Part shown: piece after piece, positions 1 through 64,000 of the stretch
Position numbering within the stretch: position 1 is the first letter of the stretch
Layout of the letters: every line of letters begins with the position of its first letter
Assembly (NCBI GenBank): GCA_028386065.3
Contig: JAKUCV010007746.1
Location: forward strand, 1-64,000
Direction: 5' to 3'
Length of the DNA: 64,000 nucleotides
DNA from: Turnera subulata
Lineage: Eukaryota > Streptophyta > Magnoliopsida > Malpighiales > Passifloraceae
The notes under the pieces: model-generated
What the model saw: the letters and a program-made list of their open reading frames with translations, nothing else
Databases searched by the model: none
Told to the model about the DNA's origin: nothing
Translations under genes and position numbers: made by a program

Positions 1-199
1 TAAGCTTAACGTAGATAGTGAAATCTTCAAGTGAGACTTGAAGGGCTGGATTAGCCACACTAGTAGAGTGTGTGTGAACCAGGATAAATCTCTTGTGTCC
101 TTCATTCTTTCAATTCCGCACTTCATTTCCTGCAAAGTTTTTAATTTTCGGTCATAAGCTATTCACCCCCCCTCTAGCTTAAGTCTATTGTTTCTAACA
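1..199 (+). mobile_element. Probable 3' tail of a Ty1/copia-type LTR
   Basis: The stretch holds a pyrimidine-rich TTCACCCCCCCTCTAG motif about 35 bases before a TTTCTAACA end. That arrangement is common at the 3' end of plant copia LTRs. No primer-binding site follows (the next bases are TCCCAGG), so this would be a 3' LTR or solo-LTR remnant whose start lies left of the window. The call rests on motif memory only. Confidence 0.35.
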
Positions 200-968
200 T
201 CCCAGGTGAGAGGGACGACTTTAACCGGTTTTACCAAACTTAGAGGATATGAATGGCCGAAAAAATTCTTATGGGATAAGATTAAACAAAACCTCAAAGT
301 TGGGTAGCATAAAACATTTTTTAACCCCTTTTTCTTTCTAGATCTAAGATTTGGGGCTACTGTTTAGCCAACAGTGAGCTCCAAATCTTTGTAAATATTT
401 GCCTTTCTTTTCATTTACCCTAAATAAGAGGTAGATTTCCGTTGCTTTAGTGGCAATTTATCTCTACTCTTTAGAGTAGTTTTTTTTTAGTATTCTTCAT
501 GATAATACAGAGTGGTTGCAGCAGCCATGTTCTTAAGATATGAATAGAAATTTCTCTGTTTCTTTTGCAGGACATGAAGATTCTCCTCTCTCTGGCTATT
601 ATGTCTTTGTTGAAAGGTAGTTTGAGACTTGTGGTGCCTCAATTTGCCTCCACTCCTTTGGATCTAGTTTCCTCTGAAACTATTACAAGTTTCAATTATA
701 ATCCTCATGTTATAGGATCACTATAGAGTTTCTGGATATTGGCTTTGTAATAGATTTAGATAATTTTTTACTCTACCTGCCTCATGTGCTGAGGACTCTT
801 TGTGTACTCTTACTTGTTTGAATGATATGAATCGTTCATTAAAAAAAATTGAGTGAGAGAGTTGAGTAGGGGAGAGTGCTCGAGAGGAATTTTTCTTTTT
901 CGTTTTTTTAGGAATGAGGAGGAGGGAGGTGAAGGACACGTCATTAACTCATTATCATTAACATTTTG
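200..968. other. Unassigned stretch left of element C
   Basis: AT-rich sequence without a convincing gene. A short stretch near 571-617 is flanked by TTTTGCAG and GGTAG and could be read as a small exon, but nothing around it supports a gene. The last bases, 969-973 (TACAT), are the left target-site duplication of element C. Confidence 0.5.
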
Positions 969-973
969 TACAT

Positions 974-1161
974 TCTTATGAATAATATGTTTAATGAGTG
1001 AGTTTTTTGGTGAAGAAAATGGAGAAGAGAAGGGATGAAGGAGAAGGAATTGCAGGGGAAGAGCTGCGTCTTTCACACCCCGGCTTTCATTCATTATTGT
1101 TGTTTATATATACAAAATAAGTAGGTAGAAATGACATCCATTATATACGTATTTTATAACA
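974..1161 (-). repeat. 3' LTR of element C
   Basis: 188 bp, closely matching 15246-15424. Read on the minus strand it starts TGTTATAAAAT and ends ATAAGA rather than the usual CA. The purine tract CCAAGGGGGAG lies directly next to it (plus strand 1162-1172), as expected for the 3' side. Confidence 0.85.
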
Positions 1162-1899
1162 CTCCCCCTTGGATGTCATTGTATATTAGGTAGAATATGC
1201 TAAATGGAGAACTGCCTCATTAAAAAAATCTTACCAAGAAGAACCCTGTGGTATAAAAACTTGGTGAAGGAAAAAAGAGTGCAGTGAGTATTCTACTCCT
1301 TCTTATTTTGGCCTCTCTTGATTTCTTATTGTCATTGCACGCCAATTATCTTCTAGTCAACTTCTGGAGTTGTGTGCCTTGTCTGATCACTTTTGATACA
1401 TCATTACTTTAACTGGACAATGTAGGTAGGATCATCTTCATAATTTGTTGTTGGAGCATCTGCCTTGCTATTATCTTGAGTATGCAGCATCTTCGAATGT
1501 AGTCAAGCACGGTCTTGACTAGCTCCGTGTATAATGATAATTTCTGCATCATTGGTAGTGTTTTGTGCTTCACATGATATTTCTGGTATCTGCAAGACAA
1601 ACTATATTTTCTTTGGGTTTCACAAGGTTAAAATAATTCCGCATCACTATATCCCAAAGATAAGAGCACAATCATATCTTGCCAATAAGTTTATGGCAAA
1701 AGCTTCAGGCTTTATGTTATTAGCAAGATAAATTGCACTATGATATGGTACTTCAGGACCAGTCTAATTCTTTTCTGAGATTTTTCTTCTCAAAGTCTTT
1801 CTTTAAACATACACAGCTTTGGAAACATCTTCAGGAGTTCAATAATATCTAAATTACAAATAAACATAATAACAAAATTCACATATTTCTAAATCATCA

Positions 1900-1941
<42 letters not shown>

Positions 1942-3059
1942 ATAGATTCATGCTTGTACTTATTTATACTACTCACACCCAAATTGGTTCAAACCATATG
2001 AAGGTCAATTTTGTTTAATTTTGTATATTCCTGGGAATTAATTGCTTCAGGCAACTTAAATCCTTCAGGGATTCACATGTATATGTCATGACTTATGGAT
2101 TTATAAAAATAGGCTGTAAAGGCATCCACTAGATGCATTTCTAATTCTTTTCATATAATGTCAGACTTATCAAGATTATTGCATCCACCACATGGGAGTA
2201 TATCTCCTCACAATTAATACCAGGTCGTTTGGGTAAAACCTTGTGCTACAAACCGTGCTTTATATCTTATTATTTATTCCCTTTTCCGCACAAATACCCT
2301 TTATGACCGATCAATTTTACACCATTTGGTGTACGGACTATAGGTCTGAAAATTTCTCGCTTCACATGCGAGTCTAACACAACCTTTAATCGCGTTTCTC
2401 TATTTTGGCCAATCATTTTACGCCTACATTCGCCAATGTAGGTTCATGATCCTCATTTTATTTAGCGCTATATTATAAATAAAACCAGTATTCCGTCGAC
2501 GGTTATTTTCACGTCGGTTCCATCTTATTTGTGACACTGTAATTGAGATCTCATCATATTCATTTATTTCAGGTATCTGAGTTACTTCTAGAACTTTATC
2601 AATTGTGTCAAAACCTCTTCTGGAGGATTTTCCTCTTCTTGAGGACTTTTAATTCAAAACCTCTGCTGGAGGCCTTATTTCCTTACTGGGGCCATCTTAT
2701 CACTTTGCTCCTTTTTCTCTATCGAGAATTTCTTTTCTTTTGGAACCAAGTATAATCTATAGATTCATTTGCATACTTATATTGTTCTTCAGGAACATCA
2801 ATCTAAACAGGAGCGTTTGCAGCTGGTATATGGTCACACTTAATTTAAATGTGTCTGGCAATTGCATATCAATTTTCCTGCAATTGAATCATCTTTTGAA
2901 CTTCAGGTTCATACTAATTTATTCGAGGATCAATAATTAGATATTGATAAATCATTTCAATAATCTCTTATCTCTTGATCCAGCTACTTATTCTCTCCCC
3001 CTGATGTTGGATAAAACATCAATTAATAAGCAAATCTTGCTATAAATAAATCTTCAATC
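1162..3059 (-). pseudogene. Decayed copia pol of element C (reverse transcriptase side and 3' end)
   Basis: Read on the minus strand this matches the relics in D and E, where fragments of a copia polyprotein can be recognised: an IHLQ..NQLPDTF-like segment, a WNRREITVDGI-like segment followed by NEDHEP, and a PVVDAI-like piece of the RT domain. Here the frames are broken everywhere. Near the 3' end there is the conserved block with a long AACTTGGTGAAGG string and a TTTTTAATGAGGCAG-like string next to the purine tract. Short hairpins with a TTCTG or TTCAG centre sit inside (2614-2626, 2632-2644, 2660-2672, 2784-2796). The relic resumes on the other side of element A. Confidence 0.7.
1902..1938. 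repeat. (TA)n microsatellite
   Basis: About 18 TA units inside element C; no counterpart in D or E at this place, so it probably expanded after insertion. Confidence 0.95.
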
Positions 3060-3404
3060 TCCTGTGTAACAGCCCGGGTAAAATTTTTGATTTCTACCGG
3101 GATTGTAGAAGTCTTTTTACCGTGATTTACTGTTGAATTAATCTTGGGTAATTAATTCAAGGTAAATCGGGAGTCGTTTTTCGAAACCGAGAGTTTTCCC
3201 GCGCTCGTGATTTTTCCGTGGATTTTTTCGGAACTAAGTTGGTATTTTTCGGGTTTCGGAATTTCTCGGAAAATCACACCGGAAAATAACTAAGGAGGTA
3301 TCTGTTATTTTCTGGTCCGGATCGGACTCGCCCGTAATGCGGACGAAATTTTATTATTGATGTTCACATGATAAATATTAAATTTCAATTTATAAAAAGG
3401 GAGG

Positions 3405-3655
3405 AAACTGATGAGGAAGCAGAGAAAGGAAGAAGAGAAGAGAAAAAAAAAAAAGAGAGAGAGGAGAAAAAAAGAGAGAAAAAGGAAAAAAAGAAAAAAA
3501 ATAAATACAGAAAAAAAGAAACAGTAAGAGGGGGAAAAAAGAAATGAAAAATCAAAAAAAAGAAATTCAGAAAAATAGGAAAAAAAAGAAGAAGAAAATA
3601 AGAAAATAGAAGGAAAATAAAGAAATACAGAAAAAAGAAGAAAAAAAGAAAAGGG
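3405..3655 (+). repeat. GA-rich low-complexity tract in the LTR of A
   Basis: About 250 bases almost wholly of A and G. Equivalent tracts lie in the 3' LTR (8544-8817) and, as CT-rich sequence, in both LTRs of B (about 28680-28940 and 33965-34215), so it is a fixed part of this LTR family. Confidence 0.9.
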
Positions 3656-4952
3656 CCGGTGAACAGTGCCGTCAACCCAGCTCCTCCTCGTTACTGTGCA
3701 CACGCCGCCGTTCCCCGCCGAGTATCGAAGCACCGCCGCCACCAGCAGCTTCCCCTCACCGTCGCGAGCTCACCCCTGTCGCCTCCTCCTCCTTCCGCTG
3801 CGAGTGACGCCGTGACGCGCCTTCGACCCGTCGGCTGACCCGTGGATCTGCCCTTACCGCCGCTGCCGACGACGAAGCCCAGCAGCAGCAGTCGCGAGCC
3901 ACCACCTGCAGTCGTGCCTCCTGCCTGCACGCCGCGTCGCCAGCAGCCTGTCGTCCCGTGCCGCGCCGTCGTCTGCAACCCCCCAAGGTGAGCGACCCGT
4001 TAGTTAAGGGTGTGACCCGTTTTGCGAAATGGGACGACCCAGATCCGCGTCTGTGTAACCGTGGGTTGGGCTGGTCTATGCGCGCCTGGGCCTGTCCTTG
4101 GGTTGGCTCTGAGCCGCACTATTCATGGCCCAGTCCAATAAAAAAATAATAAATAAATATATATATGTATTTATTAATTATTCTGGAAATTAATTTTGAA
4201 AAAAATATATATATTTATTTTCAGAAAATTATGGACAATATAATTATGGTATTTCCATGAAAATATAAATATATTTACTTTGATAAATAATTAAGTTTTT
4301 TTGGAAACTATTATTAATTGGAAAAAAATATATTTATACCATGAAATTAATTTCTGGAAATTTAATATATATATATTATTACGTCTGGAAAATTATGATT
4401 GTGGTATATGTATATAAATATGTATTTTGGAAATTAAAGTTGATTATATTTTGCATAGGAAAATATTATTATTATTATATATGTTTAGAAAAAGATAAAT
4501 ACTATACATATTTTCTGAAAATTATAAATAGGTTATTATCTTTCTGGAAAATTATGATGATTATTATTTTGGAAGATTATAGTTATTTTATGAAAATATT
4601 TTGGAAAGAGTTTTAATTAAAGTATGGTACCGAAATTATATTCGGATATACGTACGGGTAATTATTTTCGGTAAAAGATGAAAATAGAGAATAAGAACTG
4701 GGATGGGTTATTACGCAGTTTGGGCATCATAGCATACCGAATATGTGCATTTATGTGTATATGTTGTTTTGATGTTTAGGTTCGGATATCGGGCAGTTTC
4801 CCGAGGAGCCGGCGTCGGACCGGTCATCATTTCCGGAGTTGAGTAATCGGCCAAGGTGAGGATGGATTTCCTTCAATATGTGCCTTATTACTCGGTTATC
4901 AGGTTTTGATGATTGTGCATTGTTGATTGTTGCTTTTGCTGTGTTTTGGTTC

Positions 4953-5294
4953 GGGATGTTTATCCCGGTGTCTTGTTTGGTATTTTTGGGATGTTTATCC
5001 CCGTGTTGATTTTCTGTGTCGTTTGGAATAAGTAAAATGGGATAATTAATGAATTGTGACAAGGATGTCGATCCTTGGTTTTTGGATAGGGATGTCTATC
5101 CCGGTATCCTGGTTAGGGATGTCGATCCCTGTGATTAGGTTTTTAATGACAGTAATATAATTGTCGCGTGGTAAGTAGTGGTACGACTCGATGGTTTAAG
5201 ACTGTTTCGTGGTGGCCTTGACCTGGGTTCTTGTTATAAGCATGTCTATGCTTGGGATGTCTATCCCGTGATATATTTTTGGGATGTCGATCCC
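4953..5294 (+). repeat. Array of GGGAT-N4-ATCCC hairpins in the 5' LTR of A
   Basis: Eight short dyads: 4953-4966, 4988-5001, 5061-5076, 5089-5102, 5115-5130, 5238-5253, 5254-5267 and 5281-5294. Most read GGGAT GTNN ATCCC. Two have both arms changed together: AAGGAT..ATCCTT (5061-5076) and AAGCAT..ATGCTT (5238-5253). The loop is GTTT, GTCT or GTCG. The function is unknown; an RNA structure or a protein-binding dyad would both fit. Confidence 0.85.
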
Positions 5295-5857
5295 TGGGTT
5301 CTCTGGATTTGGTCTGGCACCCGAGATATGTTGATAACCAGGTCTGACCTCTAGCTTATCCGTGACGGGGCCCGGAAAAGATAAAATTGGACAATTGGAT
5401 TTTATTGAGTCTTTTCGGCTTTGGATCGAGTCTTTTGGTTTGACTATTATTTTCGACTTGAGTAATTTTTAGTGTTCATATTGATTGTCTTTCCTTCGTC
5501 GGTGAGCACTTCGGACTCACCCCTCACCTGCGGGCTTTCATCCCGTAGGATGAGTTATTTTTGGTACAGGTTTGGTGCATTCCAGACAGGCTGCAGCGTT
5601 ATTCCTTGGACAGGGCTCGGATCCATAGTTTGCATCTATGCATACAGTGTTTATGTGAGTTTCATAAGTCTTCCGCTGTGCATTGTTTTATTATTATTGG
5701 GCCATTGGGCCGGTTGAGATTTTATTGTTGTTTTTATTATGGGCTGTTGAGCCCGGATATTTGTTGTATACACTGTATGCTGAGTCATGTTGGGTTGGGT
5801 TGTCACAGTTCCGGCACGTGTTTACTGTGTACGGTAAATACGGGTCGGGGCGTTTCA

Positions 5858-5873
5858 TTTTGGTAGCGGAGCG
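5858..5873 (+). other. Primer-binding site of element A
   Basis: TTTTGGTAGCGGAGCG directly after the LTR end. The core TGGTAGCGGAGC differs at two bases from the complement of plant initiator-Met tRNA (TGGTATCAGAGC) and is identical in B and H. Confidence 0.75.
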
Positions 5874-5971
5874 GGCGTTAGGTCTTGTCGGGCAGTCTAT
5901 GTGTATTTGTTGTCTTGTTTGCGTAGTTCGCTCCAGTTGTTTATTATTTTATGTCATTTAGTTAGTGCATT

Positions 5972-6028
5972 ATGGATCCAGTCGAGGGACGCCAGCTGTC
6001 GCAGAGCGTACACATAAGAGGTAAATGA
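5972..6028 (+). pseudogene. Vestigial gag start of element A
   Basis: An 18-codon frame beginning MDPVEGRQL and ending in TGA. The same start, MDPVE, is present at the same distance from the LTR in B (minus strand, 31467-31514) and in the unrelated-sequence element H (55652-55711). This suggests the first codons of gag were retained, perhaps because they overlap a packaging or dimerisation signal. No more gag can be recognised. Confidence 0.5.
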
Positions 6029-6132
6029 TGCCATAATAAGCGAAAATATAAATATTATTAATACTGATAGTATTGAAAATACAAAGGGAAATATTACATT
6101 GCTTTTGATAATTTAAAAAAAGAAAAATACAT

Positions 6133-6815
6133 TTAACGATTCGGAACGACGTTGACACGGAAGCTGTTTGGATCGTTGTTGACGTTGACTGTGACTCTGT
6201 CGCTCCACGAGAACCACATGCCGCCTCTGTCGCTCTGGCCAGGAATCTCGAACCGGTTAGCTTGAGGGATCCGGAGTGGGATGAGACCGTGATCGTCCCG
6301 TGTTGCCACTGTGTCTCCGTCAGAAGAACCATGTTCGGCTTATATTGGTTCTTCAAGTCCCTCAGAGTGCGTGAGAACTCCTGGGCACGCCTTGCTACTC
6401 CTCTGCAGTTCCACACCAGCAGTCGTGCCTTTGGCCAGGTTGGAGGTAGCCGAGTCATTCTGGGCATGCTCTGAGCCGTCATTGAGAGTTGGTAGTATGC
6501 ACCTTGCTCCACAGTCTGGCAAGTGGACTCCAAGTTGAACTCCTGTAGCCTTTCGGAGATGAAGAACATCACGGAGTTTGCCGATCCGTAGTAGGATGTC
6601 CTCAGAGTGCCATGATCCTCCAAGAAGAACACCTCTTCCATGGGAGTGACGAAAAACCGCGAAGAGTAGAGCTCGTCGACGAAGTCTAGTCGCGGCATCC
6701 TGCCGAGCTCGTTTGGTAGTTCTTCAGCGCGTTCGTTGACCATGCTGTAGGCCAGTCGATTTCTCCTGCCAAGATTGGCACCTTCGACGAAGAAGACTGA
6801 TGAGGGAGTAGGCAT
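6133..6815 (-). pseudogene. aORF2 of element A (antisense gene, frameshifted)
   Basis: Antisense to the retrotransposon. It begins MPTPSSVFFVEGANLGRRN and matches the other four copies through LTETQW. The N-terminal ~125 residues are an unfamiliar domain. They are followed by VWNCRG and LLTET, the first two motifs of LINE-type EEP endonucleases. Compared with copy B, one base is missing near 6290; the frame then leaves the family sequence and stays open to 5970 with unrelated residues. The ancestral stop aligns at 6133-6135. A TATA box lies about 106 bp upstream. Copy A keeps a sense codon where B has a stop, so the two were disabled independently. Confidence 0.8.
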
Positions 6816-6920
6816 CGTATTTGGTCGAGTGGGTATTTTATTTTTGGAGCGTTGTGTTTTGTTTTTCTGAGCGTTGTTTGGTTTTAAATGCTTTTGGTGA
6901 TTTACACATCACCGCTCCTT

Positions 6921-6928
6921 CTTTTATA
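6921..6928 (-). promoter_or_regulatory. TATA box of aORF2 in element A
   Basis: TATAAAAG on the minus strand, within a stretch (AAGAG TATAAAAGAAGGAGCGG) that is identical in element B. It is placed to transcribe aORF2 against the direction of the element. Confidence 0.65.
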
Positions 6929-7636
6929 CTCTTATGGGGAGCGTGATTACCGTTTTTGATTTTCAAGATTTTGCTTTTTGAATTTTACCGTTGCTTTGTT
7001 ACTTTACGCGTTTTGCGGACCCATGCCAGAGTTTTTCAGCCTATTTCCATCTTATGATTTACTTTCACTCTGGCTACCTTGTCTTTTCTTTCAATGGTCT
7101 TTCTATATCTTTCTTGCATCTTTTATCACATGCATCCGTGACCGTTGAGGCTAGACAGATGGGACCACACCTCGAGTAGACTGCATGTGCGACGAGTTTA
7201 CAGCTGTTCGGACATCGTGGAGAGATACGAGGCTTTGTCAGACGTTTTTGGCTCATGCGGACAATTGTGAACAAGTGGGTAACGTGTCTTTCGAGGGATA
7301 CAGGACGTGCTCGTGATCATCGCCGTGCGAGTTAACGAAACAGACGTCACCGTTAGCTGTGCGAGTTACGTTTCGTGATTCGAGGATGTTCACGTCCGAT
7401 ACGAGCACCGTTCTTGAAAACATGTCTTGGTTTTAATTTTTTTTGTTTTGATTTTGTTAAACGAGTTTTGTTTTTAATTTCTTTAAATTTGATTTTATAT
7501 TCTTATAGTTGATTTTTATTTTGCTTTGAGATATTTTATTCTGTTTAGCATAAGATTTCTTAACATAAGAATTTTTGATTTAAAAGGAAATTTATTTTAT
7601 TTATTTCATAAGATTTACAACAGGAGAAGGAGTACT

Positions 7637-8014
7637 CTACGGAGCTACTTGCTTCTCAAGATCTTTTACAAGCTGTTGTACATTTTTCATGTGTGGGAAG
7701 AGTTCCGCACACGCCAGTTCGATTTGCGCCACCGCCGAGCTGATCTTCTTCACCGAGAAGTTCAGTTGTGTCAGCTTCTATTGCGGAGTGCTGCTCTCAG
7801 CTACCACCTTGCCCTTACGATCTTCAGCCTTCTTGCTGGCATGTTTCTTCCGTCGTTTTGGGAAAACAACCATATGCTCCTTCAGGCCGACGATTTTCGT
7901 CTTGAACCGTTTATTTGGAGGCTCTTCATCGGAGCTTGTCGGGAAAGCCGTGCCGCCGATGTAGCTGTTGTTCTCGGAGTCTGAGGTCGTACGAGAACGG
8001 AGTGGAGAGTCCAT
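7637..8014 (-). pseudogene. aORF1 of element A (antisense gene, premature stop)
   Basis: The start MDSPLRSRTTSDSENN and all of the body match the intact copy in element B. A CAG-to-TAG change (minus strand, 7778-7780) stops the frame after 78 codons. Beyond it the same frame continues with KLTQLN and the predicted coiled-coil end up to a stop at 7637. A TATA box is 35 bp upstream of the ATG. It lies upstream of aORF2 on the same strand. Confidence 0.8.
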
Positions 8015-8048
8015 GGCTGAGAGTGAGTGTCTCAGCTATGAGGTTTGG

Positions 8049-8056
8049 TATTTATA
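8049..8056 (-). promoter_or_regulatory. TATA box of aORF1 in element A
   Basis: TATAAATA on the minus strand, matching 29404-29411 in B. It is only about 35 bp from the ATG, so the transcript leader would be very short. Confidence 0.55.
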
Positions 8057-8172
8057 AGCGGATGAGAAGTCGCTTAAGGGTATAAGCGGTATCTCATGTT
8101 GAGGTTGGATACCTGGCAGAGTGTGCCAGAATCTTATCGTGGTAGGACCCACGGATAAGACGGAATTTCGGG

Positions 8173-8200
8173 GACGAAATTCTTTTTAAGGTGGGTAGAC
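8173..8200 (+). other. Polypurine-tract region of element A
   Basis: GACGAAATTC then TTTTTAAGGTGGGTAGAC directly before the 3' LTR. The same arrangement is typical of plant chromovirus-type Ty3/gypsy elements and recurs in B and H. Confidence 0.7.
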
Positions 8201-10899
8201 TGTAACAGCCCGGGTAAAATTTTTGATTTTTACCGGGACTGTAGAAGTCTTTTTACCGTGATTTACTGTTGAATTAATCTTGGGTAATTAATTCAAGGCA
8301 AATCAGGAGTCGTTTTTCGAAACCGAGAGTTTTCCCGCGCTCGTGATTTTTCCGTGGATTTTTTCAGAACTAAGTTGGTATTTTTTGGGTTTCGGATTTT
8401 CTCGGAAAATCACACCGGAAAATAACTAAGGAGGTATCTGTTATTTTCTGGTCCGGATCGGACTCGCCCGTAATGCGGACGAAATTTTATTATTGATGTT
8501 CACATGATAAATAGTAAATTTCAGTTTATAAAAAGGGAGGAAACCGGTGAGGAAGCAGAGAAAGGAAGAAGAGAAGAGGAAAAAAAAAAGAGAGAGGAGA
8601 AAAAAAGAGAGAAAAAGAAAAAAAGAGAAAAAAGGAAAAAAAAGGAAAAATAAATAAATACAGAAAAAAAAGAAATAGTGAGAGGGGGAAAAAAAAGAAA
8701 TGAAAAATAAAAAAAAGAAATTCAGAAAAATAGGAAAAGAAAAAAAAGAGAAGAAGAAAATAAGAAAATAGAAGGAAAATAAAGAAATACAGAAAAAAGA
8801 AGAAAAAAAGAAAAGGGCCGGTGAACAGTGCCGTCAACCCAGCTCCTCCTCGTTACTGTGCACATGCCGCCGTTCCCCGCCGAGTATCGAAGCACCGCCG
8901 CCACCAGCAGGTTCCCCTCACCGTCGCGAGCTCACCCCCGTCGCCTCCTCCTCCTTCCGCCGCGAGTGACGCCGTGACGCGCCTTCGACCCATCGGCAGA
9001 CCCGTGGATCTGCCCTTACCGCCGCTGCCGACGACGAAGCCCAGCAGCAGCAGTCGCGAGCCACCACCTGCAGTCGTGCCTCCTGCCGTTCACCTGCACG
9101 CCGCGTCGCCAGCAGCCCGTCGTCCCGTGCCGCGCCGTCGTCTTCAACCCCCCGAGGTGAGCGACCCGTTAGTTAAGGGTGTGACCCGTTTTGCGAAATG
9201 GGACGACCCGGATCCGCATCTGTGTAACCGTGAGTTGGGCTGGTCTGTGCGCGCCTGGGCCTGTCCTTGGGTTGGGTCTGGGCCGCACTATTCATGGCCC
9301 AGTCCAATAAAAAATAATAAATAAATATATATATGTATTTATTAATTATTCTGGAAATTAATTTTGAAAAAAATATATATATTTATTTCAGAAAATTATG
9401 GACAGTATAATTATGGTATTTCCAGGAAAATATAAATATATTTACTGTGATAAATAATTAAGTTTTGTTTTGGAAACTATTATTAATTGGAAAAAAAATA
9501 TTTATACCATGAAATTAATTTCTGGAAATTTAATATATATATTATTACGTCTGGAAAATTAGGACTGTGGTATATGTATATAAATATGTATTTTGGAAAT
9601 TAAAGTTGATTATATTTTGCATAGGAAAATATTATTATTATTGTATATGTTTAGAAAAAGATAAATACTATACATATTTTCTGAAAATTATAAATAGGTT
9701 ATTATCTTTCTGGAAAATTATGATGATTATTATTTTGGAAGATTATAGTTATTTTATGAAAATATTTTGGAAAGAGTTTTAATTAAAGTATGGTACCAAA
9801 ATTATATTCGGATATACGTACGGGTAATTATTTTTGGTAAAAGATGAAAATAGAGAAGAAGAAGTGGGATGGGTTATTACGCAGTTTGGGCATCATAGCA
9901 TACCGAATATGTGCATTTATGTGTATATGTTGTTTTGATGTTTAGGTTCGGATATCGGGCAGTTTCCCGAGGAGCCGGCGTCGGACCGGTCATCATTTCC
10001 GGAGTTGAGTAATCGGCCAAGGTGAGGATGGATTTCCTTCAATATGTGCCTTATTACTCGGTTATCATGTTTTGATGATTGTGCATTGTTGATTGTTGCT
10101 TTTGCTGTGTTTTGGTTCGGGATGTTTATCCCGGTGTCTTGTTTGGTATTTTTGGGATGTTTATCCCCGTGTTGATTTTCTGTGTCGTTTGGAATAAGTA
10201 AAATGGGATAATTAATGAATTGTGACAAGGATGTCGATCCTTGGTTTTTGGATAGGGATGTCTATCCAGGTTCTTGTTATAAGCATGTCTATGCTTGGGA
10301 TGTCTATCCCGTGATATATTTTTGGGATGTCGATCCCTGGGTTCTCTGGATTTGGTCTGGCACCCGAGATATGTTGATAACCAGGTCTGACCTCTAGCTT
10401 ATCCGTGACGGGGCCCGGAAAAGATAAAATTGGACAATTGGATTTTATTGAGTCTTTTCGGCTTTGGATCGAGTCTTTTGGTTTGACTATTATTTTCGAC
10501 TTGAGTAATTTTTAGTGTTCATATTGATTGTCTTTCCTTCGTCGGTGAGCACTTCGGACTCACCCCTCACCTGCGGGCTTTCATCCCGTAGGATGAGTTA
10601 TTTTTGGTACAGGTTTGGTGCATTCCAGACAAGCTGCAGCGTTATCCCTTGGACAGGGCTCGGATCCATAGTTTGCATCTATGCATACAGTGTTTATGTG
10701 AGTTTCATAAGTCTTCCGCTGTGCATTGTTTTATTATTATTGGGCCATTAGGCCGGTTGAGATTTTATTGTTGTTTTTATTATGGGCTGTTGACCCGGAT
10801 ATTTGTTGTATACACTGTATGCTGAGTCATGTTGGGTTGGGTTGTCACAGTTCCGGCACGTGTTTACTGTGTACGATAAATACGGGTCGGGGCATTTCA
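8201..10899 (+). repeat. 3' LTR of element A
   Basis: 2699 bp, nearly identical to the 5' LTR. The main difference is a deletion of about 128 bp near 10268 that removes part of the hairpin array (corresponding to about 5100-5228 of the 5' LTR). Confidence 0.9.
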
Positions 10900-10904
10900 T
10901 CCTG

Positions 10905-11660
10905 TCATAGATTTCAATTATTTTTGTAATTTATGGAGATACATACCCAACGTAGATTCCCAATCTTCTTTAAGGGACCATTTCATAATCCTGTGATGGA
11001 GCAATATATACTGAATAACCGATGGTCCGAAGGTGGGAAATACTAAGTATGTGACCATTAATCAATTAAGTGGGGAGATCTTATCATGTTGGCTTGATGC
11101 ACTCAAGTGTTGCTGCATATAAAATACCAATTTCTCAAGCAATAATATTTCATCAATGGTCCTGCAATCAGTTGTCAATATTCCCCCAGATCTGTTTGGG
11201 TTTATTTCCAATGATATACAGTCTCCTTTGAAGAAATATACCAGCATTATCTAGATATATAGTCTAGTAACATAAGTAGGGACATATACCTGCAAGTGGC
11301 TTAGTTATTAAATTAGTGCGCACAATGCCAACTTGCGTTACACAATATACCATCTAGTCGATGCATCGTAAAAATTACCTAGATGGTTAACACAGCGGAT
11401 TTATCAGTCCGTATTTATGTCCCTGAACTATTCTCAAACTTGCTGGTGATACTAGGCCATTCTCATCTTAGGAAGGCCGTATAATAACTTTCGCAGCAAA
11501 CAAACTCATGGAAATTCATTGATCGTAAAACTTCTGGTTTTTTAATGAATGACCAAATAAATTTTGTGCATCATTATTTACCCGGGATGGCCCAACCGGT
11601 CATGCCAAACAATATGTCCATGTACCAACTTCAAGTCGGTGCCAGCTCCAGGCTGGATAA
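10905..11660 (-). pseudogene. Decayed copia pol of element C (pre-integrase and integrase side)
   Basis: This continues the relic interrupted by element A. On the minus strand it aligns with E (48120-48830) and D (40861-41560). There HDRLGHPGS-like (GAG pre-integrase) and RLGIYV-like (integrase region) fragments can be read. Many stops and shifts are present. Confidence 0.65.
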
Positions 11661-11965
11661 CTTAGAAAAATTATTTACCAGCTTCTGACTGGTGCATACT
11701 AGCTATAAATTAAATATCTATCAGTCAACTTCTAGTCGGTCTCAGCTTCAGGCTGTATAAACTTATGTACTTAAACACTTAAAATTGCTAGCTTCAGGAT
11801 AGAGCATTCCAACTTCTGGCTGGATATGGTAAGTTTAATAACTTAAATTGCTAGCTTCAGACTGCAATATATGTGCCAATATTATGGTTATTTCTGCCAC
11901 TCATGTCGAAAAGATCAGAATTATTGAGCAAACTTTTCCAAAAACAACTTTGGAGTTTTGTGAAA

Positions 11966-12056
11966 CCGAAAAATCTTCAGGATCTTTTCGGAGATGAGTG
12001 AAAGGGTCCACATTTGAAATACTGATACCTGGCTATCTAAGCTCAGGCTATAAAAG
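11966..12056 (+). promoter_or_regulatory. Promoter region of aORF2 in element C
   Basis: A 26-bp dyad at 11966-11991 has arms CCGAAAA and TTTTCGG, with an inner ATC-TTCAG-GAT hairpin. It is followed by a conserved GGGTCCACATTTGAAA string and a TATAAAAG box at 12049-12056, 58 bp before the ATG. The same order occurs upstream of aORF2 in E, and dyad plus TATA also in D. Confidence 0.65.
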
Positions 12057-12113
12057 AGGGTAGTATTATGTGGTGAAACATATAGAATCAGAAAACCACA
12101 TAAAGATAAAAGA

Positions 12114-12798
12114 ATGCCTTCCCCAACAAAAGTCTTCTTTGTTGAGGGTGCCTCTTTAGGAAGGAGGAACAGGCTAGCATATAGCATGATTAGTGAACAA
12201 CAAGAGGAGTTACCGAGTGAACTCGCAAGAATTCCTCGTTTAGTTTTCGTTGATGAACTATACTCATCTAGGTTCTTTGTAACTCCTATGGAAGAAACCT
12301 TCTTCCTAGAGGACCAAGGCAATTTACGAGCTTCCTTTTATGGCTCGGCTAACTCTATTATGTTTTTCATATTTGATAGACTGCAGGAGTTTCAACTAGA
12401 GCCATCTAGTCAAATTCTGAATCAAAGCAGCTATTATCAAGTTTCTATGATGGCTCGGAGTATCCCAAGGGTATCAGGGTTGTCGCCTACATGGCCCAAG
12501 GTACGACTTTTATTATGGAATTGCAGGGGAATGGCCAGGCAGTCCCAAGATTTCGTGCGTACCTTAAGGGATCTGAAGAATCAGTACAAGCCCGACATGG
12601 TACTGATTACTGAAACCCTGTGGCAACCTGCAGAAAATCATGGAGTAATACCACTCCGTTTTCATCCAACAAATCGGTTTGAGCTACCTGGAGACAACAA
12701 CGTGGGTGGTATGTGGTTCTCCTGGAACGACATTTGTTAGGGTCAACATCAATAGCGAGGCCCAGAGCTTTAGGGCCAATGTTGTACCCAACCGTTAA
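12114..12798 (+). pseudogene. aORF2 of element C (antisense gene, frameshift near the end)
   Basis: Open for 208 codons from MPSPTKVFFVEGASLGRRN. The EEP-like part is present: LLLWNCRGMARQ and MVLITETLW, then GGMWFSWND. A small insertion near 12730 shifts the frame so that translation stops at 12740, about 20 codons early; the family sequence continues in another frame to a stop at 12796-12798. It is antisense to element C. Most differences from the A/B copies are synonymous, while the protein is strongly conserved. Confidence 0.8.
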
Positions 12799-13063
12799 AT
12801 AATTTCATTCAGCTTTATGCATGAGAACAATTCCTCTATGTGGATGTTCTCAAGTAATGATCCCTTCTGTAATAATAATATGTATGTTTTCTTTTAGCCT
12901 TGCCTTTTGTCAAAATCTTCACAGTCATAATAGTTGGAATAATTTCTTCCATATCCTTGGTAACAGGCACTATACTGTCTCATTCACTTCAAGAAATGGG
13001 ACAAAATCAATTTAATAGGATCCATAACAATTTGTTTAATTGCTGTAAATAAGAAAATTTTAT

Positions 13064-13116
13064 ACTCTTCAGGAGTTTATGCTCTTCAGGAGCGCATGCA
13101 TATGATCTTCTAGATC
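13064..13116 (+). repeat. Hairpin cluster in element C
   Basis: Three hairpins in 53 bp: ACTC-TTCAG-GAGT (13064-13076), GCTC-TTCAG-GAGC (13081-13093) and GATC-TTCTA-GATC (13104-13116). Stems differ and the centre is nearly constant. Equivalents lie in D (39452-39518) and E (50392-50431). Confidence 0.8.
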
Positions 13117-14007
13117 AGAGTTACATTTGTATTCTTCATAGTTTATGTATGCAACAGTATTCACATACAGTGTTTCTCTCCCCCTTGAATGCTGTTGCAT
13201 TTTTGGGTAGGTGAAATATTTCTCTTCAGGAGCACATTAAGACCCATGCTCTTCTGGAGCGGGTTAATAAATTTTCATATCAGTAATTTCCGTGTATTAA
13301 GTACAGAATATATCATCACATTGTCTTCAGGACAAATGTCGGGGTCATTATTCGAGGAAACGAGAATTTAATGTGCATATAACAAGAAATAAACAGTAAT
13401 AAGAATAAACATAAAGTAATACGAATAAACATAATGTAAATATAACAGAAATAATAAGGCTGAAAATTAAACATTAAAATTAAAGCAATAAATATATATT
13501 AACTTGCATCTTCAGGGTAAGCAAGAATAATATCATAATTTCGTGGTCATTATTGCGACCAAACATGGTTTCATCAATATTACATTTTTCCAGCTGGGAC
13601 ACGCATTTCTTCAGGTGCGTACACTTCTAATTAAATTTCGTGTGAATAACCATCTTCTTGTGGTAATTCAATGTCCCACTTCTGGTGGTCATATAATTTC
13701 CACCTTTTGCTGGTAATAGTTTTTATTTTTAATTTTCCTTTGATGGATTTTCAAGATCTTTTGAACGGTAAGACTTCGAGTCTTTGTTGTATTTTCCTTT
13801 ATTGAGTCTGCTGGACTCTTATATTTAGTCTTCCAGACTATTATCATGTAAATTTCTGTCTGCATTTAATCCCCATAACAAATTTCTTCCGAAAAATTTG
13901 AGGGCCTCAAATCAAATAACATAATTAAATAAATAAATACTTAATAAATAAACAGGGGCTTTTATTAATTACCCCAAGTAAAATAAATGACAGGAAATGA
14001 AAAATGA

Positions 14008-14310
14008 TGGGCCTAGTACGAGCCCAAACTAAACATAAGTAAAATTAAAGGCAAGAAATTTAAATACAATGGGCTCTTTTATAGCCCAATTAAAATAAAT
14101 GACTAAAAATTAAATGCAATGGGCCTTTTATAAATTAGCCCAATGAAAATTAAATTATCGCAAAGCAAATGCGATGGGCCTTATACGAGCCCAATAAAAT
14201 CGTAAAGAAATTAAAACGAGAAATTAAGTACAATGGGCCTTATATGAACCCAATTGAAATGTAAAGAACATAATATTTAAAATATAATGGGCCTAATATG
14301 AGCCCAAGCA
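14008..14310 (-). repeat. TGGGCC...GCCCA repeat array in element C
   Basis: About six units spaced 50-60 bp apart, each with TGGGCC or TGGGCT followed within roughly 10-15 bp by (A)GCCCA. Similar arrays are in D (38690-38880) and E (50969-51160). TGGGCY is the known plant site II motif bound by TCP factors; whether it works here is not shown. Confidence 0.6.
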
Positions 14311-14655
14311 TAATATAAATGAAAAATAATGAAATAAATACAATAGGCTTCCGGGCTTGCCGGGGAAAACCCAAGGTATCGAATTCCGGCCAAACACTTC
14401 TGGGCTTGCTGGGAAAAACTCGAGACATCGGATTCCGGTCAAACACTTCTGGGTTCACCGGATTCCGGCCATTTCCCCAAGACTCACCGTGAGCTCACCA
14501 TTCATAAAACACCAAAAAAACAACATTAATTAAACAATAATCCTTTCGTCTTGGACCAAATAAAAAATATAAATAACTTAAGGACTAAAAAGTAAGGACT
14601 TATCTGCATAAAACAGAACTCCAGGGACTAAAGTGTAAACCTGGCATCTTCTTCA

Positions 14656-15110
14656 TGAGCTGCAGGCGGCATGGCGGCGGGATGGTGGCAGCTGCAGCAG
14701 GCGAGCAGAGGAGGAGGACGGCAACGGGTCGCAGGCGCTTCGACCCGGTTGGTCACGGTCGTCGCGCACGAAAAAGGGAGGCAACAGGGGACCCGGCTCC
14801 GGTCGTCTTCAACCCGTAGCTCCTAGTTGCTGGTTGCAGCGGCGAGGCGGCTGCGGTTGTGGCAAGGCGTCGGGGCGTGGGTGATGTCGCGGCGTCGCTG
14901 GAGGTGGATGAAGGCGCGGCGTCGCGGGTTTAAGAGCAGACCCGACTTGCCTCGTCGGGTCACGGGCTCGCCGTCGGGTCTTCCCTTCCCGGCGGCGCGT
15001 CAGGCAGCAAAAACGGACGGGGATGGCTGCTGCGAGGCGGCTACAGCGTGGGGATGCCGATGGTGGCGGCGGTGAGGCGAGATGTGTCCGGGAACAAATT
15101 CTCGTGAACA
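14656..15110 (-). other. GC-rich leader of element C
   Basis: A CpG-rich island of about 450 bp just inside the 5' LTR. It ends beside a GTGAACAGTAACC motif (around 15106). D (37510-37990) and E (51690-52270) have the same kind of island in the same place. Open frames here are Arg/Pro-rich and not conserved between copies, so no protein is called. Confidence 0.55.
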
Positions 15111-15231
15111 GTAACCAAGAGGTTCAAAGTTGGCAGAATTTCGTGTTTTTCTTCCCCTATTTTTTGGTCATTTTTCTTCATTCTTTTCAACTTAGAATCA
15201 AAGGCTCGGGTAAGCTTGGTAGAGAACGTTA

Positions 15232-15245
15232 TCGTGCTGATAACG
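15232..15245 (-). other. Primer-binding site of element C
   Basis: CGTTATCAGCACGA on the minus strand, directly next to the 5' LTR. D has the identical string at 37407-37420. Confidence 0.75.
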
Positions 15246-15424
15246 TCTTATGAATAATATGTTTAATGAGTGAGTTTTTGGGTGAAGAAAATAGAGAAGA
15301 GAAGGGATGAAGGAGAAAGAATTGCAGGGGAAGAGCTGCGTCTTTCACGCCCCGCCTTTCATTCATTATTGTTGTTTATATATACAAAATAAGTAGGTAG
15401 AAATGACATCCATATTTTATAACA
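15246..15424 (-). repeat. 5' LTR of element C
   Basis: 179 bp. It matches the left LTR apart from a 9-bp indel and a few substitutions. It is followed by TSD TACAT. Confidence 0.85.
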
Positions 15425-15429
15425 TACAT

Positions 15430-16518
15430 TTTTGTTTTTTGCCTTAATTTTGTGCATTTTTGTGTTTCTTTATCTGATTGTCCATTTATGCATGCAATGC
15501 ACATATAAGACCGTATTAGATACTTTGTAGTAATTGGATGTCGACATACTTATTACAAGGGTTAATAATCTAGTGTGATTTACACCCCCACAAAAAAAAT
15601 CCAGTGTGACCCTGTACTTCTTACTTTTGTTTAGCTTCAGTCCCTTTGTTGTTTTTTATTTTTATTTCATCCCTACTTTGTTGAATACTGCCATATCTAT
15701 TTTGGAAGATGCCTTTTGAATATTACCTGTTTTTTTTGGAAAAATAGAAAAGAAAATAAAAGAAAGAGAAGTTTCTTCTCTCTAACTTTTCCTGCTTTTT
15801 AAAAAAAATCAAATCAATGGGCAGTCATGATGTGTCTTCATAGTCATGGTAAACCTCCTCTGCTAACTAATCTATTTTTTTTCTTTTGAAATATTGCAAA
15901 TGATGCTCAAACTTGATTAATGCAAAATCTCGACGACACTAACTCTTGAATATAGTTCACTGATATAATTGATCCGGCTTTTATTGATTTCTATAGATTC
16001 TGTGTCGTTATGTCAAATTGTTTAGTATGATGAATCCGATCACCTTTAAAAAGAAAAAAAGTCGTCTCTCTTACTTCTACATTGTAAATTATGGGAAGGA
16101 AACATCGAGATTAGCTGTCTCCACCAACTTCATCGATAAGCAAGATGCCATTTCTTTTCTTAATTGGTGAACCGTGCTCATTTTCGGCCATATGCAAATA
16201 TGCTTTAGAGAGAATTTACTTTTTAATTGGATCTTTTGCATTAATGATCCCTACATTTATTGCTATTATATTTATTGTTTGTAGTTGTTTTTACCTCGCC
16301 ACAACTTACAAAGAAGTGTTTCCTCTTTACTCCTTCGCTTTTAATCTGCTCACCACAAGCTGTGGCTTTGAAATTGGAGTTAAGAAGGGCAGTTCAATCT
16401 TTTACTCTTTCTAAAAAGTAATCCATCCCTCTTAATGACTCTTATATTATGTGATGCGCCTCTTGGAATTTCAGTTTAGAATGGATAATATAAGCCTTAT
16501 CTCTTTGATGGCATAATT
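15430..16518. other. Intergenic stretch without a recognisable gene
   Basis: AT-rich sequence. One open frame at 16145-16414 is hydrophobic and has no supporting features. Nothing else was recognised. Confidence 0.5.
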
Positions 16519-17935
16519 CTTCTTTTTTTTTTTTTATCTGGAAGGGGAAACCTCATTAATGCTTAAACATGAATAGTTCTGGGAATCTGGTTCCCAAGTA
16601 AATTAGAAAGCAATATAGAGACTAACCCGTCAGGCGGATGAACAAAATGGAAAACTCCTAAAGGAAACTTAAAAGCCAAGTTGGCCAGCCAATCCGCAGA
16701 GAGATTGGCCTCTCTGAAAATGTGCCTAAGTTTAACTTGCCAGTGTCATTGAAGAAGGGACTGGACAACACGAAACATACCAGCGTAACGTTTATTGCGC
16801 ACCTCCTGTAGACGCAAACTAGAAATGACCTGCAAGGAATCAACCGGCACTTCAACATGTAACCCATATCCTATGCACGAGACAATCCAACAAACAAGCC
16901 CCAAAGCTCAGCTTGCAAAGGGGAACAAGTACCGATATTGAAACTGAAACCGGTAAGCCATTCTCCATTAGGACCACGCAATAAACCACCTGCCGAAGCA
17001 GCAGGGTCTGCCCCTTTCACCGCACCATCGGCATTGAGCTTAACCCACCCTGAGTCCGGCAGGAGCCACTTAATCAACACCGTCTCACGGGCCAACCTGC
17101 AGCCCAGGGACGGTACAAGACAAGTGGCTGAAGCAAACTCAGCAGCCAAAGCTAACGAATATTCGGTTGGATTGAAGGGAGTCTCCTCATCAGAATCAAA
17201 CACCTGTGCATTTTGCCACGACCATAACTTCCAACATACTACCCCAAAGAGAACATCCTACAAACAGAATCCCCACAGAGAATTGGCGAGACAAATTCAG
17301 AGATAACCAATCCGAGGCCAGAGTTGGGCCAAAGAAGTTGGCAGGTAGGATATGACTAAAGCCTACCCAGATGTCCTTGGCCGAGGAGCAATCCCGAGCC
17401 ATATGAAAACTTGTCTCATCAGCGACACCACATAATGGGCATAAGGGGTCAATCACAAGATGACATCTAACACGCCGACTATTTGTAAGAAAAGCATCAT
17501 GTGTGAATAACCATAAGAACATCCGGATCCTCTTAGGGCCAGATCAATGCCAGATTAGCTTCCAAAGAGAACCCATAGGAGACGGGCCAGAGAGAGAAAT
17601 AGAATTATAAGCTGAAGTTGTACTAAACTCACTCGATGGAGTGTATTTCCAATACACTGAATCCGGGCCATTGGAAATTGAAGGCAAGAGGCAACCAACA
17701 ATTTTAAGACAAAATGCCGCCGATAAGAGGTGTTGAAAACGCATCCAATGCCAGACCCCTGTTGGGGAAATATAGTGAGCAACTACCTCCTCCCTCATAT
17801 TCTCCCGTAAAGAGCCAATAACATGCCCAATAAGAGACCCACATTCCTCAATCCAAGGGACCCAATACCTTGCCGCACAACATGCCAAGTCCATGCAATA
17901 CCACGCCACAACAAAGAACACCTAGAGGTTCTAAG
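16519..17935 (-). mobile_element. LINE 3' end (5'-truncated)
   Basis: The minus strand carries the C-terminal part of a LINE ORF2, a short 3' UTR and a poly(A) tail seen as a T-run at about 16519-16532 on the plus strand. The 5' boundary, near 17935, is where coding similarity ends. I could not fix a target-site duplication. Confidence 0.75.
16563..17921 (-). pseudogene. LINE ORF2 C-terminus: RT zinc-binding domain and RNase H
   Basis: The first part (17544-17921) is the region before the zinc-binding domain, ending in an in-frame TGA (17544-17546). Next comes a zf-RVT-like stretch with CPLCGVADETSFHMARDC. A one-base frameshift near 17200 leads into RNase H: KLNADGAVKG carries the first acidic residue, a GG core, and LQAELWGL the second. 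The end REANLSADWLANLA fits the last RNase H helix. Stop at 16563. The reverse-transcriptase and endonuclease parts are absent. The element is dead and 5'-truncated. Confidence 0.8.
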
Positions 17936-18143
17936 CGTGTCTGGCAATGCATAAAACCGCCTCGCTGCATGTATTTGGCTTAATTATTATCTTATAATTT
18001 TTGTAGCTTCTTTAATGTCAAAATACGAGTCACCCTTCTTTAATGCATCATAATGGAATTTTCATGGAGTATTAGAGTTCATATTCCTAGAGTTACTTTA
18101 CATAGCAAGGCCAATGTTAGTAACATTTGAGCAAGAAACCATT

Positions 18144-18717
18144 TTATGTCCCGGATCAGACACACATATGTGTGCATACATATTGTCATGGATGGACTTC
18201 TAGATAGTGTTTATTTAGATATCAACATTGGTGATGTATAATCTTTTCTTTTACATATGTGATGTACAAATTTACTTTATTCTAATTATGCTTTACCTGC
18301 TATGAATGACTTCCTCATTTCGTTGCAGACTTTACATGACATGTCATAAAAATTCCATGCCCAACAACAAAGCTGACAGTTAGCTGATACTTCAAACGTT
18401 TCTTTTTCAATTGTAAATTAATTAATCGAAAAATTTTGGCTTATCCTCGGCAAAAAAAATGGCTTATCAATCTCATCTACAGTTTAACAGATGTCGGAGG
18501 AGATGCTGCCGAAGAAGTAATACCAGCTGCTCGTTGCCAAAACTTCGATCCACGGCATGGATCTATTGGGTGAGCATATGTATTTGGCCGAACCATGGGT
18601 TCGTGCACAAGGTGTTGGAGATCCAATGCGATTTCCTCACATGCGTCTGAGATAGGCAGGCCTAAGCATAGGAGGACGTTGATGTGTTGGATTTGATTTA
18701 AGATATGCTAGCCCCAG
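18144..18717. repeat. Duplicated segment, copy 1 (blocks X then Y)
   Basis: Block X (18144-18474, from TTTATGTCCCGGAT to CTTATCAATCTCATCT) and block Y (about 18506-18717, containing GGGTGAGCATAT and ACAAGGTGTTGGA) both recur on the same strand at 19519-20062, but in the order Y then X. No protein or transposon signature was recognised. Confidence 0.75.
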
Positions 18718-19518
18718 AATAGGCTCGGCTGACTCTGGCTTGAGATGTAGATGAGGGTTGACATTTCCTGGAGAAGGGCTAAAATCAACTCAACAGTGCC
18801 CTCGACCTGCAGGGACCATAGGCGGAGTCGAATCCTCTCGAGAAAGATTGACAGTTGCTGGTCAGTGCTCGAAAGTGGCTAGAGGGTGCCTTGCTCCACG
18901 GCCGCCGCAACCAAATCTATAAATGATACTACTCATGGTGTGTACTTACTAGGGCTAACTTTTTCTTGTTGGGCAAGATTAATTATTTGAAAGAACAAAA
19001 AAAAAAAACACTATTAGTTTACCTCTGTTACCTTGTAGTATTTGAGCAATTCGTGGACGGATGCAAACTCGTTGTCCGAATCGCAAGAATCAATGTCTAT
19101 ATCCTAAAGATACAATTAATATCTATGAGGACGAAACCCACAAATCAAAACCATGAAAATCAAATATTGAACACCCAAAGCAGAAAAAACCTTGTTCCTT
19201 GTTTTTTCAAATCCAAGATGTTCAGTACCTGCAGAACATTTCAAAGACATAAAAAATAAATTATAAAATTGCTAACAATTAATTGAAGAAATCAGAGACT
19301 CAGCCAGATAGGGACAGAGCCGGAAGCCGAGTTTAAGTTCCCAAATTGATCTCAGCCCTCCGTTTATTTAATATTCTCTTCTTTTTGTATGATTGATGAT
19401 TGTCTTAAAAATTTTTTTATAAAAAATATCACTTGGGGACTCAAACTCGCATCTGTATCTAGACGTCAGAGGGCTCGATTTGCTGGATCCAGATGCCAGA
19501 GAGCTCGATCTGCTGGAG

Positions 19519-20062
19519 GAGATGCTACTGGAGTACCAGCTGCCCATTGCCGGTACTTCGCTCGAGGGTGTGGATCTGTTGGGTGAGCATATCTATTTGG
19601 TTGAACTATGGGTTCATACACAAGGTGTTGGAAATCTGATCGAGGCAGTTGGTGTTCTACTCGCCTACGTCTGAGATAGGCAAGGGTAAGCATAGGAGGG
19701 CGTTGTTGTGTTGGATTTGATTTAAGATATGATGGCCCCAATTTATGTCCCGGATGACCCATATATATATGGATGGATTTTTAGATATTGTTTATTTTTG
19801 ATATCAACATTGGTGATTTATAATCTTTTTGTTACATATGTGATGTACAAATTTACTTTATTCTAGTTATGCTTTACCCGCTGTGAATGAATTTCTTATT
19901 TCATTGCTGACTATACATGACAGGTCATCAAAATTCCATGCCCAACAACAAAGTTGACAATTAGCTGATACTTCAAGCCTTTCTTTTTCAGTTGTAAATT
20001 AATTAATCAAAAATTTTTGGCTTATCCTCGGAAAAAAAAAATTGGCTTATCAATCTCATCTG
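19519..20062. repeat. Duplicated segment, copy 2 (blocks Y then X)
   Basis: Y is at 19519-19740 and X follows at once at 19741-20062. Just left of it lies a two-copy direct repeat of about 31 bp (CAGAGGGCTCGATTTGCTGG and CAGAGAGCTCGATCTGCTGG). Between the two copies (18718-19518) I see no gene. Confidence 0.75.
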
Positions 20063-20839
20063 TGGTTTTCCTCTCGGAAGTATGAAACCTTCGGACAAAT
20101 TAGGGATGAAAGACTACCATTAGTCAACAATGTATCCTCACTCGACTGAGTACATGTTTGATTACAGTGGGAATGGAATGGGAATTGAAACAAGAATCTT
20201 AATCCATTTTATTTCACTATAAACATCACCATAGTAATTATATCTTGAATTATAGTCAACCAAACGACTCAGTTTCTATACTATCCCAATTCCAAGTACC
20301 AATACAAACCGTCTCTCAATTTTGTTTGCCACAATTTATTAGACCCGACCAAACTCTAGCAAAGCATTTCCATTTGTGTTCTATTTGATTAGATTAGAGT
20401 AAAAGTGAAGGAAAAACTGAAAAAACCAGTTCCGGGCTAACAATTTTCACCAGACACATCACAATCACTCGGGACAACCAAATTAGCCAGCACCAAAAGA
20501 TGTTTCTCCATCTACACCTACAACACTCCACTCCTATTGTAAAATTAAAAGTCCAGTGACAACTTTTGACAGCTAGCGCTAATTGATCCTTAGGTGTCTT
20601 TACAGAACACATTCTTAATCCATTTCTCTTGCCCAGAAGTTCACTCTTCCCTTTCTTCAATAAATTAGTAGAGTTACAGCACCAGTTCTGTGTGATTAAT
20701 AACAACATAGTAGCGAGTTGCCACACGCAATACAAATTGACAGGAAGATTTACACATAAATTGCTGTGGGAATTACAAACATGGTTGTCCCACAAAATGA
20801 TACCTTTCAAGCAAATGTTTTAATGGTGTGCAGGAGTGT
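20063..20839. other. Intergenic stretch without a recognisable gene
   Basis: No domain or repeat partner seen. A 138-codon minus-strand open frame (20394-20810) has no recognisable motif and is not called. Confidence 0.5.
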
Positions 20840-21231
20840 AATCCATCGGGAAATGGTTCCCCATATCACATACTCTGAAGTAATTAAGAGAGCAGGAAAC
20901 TTACTTATATTTCCTAGCGGCACAGCGGATTAAGAGCTTGTACTTGGTTTACCGGTCGGTAGAAGTTGTCACAGTACGTTGGATCAACTTCTGAATCTCC
21001 ACAACCTAAACCCTGGTATGTATTTCTCAATCTTGTGTATGTTTCTCGCACCTATGCTATTCCTTTTATAGCAGGTATATTGGTGGATGCTGAGCTGGTG
21101 GAGGTCTCTCTATTTTCTTTGCAGCTGGTGGAGGCTCCTCCACTATGATAGTGCACCATGATAAACTGTGGAGGTCCCATCATGATGATAGTGCACCCCA
21201 TTGTGGGTGTACTAATCATTTTATTCCAACA
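20840..21231 (-). repeat. 3' LTR of element G (outer boundary approximate)
   Basis: On the minus strand it starts TGTTGGAATAAAATG at 21231 directly after the purine tract. A TATA box (GCTATAAAAGG) lies about 160 bp in. The far end cannot be fixed because the 5' LTR and TSD partner are missing. Confidence 0.5.
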
Positions 21232-22295
21232 TCTCCCACTCACACATAATGGGAGTGCACACATACACTAACCATGAGAAACATATTCTCTTGAGAACCT
21301 CATACATTCATACAGGGAAGTAGATCGTGTGACCAGCATACTTTGAGAGCCTAATGCTATACATCTGTTATATATAGCCTCTCAATCGTGATGAAACCTG
21401 TAAGTAGATCAGAAAGTATGCAAGTACCCTAGATCATATGAATCACATTAGATATCTCCCAAATATCTCTCTTTTTTTGTATCAATATTTTGTATCCACA
21501 ATCATGACCATAAGTCATAATTGGTGTACCGGAGAATACAAACTAATGAGATTCCTCTAATGATCTTCCTCTTCTCACGATCCTCTTAACTCAACTTAAC
21601 TTGCTTTTCTAGACATGTCCCGCCAGACCGAATCAATGTCCATGGTCCTTTGGCAACACACTAAGATAGCAAACATTAGGCTGAGTATCGAGTACCTGAT
21701 CGGAGTTCTAGGGGTGCATAGTAGAGCCACCATAAAGGCCCTAGGTCTCACACAACATAAGTAGAGAATAAACTTATGTTAACCCATTTTGTCGCAAAAA
21801 AATGCACACATGGTATGAAACATGTGCTACAGCATTTTCTCCTTTTCCCATGGAGCGTATGTCTTTTCCCATAAAGAATGCTGTACAGATGATATTTAGA
21901 CACCATAAGCATCTAAACTTGAGTTCCTCGATCTACACATAAACTTTAACTCACATCAGGCTTATAAAGTAGACTAGATGAGCGTACTTCATCTATAGAA
22001 TGACCTTTTTATCATTTTTCATACGACATCTGTTGTTTTAAGACATTGGCTCTCAAATTACCCATAAGATAATTTTACTTAAAACTATCTCATCTCCACT
22101 TATCACTTAGATAAGGAGGCGGTTACCTGTGTGAGAAGGCTAACCTCTTGTCTACTCGACATACTCTAAAATGAAACAGAAGAATGTACATAACATTCAC
22201 TTAAGTAATAGCACATATGTATGAAAATCAACTTTATTTGAAGAACATTATAAAACTCATGTGAACAATGGGAAAAAAAAAGAAATGAAGTATTC

Positions 22296-24060
22296 TCAAA
22301 GCCTAAGTAGTCCTTGAGACGGAATATGTTTCACAAACACATCTCTAGGTATAGGCTTAGTCAATGGATCTGCCAACATATCTCCTGTAGATAAATACTT
22401 CACGTTCACCACCTTGCGCGCAACCATGTCTCTCGCATAGTTATACTTGATATCTATGTGTTTGGTTTTACAATGAAACTTAGGGTCCTTTGTGGAAGAA
22501 ATTGTTGCCTGACTGTCATAGTAGACTGTTACTGGTTCAGCATTTTCTACTTTATCCACAAGTCGTTCTAAGAATCTTTTCAACCAAACAGCCTCTTGTG
22601 CTGCTGATGCAAGAGCCACATATTCGGCTTCCATCGTGGACAAGGATACACAAGATTGTTTCTTACTGCTCCATGATATGGCAACACCACTTAGTAAGAA
22701 AACATATCCACAGGTAGACTTTCTATCATCTGGATCTCCTCCATGGTCAGCATCTGTGTATCCAATCAATTGCAGATCCTGTCTGCCTTGATAACAAAGC
22801 GAGTAATCAGCAGTTCCTTTTAGGTATCTCATTATTCTCTTCACTGCTTTCCAATGTGCTAGGCCTGGGTCAGAATGATACCTGTTTACCAAGCCAACTG
22901 CTTGACAGATATCTGGTCTAGTGCATACCATAGTACACATCAGACTTCCGACTGCGCTCTGATATGGAACTCGGCTCATTTGTTTTCTTTCTTCAAGAGT
23001 CTTAGGACACATGTGATTTCCCAAGATATGGCCTTTGCTGATAGGAGTATCAATTGGGTTACAATTCTGCATATTAAATCGTTCAAGAACTTTTCTAATA
23101 TAATTCTCTTGGGAGAGGTATAATAGTTTCTTGGAACGATCTCTCGAAATCTTTACTCCAAGAATATATGCAGCTTCACCCATATCCTTCATCTCAAATT
23201 GAGATGACAACCAGGTCTTAACCTCGTTGATGAACCCATATCATTTCTAGCTATAAGCATGTCATCAACATATAATGTCAAAATTACAAACTTGTTTCTA
23301 GATCTTTTGATATACACACAATGGTCTTCTTCCATCATAGTAAAATCGTTTGATAGGACGACATTGTGAAAACGTATATACCACTACCTTGAAGATTGTT
23401 TAAGACCATAAATAGACTTCAAAAGTCTACAAACCTTATGTTCGTGGCCCTTTTCAATGAAACACTCAGGTTGTTCCATGTAAATCTCTTCGCTCAATTC
23501 ACCATTGAGAAAAGTAGTCTTTACATCCATCTGATGTAATTCTAGATCTAAGTTTGCAGCAATAGCTAGAATTAGGCGAGTAGAGGTAAAGCGTACAACA
23601 GGTGAGAAAGTCTCTTTGTAGTCTATCCCAACTTGTTGTGTATACCCTTTTGCCACCAGTCGAGCCTTATATCTCTCAACTGTGCCATCAGCCTTGAGCT
23701 TGATCTTGAGAACCCATTTGTTTCCAATGGCTTTACATCCTTTGGGGAGATCAATTAGTTCCCAAACTTTGTTGACTCGCATGGACTCCATCTCGTCTTC
23801 CATTACTTTTGTCCATTTATCCTTGGCAGGGCATGAGAGAGCCTCTTTTACATTTCTTGGCTCATGATCATCATGCAGGAGCATCATAAAGAGTTCACCG
23901 CCTTTGATGTCAAATCGTCGGCGAGGAGTCTTTACACGTGAACCACGTCTTAATTGTGATTCATTGTTCCCATCTGGATCAATATGGCTCCCACTCGGAT
24001 AAAAAATGTTAATCTTACTCCCACTTGTAATAAGATGCATTTTGTCACTCCCACTTGAAG
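22296..24060 (-). pseudogene. Element G reverse transcriptase and RNase H
   Basis: RT begins with the WxxAMxxEM-like KWTKVMEDEMESM, then GNKWVLKIKLKADG, ERYKARLVAKGYTQ, DYKETFSPVVR, the catalytic QMDVKTTFLNGEL, and YGLKQSSR followed by an in-frame stop (about 23383). The second catalytic motif is LYVDDMLIA, and a one-base shift near 23240 moves the rest to the frame open at 22296-23210. That part contains GSLMCTMVCTRPDI and the copia RNase H motifs IGYTDADHGGD, SWSSKKQ, MEAEYVA and CKTKHIDIKY. Residues for polymerase activity are still legible, but the stop and the shift rule out a working protein. Confidence 0.85.
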
Positions 24061-24254
24061 TAACAGGATTACTTTCATTCGCATTTGATGATGAAGGAGG
24101 TTGCTAATGAGAGACAAACTCATCATCTGCTAAAATTCTCCCACTCGAATGAAGTGATCCCTGATCCTCATTCTCAAACAAAGATAGGTCTTTTCCTACC
24201 TGACCCTTCTGAGGAAACTCATCCTCTAAGAATGTGGCATCGCGCGACTCAAAT

Positions 24255-25217
24255 TCAGTTACACTCCCACTGTCTTGTTGGCTTATGAACACATAACCCT
24301 TTGAGGTTTTCAGAGTATCTAATAAAGATACTTTTCTTCCTTCTTGGGCCTAATTTCCCATGTCTATGAGAAGAATCATGTGTATAAGCAGCACAACCCC
24401 AAGGTCTTAGAACACTCAGGTCGGGTTGTCTACCAGTCCACAACTCATATGGAGTGGTTGCAACTGATTTTGTAGGCACCCGGTTAAGTATATAGGCAGC
24501 TGTCAGTAAGGCATCACCCCAAAAGGTAATTGGCAATTGAGCTTGTGCCATCATTGACCTAACCATCTCTAGAAGAGTTCTATTCCGTCTCTCTGCAACA
24601 CCATTTTGTCGAGGAGTGCTAGGTATAGTCAACTAATGAACTATGCCCTTTTCATCACAAATTCCTTTAAATTGGGCCGAGAGATACTCGCGGCCACGAT
24701 CAGTTTGAATGGCCTTAATCTTTCGATCCAATTGATTTTCCACTAAGCTCATATAGCATTGGAAGCATGTTAGTGCCTCTGATTTGTGGGAAATTAGATA
24801 GATATAACCATACCGAGTGTAGTCATCTATAAATGTGATGAAATAGTATGCTCCGTGCCTGGCCCTAACATTCATAGGCCCACAGATGTCTGAATGGACT
24901 AATTGCAAAGGAAATTCAACTCTGATTGCCTTACCAAAAGATTTTCGTGCTGATTTTCCAGCTAGACAACATTCACAAGTAGACAGTTCCACTTGTTTGA
25001 TGCTTGGAAGCAAACCTTGTTTTGCTAACCTTTGCATCCTTTGTTGGCCAATGTGACCAAGTCTAGCATGCCATAAATTTGCATCAACGTCATAATTACG
25101 CGAAGCAATAATCATTGAAAAACAAGCATTATTATTAATAGAAATATCATCCAAATCCATAACATAAAATCCTCCGGTCATGTAACCAAAACCAAATAAG
25201 GTTGAACATAAAGTCAA
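24255..25217 (-). pseudogene. Element G integrase
   Basis: A pre-integrase zinc finger is visible (LWHARLGHIG ... CECCLAGKSAR), then the integrase core with HSDICGP (first Asp), IQTDRGREYL (second Asp) and, after an in-frame stop near 24633, [17 protein letters not shown], which carries the catalytic Glu. It ends with [19 protein letters not shown]. The stop between the second Asp and the Glu kills the D,D-35-E core. Confidence 0.85.
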
Positions 25218-25299
25218 CTTAACGAAATTGTCATGAAATCACAAAGTGAAACCCAAACTTGTTAAAGTTTTGACAGAGATAATATTTCGATGAATCGAA

Positions 25300-26373
25300 G
25301 GAGCATAGAGAACATCATGTAGGAGAAGGTCTCGGCCACCACGCAGGACTAACTTGCATGATCCAATCCCTTCAACAACAACTTTAGAGTTGTTTCCCAC
25401 ATATATCTATTTTGCTCCACGTGTGACCCGCCGAAAGTCAACAAAGGCATCACGTTCCCGCGCTATGTGGTCTGTGGCTCCTGAGTCTACAATCCACATA
25501 GGATTAGATTCAGTTAGAAAAACAGAGCTAAAAACACAAAGTTCACCAGCATAAGCAATTGAAAGTACCTGTTTCTTAGGCTCAGTGCAATCACGAGCAT
25601 AGTGACCCTTTTGGTTACAATTATAGCACTTAACACGTGCCATATTGGTACTTCCAAGATGCTTCTTTTTGCCTTGTTGTTCTGTCTTGGACTTCTTTTT
25701 AGGCTGAGCAGGCCCATTTTTCTTTCTCCAATACTTTCTTTTCGAACCACCCTTGGCTTTGGAAGTTGCCATATGCAACTCAGCTTGTGGCTTTCCAGCC
25801 TCACGCCTTTCCTCTTCCAGCTCAAGGTGTTTTCGGTCATCTTCTAGATTATTGATTCGAACATTATGGGTGAGATGCATTTTCATTTGCTCCAGTCAAC
25901 GGGCAAAGAACGTATGGCTGCTTGGATTTGTTGCTCATCAGTTAGGACATGCCCAGAATTCATTAATTCCCTGATCATATTGGCCATATGCCTCATATGT
26001 TGTTTCATTGTATGACCTGGGTTTTTCTTGTAGGAATCAAAATTGATTGTCAAGGACCACAATTTTGTTGCTGATAAAGTACTATAACTTGTCCTTAAAG
26101 TATTCCACATAGCCATAGCTGTTGGAAGGTCCTTGCAATCGAGGAAAATATCCTCTTCCACTGCACTCAGCAGTGTTCTCCGAGCAATGGAATCCTTTTT
26201 CTTCCAAGCATCATAAGCCTCACGATCACGCCTATGCTGGGCCGTATTCCCAGTTTCAGGCTCATTCATGACATGATTGATTGCCTCAAGAGCCTATTCC
26301 TCTTCTAGCACATACTGGATCTTGTGACTCCAGACTTCATAATTATCGCCGTTTAGCTTCAACCCTTTGTTGA
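25300..26373 (-). pseudogene. Element G gag, zinc knuckle and protease
   Basis: The gag start (GLKLNGDNYEVW ... ) is followed by the conserved AMAMWNTLRTSY and MKQHMRHMANMI gag region. A one-base shift near 25885 precedes LELEEERREAG, a Lys-rich stretch, the CCHC knuckle CYNCNQKGHYARDC and the aspartic protease motif WIVDSGATDHI. The first ~14 gag codons lie on the far side of element B. Confidence 0.85.
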
Positions 26374-29259
26374 TGAAACGCCCCGACCCGTATTTACCGT
26401 GCACAGTAAACACAAGCCGGAACTGTGACAACCCAACCCAAAATGAAACCAGCATACAGTGTATACAACAAGAACATGGGCTCAACAGCCCAAAGTAAAA
26501 TCAACAATAGAAACTCATCCGGCCCAATGGCCCAATAATAACAAAGTATGCACAGCGGAAGACTTAAAGACTTACTAACACTGTATGCGTAATGGATGCA
26601 ACCTATGGATCCAAGCCCGTCCAAGGGATAACGCCACAGCCTGTCTGGAATGCACCAAGCCTGTACAACAAACAACTCATCCTACGGGATGAAAGCCCGC
26701 AGGTAAGGGGTGAGTCCGAAGTGCTCACGACAATGGAAAGACGATCAATATGGACACTAAAAATTACTCAAGTCAAATAAAACAGTCAAACCCAAAGACA
26801 AAACCCAAGAGACTCAAGTAAAATCCAATTACTCAATTTTATCTTTTCGGGCCCCGTCACGGATAAGCTAGGGTTGTACCAGGTTATCAACCTGTTCCTG
26901 GTGCCAGATCAAAAAGAACCCAGGGATAGACATCCCAAAAATAACAAACCGGGATAGACATCCCAAGCATAGACATGCTTATCACACGAACCCAGATCAT
27001 GGCCACCACAAAACAGTCTCTAACCATCCGGTCGTACCTCTACTTTCCACGTGACAATTATATTACCGTCGTCAAAAACCAAACTCAAGGATCGACATCC
27101 CTAACCAAAATACCGGGATAGACATCCCCTCTAAAATACCAAGGATCGACATCCTTGTCACAATTTATTAATTAATCCATTATATTTAGTGCCAAAACGA
27201 CTCAAGGATAAACATCTAGAACTCAAAGTACGGGGATAAACATCCCAAAAACCAACATGGGATAAACATCCCGACCACAATCACAACAATGGGATAAACA
27301 TCCCAAAAACCAAACAGAACACCGGGATAAACATCCCGACAACAATCACAACAAATGCAATCATCAACAATGCAATAAACATCAAGCACAATAACTAAGT
27401 AATACAGGCACATATTGAAGGAAATCCATCCTCACCTTGGCCGATTACTCAACTCCGGAAACTATGACCGGTCCGACGCCGGCTCCTCGGGAAACTGCCC
27501 GATATCAAACCTATACAACAAAACCATATATACACATAAATGCACATAATCGGTATGCTATGATGCCAATACTACGAAATTACCCATCCCAATTCTTATC
27601 CGTTATTATTATCTTTTATCGAAAATATTTTACCGTACGTATTTCCGAATATAATTTCGGTACCATACTTTAATTAAAATTCTTTTCAAAATAATTTTCA
27701 TAAAATAACTATAATTTCCAAAATTATAATTACTATAATTTTTCCGGAAATTATGTCATATGTATATATATTTTCCAAAATATTGTTATTATTATTATTT
27801 TTTTATAAAACTATTTACCATAATATAATTACTAATTATTATTATATTAGGAAACCATATTTTCCAGTAAACATGATTATATAAATTTATTTTTCTGAAA
27901 ATAAATACGAATTATAAATATACATATTTACATTTTCCAAGGTAAAATACTTTTCTAACAATTTTAAATCAACATAATTACATATATTTCTGAAATATAC
28001 CATATATATTTTTCAAGAATAACAACATATTTATAGAATACTCCAGAAATACATCCAAGGTATATATTTTATTTTTAAATAAACATAATACTAATTTTTC
28101 AAAACAAAATATAATTATCTTTAAGTTTTCAAAATCAAGTATATATACACATATATATATTTTTCTTCCCAAAATCATAATTAAAACTAAATATATTTTC
28201 AAAATATAAATACACATTTTTTTCCAAATTATCTATCAGAAAATAGATATACATATATATATATATACATATATAAAAATAAAAAGGACAGGTCAACCCG
28301 GTTCCGGTCAAACCCAGAACCAGGCGCGACCCGCCCGTCAAAACGGGTCGGAAAACCCGGATCTTGCTCACCTCGACGACGGTGGCGGCGCGTGCTCGAG
28401 GAGGAAGCAAGCGCGGGGAAGGCGAGGCGAAGGCGACTCCTCAGGCGGCGGAAGGAAGCGCTGGCGTCGTCGACGGGCTAAGCAGGAGCGGCTAAGGCAC
28501 GACCTGCGGGTTGCACGACGGGTCAATGGCTGTTGGCGGCGCGTCGACGGACGAAACCGGCAGGAGGCGACGGGGTCTTGATGGCGACGGCGAGACGAGG
28601 CCAACGGTGGCGGTGGTGCAGCGAACGGCGGCCTGGAGCTCGTCGTGGTGAACAGTGCAGAGGCGGGGAGGAAGATGGTGTACTATGCGGGTTTTTCCTT
28701 TTTTCCCGATTTTTCTTCTTTTTTTCTTCTTTTTTTTTTCATTTTTTTTCTATTTTTTTTCATTTTCTGATTGGCTCTTTTTATTGTTTTCTATATTTCT
28801 CTTTTTTTTTCTTTTCTTTCTTTTTTTTCTCTTTTCTCTTTTTTTTCTCTCTTTTTCTTTTTCTCTCTTTTTTTTCTTTTCTCTCTTTTTTTTTTCTTTT
28901 TTTTCTCCTCTCCTCTCTTCCTCTCCTTCTTCTGCTTCCTTCCTTAAATAAACAGTGGAAATACTGTTAATCTTGTGATTAACAATAATGCAGGCGGGTC
29001 CGATCCGGACCAGAAAATAACTGATACCCCCTTAGTTATTTTCCGGTGTGATTTTCCGAGAAATTCCGAAACCCGAAAAATACCAACTTAGTTCCGAAAA
29101 ATCCACGGAAAAATCACGAGCGCGGGAAAACCCTCGGTTTTAAAAAAAAACTCCCGATTTACCTTGAATTAATTACCCAAGATTAATTCAACAGTAAATC
29201 ACGGTAAAAAGACTTCTACAGTCCCGGTAAAAATCAAAAATTTTACCCGGGCTGTTACA
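26374..29259 (-). repeat. 3' LTR of element B
   Basis: 2886 bp; starts TGAAACGCCCC and ends GCTGTTACA on the plus strand. It contains the CT-rich tract, GC-rich island, AT-rich block and hairpin array seen in element A, all reversed. Confidence 0.9.
26930..27330 (-). repeat. GGGAT-type hairpin array in the 3' LTR of B
   Basis: About ten dyads such as GGGATAGACATCCC, GGGATAAACATCCC, AAGCATAGACATGCTT and AAGGATCGACATCCTT. One (around 27205) has lost its pairing (AAGGATAAACATCTAG). The other LTR of B has the same set at about 32175-32600. Confidence 0.85.
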
Positions 29260-29290
29260 GTCTACCCACTTTAAAAAGAATTTCGTCCCC
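29260..29290 (-). other. Polypurine-tract region of element B
   Basis: On the minus strand GGGGACGAAATTC and TTTTTAAAGTGGGTAGAC abut the 3' LTR, as in A. Confidence 0.7.
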
Positions 29291-29403
29291 AAAATTCCGT
29301 CTTATCCGTGGGTCCTACCACGATAAGATTCTGGCACACTCTGCCAGGTATCCAACCTCAACATGAGATACCGCTTATACCCTTAAGCGACATCTCATCC
29401 GCT

Positions 29404-29411
29404 TATAAATA
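29404..29411 (+). promoter_or_regulatory. TATA box of aORF1 in element B
   Basis: TATAAATA, 35 bp before the aORF1 ATG; same position and sequence in A. Confidence 0.55.
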
Positions 29412-29445
29412 CCAAATCTCATGACTGGCATACTCACACATAGTC

Positions 29446-29823
29446 ATGGACTCTCCACTAAGATCTCGAACGACCTCAGACTCCGAGAACAACAGCTACA
29501 TCGGCGGCACAGCTTTCCCGACAAGCTCCGATGAAGAGCCTCCAAAGAAACGGTTCAAGACCAGCATCATCGGCCTGAAGGAACACATGGTCGTTTCCCC
29601 AAAACGACGGAAGAAGCGTGCCAACAAGAAGGCTGAAGACAAGAAAGGCAAGGCGGTAGCTAAGAGCAGCACTCCGCAACAGAAGCTGACGCAACTGAAC
29701 GTCTCGCTGAGGAAGATCAGCTCGGCGGTGGCGCAAATCGAACTGGCGTGCGCGGAGCTGTTCCCACACATGGAGAACGTGCAAAAACTTGTAAAAGATC
29801 TAGAGAAGCAAGTAATTCCATAG
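29446..29823 (+). CDS. aORF1: small basic protein with NLS and C-terminal coiled coil, antisense in element B
   Basis: 125 codons, uninterrupted. Residues 1-35 are Ser/Thr/Asp/Glu-rich (MDSPLRSRTTSDSEN...). Around 34-70 lie two basic clusters, KKRFK and PKRRKKRANKK, which look like a bipartite nuclear localisation signal. Residues about 78-122 form an amphipathic helix with heptad-like hydrophobics (LTQLNVSLRKI, VQKLVKDLEKQV), likely a coiled coil. I recognise no family. Element A carries the same gene with one stop codon. It is antisense to the retrotransposon and lies upstream of aORF2, each with its own TATA box. From composition I infer a nuclear protein that self-associates; the function is unknown. 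It is absent from the copia-type elements. Confidence 0.7.
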   Translation: MDSPLRSRTTSDSENNSYIGGTAFPTSSDEEPPKKRFKTSIIGLKEHMVVSPKRRKKRANKKAEDKKGKAVAKSSTPQQKLTQLNVSLRKISSAVAQIELACAELFPHMENVQKLVKDLEKQVIP

Positions 29824-30520
29824 AGTACTTCTTCTCCGATGTAAAACCTTATGAAATAAATAAAATAAATTTCCTTTTAAAGTCAAAATCTCTTATGTTA
29901 AGAAATCTTATGTTAAACGGAAAATAAAACATCTCAAAGCAAAATAAGAATCAACTATAAGAATATAGAATAAAATTTAAAGAAATTAACAACAAAACTC
30001 GTTTAACAGAATCAAAACAAAAAGAAATTAAAACCAAGACATGTTTTCATGAACGGTGCTCGTATCGGACGTGAACATCCTCGAATCACGAAACGTAATG
30101 TACGCAACTAAGGGTGACGATCACGAGAGCGTCCTGTGTCCCTCGAAAGAAACGTACCCACTTGTTCACAAATTCCGCATAAGCCAAAAACGTCTGTCAG
30201 GTCTCGTATCTCTCCACGATGTCCAAACAGCTGAAAACTTGTCGCACATGTGCTCTACTCGAGGTGTGGTCCCATCCGTCTAGCCTCAACGGTCACGAAT
30301 GCATGTGATAAAAGATGCAAGAAAATATAGAAAGGCCATAAAAGAAAGGACAAAGTAGCCAGAGCGAAAGAAAATCAAGAGAAGGAAAAAGGTTGAAAAA
30401 ACTCTGGCACGGTAGTCCGAGAAACGCGTAAAGTAACAAGGCAATAAATGAAAGCAACGACAAATTTTCAAAAAGCAAAATCTTGAAAATAAAAAACGTA
30501 AATCACGCTCCCCATAAGAG

Positions 30521-30528
30521 TATAAAAG
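30521..30528 (+). promoter_or_regulatory. TATA box of aORF2 in element B
   Basis: TATAAAAG about 109 bp before the ATG, in a block identical to element A. Confidence 0.65.
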
Positions 30529-30636
30529 AAGGAGCGGTGATGTGTAAATCATCAAAAGCATTTTAAAGCAGTCAAACACTCAAGCAAACAAAACCACAAA
30601 TCGCTGAAAAACAAAAGACCAATACGTCCCAACGCA

Positions 30637-31320
30637 ATGCCTGCTCCATCCTCAGTCCTCTTCGTCGAAGGTGCCAATCTTGGCAGAAGGAACCGTCTGG
30701 CCTACAGCATGGTCAACGAACGTGCTGAAGAGCTACCGAACGAGCTCGGAAGGATGCCTCGTCTAGTCTTCGTCGACGAACTCTACTCCTCGAGATTCTT
30801 CATCACTCCCATGGAAGAGGTGTTCTTCCTAGAGGACCGCGGCACTCTGAGGACCTCATACTACGGATCGGCAAACTCCATGATGTTCTTCATCTCCGAA
30901 AGGCTACAGGAGTTCAACCTGGAGTCCACTTGCCAAACTGTGGAGCAAGGTGCCTACTATCAACTCTCGATGACGGCCTAGAGCATGCCCAGAATGACTC
31001 GGCTACCTCCAACTTGGCCAAAGGTACGGCTACTGGTGTGGCACTGTAGAGGAGTTGCAAGGCGTGCCCAGGAGTTCTCACGTACTCTGAGGGACCTGAA
31101 GAACCAATATAAGCCGAACATGGTTCTTCTGACGGAGACCCAGTGGCAACCCCGAGACGATCACGGTCTCATCCCACTCCGATTCCCTCAAGCTAACCAG
31201 TTCGAGATTCCTGGCCAGCACGACAGAGGCGGCATGTGGTTCTCTTGGAGCGACAGAGTCACGGTCAACATCAACAGCGACCCAAATAGTTTCCGTGTCA
31301 ACGTCGTTCCAAATCGTTAA
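30637..31320 (+). pseudogene. aORF2 of element B (antisense gene, one in-frame stop)
   Basis: Frame of 228 codons interrupted by a single TAG (30979-30981), where copy A has CAG. The N-terminal part (MPAPSSVLFVEGANLGRRN ... VFVDELYSSRFF ... LEDRGTLR ... YYGSANS) is the unfamiliar domain. The C-terminal part has LVWHCRG instead of the WNCRG seen in A, C, D and E, so the EEP-like Asn is replaced by His. It continues MVLLTETQW, RFEIP-like and RGGMWFSW, ending VNVVPNR. The stop and the His suggest it was already inactive when copied or decayed since. Confidence 0.82.
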
Positions 31321-31466
31321 ATGTATTTTTTTATTTTTATGAAATATCAAAAATCAATGTAATATTTCCCTTTTTATAAAATATCATGTAATATTTTCCC
31401 TTTGTAATGAAATTATCAATATTATTAATAATATTTGCATTTCCGCTTATTATGGCATCATTTACC

Positions 31467-31514
31467 TCATATGTGTACGCTCTGCGACAGCTGGCGTCCC
31501 TCGACTGGATCCAT
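31467..31514 (-). pseudogene. Vestigial gag start of element B
   Basis: MDPVEGRQLSQSVHI then a stop, the same as in A apart from an earlier stop. It lies about 115 bp inside the 5' LTR. Confidence 0.5.
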
Positions 31515-31612
31515 AATGCACTTAACTAAAATGATAAAACAATAAACAAATGGAGCGAACTATGCAAACAAGACAACAAACACACAAAGACTGCCCAACA
31601 AGACCTAACGCC

Positions 31613-31628
31613 CGCTCCGCTACCAAAA
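31613..31628 (-). other. Primer-binding site of element B
   Basis: TTTTGGTAGCGGAGCG on the minus strand next to the 5' LTR; identical to A. Confidence 0.75.
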
Positions 31629-33510
31629 TGAAACGCCCCGACCTGTATTTACCGTACACAGTAAACACAAGCCGGAACTGTGACAACCCAACCCAAAATG
31701 AAACCAGCATACAGTGTATACGACGAGAACACGGGCTCAACAACCCAAAGTAAAATCAACAATAGAAACTCATCCGGCCCAATGGCCCAATAATAACAAA
31801 AGTATGCACAGCGGAAGACTTAAAGACTCACTAACACTGTATGCGTAATAGATGCAACCTATGGATCCAAGCCCGTCCAAGGGATAACGCCGCAGCCTGT
31901 CTGGTATGCACCAAGCCTGTACAACAAACAACTCATCCTACGGGATGAAAGCCCGTAGGTGAGGGGTGAGTCCGAAGTGCTCACGACAATAGAAAGACGA
32001 TCAATATGGACACTAAAAATTACTCAAGTCAAATAAAACAGTCAAACCCAAAGACAAAACCCAAGGGACTCAAGTAAAATCCAATTACTCAATTTTATCT
32101 TTCCGGGCCCCGTCACGGATAAGCTAGGGTCGTACCAGGTTATCAACCTGTTCCTGGTGCCAGATCAAAAAGAACCCAGGGATAGACATCCCAAAAATAA
32201 CAAACCGGGATAGACATCCCAAGCATAGACATGCTTATCACACGAACCCAGATCATGGCCACCACAAAACAGTCTCTAACCATCCGGTCTTACCTCTACT
32301 TACCACGTGACAATTATATTACCGTCGTCAAAAACAAAACTCACGGATCGACATCCCTAACCAAAATACCGGGATAGACATCCCCTCCAAAATACCAAGG
32401 ATCGACATCCTTGTCACAATTTATTAATTAATCCATTATATTTAGTGCCAAAACGACTCAAGGATAAACATCTAGAACTCAAAGTACGGGGATAAACATC
32501 CCAAAAACCAACATGGGATAAACATCCCGACCACAATCACAACAATGGGATAAACATCCCAAAAACCAAACAGAACACCGGGATAAACATCCCGACAACA
32601 ATCACAACAAATGCAATCATCAACAATGCAATAAACATCAAGCACAATAACCGAGTAATACAGGCACATATTGAAGGAAATCCATCCTCACCTTAGCCGA
32701 TTACTCAACTCCGGAAACTATGACCGGTCCGACGCCGGCTCCTCGGGAAACTGCCCGATATCAAACCTATACAACAAAACCATATATACACATAAATGCA
32801 CATAATCGGTATACTATGATGCCAATACTACGAAATTACCCATCCCAATTCTTATCCGTTATTATTATCTTTTATCGAAAATATTTTACCGTACGTATTT
32901 CCGAATATAATTTCGGTACCATACTTTAATTAAAATTCTTTTCAAAATAATTTTCATAAAATAACTATAATTTCCAAAATTATAATTACTATAATTTTTC
33001 TGGAAATTATGTCATATGTATATATATTTTCCAAAATATTAATATTATTATTATTATTTTTATAAAACTATTTACCATTATATAATTACTAATTATTATT
33101 ATATTAGGAAACCATATTTTCCAGTAAACATGGTTATATAAATTTATTTTTCTGAAAATAAATACCAATTATAAATATACATATTTACATTTTCCAAGGT
33201 AAAATACATTTCTAACAATTTTAAATCAACATAATTACATATATTTCAGAAATATACCATATATATTTTTCAAGAATAGCAACATATTTATAGAATACTC
33301 CAGAAATACATCCAAGGTATATATTTTATTTTTAAATAAACATAATACTAATTTTTCAAAACAAAATATAATTATCTTTAAGTTTTCAAAATCAAGTATA
33401 TATACACATATATATATTTTTCTTCCCAAAATCATAATTAAAACTAACTATATTTTCAAAATATAAATACACATTTTTTTCCAAATTATCTATCAGAAAA
33501 TAGATATACA

Positions 33511-33552
<42 letters not shown>

Positions 33553-34531
33553 AATAAAAAGGACAGGTCAACCCGGTTCCGGTCAAACCCAGAACCAGGC
33601 GCGACCCGCCCGTCAAAATGGGTCGGAAAACCCGGATCTTGCTCACCTCGACGACGGCGGCGGCGCGAGCTCGAGGAGGAAGCAAGCGCGGGGAAGGCGA
33701 GGCGAAGGCGACTCCTCAGGCGGCGGAAGGAAGCGCTGGCGTCGTCGACGGGCTGAGCAGGAGCGGCTAAGGCACGACCCGCGGGTTGCACGACGGGTCA
33801 ATGGCTGTTGGCGGCGCGTCGATGGACGAAACCGGCAGGAGGCGATGGGGTCTTGATGGCGACGGCGAGACGAGGCCAACGGTGGCGGTGGTGCAGCGAA
33901 CGGCGGCCTGGAGCTCGTCGTGGTGAACAGTGCAGAGGCGGGGAGGAAGATGGTGTACTGTGCGGGTTTTTCCTTTTTCCCGATTTTTCTTCTTTTTTTT
34001 CTTTCTATTTTTCTTTCATTTTCTTTCTATTTTTTTCATTTTCTGATTGGCTCTTTTTATTGTTTTCTGTATTTCTCTTTTTTTTCTTTTCTTTCTTTTT
34101 TTTCTCTTTTCTCTTTTTTTTCTCTCTTTTTCTTTTTCTCTCTTTGTTTCTTTTCTCTCTTTTTTTTTCTTTTTTTTCTCCTCTCCTCTCTTCCTCTCCT
34201 TCTTCTGCTTCCTTCCTTAAATAAACCGTGGAAATACTGTTAATCTTGTGATTAACAATAATGCAGGCGGGTCCGATCCGGACCAGAAAATAACTGATAC
34301 CCCCTTAGTTATTTTCCGGTGTGATTTTCCGGGAAATTCCGAAACCCGAAAAATACCAACTTAGTTCCGAAAAATCCACGGAAAAATCACGAGCGCGAGA
34401 AACCCTCTGTTTCGAAAAACGACTCCCGATTTACCTTGAATTAATTACCCAAGATTAATTCAACAGTAAATCACGGTAAAAAGACTTCTACAGTCCCGGT
34501 AAAAATAAAAAATTTTACCCGGGCTGTTACA
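31629..34531 (-). repeat. 5' LTR of element B
   Basis: 2903 bp, closely similar to 26374-29259. A (TA)n/(CA) tract at 33502-33551 is longer than in the other LTR (about 28246-28276), a post-insertion difference. Confidence 0.9.
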
Positions 34532-34574
34532 GTTGAGCTCTACGATAATTCCATTAGTAGCAACAATAGTCATT
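34532..34574 (-). pseudogene. Element G gag N-terminus, separated by element B
   Basis: On the minus strand ATG at about 34574 reads MTIVATNGIIVELN. After removing B and one GTTGA copy this joins KGLKLNGDNYEVW on the other side (26373 downward), which supports B as a clean insertion into gag. Confidence 0.75.
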
Positions 34575-35189
34575 CTTTACACAAAAGAATAAAAAAACTC
34601 AGTGAGAATATAAATAAAAAATGCAAGGTGTTAATGTTCACATGCATACATGTTATTATGCAAAGCAATAATTAATTAAGCTAATAGACATATACATAAC
34701 CCGGAATCGAAAGTTCACTATGTTCCCAATCATCTTCCTAAAGTTTAATGCACTATGAAAATTAGCCTAATTAATTAATTAAGCTTAGCACATTTATTTA
34801 TGCTTGGTACAACATAATTGTTAAGCATATTATTTGTTTGTTAATCATATTAACATAGAGTGAAGCATTAGTATTTAAAACAAATTAAAAATTGCATATG
34901 TTAAACTAATTAACATTATATTTTCCAATGTCAAACAGATTAACAAAAAAATATTGCGGACAAATATATAAAAAAAAATATGCATTATGTTATACATATA
35001 TAACTGTCTTTCTTCTTGAAAAAAGAATGAGCCGCATGCTCATATATATCAAGTCTGCTATTCTACTACCTTCTTTCAAACATATAACAAAAACTTGAAA
35101 GAATGAACCCGCATGCTCATGTAGACCAAATATCAATTCAAGTAAACAACTCAAATTTCTACTTCATGCGTGACAAGATATGAATTTGT
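34575..35189. other. AT-rich junction between elements G and F
   Basis: It should hold the 5' UTR and 5' LTR of G, but neither a PBS nor a match to the 3' LTR (20840-21231) is visible. An AATGA(A)CCGCATGCTCAT-like string occurs twice (35026-35045, 35103-35121). Confidence 0.45.
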
Positions 35190-35860
35190 TCTTATCTTCG
35201 GGGTATAAAAGATGTGGTGTCATATTAATCCTGTAAACCCGAAGAAAGAAGAGTTGGTTCTTGCAGATGCCGATCCCCCAGTTGATCCACAAAAGGCACA
35301 GCCGGACATCTGCCACAACTTTACACATGAAATTGTTGCATCATTGGGACTACAAAAGCAAGAGGACAAGACAGATGCTCCAACAACAAATTATAAAGAT
35401 AAAGCTACCCGCATTGTCCAGTTGGAGTAATGATGTATCAAAAGTGATCAGACAAGGCCTACATCACCAGAAGTTGACAAGAGGATTACTGGCATGCAAC
35501 GACAACAAGGGATCAAGAGAGACCAAAATGAGGGGGAGTAGAATACGCACTGCACTCTTTTTTCCTTCACCAAGTTTTTATCCCACAGGGTTTTTCTTGG
35601 TAAGGTTTTTAATGAGACAGTTATCCCAGAAAGTGTATCCTACCCAAAGTACAACAACATTCAAGGAGGAGTGTTGTAAAACGTGATGAATGTTGTTACA
35701 CCCACCCAGATATTTCTCTACATTATGTTGTACTATATTTATGCCAGTTTGGGGGTAATGAAACCGATTCTTCTCCTTCTCCTTATCTGTACCATCTTCT
35801 TCTTCCTTCTCTTCATCTCCAGTCTCATGTAACACAATATCAAACACTCCATTTATAACA
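35190..35860 (+). mobile_element. Element F: 3' end of a copia-type element related to C, D and E
   Basis: 35190-35670 aligns with the 3' internal end of D (42700-43185): the CTTATCTTCGGGG string, the GGGACTACAAAAGCAAG string, a GGGGGAGTAGAATACGCACT string and TTTTTAATGAGACAG. A purine tract CAAGGAGGAG precedes an LTR at 35672-35860 that starts TGTTGTAAAACG and ends TTTATAACA. The 5' part is missing at the junction with G. Confidence 0.75.
35672..35860 (+). repeat. 3' LTR of element F
   Basis: 189 bp; ends ACACTCCATTTATAACA as the D LTR does (37390-37406), but the central part differs. No partner LTR in the window. Confidence 0.7.
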
Positions 35861-37176
35861 ATCAAAGAACTTTTCTGCGAACACAAAGTTTTCTCTTTTG
35901 AGTCGGCAAGGACTGAAAAAAAGTTGACACTCCTGGGAGGATTATTGTCGTCGTTTTCCAAATTATGGCAAGGAAAGAAAAGAAATAGTAAAAACAAACT
36001 TTCAACCCAAAAGAACGGCTTTAGTTGTTAGATGAATTATTATTGTAAACATCAAGTTTGGTAGCTGGAACGTGCGCCTAAATAATTAACACTTTAAGGG
36101 GCCGGGATTACTTGTAAGCTCTAATGATGAATTCTATTATAATGCAAAGCAAATTTGCATTCACATACAATCACATTTTATTTTAATTGTTCAATGTTCT
36201 TTTTTCAGGCAAATGCAGATCATGTACTATAGAAAAATCTGATGTCTATTGAGTGATGGATGAGTGGGGGGTTCAGGCTTGACAAGACAATATATTTCCA
36301 CCAGGACAGGACTTAAATCCCCTAAACTTTTGTGTGTAGTCTTTGTCACATGTAAGGAAATTGCATCTCAAAAAGTTATGTGTGATATTGATATGGACAT
36401 TACCAAACTAATGGAGTGTCCCTGCAGAAAAACCTCCACCGCACCTTTCAGTGTTGTGCTAGGTAGAACTGTTTCATCGAATAAGTTATACTGGGCCTAG
36501 ACAGGTAATGGGTTGGATAGCCAACATCAGAGATCTGTAGAGAGAATTTTGTTACCTGAATGTTTTCAAACAACACACTCATTGTGCCAGAGAGTTTGAG
36601 CTTTCATGGTTGGGTATATGTCCATCAACTGGTAACATAATTTTCATGAAGTTTCCCTAATCATGGAGTTGGTGCTCCTGCTACTTTGATTCCCAGTGAC
36701 TGTTCTTGATTCTGTCCCGGCTCTACCCAGTTTTTTTGTTGTTCTCTTAGGTGAACTAATTTTTCCCGCCGTCCATTCTGCGCTGGGCATGACCTGTTGA
36801 TGATCTCTCTTAGTAATAACCAATTTTTTTTGTCGAACTTAGTAATAATCAATTGATTTAGTACTACATTGGACAAAGAATAAGTTATTAATTAGGGGAA
36901 GACGTTGGTCTTGATGTGCGTAGAGTGGATTAAGAGTATTGAGATCAGTAGACAAGAAAACATTAACAATAAGCAAACAATTGTATAGACTTCAGTACCC
37001 AAAAACCAAAAGGAATATATTTAGTTCATGAAACATGTGGTTACAGGCTTCCATCAGAATATCTGTGCATATCAGCACACTGGGGCCTTGCCAAAAGGGG
37101 CCGACCAGACCACCCATCATTCAATCCGTAACAGGAAACATACAAAGGGAAGCACATGAGATTAACATATATTTCA
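35861..37176. other. Intergenic stretch without a recognisable gene
   Basis: Nothing recognisable on either strand. Short open frames (for example 36264-36500 plus, 36661-36876 minus) lack motifs. Confidence 0.5.
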
Positions 37177-37181
37177 AACAT

Positions 37182-37406
37182 TGTTATAAAACATGTATAA
37201 ATACTAGTATGTATGTCATTGTTATACATACAAAATATAATATCCCCTCTATTATATATATGTTGTATAACGAGTTAGAAAAATGAATGAAAAAACGAAA
37301 ACCGTCTTTCTGCTCCCAATTTTTCCGACTTCTCCTCCATCTTCTTCATCATTTTCTTTACCAAAGATTAATCATCATAAACAATAAAAACACTCCATTT
37401 ATAACA
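37182..37406 (+). repeat. 5' LTR of element D
   Basis: Starts TGTTATAAAACATG, ends CATTTATAACA; about 4 percent different from the 3' LTR by eye. Confidence 0.9.
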
Positions 37407-37420
37407 CGTTATCAGCACGA
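37407..37420 (+). other. Primer-binding site of element D
   Basis: CGTTATCAGCACGA directly after the LTR, identical to element C. Confidence 0.75.
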
Positions 37421-37509
37421 CGATTCTACCCGTTTTTTGAAGAAATCCAGTGTAGAAAAAGCACTGAAAATCAGAGAGGAATAGGGCGAAAAAACCAACC
37501 TCAGGAGAA

Positions 37510-37990
37510 GATGAACAGTAACGGTGCACCCCCTCGTTACTGTTCATCAGTTGATGTTTCCGGCCACTTCATGCCTCACCGCCGGGACCACTTCCTCAGC
37601 CTCAACGTCGCCGACCGGCCGGAGCCTTCACAGCTCCCAGCCGCCGCCCGACGCGCCCCCAAACGGTGACGACCCGACGACGCGCCCGACAACCCGTGAG
37701 ACCCGCCCGGATCTGCCTCCTCTTTGCACGCGACGGCGCAGCCGCCTCACACACGTCCCGTGCAGCCCGCCTCAGTTGGTCGCCGCCACTGCCAACCCGA
37801 CGAGACCTGTCGCCGAGCTCCTCCCTCCCGCTGCCGACGCCTCCTGCACCTCAGCCGCTTTCTCCCGCCCAGCCCGACGCCTCACCGCCCCCGCGTCACC
37901 ACCTCCCCAGCCGCTCCTCACACCGCTCGTCCGCCGCCGGTGAGCGACGGGTATTTGCTTCGACCCGTTTGAGCGAGTTGAAGACGACCC
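37510..37990 (+). other. GC-rich leader of element D
   Basis: A CpG-rich island starting with GATGAACAGTAACGG and a nearby inverted CGTTACTGTTCATC. Several overlapping Pro/Arg-rich frames are open in all phases because of composition; none is supported. Confidence 0.55.
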
Positions 37991-38248
37991 GTTTTTAACG
38001 GGTTTTGACCCGGCTGCTTGAAGAAGATGGACCCAATTTGGCACTTTAGTCCCTGACGTTTCGTTTTATGCAGGTAAGTCCCTGCTATTCAGTCCTTAAT
38101 TAATTTATATTCTCAATTTTGTCCTAAACGAATATATTAATGTTTAATTAATGTTATTTTTGAGCGATTGAATATTTAATTAATGTTGATCTTGGGAATT
38201 GAATGTATTGTGAGTTCACGGTGAGACCCGGAACTTAGTTGTTGGCCT

Positions 38249-38480
38249 ATGAATAGTGTTTGGCCGGAATCCGGCGATGAATAGTAAATCTGGCCTTGTG
38301 AACAATAATTTTGACCATGTGAATAGTGCTTTCCGGCTACCGTGAATAATGATTTTGGTAGGAATCCGGCAAACCCAGAAGTGTTTGGCCGGCATTTGAT
38401 GCCTCGGCAAAATAATCCGGCACGGTGAGTAGAAATTTCCGCCGACCGTGAATAGTAATTTCCGATGACCGTGAATAGTG
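38249..38480 (+). repeat. Degenerate GTGAATAGT repeat array in element D
   Basis: About eight units of 20-40 bp with GTGAATAGT, GTGAACAAT or GTGAGTAGA followed by a (TTTT)GGCCGG-like string. Fragments of it are in C (14340-14470) and E (51300-51370). GTGAACAGT also marks the edge of the GC-rich islands in A, B, C and E. Confidence 0.65.
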
Positions 38481-38689
38481 ATTTTGGCCGGAATTTGAAA
38501 CCTCGGATTTTTTTCGGCAAAGCCCGGAAAACCGTTATATAAGCCCGGAAGGCCGTTATATTTATTATATTTATTTATTGGCCGGCTAAGCCGCCTTTAT
38601 CGTATAAGCGTATTATATATGTTATTGCTGAAAGATTTATCGAGTAAGCATATTTTCTGTTTTTTTTTAAATTCCGATTGTGCTATTAA

Positions 38690-38880
38690 AAAGGCCCATT
38701 ATTCATTTAATGGCCGGCTACCCTGCCTATTTCTTTACGTTTTAATTGGGCTCGTGTAAGGCCCATCGCATTTAATTTTCTGCAATTTAATTTTAATTAG
38801 GCTCTAATAGGGCCCATTGCCTTTCATTTTTCTCGTCTTTCATTTTGCTTATGGGCTCGTACTAGGCCCATTATTTTAAT
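38690..38880 (+). repeat. TGGGC...GCCCA repeat array in element D
   Basis: Units such as ATGGGCTCGTACTAGGCCCAT form 6-bp stems with a 9-base loop. Homologous arrays occur in C and E. Confidence 0.6.
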
Positions 38881-39044
38881 TTCCTGCCATTTACTTTCCT
38901 TGGGGTAATTAATATAGGGCCCCTTGCTTATTTATTTTAATTAAGCATTTATATATTCAATTATGTTATTTGAATTTGAGGCCCTTAAAATTTCCGGAAG
39001 AAATTTATAATGGGTATTAAATTTGAAAATGCATTTAAATGAAT

Positions 39045-39518
39045 AGTCTGAAAGACTAAATGTAAGAGTCCAGAAGACTCGGGAAAAAATAAATACAACG
39101 AAGACTGGAAGTCTTACCGTTCAAAAGATCCTGAAGATCCTTCAAAGAAAAATCGAAAATAAACATTATTACCACCAGAAGATGGCAATTATATGACCAC
39201 CAGAAGGTGGATATTATACTTGCTTAACAATTCATTTTATATTCAATTTATTTTTATGTTCAGTTTAAATTATTACGCATTGCAATTTATTTTTATTTAC
39301 TTTTCAGTACTTTATAATTGTTTCTTAGAATAATGCCTGAAGCATTAGTCTCGAAGATAATGCAAAATTGACATCCACAGGGGGAGAATTATATGTGTGT
39401 GGATGTCAATATAACATATTATGACATCTCGAAATGAAAAATGATTAACACGCTCCAGAAGAGCATAAATTCGAATATGTTCCTGAAGAACGCATGTTTT
39501 AATATGATCTAGAAGATC
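39045..39518 (+). repeat. Hairpin array with variable stems and a CTGAA/CAGAA apex in element D
   Basis: Hairpins at 39045-39057 (AGTC..GACT), 39066-39080 (GAGTC-CAGAA-GACTC), 39101-39115 (AAGAC-TGGAA-GTCTT), 39127-39139 (GATC-CTGAA-GATC), 39197-39210 (CCACC-AGAA-GGTGG), 39452-39464 (GCTC-CAGAA-GAGC), 39479-39491 (GTTC-CTGAA-GAAC) and 39506-39518 (GATC-TAGAA-GATC). Stems share no sequence, but the apex and the closing C-G pair recur. More lie at 40749-40761 and 40811-40829 (a 7-bp TACCAGC stem). Confidence 0.85.
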
Positions 39519-39764
39519 GTATATTTACGCGAGTACAGACACCCCCAGTAATAAAATGAATTATTATGGATCCCAAATGAATTGACTCAGATTTATTCCC
39601 TGAAGCGAATAAGACAGTATAATTATTCGTGTCTGTGAGCGTAAATGAGATAATAAATGGAAAAGGCTCAAAGTAAACATGCATATTGTTATTGCAAAAA
39701 CATATCCATAACTGGAGAACATTCAAAGAAGAATAGTTCTCATACATATATTTAAACAAGTAAT

Positions 39765-40448
39765 CTATCTGTTGGATTCAACATTAACCCTGAAACTCTG
39801 AGCTTCACCATTAATGTTGCCCCTAACACTGTCGTTCCAGGAGAACCACATACCACCCCTGTTGTTTTCTCCAGGTATCTCAAACCGATTCGTTGGAGGA
39901 AAACGAAGTGGAATCACACCATGATTCTCTCCTGCTTGCCACAAAGTCTCAGTAATCAGTACCATATTAGGCTTGTACTGATTCTTCAGATCCCTTAAGG
40001 TACGCACAAAGTCTTGAGACCTACTTGCTATACCCCTGCAATTCCACAATAAAAGTCGTACCTTAGGCCATGTAGGTGGTAACCCAGTCACCCTTGGGAC
40101 TCTCCGAGCCATCATGGAAACCTGATAATAACTTTTTTGATTTAAAATTTGACATGAAGGCTCTAGCTGAAATTCCTGCATCCTAGCAGATATGAAAAGC
40201 ATTATAGAGTTAGCTGAGCCATAAAAATTTGTCCTGAGATTGCCTTGGTCCTCTAGGAAGAAAGTTTCATCCATTGGAGTCACAAAGAACCTAGACGAGT
40301 ATAGCTCATCTACAAAAACCAAAAGTGGGATTCTTGCTAGCTCATTACGCAGTTCCTCTTGTTGTTCATTTACCATGCTATAGGCCAATCTATTTCTTCT
40401 GCCTAGTGAGGCACCCTCAACAAAGAAAACAGTAGCTGGAGAAGGCAT
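39765..40448 (-). CDS. aORF2: intact antisense gene with LINE-EEP-like C-terminus (element D)
   Basis: 227 codons, no stops, antisense to element D. Residues 1-125 form a domain I do not recognise (VFFVEGASLGRRNRLAYSM, LVFVDELYSSRFFVTPM, FYGSANS). Residues about 131-227 look like the first third of a LINE-type EEP endonuclease: LLLWNCRG (N136), LRDLKNQYKPNMVLITET (E167), then RGGMWFSWND, where LINEs have a GG(L)xxxW segment. The Asn-to-Glu spacing fits, but later EEP motifs (GDFN-like and SDH-like) are absent, so catalysis is unlikely. A TATA box and a conserved dyad lie upstream (40541-40600). Four more copies are in A, B, C and E, all antisense to their hosts. The function is unknown. Confidence 0.75.
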   Translation of the reverse strand: MPSPATVFFVEGASLGRRNRLAYSMVNEQQEELRNELARIPLLVFVDELYSSRFFVTPMDETFFLEDQGNLRTNFYGSANSIMLFISARMQEFQLEPSCQILNQKSYYQVSMMARRVPRVTGLPPTWPKVRLLLWNCRGIASRSQDFVRTLRDLKNQYKPNMVLITETLWQAGENHGVIPLRFPPTNRFEIPGENNRGGMWFSWNDSVRGNINGEAQSFRVNVESNR

Positions 40449-40540
40449 TTTTGTCTTGGTTGAGTTTTCTGTTTCTTTGCTTTGATGAATTTTTCTATAT
40501 CTATGAGTTTTCCTGTATCTTCCAATGTAATCCTTCCCCC

Positions 40541-40600
40541 ATCTTATAGCCTGAGCATAGAAAGCCAGGTGTCTCCGAAAAGATCCAGAAGATTTTTCGG
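40541..40600 (-). promoter_or_regulatory. Promoter region of aORF2 in element D
   Basis: On the minus strand a 26-bp dyad (40575-40600; arms CCGAAAA and TTTTCGG) is followed by a CTATAAGAT box (40541-40549) about 95 bp before the ATG. Same order as in C and E. Confidence 0.6.
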
Positions 40601-40860
40601 TGGATTATATTATTATTCAGAAAATTCCAAAGCTCTACAATCCTCGAGGATTTACTTTTGGAAATGTCTACCACTACATTAATTATTGCTCAATAATTCT
40701 GATTTTTTTAACATGAGTGGCAGATATAAGCTTAAAATTGGTACACAACAGCTTAAAGCTGGTACCCATCAAAAGCTAGTAAAAATAGCAGCCTGAAGCT
40801 GGCACATATATACCAGCCTGAAGCTGGTACCTACTTAAAGTTGTTTTATTGGATTTATTT

Positions 40861-42690
40861 GGCATGACCGGTTGGGCCATCCCGGGTCAATATTGATGCA
40901 CGAAATTTATTTGGTCATTCATTGAAAAACCAGAAGTTTTACAATCAATAAATTTCCATGTGTTTTGTTTGCTGTGAAATTAACAATACGGCCATCCTAT
41001 GATGAGATTGGCCTAGACCAGCAAATTTGGGAATAATTCCGGGATATGAACGTGGACTGATAGATCCGCTGTGTTGACCATCTAGGTAATTTTTACGATG
41101 CATCGACTAGATGGTCTATTGTGTGACGCAAGTTGGCATTGTGCGCACTTGTTTTAATGATTAAGCCACTTGCGGGTACATATCCCTACTTATGTTACTA
41201 GACTATATGTCTAGATTATGCTGGTATATTTCTTCAATGGATAATGTATATCATTGGAAATAAACTCAAACAGATCTGGGCCATATTGACAATTGATTAC
41301 AGGACCATTGATGAAATATCATTGTTTGATAATTGGTATTTTATATGCAGCAGCACTTGAGTGCATCAAGCCAACATGATAAGATCTCCCCATTTAATTG
41401 ATTAATGGTTTCACATACTTAGTATCTCTCATTTTCGGACCATCGGTTATATAGTATAAAAATGCTCCACCACAGCATTGTTTTGTTGGTCCTTAAAGAA
41501 TATTGGGAATATATGTTGTGTATGTTGGGCATGTTAATTTGATGTTAGCGTTTACCCAACATAAGGGGGAGGAAAGAAGCAGCTGGATCAAGAGATTATT
41601 GAAATGATTTATCAATATCTAGTTTTTGATCCTCGAATAAATTAGTATGAACTTGAAGTTCAAAAGATGATTCATTTGCAGGAAAATTAATATGCAATTG
41701 CCAGACACATTTAAATTAAGTGTGACCATAGACCAGCTGCAAATGCTCCTGTTTAAGATTGATGTTCCTGAAGAACAATATAAGTATGCAAATGAATCTA
41801 TAGATTATACTCGGTTCCAAAAGAAAAGAAATTCTCGATAGAGAAAAAAGAGCAAAAGTGATAAGATGGCCCCAGTGAGAAAGTAAGACCTCCAGTAGAG
41901 GTTTGAATTAAAAGTCCTCCAGAAGAGGTTGATTCTCTAACACAATTGATAAATTTCCAGAAGTAACTCAGGTACTTAAAATAAATGAGTATGATGAGAT
42001 CTCAATTACAGTGTCAGGGATAAGATGGAACCGACGAGAAATAACCGTCGACGGAATACAATTTCAATTTATGGCGCTAAATATTAAAAATGAGGATCAT
42101 GAACCTACTGATGAAAGTAGGCGTTGTATGATTGGCCAAAATAAAGAGACATAATTAAAGACTGTGTTAGACTCGCTTATGAAGCGAGATATTTTTCGAA
42201 CCTGTAGTCCGTACACCAGAGGGTGTAAAATTGATTAGTCGTAGAAACGGGTATATGTGCGGAAAATATAAATGAGATATAAAGCACGGTTGCACAAGGT
42301 TTTACCTGAATGATCTGAATTTAATTATGAGGAGATTTACTCCCCTGTGGTGGATGCAATTATGTTAATAAGTCTGGCATCATATGAAAAGAATTTGAAA
42401 TGCATCTAGTGAATGCTATTACAACCTATTTATTAATATGGATCCATAAGTCATGATATATACATGAAGATCTCTGAAGGATCCAAGTTGCCTGAAGCAA
42501 CTAATTCCCAGGAAATTACAAAAATTGAACCGAATTTAAATCATTCTGTGTATGGATAAAGTTATATGTTTAGTGATTGGAACTCCAGAAGAAGTCTCCA
42601 AATACCATGCTATTAGACTGGTCATGGAGTACTATGTCTAAATAGAATATGTATTGCTTGTACCATAAAGCCTGAAGCTTTTGATTTAAG
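40861..42690 (+). pseudogene. Decayed copia pol of element D
   Basis: Fragments in copia order: a GMTGWAIPG/HDRLGHPG-like pre-integrase start (40861), a KESWEYMLCMLGM-like integrase stretch, a DPRTNEYELEVQKMIHLQ-like spacer segment (about 41620), WNRREITVDGIQF with NEDHEP (42029-42110), a VVRTPEGVKLI-like stretch (about 42205) and YSPVVDAIMLISLA (about 42340). Stops and shifts occur throughout. Several of the hairpins described for this family lie inside (41764-41776, 41889-41901, 41916-41928, 42487-42501, 42667-42681). Confidence 0.7.
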
Positions 42691-43174
42691 CCTATCGGCA
42701 TTATATGTATTTGCTCTTATCTTCGGGGAATAACAAATGTGTAATCATGTAAACCCGAAAGAGAGTAAAGTTGTTTTTGCAGATATAGATCTTTTTCTTA
42801 GTCTACATAAAGCACAGACGGACATCAGCTGCAACATTGCACATAATATTGCAATATCATCGGGACTACAAAAGCAAGATGGGAAGATAGACGCTCAAAT
42901 GACAAAATTATGAAGATTATCCTGCCAACTCTGTCCAATTGAAGTTATGATGTAACAAAAATGATCAGACAAAACACATGTCACCAGAAGCTGACATGGA
43001 CGATAGGCATGCAACAACATCAAGCAATCAATGGAGGCCAAAATTAGGGGGAGTAGAATACGCACTGCACTCTTTTTTCCTTCACCAAGTTTTTATCCCA
43101 CTGGGTTTTTCTTGGTAATGTTTTTAATGAGGCAGTACTCCCAAAGTGTATTCTACCCAGCAACACAATGACAT

Positions 43175-43185
43175 CAAAGGGAGAG
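43175..43185 (+). other. Polypurine tract of element D
   Basis: CAAAGGGAGAG directly before the 3' LTR. Confidence 0.75.
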
Positions 43186-43410
43186 TGTTATAAAACATAT
43201 ATAAATACTAATATGTATGTCATTGTTATACATAGAGAATACAGTATCCCCTCTATTATATATATGTTGTATAACGAGTTAGAAAAATGAATGAAAAAAC
43301 GAAAATCGTCTTTCTGCTCCCAATTTCTCCGACTTCTCCTCTATCTTCTTCATCATTTTCTTTACCAAAGATTAATCATCATAAACAATAAAAACACTCC
43401 ATTTATAACA
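43186..43410 (+). repeat. 3' LTR of element D
   Basis: 225 bp; TGTTATAAAACAT to TTTATAACA, then TSD AACAT (43411-43415). Confidence 0.9.
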
Positions 43411-43550
43411 AACATAATCTTCTAATGAAGTGTATACTAACGGGGATTTGATGAAGTCACATTCAAAATTCCCCGATCGACTGCCTAATTAATTACTGTT
43501 TTGGATAACTCTCATATACGTCAGTTGCCTTGAAAATGTATGCACTAGTT

Positions 43551-46072
43551 TTTTTTTGGTAAGACTGTGCAAAATTTTTATTAAAGACCATAAATTGGAG
43601 TACATGAGAAATAGAAGAGGATAGAAAAGCAGCAAAAGGAACTACAATAAAATTACAGCCAGACTACAAATACAACGATGCGAGAAGATCCTGATTAGGC
43701 TAACAGATTGGCTGTGGAGTTTGATTCTATGAAGGAGTGAATGAATTTGACACGTTGGAATTGGCTTGTGAGATTGATCCACTTGATGAAAGTTGAGTTC
43801 CACTTGAGAGACTTAGAGGGCAGGAGCATCCTCAGGGAGGGTGGTGCGCTTGAATTGGGAGGAGACCAAAGGTGCAGGGATTGAAAGACCAGGGACGAAA
43901 TAAAGCCATTCTTCGAAAACTTGAAAGCAAGAGCAGGGACAGCACCGCAGGTTATCCGATGGGGCTAGATTTCTGAGGAAGAGGTGCCTCTGAGAGAGGC
44001 AAAATCCGCCAAGAATTGGCTTTTAGGGTACTCTTTAGTGAGGCCTAATTTTACACCAATATTCCAGGAGGTCTCAGGATTGCTATGAGTAACGGCTTGG
44101 GAGTTGGTGGGGTAAAGGCTGGGAGTAGAGGGACATGAGGGTTGGGTGGATTGCCTATGAAGGTGTTTCTTTTCTTTCCTGATTTTGGTGTTTTTTTTTT
44201 GGATAACCTTTTTTTTGTTCGTTTGAAATTTACTAGTTGGGCAAGAGGGATGTTATCAAAATCCTCATGATCAGAAGAGAATTCTGATTGGTCATGGATG
44301 GTTGGGGTTTCCAAAGGAGAGGAGAGATAAGGCTGCTTAGGAGAGAGTGTTTGGTTGTGAGTAGCCCCGGAGACAGGGCTATAGTTAGGGGCGTGTGGGT
44401 GGGAATGAGTGATGGGAAATGAAGAGGTAGTTGGAGAGTTTGAATGAGACTGGACTAGAAGAGGGCGTGCTGATTGAGGAGACTGTTTGGGGAGTGTTTC
44501 AGGTAATGTAAATGAGGGTGGTGGCTGAGAAGGAATATCTTGGGAGGGTGGAGAATTTATAATGCCAAGGTAGGTGGATTCCACAATTTTTGAGGGGGCA
44601 TTAATTGTGGAGGATGACGGTAGATGCACTGGTGGTTGGAGATGAGTTTCCGATGGGGGAAGGGATGAATCATCTGGACAATCTGAGTCTGAGTCAAAAC
44701 CCTAGAAAACTATATTTTGACTGTTGACAATTTGCCCCAATTCATAGATGATTTCTTCAAAAATGACAATATCAAAGAATTTATCATCAACACTAATCCT
44801 TTGGACATGCTTGGCAGGTTCACGTCTATCAGTACAAATGAGGATTTTTGCACATTCAAAAGACTCTTTCTCTGCAGTTGATGCATCGACTCCAAGAAAT
44901 TTCCCAAAATGACTGCCAAAATTCTTGAAAAATTCTTTATCCCAAACATGCAAGGGAATCCCATAACAAGTTAGCCAAGATAATCTCTCATATGAAACCA
45001 TATTAGGGGACCATTGTTCAATGGAATCAAAAAAATTAGAAAGCAGCTCTTGATTAGAACCAAAACACTGTGTCATGACATCTGCGGAGTCAAAGGTTAG
45101 AAGAACCTTACCGCTGCCCATGAGTTTTACGGAGGAGCAATGGAAACCCTCTTTTTTAAGATTGTCTTCCAAATCACAAAAATTAGTATCCTGTGACATG
45201 ACACCCACGACACTTCTTTCAAGCCAACTACGATTTGCAGGGGAAGCTGAATAGGGAATGAAGGGAATGGGTTTAAAGGAAGAGGGGAGTTTGGAATTTT
45301 CATGAGAATAGGGAGGTATTGTGTTTTTTCCAACAAGATTGAGAGTTTGATTTGGGTTCCCAAGGGGGGGGGGGGGGTTTAGTTTCTTAGTGGGGTATTT
45401 TGGATCCCTGGGGAAAGAGGTGATGTGCTTTTGGGACATGAGATAATGGGAGGGAGTTGGCAACGTAAACTTTAATAGGATGAGTGGTTTCAGCAGTGAT
45501 TTTAGAGAGGCTTCTACCTGTAGCAAGTGGATCGTCGACATTACGGAGACGGAGGAAGGCAAAGCGGTTTTTTGATTTATTTAATTTGGGGGAATATAGA
45601 TATTGATGACATTGGCATGAGGCGAGAAGAGATTCAAGAGGGATTGTGAGTCAGAATTCCATGGGATGTTGTCCAAGTAGAAACTAGTGATTTTGTTGGT
45701 GTGCTTTTGAAAGGGGAGCATTTTTTGGGTCTGGTTAAGCAAGGAAGAACGAGTATGGGTGGCAGATGGGATGAATTTAGAGGGATATCGATTTGGGGGA
45801 ATTGAGTGAACGGGTATGTTTTTGCTGAAAAATTGGGGCAGGGGCAGGGGGAGAAGGGGAGGAGAGAAAGAAGAAATGGATGAGGAATTGAAAGTAGGAA
45901 TGAAACGAGGGGGATATTGCAGAGGTGAAACATTACTTATGTGGTGGTAAAAAGGAAGATGGCGAGGTGGGTTTTGAGGAAGAGGGCGGTGGATGGCGGT
46001 GGGGTGAGCAGGAATGGGCTGGGTGCGAGTATGAAGGTGATACGAAGAAGAGGGGAAGGGACGGACGAAGTG
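43551..46072 (-). mobile_element. LINE with ORF1 but no ORF2
   Basis: On the minus strand a LINE-type ORF1 is followed, without any visible endonuclease or RT, by about 500 bp ending in TTTAATAAAAATTTTGCAC and an A-run (T-run at about 43551-43559 on the plus strand). The 5' end abuts a PPR-like gene fragment at 46073. Either an internal deletion or template switching removed ORF2. Confidence 0.65.
44051..45660 (-). pseudogene. LINE ORF1: RRM plus nucleic-acid-binding domain and Pro-rich tail
   Basis: It starts with an RNA-recognition motif, FYLDNIPWN (RNP2-like). A frameshift near 45560 follows an in-frame stop, then FAFLRLRNVDD-like (RNP1-like). The middle domain (WLERSVVG, LMGSGKVLLTFDS, WLTCYGIPLHVWD, DRREPAKHVQRISV) is the DUF4283-like core common in plant LINE ORF1 proteins. 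A TAG at 44702-44704 separates it from a Ser/Pro-rich tail with basic clusters. A run of 15 G (about 45363-45377) lies inside and may itself shift the frame. Confidence 0.75.
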
Positions 46073-46213
46073 TCATTGGGGCATTTCGTCGAACAGTTTC
46101 CGGGCTTCTTCTACTCGGGTGAGTTTGCCGAGCTCCACAGTCTTTTGGTTGCATTGAAACAGATTCGTTCCTGGGTTTTGTTGGGTGTTGGAGATTGGGA
46201 ATGACATTGGCAT
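46073..46213 (-). pseudogene. Fragment resembling the start of a PPR protein gene
   Basis: 46 codons plus a stop on the minus strand, too short for most ORF finders. After a variable start it reads CNQKTVELGKLTRVEEARK then LFDEMPQ. The pattern N..I.ELG+.GR.EEARKLFDEMP is the first repeat of many plant pentatricopeptide proteins, which act on organelle RNA. The frame ends exactly where the LINE begins. The first 13 bases (the ATG region) belong to a 27-bp block also present in the LINE RRM (45606-45632). Probably a gene fragment at an insertion or a chimeric LINE 5' end. Confidence 0.5.
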
Positions 46214-46257
46214 GAGGCGAGAAGAGACAGGAGAGAAAATGTCAAAAAAATTTTTGA

Positions 46258-46455
46258 TGTTATAATTAATGGGTGTTTACAGAGTGAATTAGTAGAGGAA
46301 GAATTGAAGAAGAAGAATTTGAAGAAGAAAAAGGGGCAGTGCAGAGGAGAAGCAGAGCCAAGCAAAAACCACATCATTTTTCATTCAATAACAATATATA
46401 GAGGATACAATAAGGAGGTAGGTAAAACAATGATATACACACGTTTTTTATAACA
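46258..46455 (-). repeat. 3' LTR of element E
   Basis: 198 bp; TGTTATAATTAATG to TTTTTATAACA on the plus strand. Confidence 0.85.
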
Positions 46456-48830
46456 CTCCCCCTTGTATGTCATTGTGTGTTGGGTAGAATATGCTTCGGG
46501 AAAAACTGCCTCATTAAAAACCTTACCAAGAAAAACCCAGTGGGATAAAAACTTGGTGAAGGGAAAAAGAGTGCAGTGCGTATTCTACTCCCCCTCATTT
46601 TGGCCTCCATTGATTGCTCGATACTCCCCCTCATTTTGGTCTCCATTGATTCCTTGATTTCGTTGCATGCCAATCGTCCTTGTCAGCTTCTGGTGACGCG
46701 TATTTTGTCTGATCACTTTTGGTACATCATTATTTCAATTGGACAGAGTTGGCAGCATTATCTTCATGATTTGATATTGAAGCACCTTCTTTGCCACCTT
46801 GCTTTTGTGGTCCGGATGATATCACAATATCACGTGTAAAGTTGTAGTTGATGTCCGTCTGTGCTTTGTGTGGACTAAATAAGGGATCTACATCTGCAAA
46901 AATCAACTTTACTCTCTTTCGGGTTTACAGGATTACATATTTGTTATTCCCCAAAGATAAGAGTAAATTCATATCATCCCAATAGGCTTTAAGTCAAAAG
47001 CTTCAGGCTTTATGTTACAAGAAATATAAATAGCGTTTAGACATGGTACTCCAGGATCAGTCTAATAGCACGGTATTTGGAAGCTTCTTCAGGAGTTCCA
47101 ATCACAAAACATATAGATATCAATATAAATTTATCCATACTCAAAATGATTTAAACTCAGTTCAATTTTTGTAATTTCTCGGGAATTAGTTGCTTCAGGC
47201 AGCTTGGATCCTTCAGGGATCTTCATGTATATTTCACGACTTATGGATCCATAGTAGGCTGTAAAAGCATTCATTAGAAGCATTTCTAATTCTTTTCATG
47301 TAATGCCAGACTTATCAAAATAATCGCATCCACCACAGGGGAGTATATCTCCTCACAATTAATACCAGGTCATTTGGGTAAATCTTGTGCTACAATACCG
47401 TGCTTTATATTTCAATATCTTTTCCGCACAATACCTATTTTTCGACCGATCAATTTTACACCCATCTAGTGTACGGACTACTGGTCCGAAAATTTTCTCG
47501 CTTCACAAGCGAGTCCAACACAGCCTTTAATCATATCTCTTTATATTTTGGCCAATCATTATGTGCCTACATTCACCAGTAGATGTAGGTTCATGATCCT
47601 CATTTTATTTAGCGCTATATAAAGTAAATATTCCGTCGACGGTTATTTCACGTCGGTTCCATCTCATTTCTGACACTGTAATTGAGATCTCATCATGCTC
47701 ATTTATTTCAGGTACCTGAGTTACTTCTTAACTTTATAAATTTATGTCAGAAAACCAACCTCTTTTGGAGGACCTCTACTGGAGGCCTTATTTTCTTACT
47801 GGGGCCATCTTATTTCTTTGCTCCTTTTTCTCTATCGAGAATTTCTTTTGGAACCGAGTATAATCTATAGATTCATTTGCATACTTATATTGTTCTTCAG
47901 GAAAAACAATTTAAGCAGGAGAATTTGCAGCTGGTATATGGTCACACTTAATTTAAATGTGTCTGGCAATTGCATATCAATTTTCCTGCAAATTAATCAT
48001 CTTCTTCTGAACTTCAGGTTCATACTAATGTATATGAGGATCAACAATCATGCATTTCAATAATATCTTGATCCAGCTGCTTATTTCCTCCCCCTTATGT
48101 TGGGTAAACTCTATCATCATATTAATAAGTAACCTACCCAACATACACAACATATATTCCCAGTCTTTTTTGAAGACCAACATAACTATGCTGTAGTGGA
48201 GCATTATACATTGTACAATAAAAAAATGGTCTGAAGATGGGAGTTACTAGGTTCGTGACCATGAACCAATTAAATGGGGGAAATCTTATAACATCATGTT
48301 GGCTTAATACACTCAAGTGTTGCTGCATATAAAATACCATTGTCTCAAACAGTAATATTTCATCAATGGTCCTGTAATCAATTGTCAATGTTCCCCTAGA
48401 TCTGTTTAGGTTTATTTCCAATGATATACATTATCCATTGAAGAAATATACCAGCATTATCTAGACATATAGTCTAGTAACATAAGTAGGAATATGTACC
48501 CGCAAGTGGCCAAATTATTAAATTAGTGCGCACAATGCCAACTTGCGTCACACATTGGACCATCTAGTCGATGCATCGTGAAAATTACCTAGATGGTCAA
48601 CACAGCGGATTTATTAATCAGCGCTCATGTCCCTGTATTATTCCTAAACTTGCTGGTGATTCTAGGCCAATCTCATCTTAGGAAGGTCGTACAATTAATT
48701 TCGCAGCAAACAAACACATGGGGATTCATTGATTGTAAAACTTCTGGTTTTTTCAATGAATGATCCAATAAATTTCGTGCATCATTATTGACCCGGGATG
48801 GCCCAACCGGTCATGCCAAACAATAAGTCC
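46456..48830 (-). pseudogene. Decayed copia pol of element E
   Basis: On the minus strand, from its 5' side: HDRLGHPGSIMM (near 48800, GAG pre-integrase), NAPLQHSYVGLQKRLGIYV (near 48170, integrase region), EISITVSEMRWNRREITVDG (near 47680) and NEDHEP, then the RT side and the conserved 3' block. No frame stays open for long. Confidence 0.72.
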
Positions 48831-48834
48831 ATGT

Positions 48835-49101
48835 ACCAACTTCAAGTTGGTGCCAGCTTCAGGATGCTATTTATGTGCCAGCTTCAGGCTGGATAACTTA
48901 GAAAAATTATTTACCAGCTTCTGGCTGGTGCATACTAGCTATAAATTACATATCTATCAGCCAACTTCTAGTAGGTCTCAGCTTCAGGCTGTATAAACTT
49001 GTGTATTTATACACTTAAAATTTCTAGCTTCAGGCTAGAGCATTTCAGCTTCTGGCTGGATATGTTAAGTTTCGATTACTCAACTACTAGCTTCAGGCTA
49101 G
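48835..49101 (+). repeat. CCAGC-TTCAG-GCTGG hairpin array in element E
   Basis: Hairpins at 48835-48851 (ACCAAC-TTCAA-GTTGGT), 48878-48892 (CCAGC-TTCAG-GCTGG), 48913-48929 (ACCAGC-TTCTG-GCTGGT), 49024-49038 (CTAGC-TTCAG-GCTAG), 49046-49058 and 49087-49101 (CTAGC-TTCAG-GCTAG). Stem changes are compensated on both arms. Confidence 0.85.
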
Positions 49102-49261
49102 CTATATATGTGCCAATTTTAGGCTTATTTCTGCCACTCATGTCGAAAAAGATCAGAATTATTGGACTATAATTAAAGTAGTGACAAACTTTTCCAAAAG
49201 CAAAACCTCTAAGATTGAAAAGCTTTGGAGTTTACTGACAAATAATGCAAAGTTTTAATTA

Positions 49262-49350
49262 CCAAAAAATCTTCTGGATCTTTTCGGTGACAGAAAAAGG
49301 GTCCACATTTGAAAAATCTGACACCTGGTGTCTAATCTCAGACTATAAGA
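49262..49350 (+). promoter_or_regulatory. Promoter region of aORF2 in element E
   Basis: A 26-bp dyad (49262-49287) with one arm base changed (CCAAAA for CCGAAAA), a GGGTCCACATTTGAAA string, and a TATAAGA box at 49344-49350, 62 bp before the ATG. Confidence 0.6.
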
Positions 49351-49411
49351 AGGGGAGGCCGTTGAGACAGGAAGATGCAGAAAACTCAGAAAAATCAACA
49401 AGACAAGAAAA

Positions 49412-50094
49412 ATGCCTTCCCCAGCTACCGTTTTCTTTGTTGAGGGTGCCTCTCTAGGAAGAAGAAATAGGTTAGCTTATAGCATGGTGAATGAGCAGCA
49501 AGAGGAATTACCGAATGATCTGGCGAGTATTCCTCGTTTAGTGTTTGTTGATGAACTATATTCATCTAGGTTCTTTGTAACTCCTATGGAAGAAACATTC
49601 TTCCTAGAGGACCAAAGCAATCTAAGGGCTTCCTTTTATGGCTCGGCTAACTCTATTATATTTTTCATATCTAATAGACTGGAGGAATTTCAGCTAGAGC
49701 CTTCATGTCAAATTTTAAATCAAAGCAGTTATTATCAGGTTTCCATGATGGCTCGGAGCGTCCCAAGGGTGACTGGGTTACCACCTACATGGCCTAAGGT
49801 ACGACTTCTACTATAGAATTGCAGGGGATAGCAAGAAGGTCCCAAGATTTTGTGCGTACCTTAAGGGGTCTAAAGAATCAGTACAAGCCCAACATGGTAC
49901 TGATTACTGAGACTATGTGGCAAGCAGGAGAAAATCATGGTGTAATCCCACTCCGTTTTCCTGCAACGAATCGGTTTGAGATACCTGGAGAAAATAATAT
50001 GGGTGGCATGTGGTTCTCCTGGAACGACAGCGTTAGGGTCAATGTTAATGGTGAGGCTCAGAGTTTCAGGGTTAATGTCGAGCCCAACAGATAG
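49412..50094 (+). pseudogene. aORF2 of element E (antisense gene, one in-frame stop)
   Basis: The family frame from MPSPATVFFVEGAS to VNVEPNR, interrupted by one TAG (49814-49816) at the Trp codon of the WNCRG motif. Everything after the stop is still in frame (NCRGIARRSQ ... MVLITETMW ... GGMWFSWNDSVRVN). It is antisense to element E. Except for this single change it is very close to the intact copy in D. Confidence 0.82.
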
Positions 50095-50391
50095 TTTACT
50101 GTTTAAACATATGTATGAGAACCATTCTTCTTTGAATGTTCTCCAGTTATGGATCCGTTTATGTAATAATAATATGCATGTTTACTTTGAGCCTTTTCCA
50201 TTTATTATCTCATTTACGCCCACAGGCACAAATAATTATACTGTCTTATTCGCTTCAGGGAATAGATCAGAGTCAATTCATTGGGATCCATAATAATTCA
50301 TTTTATTACTGGGGGTGTCTGTACTTTTTCAAGAGTATATATTCTTCCAGAGCGTAAATATACAATCTTCCAGATCATATTTAAAACATGC

Positions 50392-50431
50392 GTTCTTCAG
50401 GAACATATTTGGATTTATGCTCTTCTGGAGC
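50392..50431 (+). repeat. Hairpin pair in element E
   Basis: GTTC-TTCAG-GAAC (50392-50404) and GCTC-TTCTG-GAGC (50419-50431), the counterparts of 39479-39491 and 39452-39464 in D. The centre base differs between copies (A or T) while the stems are kept. Confidence 0.8.
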
Positions 50432-51689
50432 GTGTTAATCTTTTTCTCATTTCGAGATGTCATAATATGTAATATGTTATATTGACATCCACAAATATAA
50501 TTCTCCCCTTGTGGATGTCAATTTTGCATTGTCTTCGAGACTAACGCTTGAGGCATTATTCTAGAAACAATTATAAAGTATTGAAAAATAAATAAAATAA
50601 ATTGCAATGCGTAATAATTTAAACTGAATATAAAATAAACTGAATATAAAATGAATTGCTCCTTCAGGGTAAGCAAGAATAATATCCACCTTCTGGTGGT
50701 CATATAATTTCCATCTGCTGGTGGTAACAGTGTTTATTTTCGATTTTCCTTTGAAGGATCTTCAGGATCTTTTGAAAGGAAGACTTCCAGTCTTCGTTGT
50801 ATTTTCTTTGATTGAGTCTGCTGGACTCTTATATTTAATCTTCCAGACTATTATCATGTAAATTCTTATTCGCATTTAATACCCATAATAAATTTCTTCT
50901 GGAAATTATAAGGGTCTCGAATAACATAATTTAAATAAAATTAAAGACTTAAACGAAGGAAAAAAAAAACATGGCCTTTCGTTAATTAGCCCAATGAAGA
51001 TTAAATTATTGCAAAGCAAATGCGATGGGCCATATACGAGCCCAATGAAATCGGAAAGAAATTAAAACGAGAAATTAAGAACAATGGGCCTTATATGAGC
51101 CCAATTGAAATGTAAAGAACATAATATCAAAATATAATGGGCCTAATATGAGCCCAAGCTTAATATAAATGAAAAATAATAAAATAAATACAATAGCCTT
51201 CCGGGCTTGCCGGGAAAAAAACCCAAGGTATCAAATTCTGGCCAAACACTTCTGGGCTTGTCGGGAAAATCTCGAGACGTAAGATTCCGGTCAAACACTT
51301 CTGGGTTTGCCGGATTCCGACCGAATACTGTTCACGGTCGTCGGATTTCGGCCAAAATCACTGATCACCGTGCAGGAAAATTAAATGCTATGGGCCTTTT
51401 AATAGCCCAATCGGAATTTAAATATATATAAAAAACGTAAAATATGCTTACTCGATAAATCTTTCAACAATAATATATAATATATAGCATATCAATATCC
51501 AGTTATTATTCCGGTATATACTTTGATAATATCATTTTCAAAATTATTTTTTTTGTGATAATATAAATTCTCCCCCTTTTTTTTCTTTCCTCTCTCTTTT
51601 TCTCTCTTTTCCTCTCCTTTTTTTCTTTTTTTTTTCTCTCTCTTTTTCTCTCTTTTCCTCTCCCTTTTTTTTGGACCGGGCCGTGAACA

Positions 51690-52270
51690 GTACCGGCCCA
51701 GTTTTTGTTTTTGTTTTTTTTTCAGTGGGCCGAACTATGCAGCCCAAACCCAAGAACCATCAGCCCATCAACCCGCGGGTCAAACCCGACCCGGATCACA
51801 ACCATCCGGATCGTCTTCAACCCCGGATGAGTTGTTGCAGGCGGCGGCGAAAAACAAACCGGCGGCGCCGGCTATGCGTCTCCTGCTGGTAGCGGCGACG
51901 AGGCGGGCGGCGGGAAGGCGACGCGGCGAGTGGCGGTGCTAGGGGACACAGGTGGCGCTACTGCTGACATCGCGACATGGCCCGGCTGCTACTGGTGGCG
52001 TGTCATAGCAACGGCGGTGTCGCGACTGGAGGGGCGGCGACAGGCGCGCAGCATCGGTGCGCAGCTGGGCAGCGAGCGGCACTGCGTCTGGCGGCTGTAG
52101 GCGCGCTTGAGGAGGAAGACAGATGTCGGGTCCATGGGCTCGGTCGTCGGGTCATCAGCCGTAAAAGGCGCATCCAGCAGCGTCTGAGGGCGGGGAAGGT
52201 GTCGGTCGGTCGGCGACGGCGAGTGGAAGCGGCGGTGAGACGAGCTGCGGCCTGGAACCATTACGCGTGA
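51690..52270 (-). other. GC-rich leader of element E
   Basis: CpG-rich island between GTGAACAGTACCGG (51682) and GTGAACAGTACCAGG (52268). Arg/Ala-rich open frames on both strands are composition effects. Confidence 0.55.
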
Positions 52271-52354
52271 ACAGTACCAGGAAGTTGACGAAACTGTTCT
52301 CTTTCGTTTCTGGGTTTATTTTGTTGCTCGGGTAGAAACAAAAGTGGCTGATAA

Positions 52355-52560
52355 TGTGGTATAATTAATGGGTGTTTAATGGGTGTTTACAGTGAATTAG
52401 TAAAGAAAGAATTGAAGAAGAAGAATTTGAAAAAGAAAAAGGGGCAGTGCAGAGGAGAAGCAGAGCCAAGCAAAAACCACATGATTTTTCATTCAATAAC
52501 AATATATAGAGGATACAAGGAGGTAGGTAAAACAATGATATGCACACGTTTTTTATAACA
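52355..52560 (-). repeat. 5' LTR of element E
   Basis: About 206 bp. It matches 46258-46455 with a small internal duplication of ATGGGTGTTTA. The inner boundary is uncertain by a few bases. Confidence 0.8.
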
Positions 52561-52565
52561 TTTGA

Positions 52566-53553
52566 TGTATTGAGGAGCTGATGAAACAACTTCCTACCGA
52601 TGTGTATTACATGAGGCTGTATAATATCTTTTCCTTCTATGTCAAAAAAGGAGAGGGAAAAAAAATACATTTCTTGTTTGCAAAACTCTCTTAGAATCTT
52701 ATCTCCACAACTGTCATGTGATCTAGGTCTCGACTTATTCCATATTTGTCATGCATATGGTGCAAGATCCGCAGGGAGGATACAGGATGGAAGATTAAGA
52801 CAAGTTTGAATTTTAGATGATTGTTTGATATCTAGTAACATCTTCTAAATTGTTGCTTCTATTGGATAAATGGAAACTCTAGGGCTATTTACCAATTAAA
52901 GCATAGCTCAAGTGGTATTGAAGTCCACTTCAGGACTAAAGGTTTGAGTTTTGGTGGCCTGTAAAACAAGAAAAAAAGAAATTCTATAAGACTATTTTGT
53001 TGAGTAAATACGGAGAGTCGGAGACAATATATCATATTTTACATTCATAGTGTGTAATTGTCTTATTGGGGTGTATCAAACAAATAAAAAAACGACCACC
53101 CGTTATCATATATCACAACTTCTCTTTCTTCTCTCTTCTTTTTTCTTTTTTATCTGTTAGCCTTTTCGTATTCATAGATGCCTGCATATGCGACCCCTCT
53201 ACCAGAAACTGACTGAAGATTTACAAAATAAGTGGAAATTGGAGAATGTATCGAACTGCACAAGACTTAGACTAAAACTACTTATTTGGTTACACTGAAT
53301 GAGAATTTTAATCCATTTAATTTCACCATAAACAATCTCACTATCCTAGATATGTCTTAGATTATAGTGAACCATACAATAAAGTAATTCTGATTCTATT
53401 TCGATTCTAATTTCAAGTGATACTAAACATAGTCTAAAGTAAAGAATTATCTCTGCTTTCCAGAGTGAGAGAAAAAGAAAAGGATAACAGGGGTTTGTTC
53501 TCAACGGCTCTTTTGAAATTCAAAATGCTCTCAACTAAAGCACTATTCATCGT
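52566..53553. other. Intergenic stretch without a recognisable gene
   Basis: No domain, LTR partner or repeat recognised in this AT-rich interval. Confidence 0.5.
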
Positions 53554-53884
53554 GTGAAGGCCCTCTCCCCGAGGGACCCACTAAACTCAGGTATTGTTAC
53601 ATCACTCCCTCCGCCCGATTAAATCCTTTACCATGCTGCAGCATTATGGATTCGAACTCGGGACGTGATGCTTTTTATCCCCCTCAAGGAGAGCACCTTC
53701 ACCAATTCATCTGCAGATGAATTGGTGAAGGTGCTCTCCTTGAGGGGGATAAAAAGCATCACGTCCCGAGTTCGAATCCCTAGTGCTGCAGCATGGTAAA
53801 GGATTAAACCCAAGAGGTGTGGGCTGAGGGATGTGATGTAACAATACCTGTATATGGTGGGTCCCTCAGGGAGAGGGCCTTCAC
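53554..53884. repeat. Two SINE-like copies head to head, forming a 330-bp palindrome
   Basis: Perfect 66-bp arms (53648-53713 and 53714-53779) meet at CATCTGCAGATG. The similarity extends outward to about 160-170 bp per arm with indels. Each arm carries a pol III B-box-like AGTTCGAATCC and, near the centre, an A-box-like GATGAATTGG, about 45 bp apart, as in tRNA-derived SINEs. The right copy ends in an A-run (53884-53891). Both promoters would fire outward from the centre. Confidence 0.65.
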
Positions 53885-53915
53885 AAAAAAAGGCGCCTTT
53901 TTGTATATTATTGGT

Positions 53916-55522
53916 TTTTAGGCCCAATGACTAATGAAGTGGGCTTTAGGCCCAATGGCTTGTAATTGAGATGGGCTTTAGGCCCAATAAAATGTAACTA
54001 ATGTAAATGGGTTTTAGGCCCAATAGTTTTGGGGATGTGCTTTAGGCCCAATATTGTATTTTGGAGATTAGAGAAAATACACTCTAGGCCAAAGGGTTTT
54101 TATGATGTAGGTCTTAGGCCCAGGTATAAAATTGGATTTGAATTTTGGGTTTAGACCTGGGTTTCTTAGTAACGAGCCTAGTGTACGATTAAAGCTTAAG
54201 ACGATATCATCGGCATGTATTTGATTTAATTTCCGTGAATAAATATCTTATATGGTATATATGTTCATAGGAGGTTATGGACATGAGGTTGTTGAGGCGG
54301 AACGAGGCCTCGGCTTTCGAGACAAGTATTATGGCCCACGTGAGGACTTATAAACCTTTGTATGCATTACTGCCTACAATGCTCGGTAAATTGTCTTGGA
54401 ATATAAAGTGGTGTTATTTGTTTGGTTTGTAATGCTGTATGCATGCTTGCCTGTGGTGCTGTTGTTGGTATTTGCAAAGTGAAATATGTTGATGTTACCT
54501 ATGACGTGGTGTGTCTGATTATGTGGCCTGTTTGTCTGATGTGATGTATTGTGCCTGTCTAGTATGACTTGTTTGGTTATGATAAACACATGAGGCTTAG
54601 ATTGTGGTTTGTGTGGTGGACTATGGGCTGGGGCCCGGACTTGAGAATAAGATATTAAATCCACACAACACTGTTGATCATAATTTATGGCACAACTCTT
54701 AAAACATTATTGAGAATAATGGAACATAATAATTCTACTGTGGGGCTGTTGACCGGTTGGTTCGAGCGGGAAGTAATACCCCTCGGGATGTCATGCGGGT
54801 TAGCATGTGGGCCTGTGATGGCCGGTTCTACCTCCCTCCTTCTACCTCCCCCTTTCTACCTCCCTCTTTCTCTCTGTCTCTCTCTCTCTCTATGGATATG
54901 TTTGGGCTTCGTGCCTGGTTTATTTGGGCTTATGCCTGGTTGTCTCATGAGACGGGACCGAGCTCGACGCACACAGTAGAGGGCCCTAATTAAATATTTA
55001 AACCCTAATAACAAAGATAATCATATAAGTGTTGACAGGTGATGGTTTGTAGTCCTATGGTGTCTTGCTCTGTGTATTGTGGTTGTTGCTGTTTTATGCC
55101 GGTGTATTTGTAGTTGATTTGTTTTGTATATTATTGGTTTATTTGTCTGTGGTGAGACAGTGGTTGGTCTCACCCCCTCACAGTTTTACACAGGTTAGCT
55201 GATCGATGATCAGAAGAGCATATCAGCAGGTGGCGGTGCTTTCCTCTCCTTGGGTCGGATCCATAGAGTTCACTGCATACTTGTTATCATTTGTATAGTC
55301 TTCCGCTGCATACTCGTTGTTGTGTAAATTGCTGTATATTTGTTCATTGATTATGTTGTTGATATTGTATCCCGGGTAGAAGGGCATTTTGGTCACTTCA
55401 CATGCTATACATTCATTAATGGATAATTTGGGATACGGGTGTCCCGGGAATGATATGGGCAATTTGGTCAATCTATAATTAATTTATAACTTATATTAAT
55501 AAATTGGGACACGGGCATTTCA
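53916..55522 (+). repeat. 5' LTR of element H, truncated
   Basis: Matches the last 1.6 kb of the 3' LTR (from about 58771). The first 1.8 kb is missing. It contains five TTAGGCCCAAT motifs near its start, and a CT-rich run (54825-54895). Confidence 0.85.
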
Positions 55523-55538
55523 GTTGGTAGCGGAGCAG
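55523..55538 (+). other. Primer-binding site of element H
   Basis: GTTGGTAGCGGAGCAG directly after the LTR; same TGGTAGCGGAGC core as in A and B. Confidence 0.75.
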
Positions 55539-55651
55539 GCTGTAGATCCTTGGGGATGTTCTGAAGTGTTTTGTGACCCTCTATGCATATGTCTGCTCCT
55601 ATTTGAATTGTTTATTGCATTGTCATATGCATTCATATAGTGTGTCATACT

Positions 55652-55711
55652 ATGGATCCGGTGGAGGACACGCACCTGCTGAGGGTCGGAGTGACCCGGT
55701 ATTGTCGTTGA
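55652..55711 (+). pseudogene. Vestigial gag start of element H
   Basis: MDPVEDTHLLRVGVTRYCR then a stop. Shares MDPVE with A and B at a similar distance from the LTR. The rest of the internal region (55712-56944) shows no coding sequence that I recognise. Confidence 0.45.
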
Positions 55712-56944
55712 AATGACATGTTTATCCTTACAGCTTTGGCTGTAGCAAAGTTAATTTTGTGGAATATCCACTGTTTTGTCAAAGTCGGTGTAGACTCTTG
55801 ACTCGTTGCTTGTGCCGTTTGTCTGTATCGAACTGGCCAATACAAGTACGAACCATCGGTTTTCTTATGGATGTTATGTCTGTTAGGAGATGATCTGGTA
55901 TGATTCCTGTGATTTTGGTGATCTTGGTGATCATGTTATTTGTGGTCTGATTATCTGAGCTGAGGGATCTGAATTTACTTATGGGTTTTCTATGTGGATT
56001 GATTCTTGTTCGGAGTTCGAGCTGATAACTTTTGAAATTAAATTGAGGTTGATCTAATGGTATATTTGAGGGAAAAATCTTTTAGTGATACTTGCGGTAC
56101 TTAACTTTGATGAGTTTGGGGATATTAATGGTGATTGTGGTAAAAAGGTTTTGACCATGAATTCCTGTTGAGGTTACAGTCCATGTGTTGGAAGGCAACG
56201 CTGATAGTATGTACATATTGAGGTTTGATTTTGTGGTGATCTCGGGGATTGTGATTCAGTTACTAGGTTATTAGTTATGTGACAAAAGATGCTTTGGTGT
56301 TTTAATTCCTTTATCAAGAAACTTGGGAGTCGGTGCTAAGTGTGACTTGAGGAGTAGAATATAAGCATGAGTATGAGTTACGAAGGGATGTTTAGGTCTT
56401 AAGGAATCCAAGGTATAGAGTTATAAGTATGATTTTTCGGTAATGTTCGGTTTCTAGTGCCTAAGGTTTGATCAAGGTTATATACGATTTTGGCTGAATT
56501 GGTGTGTGATAAAGGAAATACTTGAGGTTCGAAACATGTGATAGATTATGGATATTTGGTCTTGAGGTATTCACAATGGGAGTGATGATCTTGTTACTTA
56601 GGTAACAACTTGGGGTTCTGTGTTAGAGGATATGTGTAATGGGTTAAAAGATTGGTTATGTTTTTGGTTGATTGATGATAAATGAAACGGTTTATGGATT
56701 CTGGTATTAATATTGTTGATTATGATTGGATAAGATTCTTTGTTTAGAGCTTTGATCTTATGATCTATTGATCATGTTAGACTAAGTCGATGATTGACTT
56801 GGGTATGTTGGGTTCTTGCTTGGAAATGTATTTGATGGACATGATGGTTCTACTTGGTGGTTTGGCCGACAGTATTTTGAAACCGGGTGACACCGTTGTG
56901 TCAGTTAAGCACTTGGCTGCTCGACTTATTCCACAAATTTCGAG

Positions 56945-56972
56945 GACGAAATTTTGTTAAGTGGGGTAGAAC
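56945..56972 (+). other. Polypurine-tract region of element H
   Basis: GACGAAATTTTGTTAAGTGG then GGTAGAAC before the LTR start. Confidence 0.7.
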
Positions 56973-59900
56973 TGTAACGCCCCGGATTTTCAGTATTTAA
57001 TTCTGTGAAATTTTTCGAAATTTTTGGATTTAATTTCCAATTATGCCCTCACGTAATTCACGGGAACTAATTTTCTGGTCTTAATAAATTTATTTCTAGT
57101 ATGGTTCAATCATTCATTCTCAAGTAATAATTTTGTTTAGCATTTACTAATGTTTAGGATTAAAACACATGATGAGATGTAGTTTTCACTAAAACTACGT
57201 AGTTTTGGTAGAGCCAAAACTTAAAACACACAAAGGGATGTGTTTTGACTTTTAGAGTAGACTAGAGGAGGGCTGTCAGTGAAGTGACGTCGTTTTGGAG
57301 CAAAACGACGCTGTTTTGGTTACTGGTGGAAGCCCTAACCCTAGGGCTTGGATATAAATTCTTCTCTTCTCTCTCTCTCCATGTTTTTCCTTTCCTCCTT
57401 CCTCCCGAACATCCACGATCTCTCACTCTCTTCTCTTCACTAGACACCGTTTTTCCCTGGAATCTTCTCTTCTCCTTCGTCTCCTTCTTCTCCCTGTGAG
57501 ACTGTCGCCTTTGTTTCGTTCTATTGGATGTTGCGTTGTCGTCTTCAACGCCCAGAATCGCCACCACCGCCGCGTCAAGGAAGAGGACCTGGGCTTGGGC
57601 GAGAAGCGCAGCGGGACCTTGTCTCGACCTCTGCGTGGATGTATCGAGGAGTCGCCGCCATTTCCTCCAACCTCCTTTGGCTGCCCTTCTCCTGTCCCTG
57701 TCACGGGTTGAGGTGACCGCCACCGTCTTTGTTAGTTGGGTCGCCTGTCCCACACACCGTCGAGGAGCCGCCACCGTCATCAAAGGACGGGGCTGTTGCC
57801 GTGGCTTAAATCGAAGGTGGCCGGTGCGGTATGGGTGTGACTCGACCCAGGCTCAAACGCGACGAGGTAAGCCACCAGCTCGTCTCCTCTCTCGGTTCTT
57901 CTTTTTCTTTTTCCTATCATTTATTTCCTTCTCTTTATTCTTGACTCTGGCGTTGATGGTTTGTCTTCGTCTATGGATGACCACTGGGTTCGTGAGTGGT
58001 GGCGTGTGTGTGTGCAGTTGTTGGTTTATGTCGGCGGGTCTTGTGTTGGTGTTGTGTAGGGACGGCTGCGAGTTGGGTGTGTTGTGCTTGCTGGTTCGGC
58101 TGTGTCGATGGTGGTGTGGGATTGATTTGAGGAGGGTTGGCTCGGGTGACAGGACCAGAGGCGCGGGAGTGCGGATCCAGAACCGGCTTGTGCTGGTCAA
58201 TTTTCTGCGAGTTTGTGTTGTTGGTGTTTTCGACTACGGGTTGGATAGGCTCGGATCTGGTGCTGTTTGACAGAGTCGGTTTCGGACAGTGAGTTCTTTT
58301 TGGTGAGAATCCGATGCTCCATTCTTTACTTGTTCGTTTAAATGATTTTTCTGCGAGTTGATGGTTGAATTGAGTGTCGTTGTTGGATGTTCGGATTTTT
58401 GGGCAGTTTTCTGCGTATTCCTTGGCATTTCGGGATTTTCCGGCGGAGGTGACCAGAATCCGGCGAGGCTCGGGTTGCTGTTCCGACAGGACATAGTTTC
58501 TTTTCCGGCATTTCATGGTAATTCTCGGTGTTGGCCGTTATTAGATTTTGTACATGTCATGTTGTGTAAATGTACTTAATTAATGTATTAAAATGTTATG
58601 GACTTAGTGGAAACTGGGTGTGCGGGTTGTGAGTGGCGCGGCCGGAATATATTTCCGACACGTTTAGAACCGTTAGGCCGAAAAATGTTTGGGCTCGGGA
58701 GTTCGATAAAAGTAATATTGTGATGGGCCGGGTTTAGACCCAATAAATGTCATATTAATTTTATATGGGCTTTTAGGCCCAATGACTAATGAAGTGGGCT
58801 TTAGGCCCAATGGCTTGTAATTGAGATGGGCTTTAGGCCCAATAAAATGTAACTAATTTAAATGGGTTTTAGGCCCAATGGTTTTGGGGGATGTGCTTTA
58901 GGCCCAATATTGTATTTTGGAGATTAGAGAAAATACACTCTAGGCCAAAGGGTTTTTATGATGTGGGTCTTAGGCCCAGGTATAAAATTGGATTTGAATT
59001 TTGCGTTTAGACCTGGGTTTCTTAGTAACGGGCCTAGTGTACGATTAAAGCTTAAGACGATATCATCGGCATGTATTTGATTTAATTTCCGTGAATAAAT
59101 ATCTTATATGGTATATATGTTCATAGGAGGTTATGGACATGAGGTTGTTGAGGCGGAACGAGGCCTCAGCTTTCGAGACAAGTATTATGGCCCAGGTGAG
59201 GACTTATAAACCTTTGTATGCATTACTGCCTACAATGCTCGGTAAATTGTCTTGGAATATAAAGTGGTGTTATTTGTTTGGTTTGTAATGCTGTATGCAT
59301 GCTTGCCTGTGGTGCTGTTGTTGGTATTTGCAAAGTGAAATATGTTGATGTTACCTATGACGTGGTGTGTCTGATTATGTGGCATGTTTGTCTGATGTGA
59401 TGTATTGTGCCTGTCTAGTATGACTTGTTTGGTTATGATAAACACATGAGGCTTAGATTGTGGTTTGTGTGGTGGACTATAGGCTGGGGCCCGGACTTGA
59501 GAATAAGATATTAAATCCACACAACACTGTTGATCATAATTTATGGCACAACTCTTAAAACATTATTGAGAATAATGGAACATAATAATTCTACTGTGGG
59601 GCTGTTGACCGGTTGGTTCGAGCGGGAAGTAATACCCCTCGGGATGTCATGCGGGTTAGCATGTGGGCCTGTGATGGCCGGTTCTACCTCCCTCCTTCTA
59701 CCTCCCCCTTTCTACCTCCCTCTTTCTCTCTGTCTCTCTCTCTCTCTATGGATATGTTTGGGCTTCGTGCCTGGTTTATTTGGGCTTATGCCTGGTTGTC
59801 TCATAAGACGGGACCGAGCTCGACGCACACAGTAGAGGGCCCTAATTAAATATTTAAACCCTAATAACAAAGATAATCATATAAGTATTGACAGGTGATG

Positions 59901-60378
59901 GTTTGTAGTCCTATGGTGTTTTGCTCTGTGTATTGTTGTTGTTGCTGTTTTATGTCGGTGTATTTGTAGTTGATTTGTTTTGTATATTATTGGTTTATTT
60001 GTCTGCGGTGAGACAGTGGTTGGTCTCACCCCCTCACAGTTTTACACAGGTTAGCTGATCGATGATCAGAAGAGCATATCAGCAGGTGGCGGTGCTTTCC
60101 TCTCCTCGGGTCGGATCCATAGAGTTCACTGCATACTTGTTATCATTTGTATAGTCTTCCGCTGCATACTCGTTGTTGTGTAAATTGTTGTATATTTGTT
60201 CATTGATTATGTTGTTGATATTGTATCCCGGGTAGAAGGGCATTTTGGTCACTTCACATGCTATACATTCCTTAATGGATAATTTGGGATACGGGTGTCC
60301 CGGGAATGATATGGGCAATTTGGTCAATCTATAATTAATTTATAACTTATATTAATAAATTGGGACAAGGGCGTTTCA
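56973..60378 (+). repeat. 3' LTR of element H
   Basis: 3406 bp. It contains a CT-rich and GC-rich island (57360-58520) with long but unsupported open frames on both strands, an array of TTAGGCCCAAT motifs (58773-58908), and the end shared with the 5' LTR. Confidence 0.85.
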
Positions 60379-61890
60379 CATCGTCCCCTCCACCCAGGCC
60401 ACTTACCCAACTCTGCTGCTGCCATCCAAAGCTTCCATCTCTGCTTGCTTTTGTGCTTAAGGAACTCTTCCATCTCTGTCTAAAGCGAGACTATGAAACA
60501 CGATGGTGGATTGGTTAGTCTTTGAAATTTTCTCGTCATCCTCTCTCCCTTTCTCCTCTTCTTCCTCATCCATACTTTAAATGAGTAGCTTTTCATCCAA
60601 TCTTAACCCCTTTCTCAGCTCTCAATATTTAGTTTGGCTACCTGGCACTTCCCATCTTCTACTATTTGTGTAAAATTGGGCGGGGCTTTTGGGTTTGTTT
60701 GGTCCTGTGTTTCCTCCTTATTGAGCAAGCACACCAAGTGTTTGATAAAATGTTCCAGAAATGTTTGGATGTTACCTCATTCAATTCAAGTTAGAGGATT
60801 CGTTTGTGGTCGATTTTGATCTTTGAATCCAATCTTTTCAGTTCCGGTTATCCGGATTTAGGGTCTTTGACCCCAAGTTTATCAAGTTTATCATAGTCCT
60901 CAAGCATCGATTTTAGAAGCTTGGTGCTGCTGTTTGGATGGAATTCCGAAACAAAAGTCGCGTGGGTAGAGGAGTTATCGCCGGCGACGGCAGCGGTGGT
61001 GACGATGGCGATGGTGACGGGGGAGCAGCCGACACTGGTTGGTCTTTTAGCACGTTTGGGACGCAGCTCCTGCCCGTCATAGTCGTGCATCCGATGTTGG
61101 GGATGACAAAGAAGATGAGCAGGATCGGATTTTGAATGCATATAAAAGAAGACCAAGACGGAAAGAATGCCGATTCCCATTGCAACGAGATGGGCACTAC
61201 ATCGCCTTTAGCTCCACAACCTCAAAAATGTCGATTTCCAAAGACATAGAAGAGTGCTTGACCTCCCAGAAGGATCGCCTGGTACTAACCACGGAAATGC
61301 CGTTCCAATTATGTAAGCAAGAAGGGAAAGCCATCACTGTGAGAGCTAGCAGAGGATGTGGTCTTGATCAGCCAAGCAACCAGGAATTCCGGCTATGCTT
61401 TTCTACTCGGATATGCTATGTTATTATTTTGGCCAAGTATGGCATTTATATTTCTGCTGGTTTGTAATTTTTAGGATTAGGTTTCAATGACTATGATTGT
61501 ATTAAACTGTTTTCTATTAATATAACTATCGATGCTTGCTGGAAAAAAAAAAACATAGTCTAAAGTCAATGGTCCGTAGTTAAGCTTATTTTTATGTATT
61601 TACTAGAATTTGAAATTCTAAAATTTATGGATAGGACGTATTGCCAGGCCATAAAATATTGGAGATATCGAAGCGCCATAATATGTGAATCTAGGAAATA
61701 TGCAACGGGTTAGGAAGTATTTATCCAGAAAATGGTGCAAAATTCAACCAATAGACAAGGATGCCGGGACACAACAATTAAATACCAGAAGACAAAACAT
61801 AAACCCACATTTTCATTTTTAGCTTCATATTCAACTACTTTTTTTTCGGCGCATAATAATATAACATATTCACCCTTTTTTTTCGAGAAT

Positions 61891-61935
<45 letters not shown>

Positions 61936-63457
61936 CTATAGTAAGAATCAATATATTCAACCACTTGAATAGGGAAGAAGAACACTTCTTTATATGGAGT
62001 ACAAGAACTCATAATCTGTCTGTTTGTTCTACACCGGCCTGACCCAATAGAATATAAGGAATTCGTTGGGCCCTGCCTTGGCTGTCTAAGAGCATTGAAA
62101 AGGCCGAAGTTTCCTCTCAGTCACTGGGCCTACTACACTAAATCAGTTGAACTGACTGGGCCAGTCAATCAACTAACACTTGAACTCTGAAGAAGCAGGC
62201 TATGCTAGAAATTGGAGGACAGGGAGACAATTTTACTGGGTCTATACCCACCTGAAAGTCGCTTATACGGGTAGGGTATTACCCGCCTTTGGGTTAAAAA
62301 AAATAGGATAATATTTAGACCTGAGTTGACAGGGTCTAGGTTCTACCCTACCCGTTAGATCCGATTTATTATAATATCTTAAAATCCATTACCTTTTAAC
62401 AAAAGTAATGCTGATTTTCTTTTTTTCTTTTATTCTCTTCATAGTCATACCCTTTTTTTGTGTGTGGCGCAACAAAAATCGACAACTGCAGCTCTCTCGT
62501 CTCTTCCTAATCTATTAACTGGTAAGAAATTAAGATTCTGTTTTTCATATTTATGAATGCTCTACAAGTAGTATGTTTGTCAAGCCTGCAACCAATATTT
62601 AGTTGCCTACCAATATAAACGCCAACCAATAAAAAAGCAACAATCGGAGTTGAAATTTATTGCAATAAACACAGGTTCCAACCCAAATCCATCATAATCT
62701 ATTCTAAGAAAATATGAAAAAAGCAAATCCAATTCAAGATTTACTGAGGATCTTACAATGCGGATTATGGTCTCCAGCCAGATAGGAATTTATAATCCAA
62801 ATCGCAATCAAGTGGTAAATCCTCCTGTCTCGACTTTGCTTTTACTTTCACGAACTTTGCTCAACTAAGTCCAAGGGCAAGACATCCTACAGACTTCATA
62901 AGCTAGCACAAGAACGGTAACTATAGTACAGTCTTGCATAATATTAGGCAATTGCCTCAAGCATTCCTTTTATTTATTATCAAAAGTGAAAATACAGAAG
63001 GTCAAAACACTTGTTCTACATGTTGCACATCTTAATTTTTTTTTTTTGTTATATTCGGCTCGCTAACGGTTCACAAGAACATACACCCCGCCTAGCTACA
63101 AAGAGCCTTTAGTCATAATTTTGATTCATATTGATCGGCAGAAGCAGCTGAGACATGATTAGCAATTTTGATTCATATCCAGGATGCAACGCCACCTAAA
63201 ACTTGAATCAAACTATCTAAAAATTGCCAAAACAGAAAAAACCATAAATAGCAACAGTTGTTGCATGTACACTACCAGCCAACATTTGTGCCCCTTAATA
63301 CTCTCAAGAAGGAAAGAAAAAAGAGTTATTCCTCGCGCCATAGAAATGCATCCAGGAAGTCATCACCTTTTCCTATTTATTTGAAAGCAGGACCTAGCTA
63401 GATTCTCTTCCGCTAACAAAGAAAAGATAGGCAGCAGCGATTTAGTTCAACTAGTCG
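60379..63457. other. Intergenic stretch, possible decayed transcript near 60900-61550
   Basis: A 111-codon plus-strand frame (61132-61467) and a 110-codon minus-strand frame (60848-61180) lack recognisable domains. A run of A at 61543-61553 could be the tail of a retrocopy, but this is a guess. The rest (61562-63457) shows nothing beyond a TA repeat. Confidence 0.4.
61893..61932. repeat. (AT)n microsatellite
   Basis: About 20 AT units. Confidence 0.95.

Positions 63458-64000
<543 letters not shown>

Follow-up and report, generated by a model that had tools for sequence, protein, structure and literature searches.

Additional open reading frames in antisense orientation are known from several plant LTR retrotransposons, including gene23 of Grande, ORF4/TRP28 of Retand and the ORFs of RIRE2 and PvRetro13 (PMC7264820, PMC11963269). 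The existence of such genes is established, whereas their origin and function are described as unknown (PMC7264820). As presented in these accounts, the Grande/Retand type is an antisense ORF in the interior of the element that is conserved within its family and has no known function. In all these respects it resembles aORF2, the gene described here. In a survey covering 121 plant assemblies, the unusual domains, 15 in number, were confined to elements of the gypsy type and did not occur in copia elements (PMC9289625). The large eORF survey presented in PMC6317226 applied a cut-off of 250 codons and would therefore miss aORF2, which has 227 codons. A full-text search of open-licence literature returned, within the texts it covered, no report of an antisense gene common to two plant LTR lineages.

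We found a single gene family, aORF2, in antisense orientation in five LTR elements (A to E) of the window, the 64-kb stretch of Turnera subulata DNA analyzed here. The earlier note had placed copies at five positions, regarded them as encoding the same protein in two element groups, and described all of them as antisense to their elements. All five copies are present (Table 1), and LTR pairs, TSDs, PBS and PPT give the antisense orientation in five of five cases. Between A/B and C/D/E, aORF2 is 67.2–69.4% identical at the nucleotide level (682–684 aligned bases) and 70–72% at the amino acid level (225 codons). No codon has been gained or lost over the 228 codons of the window copies, and all lesions are of a single base. 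The LTR lengths are likewise as claimed, about 2.8 kb in A/B and about 0.2 kb in C/D/E. Duplications of 5 bp were found by script for A, B, D and E, whereas the TSD of C (TACAT), which the script had missed, was identified by eye; LTR divergence is 2.2–4.0%. In blastn comparisons between the groups, homology is bounded by the ATG and the stop codon of aORF2, and the other notable match is a 51-bp block upstream of the gene, shared by B and E only (E 9e-4). When the flanks of aORF2 were force-aligned between the groups over 145–243 positions, 44–53% of the positions were identical, which is the level of unrelated sequence.

Table 1. Features of elements A to E in the window. Strand refers to the window; for TATA boxes the last column gives the position relative to the ATG of aORF2.
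Feature	Position	Strand	Remark
5' LTR of D	37182..37406	+	element D runs +; TSD AACAT
3' LTR of D	43186..43410	+	paired LTR
PBS of D	37407..37420	+	CGTTATCAGCACGA, identical in C
PPT of D	43174..43185	+	
aORF2 of D	39765..40448	-	intact 227-aa ORF
TATA box of aORF2 in D	40542..40548	-	-100
Copia relic WHDRLGHPG in D	40857..40907	+	E 0.22 alone; on the 3' side of aORF2 along the element
Copia RT relic of D	42014..42478	+	element sense, stop-broken; E 0.006
5' LTR of A	3065..5857	+	nested in C; TSD TCCTG
3' LTR of A	8201..10899	+	paired LTR
PBS of A	5858..5877	+	TTTTGGTAGCGGAGCGGGCG
aORF2 of A	6133..6815	-	one-base deletion
TATA box of aORF2 in A	6922..6928	-	-113
aORF1 of A	7637..8014	-	one in-frame stop
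3' LTR of B	26374..29260	-	element B runs -; TSD GTTGA
5' LTR of B	31628..34531	-	paired LTR
aORF2 of B	30637..31320	+	single in-frame stop
TATA box of aORF2 in B	30521..30527	+	-116
aORF1 of B	29446..29823	+	second antisense ORF, basic, 125 aa; A/B type only
3' LTR of C	974..1161	-	element C runs -; interrupted by A
5' LTR of C	15246..15424	-	paired LTR
aORF2 of C	12114..12798	+	one extra base close to end
TATA box of aORF2 in C	12049..12055	+	-65
Copia RT relic of C	2058..2267	-	E 2.7e-5
3' LTR of E	46258..46455	-	element E runs -; TSD TTTGA
5' LTR of E	52376..52560	-	paired LTR
aORF2 of E	49412..50094	+	one stop and one-base deletion
TATA box of aORF2 in E	49344..49350	+	-68
Probable copia RT relic of E	47212..47405	-	E 0.06, weak alone; place agrees with C and D

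The window holds further features of this kind. Element A has inserted within C and splits it (3060-10904), with the target TCCTG duplicated on either side. A second antisense ORF, aORF1, with the basic clusters KRFKT and KRRKK, is present in the A-type elements of the window and in three fetched stretches (L031, L032 and L035); it was sought in C, D and E and not found there. It is less constrained than aORF2, A and B differing at 13, 12 and 24 sites by codon position. Another LTR pair lies at 53909-60378 (1.6 kb, 98.6% alike, 3.2-kb interior), and its interior contains no aORF2 and, among the ORFs listed, no long pol-like one. A copia element on the minus strand at 22296-25886, identified by eye, has long but separate pol ORFs and served as our copia yardstick. 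Between elements D and E, at 44702-45562, there is a DUF4283 ORF (E 4.8e-12), which we take to be LINE ORF1-like.

The protein sequence of aORF2 is held by strong purifying selection in both element families. Within the groups, dN/dS is 0.07 for A-B, 0.11 for D-E, 0.09 for C-D and 0.11 for C-E. Pooled values that include copies fetched from the genome (see below) are 0.047 for the A-type (six fetched copies and B) and 0.104 for the D-type (20 fetched copies; 0.122 with D of the window included). Third codon positions are far more divergent than first and second positions in all four within-group pairs of the window (18–35% versus 4.2–8.9%; Fisher p 8e-16 to 1e-8). Decay after insertion, estimated from LTR divergence, is expected to amount to 2.4–3.5% at first and second positions and would cover about 35–67% of the changes observed there. 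Since the observed changes exceed this decay, we infer that aORF2 was selected while its carriers moved and not just in a distant ancestor. Between the groups, 56–65% of the third positions differ in the window copies, compared to 10–13% of the second positions (59.5% and 9.6% with the fetched copies), and synonymous sites are saturated. The earlier note had suggested a transfer between element lineages; at such saturation, direct transfer between the two groups is not supported. The third positions of A-type copies have an identity of 0.79, versus 0.86–0.91 in most flanks, and those of D and E differ by 24%, equal to or above their flanks (6–24%). The A-type excess counts against the reading preferred below; older gene variants imported by recombination could produce such a pattern.

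We searched the window's own assembly (518.7 Mb, 7,125 contigs) for further copies. A first look gave 8,029 candidates with the D query and 7,477 with the A query, two sets that may overlap, and the best 150 of each were scored. Stop-free matches, counted by eye in these subsets biased towards intact copies, made up 126 of the best 150 for D and 142 of the best 150 for A. From the D list, we fetched 20 copies spread down the best 150 as 10-kb stretches, two of which are cut at contig ends. Seven A-type stretches were fetched and six used for orientation, the seventh (L029, C4508:50800-59799) being mostly gap. An open frame of 1,965 codons in that stretch was considered as a full-length parent gene and rejected, as it is a run of Ns marking an assembly gap. 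All copies were chosen by their similarity to aORF2, so that their numbers describe copies matched in this way and not the genome-wide frequency of carriers or of intact genes.

PBS and/or PPT show aORF2 to be antisense in 18 of the 20 D-type copies and reversed in none; the other two (L010, L021) have neither motif. In the A-type, the PBS is on the side consistent with antisense orientation in six of six stretches and absent from the other strand, which was searched as well. Altogether, the gene is antisense in 24 of 26 fetched copies, with no signal in two. LTR pairs surround aORF2 in 12 D-type copies, nine of them with a TSD found by script. They are also present in five of the six A-type stretches, partly clipped by the stretch ends; three of these stretches contain long assembly gaps. 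Random orientation and matches mostly outside LTR elements had been named in advance as evidence against the proposal. No fetched copy is reversed, and element signals accompany the gene in 18 of 20 D-type and six of six A-type copies.

The carriers are without intact gag-pol in all copies examined and have the profile of non-autonomous elements, with LTRs, PBS, PPT and TSD. In the 12 D-type elements bounded by LTRs, the longest frame in element sense has 84–291 codons, and the longest frame of 11 of them includes aORF2. No gag or pol Pfam match was obtained with nine sense-frame ORFs (six D-type and three A-type copies), and the interiors of A and B contain no pol-like frame. LTR identity in the 12 D-type elements is 82–100%, with at least 97% in ten. 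The two with identical LTRs (L014 and L026) are without intact gag-pol as well. Being mostly recent insertions without a working gag-pol, these elements were presumably mobilized in trans.

Traces of pol nevertheless exist in one of the two groups. The copia pol relics that had been reported for C, D and E are recognizable in C, while the matches in D and E are weak alone (Table 1). Fetched D-type copies contain copia RT relics in element sense (L010, E 2.7e-7; L018, 2.5e-6; L027, 6e-6), and at E 0.01 copia relics are present in six of 20, all in element sense. The motif WHDRLGHPG, presumably the start of the copia integrase region, is found in C (E 0.45) and E (E 0.064) at the position corresponding to that in D. 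Along the three elements it lies about 0.4–0.6 kb 3' of aORF2 and is followed by the RT relics; the single matches are weak, and their places agree. Reversed-query controls gave two matches, at E 0.5 and 1. With pol relics on its 3' side, aORF2 occupies the usual place of gag/protease and not the interval between pol and the 3' LTR. The Grande and Retand ORFs, as described in PMC7264820 and PMC11963269, are located in that interval, whereas aORF2 lies on the 5' side of the pol relics in C/D/E, and in A/B there is no pol. By the same descriptions, most Grande/Retand carriers have gag-pol, some Retand elements being non-autonomous, in contrast to the carriers of aORF2.

An exact 14-nt PBS, CGTTATCAGCACGA, is common to C and D and, with two variable bases allowed, was found in 12 of the 20 fetched D-type copies. 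It would fit a half tRNA-Ile primer; no tRNA gene was found within the 64-kb window. Elements of the Bianca lineage of copia are described as primed by a half tRNA-Ile with an edited anticodon that pairs with C (Neumann et al., PMC6317226), and the PBS of the C/D/E-type would fit this lineage. The A/B-type has a different PBS, TTTTGGTAGCGGAGCGGGCG, 2.8-kb LTRs and no trace of pol. These elements may resemble gypsy elements. Their assignment to Ty3/gypsy by the earlier note is not supported for elements that have no pol and whose PBS and ends only differ from those of C/D/E. A/B and C/D/E are two clearly different element types, and the differences in PBS, PPT, terminal motif and LTR length, together with pol relics in one group only, speak for different lineages. 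The type of primer is characteristic of a lineage in most cases, according to the overview in PMC6317226, and within the C/D/E-type, PBS and PPT remain alike while the LTRs change.

This change of LTRs is extensive. Among 12 C/D/E-type elements, only one of 66 pairs has 3' LTRs of which 30% or more can be aligned. The aligned interior parts of the same elements are mostly 82–92% alike (medians), and the 5' leader after the PBS aligns poorly, too. If LTRs are unalignable even within the C/D/E-type, their dissimilarity cannot prove separate superfamilies, and unrelated LTRs, on which the earlier note had relied, are a weak argument for separate lineages; PBS, PPT and termini argue better.

Several patterns indicate that parts have been exchanged among C/D/E-type elements, although some of this evidence is modest. 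Sites shared by two of the three window elements number 72 (CD), 66 (CE) and 71 (DE) upstream of aORF2, 24, 45 and 66 within the ORF, 5, 14 and 182 in the 500 nt downstream, and 32, 87 and 37 further on. The switch from DE to CE between the last two stretches is significant (p 1e-31) and results partly from a stretch in which C is simply unrelated. The upstream regions of L022 and L023 are E-like (92–93% to E, 54–63% to D) and that of L018 is C/E-like, while the ORFs of all three are only slightly nearer to D (95%) than to E (92%). ORF distances show no correspondence to the distances in three pol-relic stretches upstream and one flank downstream (Mantel r -0.32 to 0.08); they track the upstream flank next to the gene (r 0.41, p 0.01; nearest 260 nt, r 0.32, p 0.06), and the pol stretches track one another (r 0.52, p 0.0025; r 0.19, p 0.04). 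Because ORF distances are kept small by selection, the low correlations are weak evidence alone. Template switching in shared particles would be a natural route for such swaps. A selective sweep centered on aORF2 in the D-type, hinted at by a gradient in the medians, was dismissed: mean distances are 0.087 in the upstream 260 nt, 0.081–0.087 in adjacent flanks, 0.097–0.127 in pol-relic stretches and 0.075 at synonymous sites. As these means form no gradient, we claim recombination and not a sweep.

We then asked what kind of protein aORF2 encodes. Its N-terminal 127 residues match nothing in any of the collections searched. No homologues of the protein were found in a set of 5.8 billion proteins or in viral or prokaryote contigs, no relative was found in PDB by sequence (best E above 1), and NCBIfam gave nothing above cut-off, copy C having a weak EEP-family match (E 0.011). 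The aORF2 consensus has no hit in Pfam, and Pfam scans revealed no match to Transposase_28, a domain that Retand is described as having (PMC7264820, PMC11963269). A fold prediction was unusable (pLDDT 38) and its Foldseek matches meaningless.

The C-terminal 100 residues, in turn, contain the motifs WNCRG...ETxW and GGMWFSW in the same order as the start of the EEP domain in a LINE of this genome. This LINE was found beside an A-type copy (L036, L034) and matches PF03372 at 68-225 (E 1e-7) and RVT_1 (E 4e-22). In L034 (C1702:41565-50064) and L036, it consists of frameshifted EEP and RT regions plus an RRM_1/DUF4283 ORF and lies next to or in the A-type element. Of 5,000 shuffles against a first LINE piece, 1 (D), 4 (B) and 18 (C) scored as high as the C-terminal part or higher, compared to 218 (D), 769 (B) and 125 (C) of 1,000 for the N-terminal controls. 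A second LINE piece alone was not significant (D 383, B 220 and C 511 of 5,000 shuffles), and the N-terminal control of B did better against it (15 of 1,000). Of four pieces scanned, only copy C has a match to PF03372, over profile positions 2-75 of 225 and, with E 0.0038, below cut-off. The C-terminus of aORF2 may derive from part of a LINE endonuclease, the likeness being weak. A complete EEP catalytic domain is not present. The GDLN and SDH motifs of the EEP domain are catalytic, and aORF2 lacks both because of a stop codon common to the copies, whereas the LINE of L036 continues to the end of the domain. As the protein ends before most of the EEP domain, nuclease activity is unlikely, and the prediction, as far as binding is concerned a guess, is that it attaches to nucleic acid or chromatin and does not cut.

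The gene probably has a TATA promoter of its own. A TATA box (TATAA[AG][AG]) is located 65–116 nt upstream of the ATG in all five window copies and 68–117 nt upstream in all 27 fetched copies, i.e. in 32 of 32, while the chance level is 3.1% of random 60-nt stretches on one strand. For Grande, too, an own promoter has been reported (PMC7264820, PMC11963269, as summarized there). In the A-type copies A, B, L030 and L035, an inverted repeat, CGCTCC/GGAGCG, encloses the TATA box. An upstream block common to A/B and C/D/E is suggestive only: it is significant for B-E (0 of 500 shuffles) and not in the other five of six pairs, and with a motif taken from E it is weak in most A-type copies.

Based on these observations, we consider it reasonably probable that aORF2 is a selected antisense gene of two LTR families without intact gag-pol in the examined copies, likely with its own TATA promoter, and that its product is likely an accessory protein that would aid its carriers. 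In this protein, about the first third of a LINE-type EEP domain would follow a new N-terminal domain of 127 residues. The protein may act in the nucleus on behalf of the carriers, such as by countering silencing or assisting integration; Grande gene23 is described as a nuclear protein (PMC7264820, PMC11963269). Intact elements would supply gag-pol in trans, and aORF2, likely together with its promoter, could change backbones through template switching between two RNAs packaged in one particle. As the protein is selected in elements without gag-pol, carrying aORF2 would be expected to raise the success of the carrier, with anti-silencing, nuclear entry and help in integration as candidate functions. 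A counterpoint is that a helper acting in trans is not obviously retained by selection in non-autonomous elements. CpG is not depleted in the LTRs and spacers of the A-type, neither in the copies of the window (1.2–1.4) nor in five of six fetched ones, compared to 0.49 in the long-ORF copia element of the window, mixed values of 0.39–1.22 in the D-type, and 0.30–0.54 for aORF2 itself in C, D and E. The A-type level would fit carriers that stay unmethylated, which is a hint at most given the mixed D-type values. A further-reaching possibility, which we put forward tentatively and regard as somewhat doubtful, is that the unit of inheritance is the antisense gene itself. Born from part of a LINE endonuclease, it would travel with its promoter through changing LTR shells, copia-type and other, whose LTRs and leaders are swapped to suit the supplier of gag-pol.

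Other explanations have to be weighed against an accessory gene of the elements. Chance can be dismissed: in the sense strand of the five copies, no frame stays open for longer than 39–113 codons, and the codon-position bias fits the antisense frame, which refutes the notion of a fortuitous open frame or a by-product of a sense-strand coding region and makes its probability practically nil. The same codon-position pattern, the preserved start and stop, and the lack of codon gain or loss across the families make it very unlikely that the antisense unit acts as RNA, its transcript pairing with the element RNA and tuning silencing, even though regulatory antisense transcripts are discussed for such elements (PMC7264820).

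Two alternatives that accept a selected protein appear improbable to us, to a similar degree. Both element families could have captured a plant cellular gene family separately, in which case the host gene was the target of selection and the copies in elements are passengers. A TATA box and a single ORF do resemble an ordinary gene, and synonymous saturation between the groups is what old paralogues have. However, selection is seen among the copies within each element family (dN/dS 0.05–0.12), and no copy clearly outside elements was among the fetched best matches, a sample in which a host gene could be missed. The remaining alternative does without any transfer: A/B and C/D/E would descend from one old gene-bearing element, of which everything else, including LTRs and PBS, has changed beyond recognition. 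The saturation implies a split old enough to erase non-coding homology, and LTR turnover is as fast as the single alignable pair in 66 implies. Against common descent stand the differences in PBS, PPT, terminal motif, LTR length and pol content, as well as the stability of PBS and PPT in the C/D/E-type while LTRs change, primer type being mostly lineage-characteristic in the account of PMC6317226.

With an accessory gene of the elements as the preferred reading, aORF2 provides a handle on the origin and function of antisense genes. First-look candidates number in the thousands, many copies are intact, the gene is under selection in gag-pol-deficient copies of two unlike element types, and its likeness to a LINE endonuclease, though weak, can be traced. 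Compared to ORF2 of plant LINEs, aORF2 has a weak similarity to the EEP start, lacks RT and most of the EEP domain, and has the extra N-terminal 127 residues. VANDAL elements are DNA transposons. Their VANC anti-silencing proteins may serve as a functional analogy only, that of an element protein favoring its own family (PMC10398659, PMC5735166, in the aspects presented there), and we claim no sequence link. The ORF3 pool of bdelloid rotifer LTR elements resembles aORF2 in that accessory ORFs, some of them nuclease-related, occur across retroelement types, which suggests exchange (PMC5408684). It differs in its animal host and its DEDDy/GDSL and other types, and no antisense, single-intact-gene, non-autonomous case was seen in the account of PMC5408684. 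Bianca (Ty1/copia), as characterized in PMC6317226, is matched by the C/D/E-type in copia pol relics and would be matched in the putative half tRNA-Ile fit of the CGTTATCAGCACGA PBS; unlike Bianca, the C/D/E-type is without intact gag-pol in the examined copies and carries an antisense gene. And unlike the Grande and Retand ORFs, as portrayed in PMC7264820 and PMC11963269, aORF2 is common to two unlike element types.
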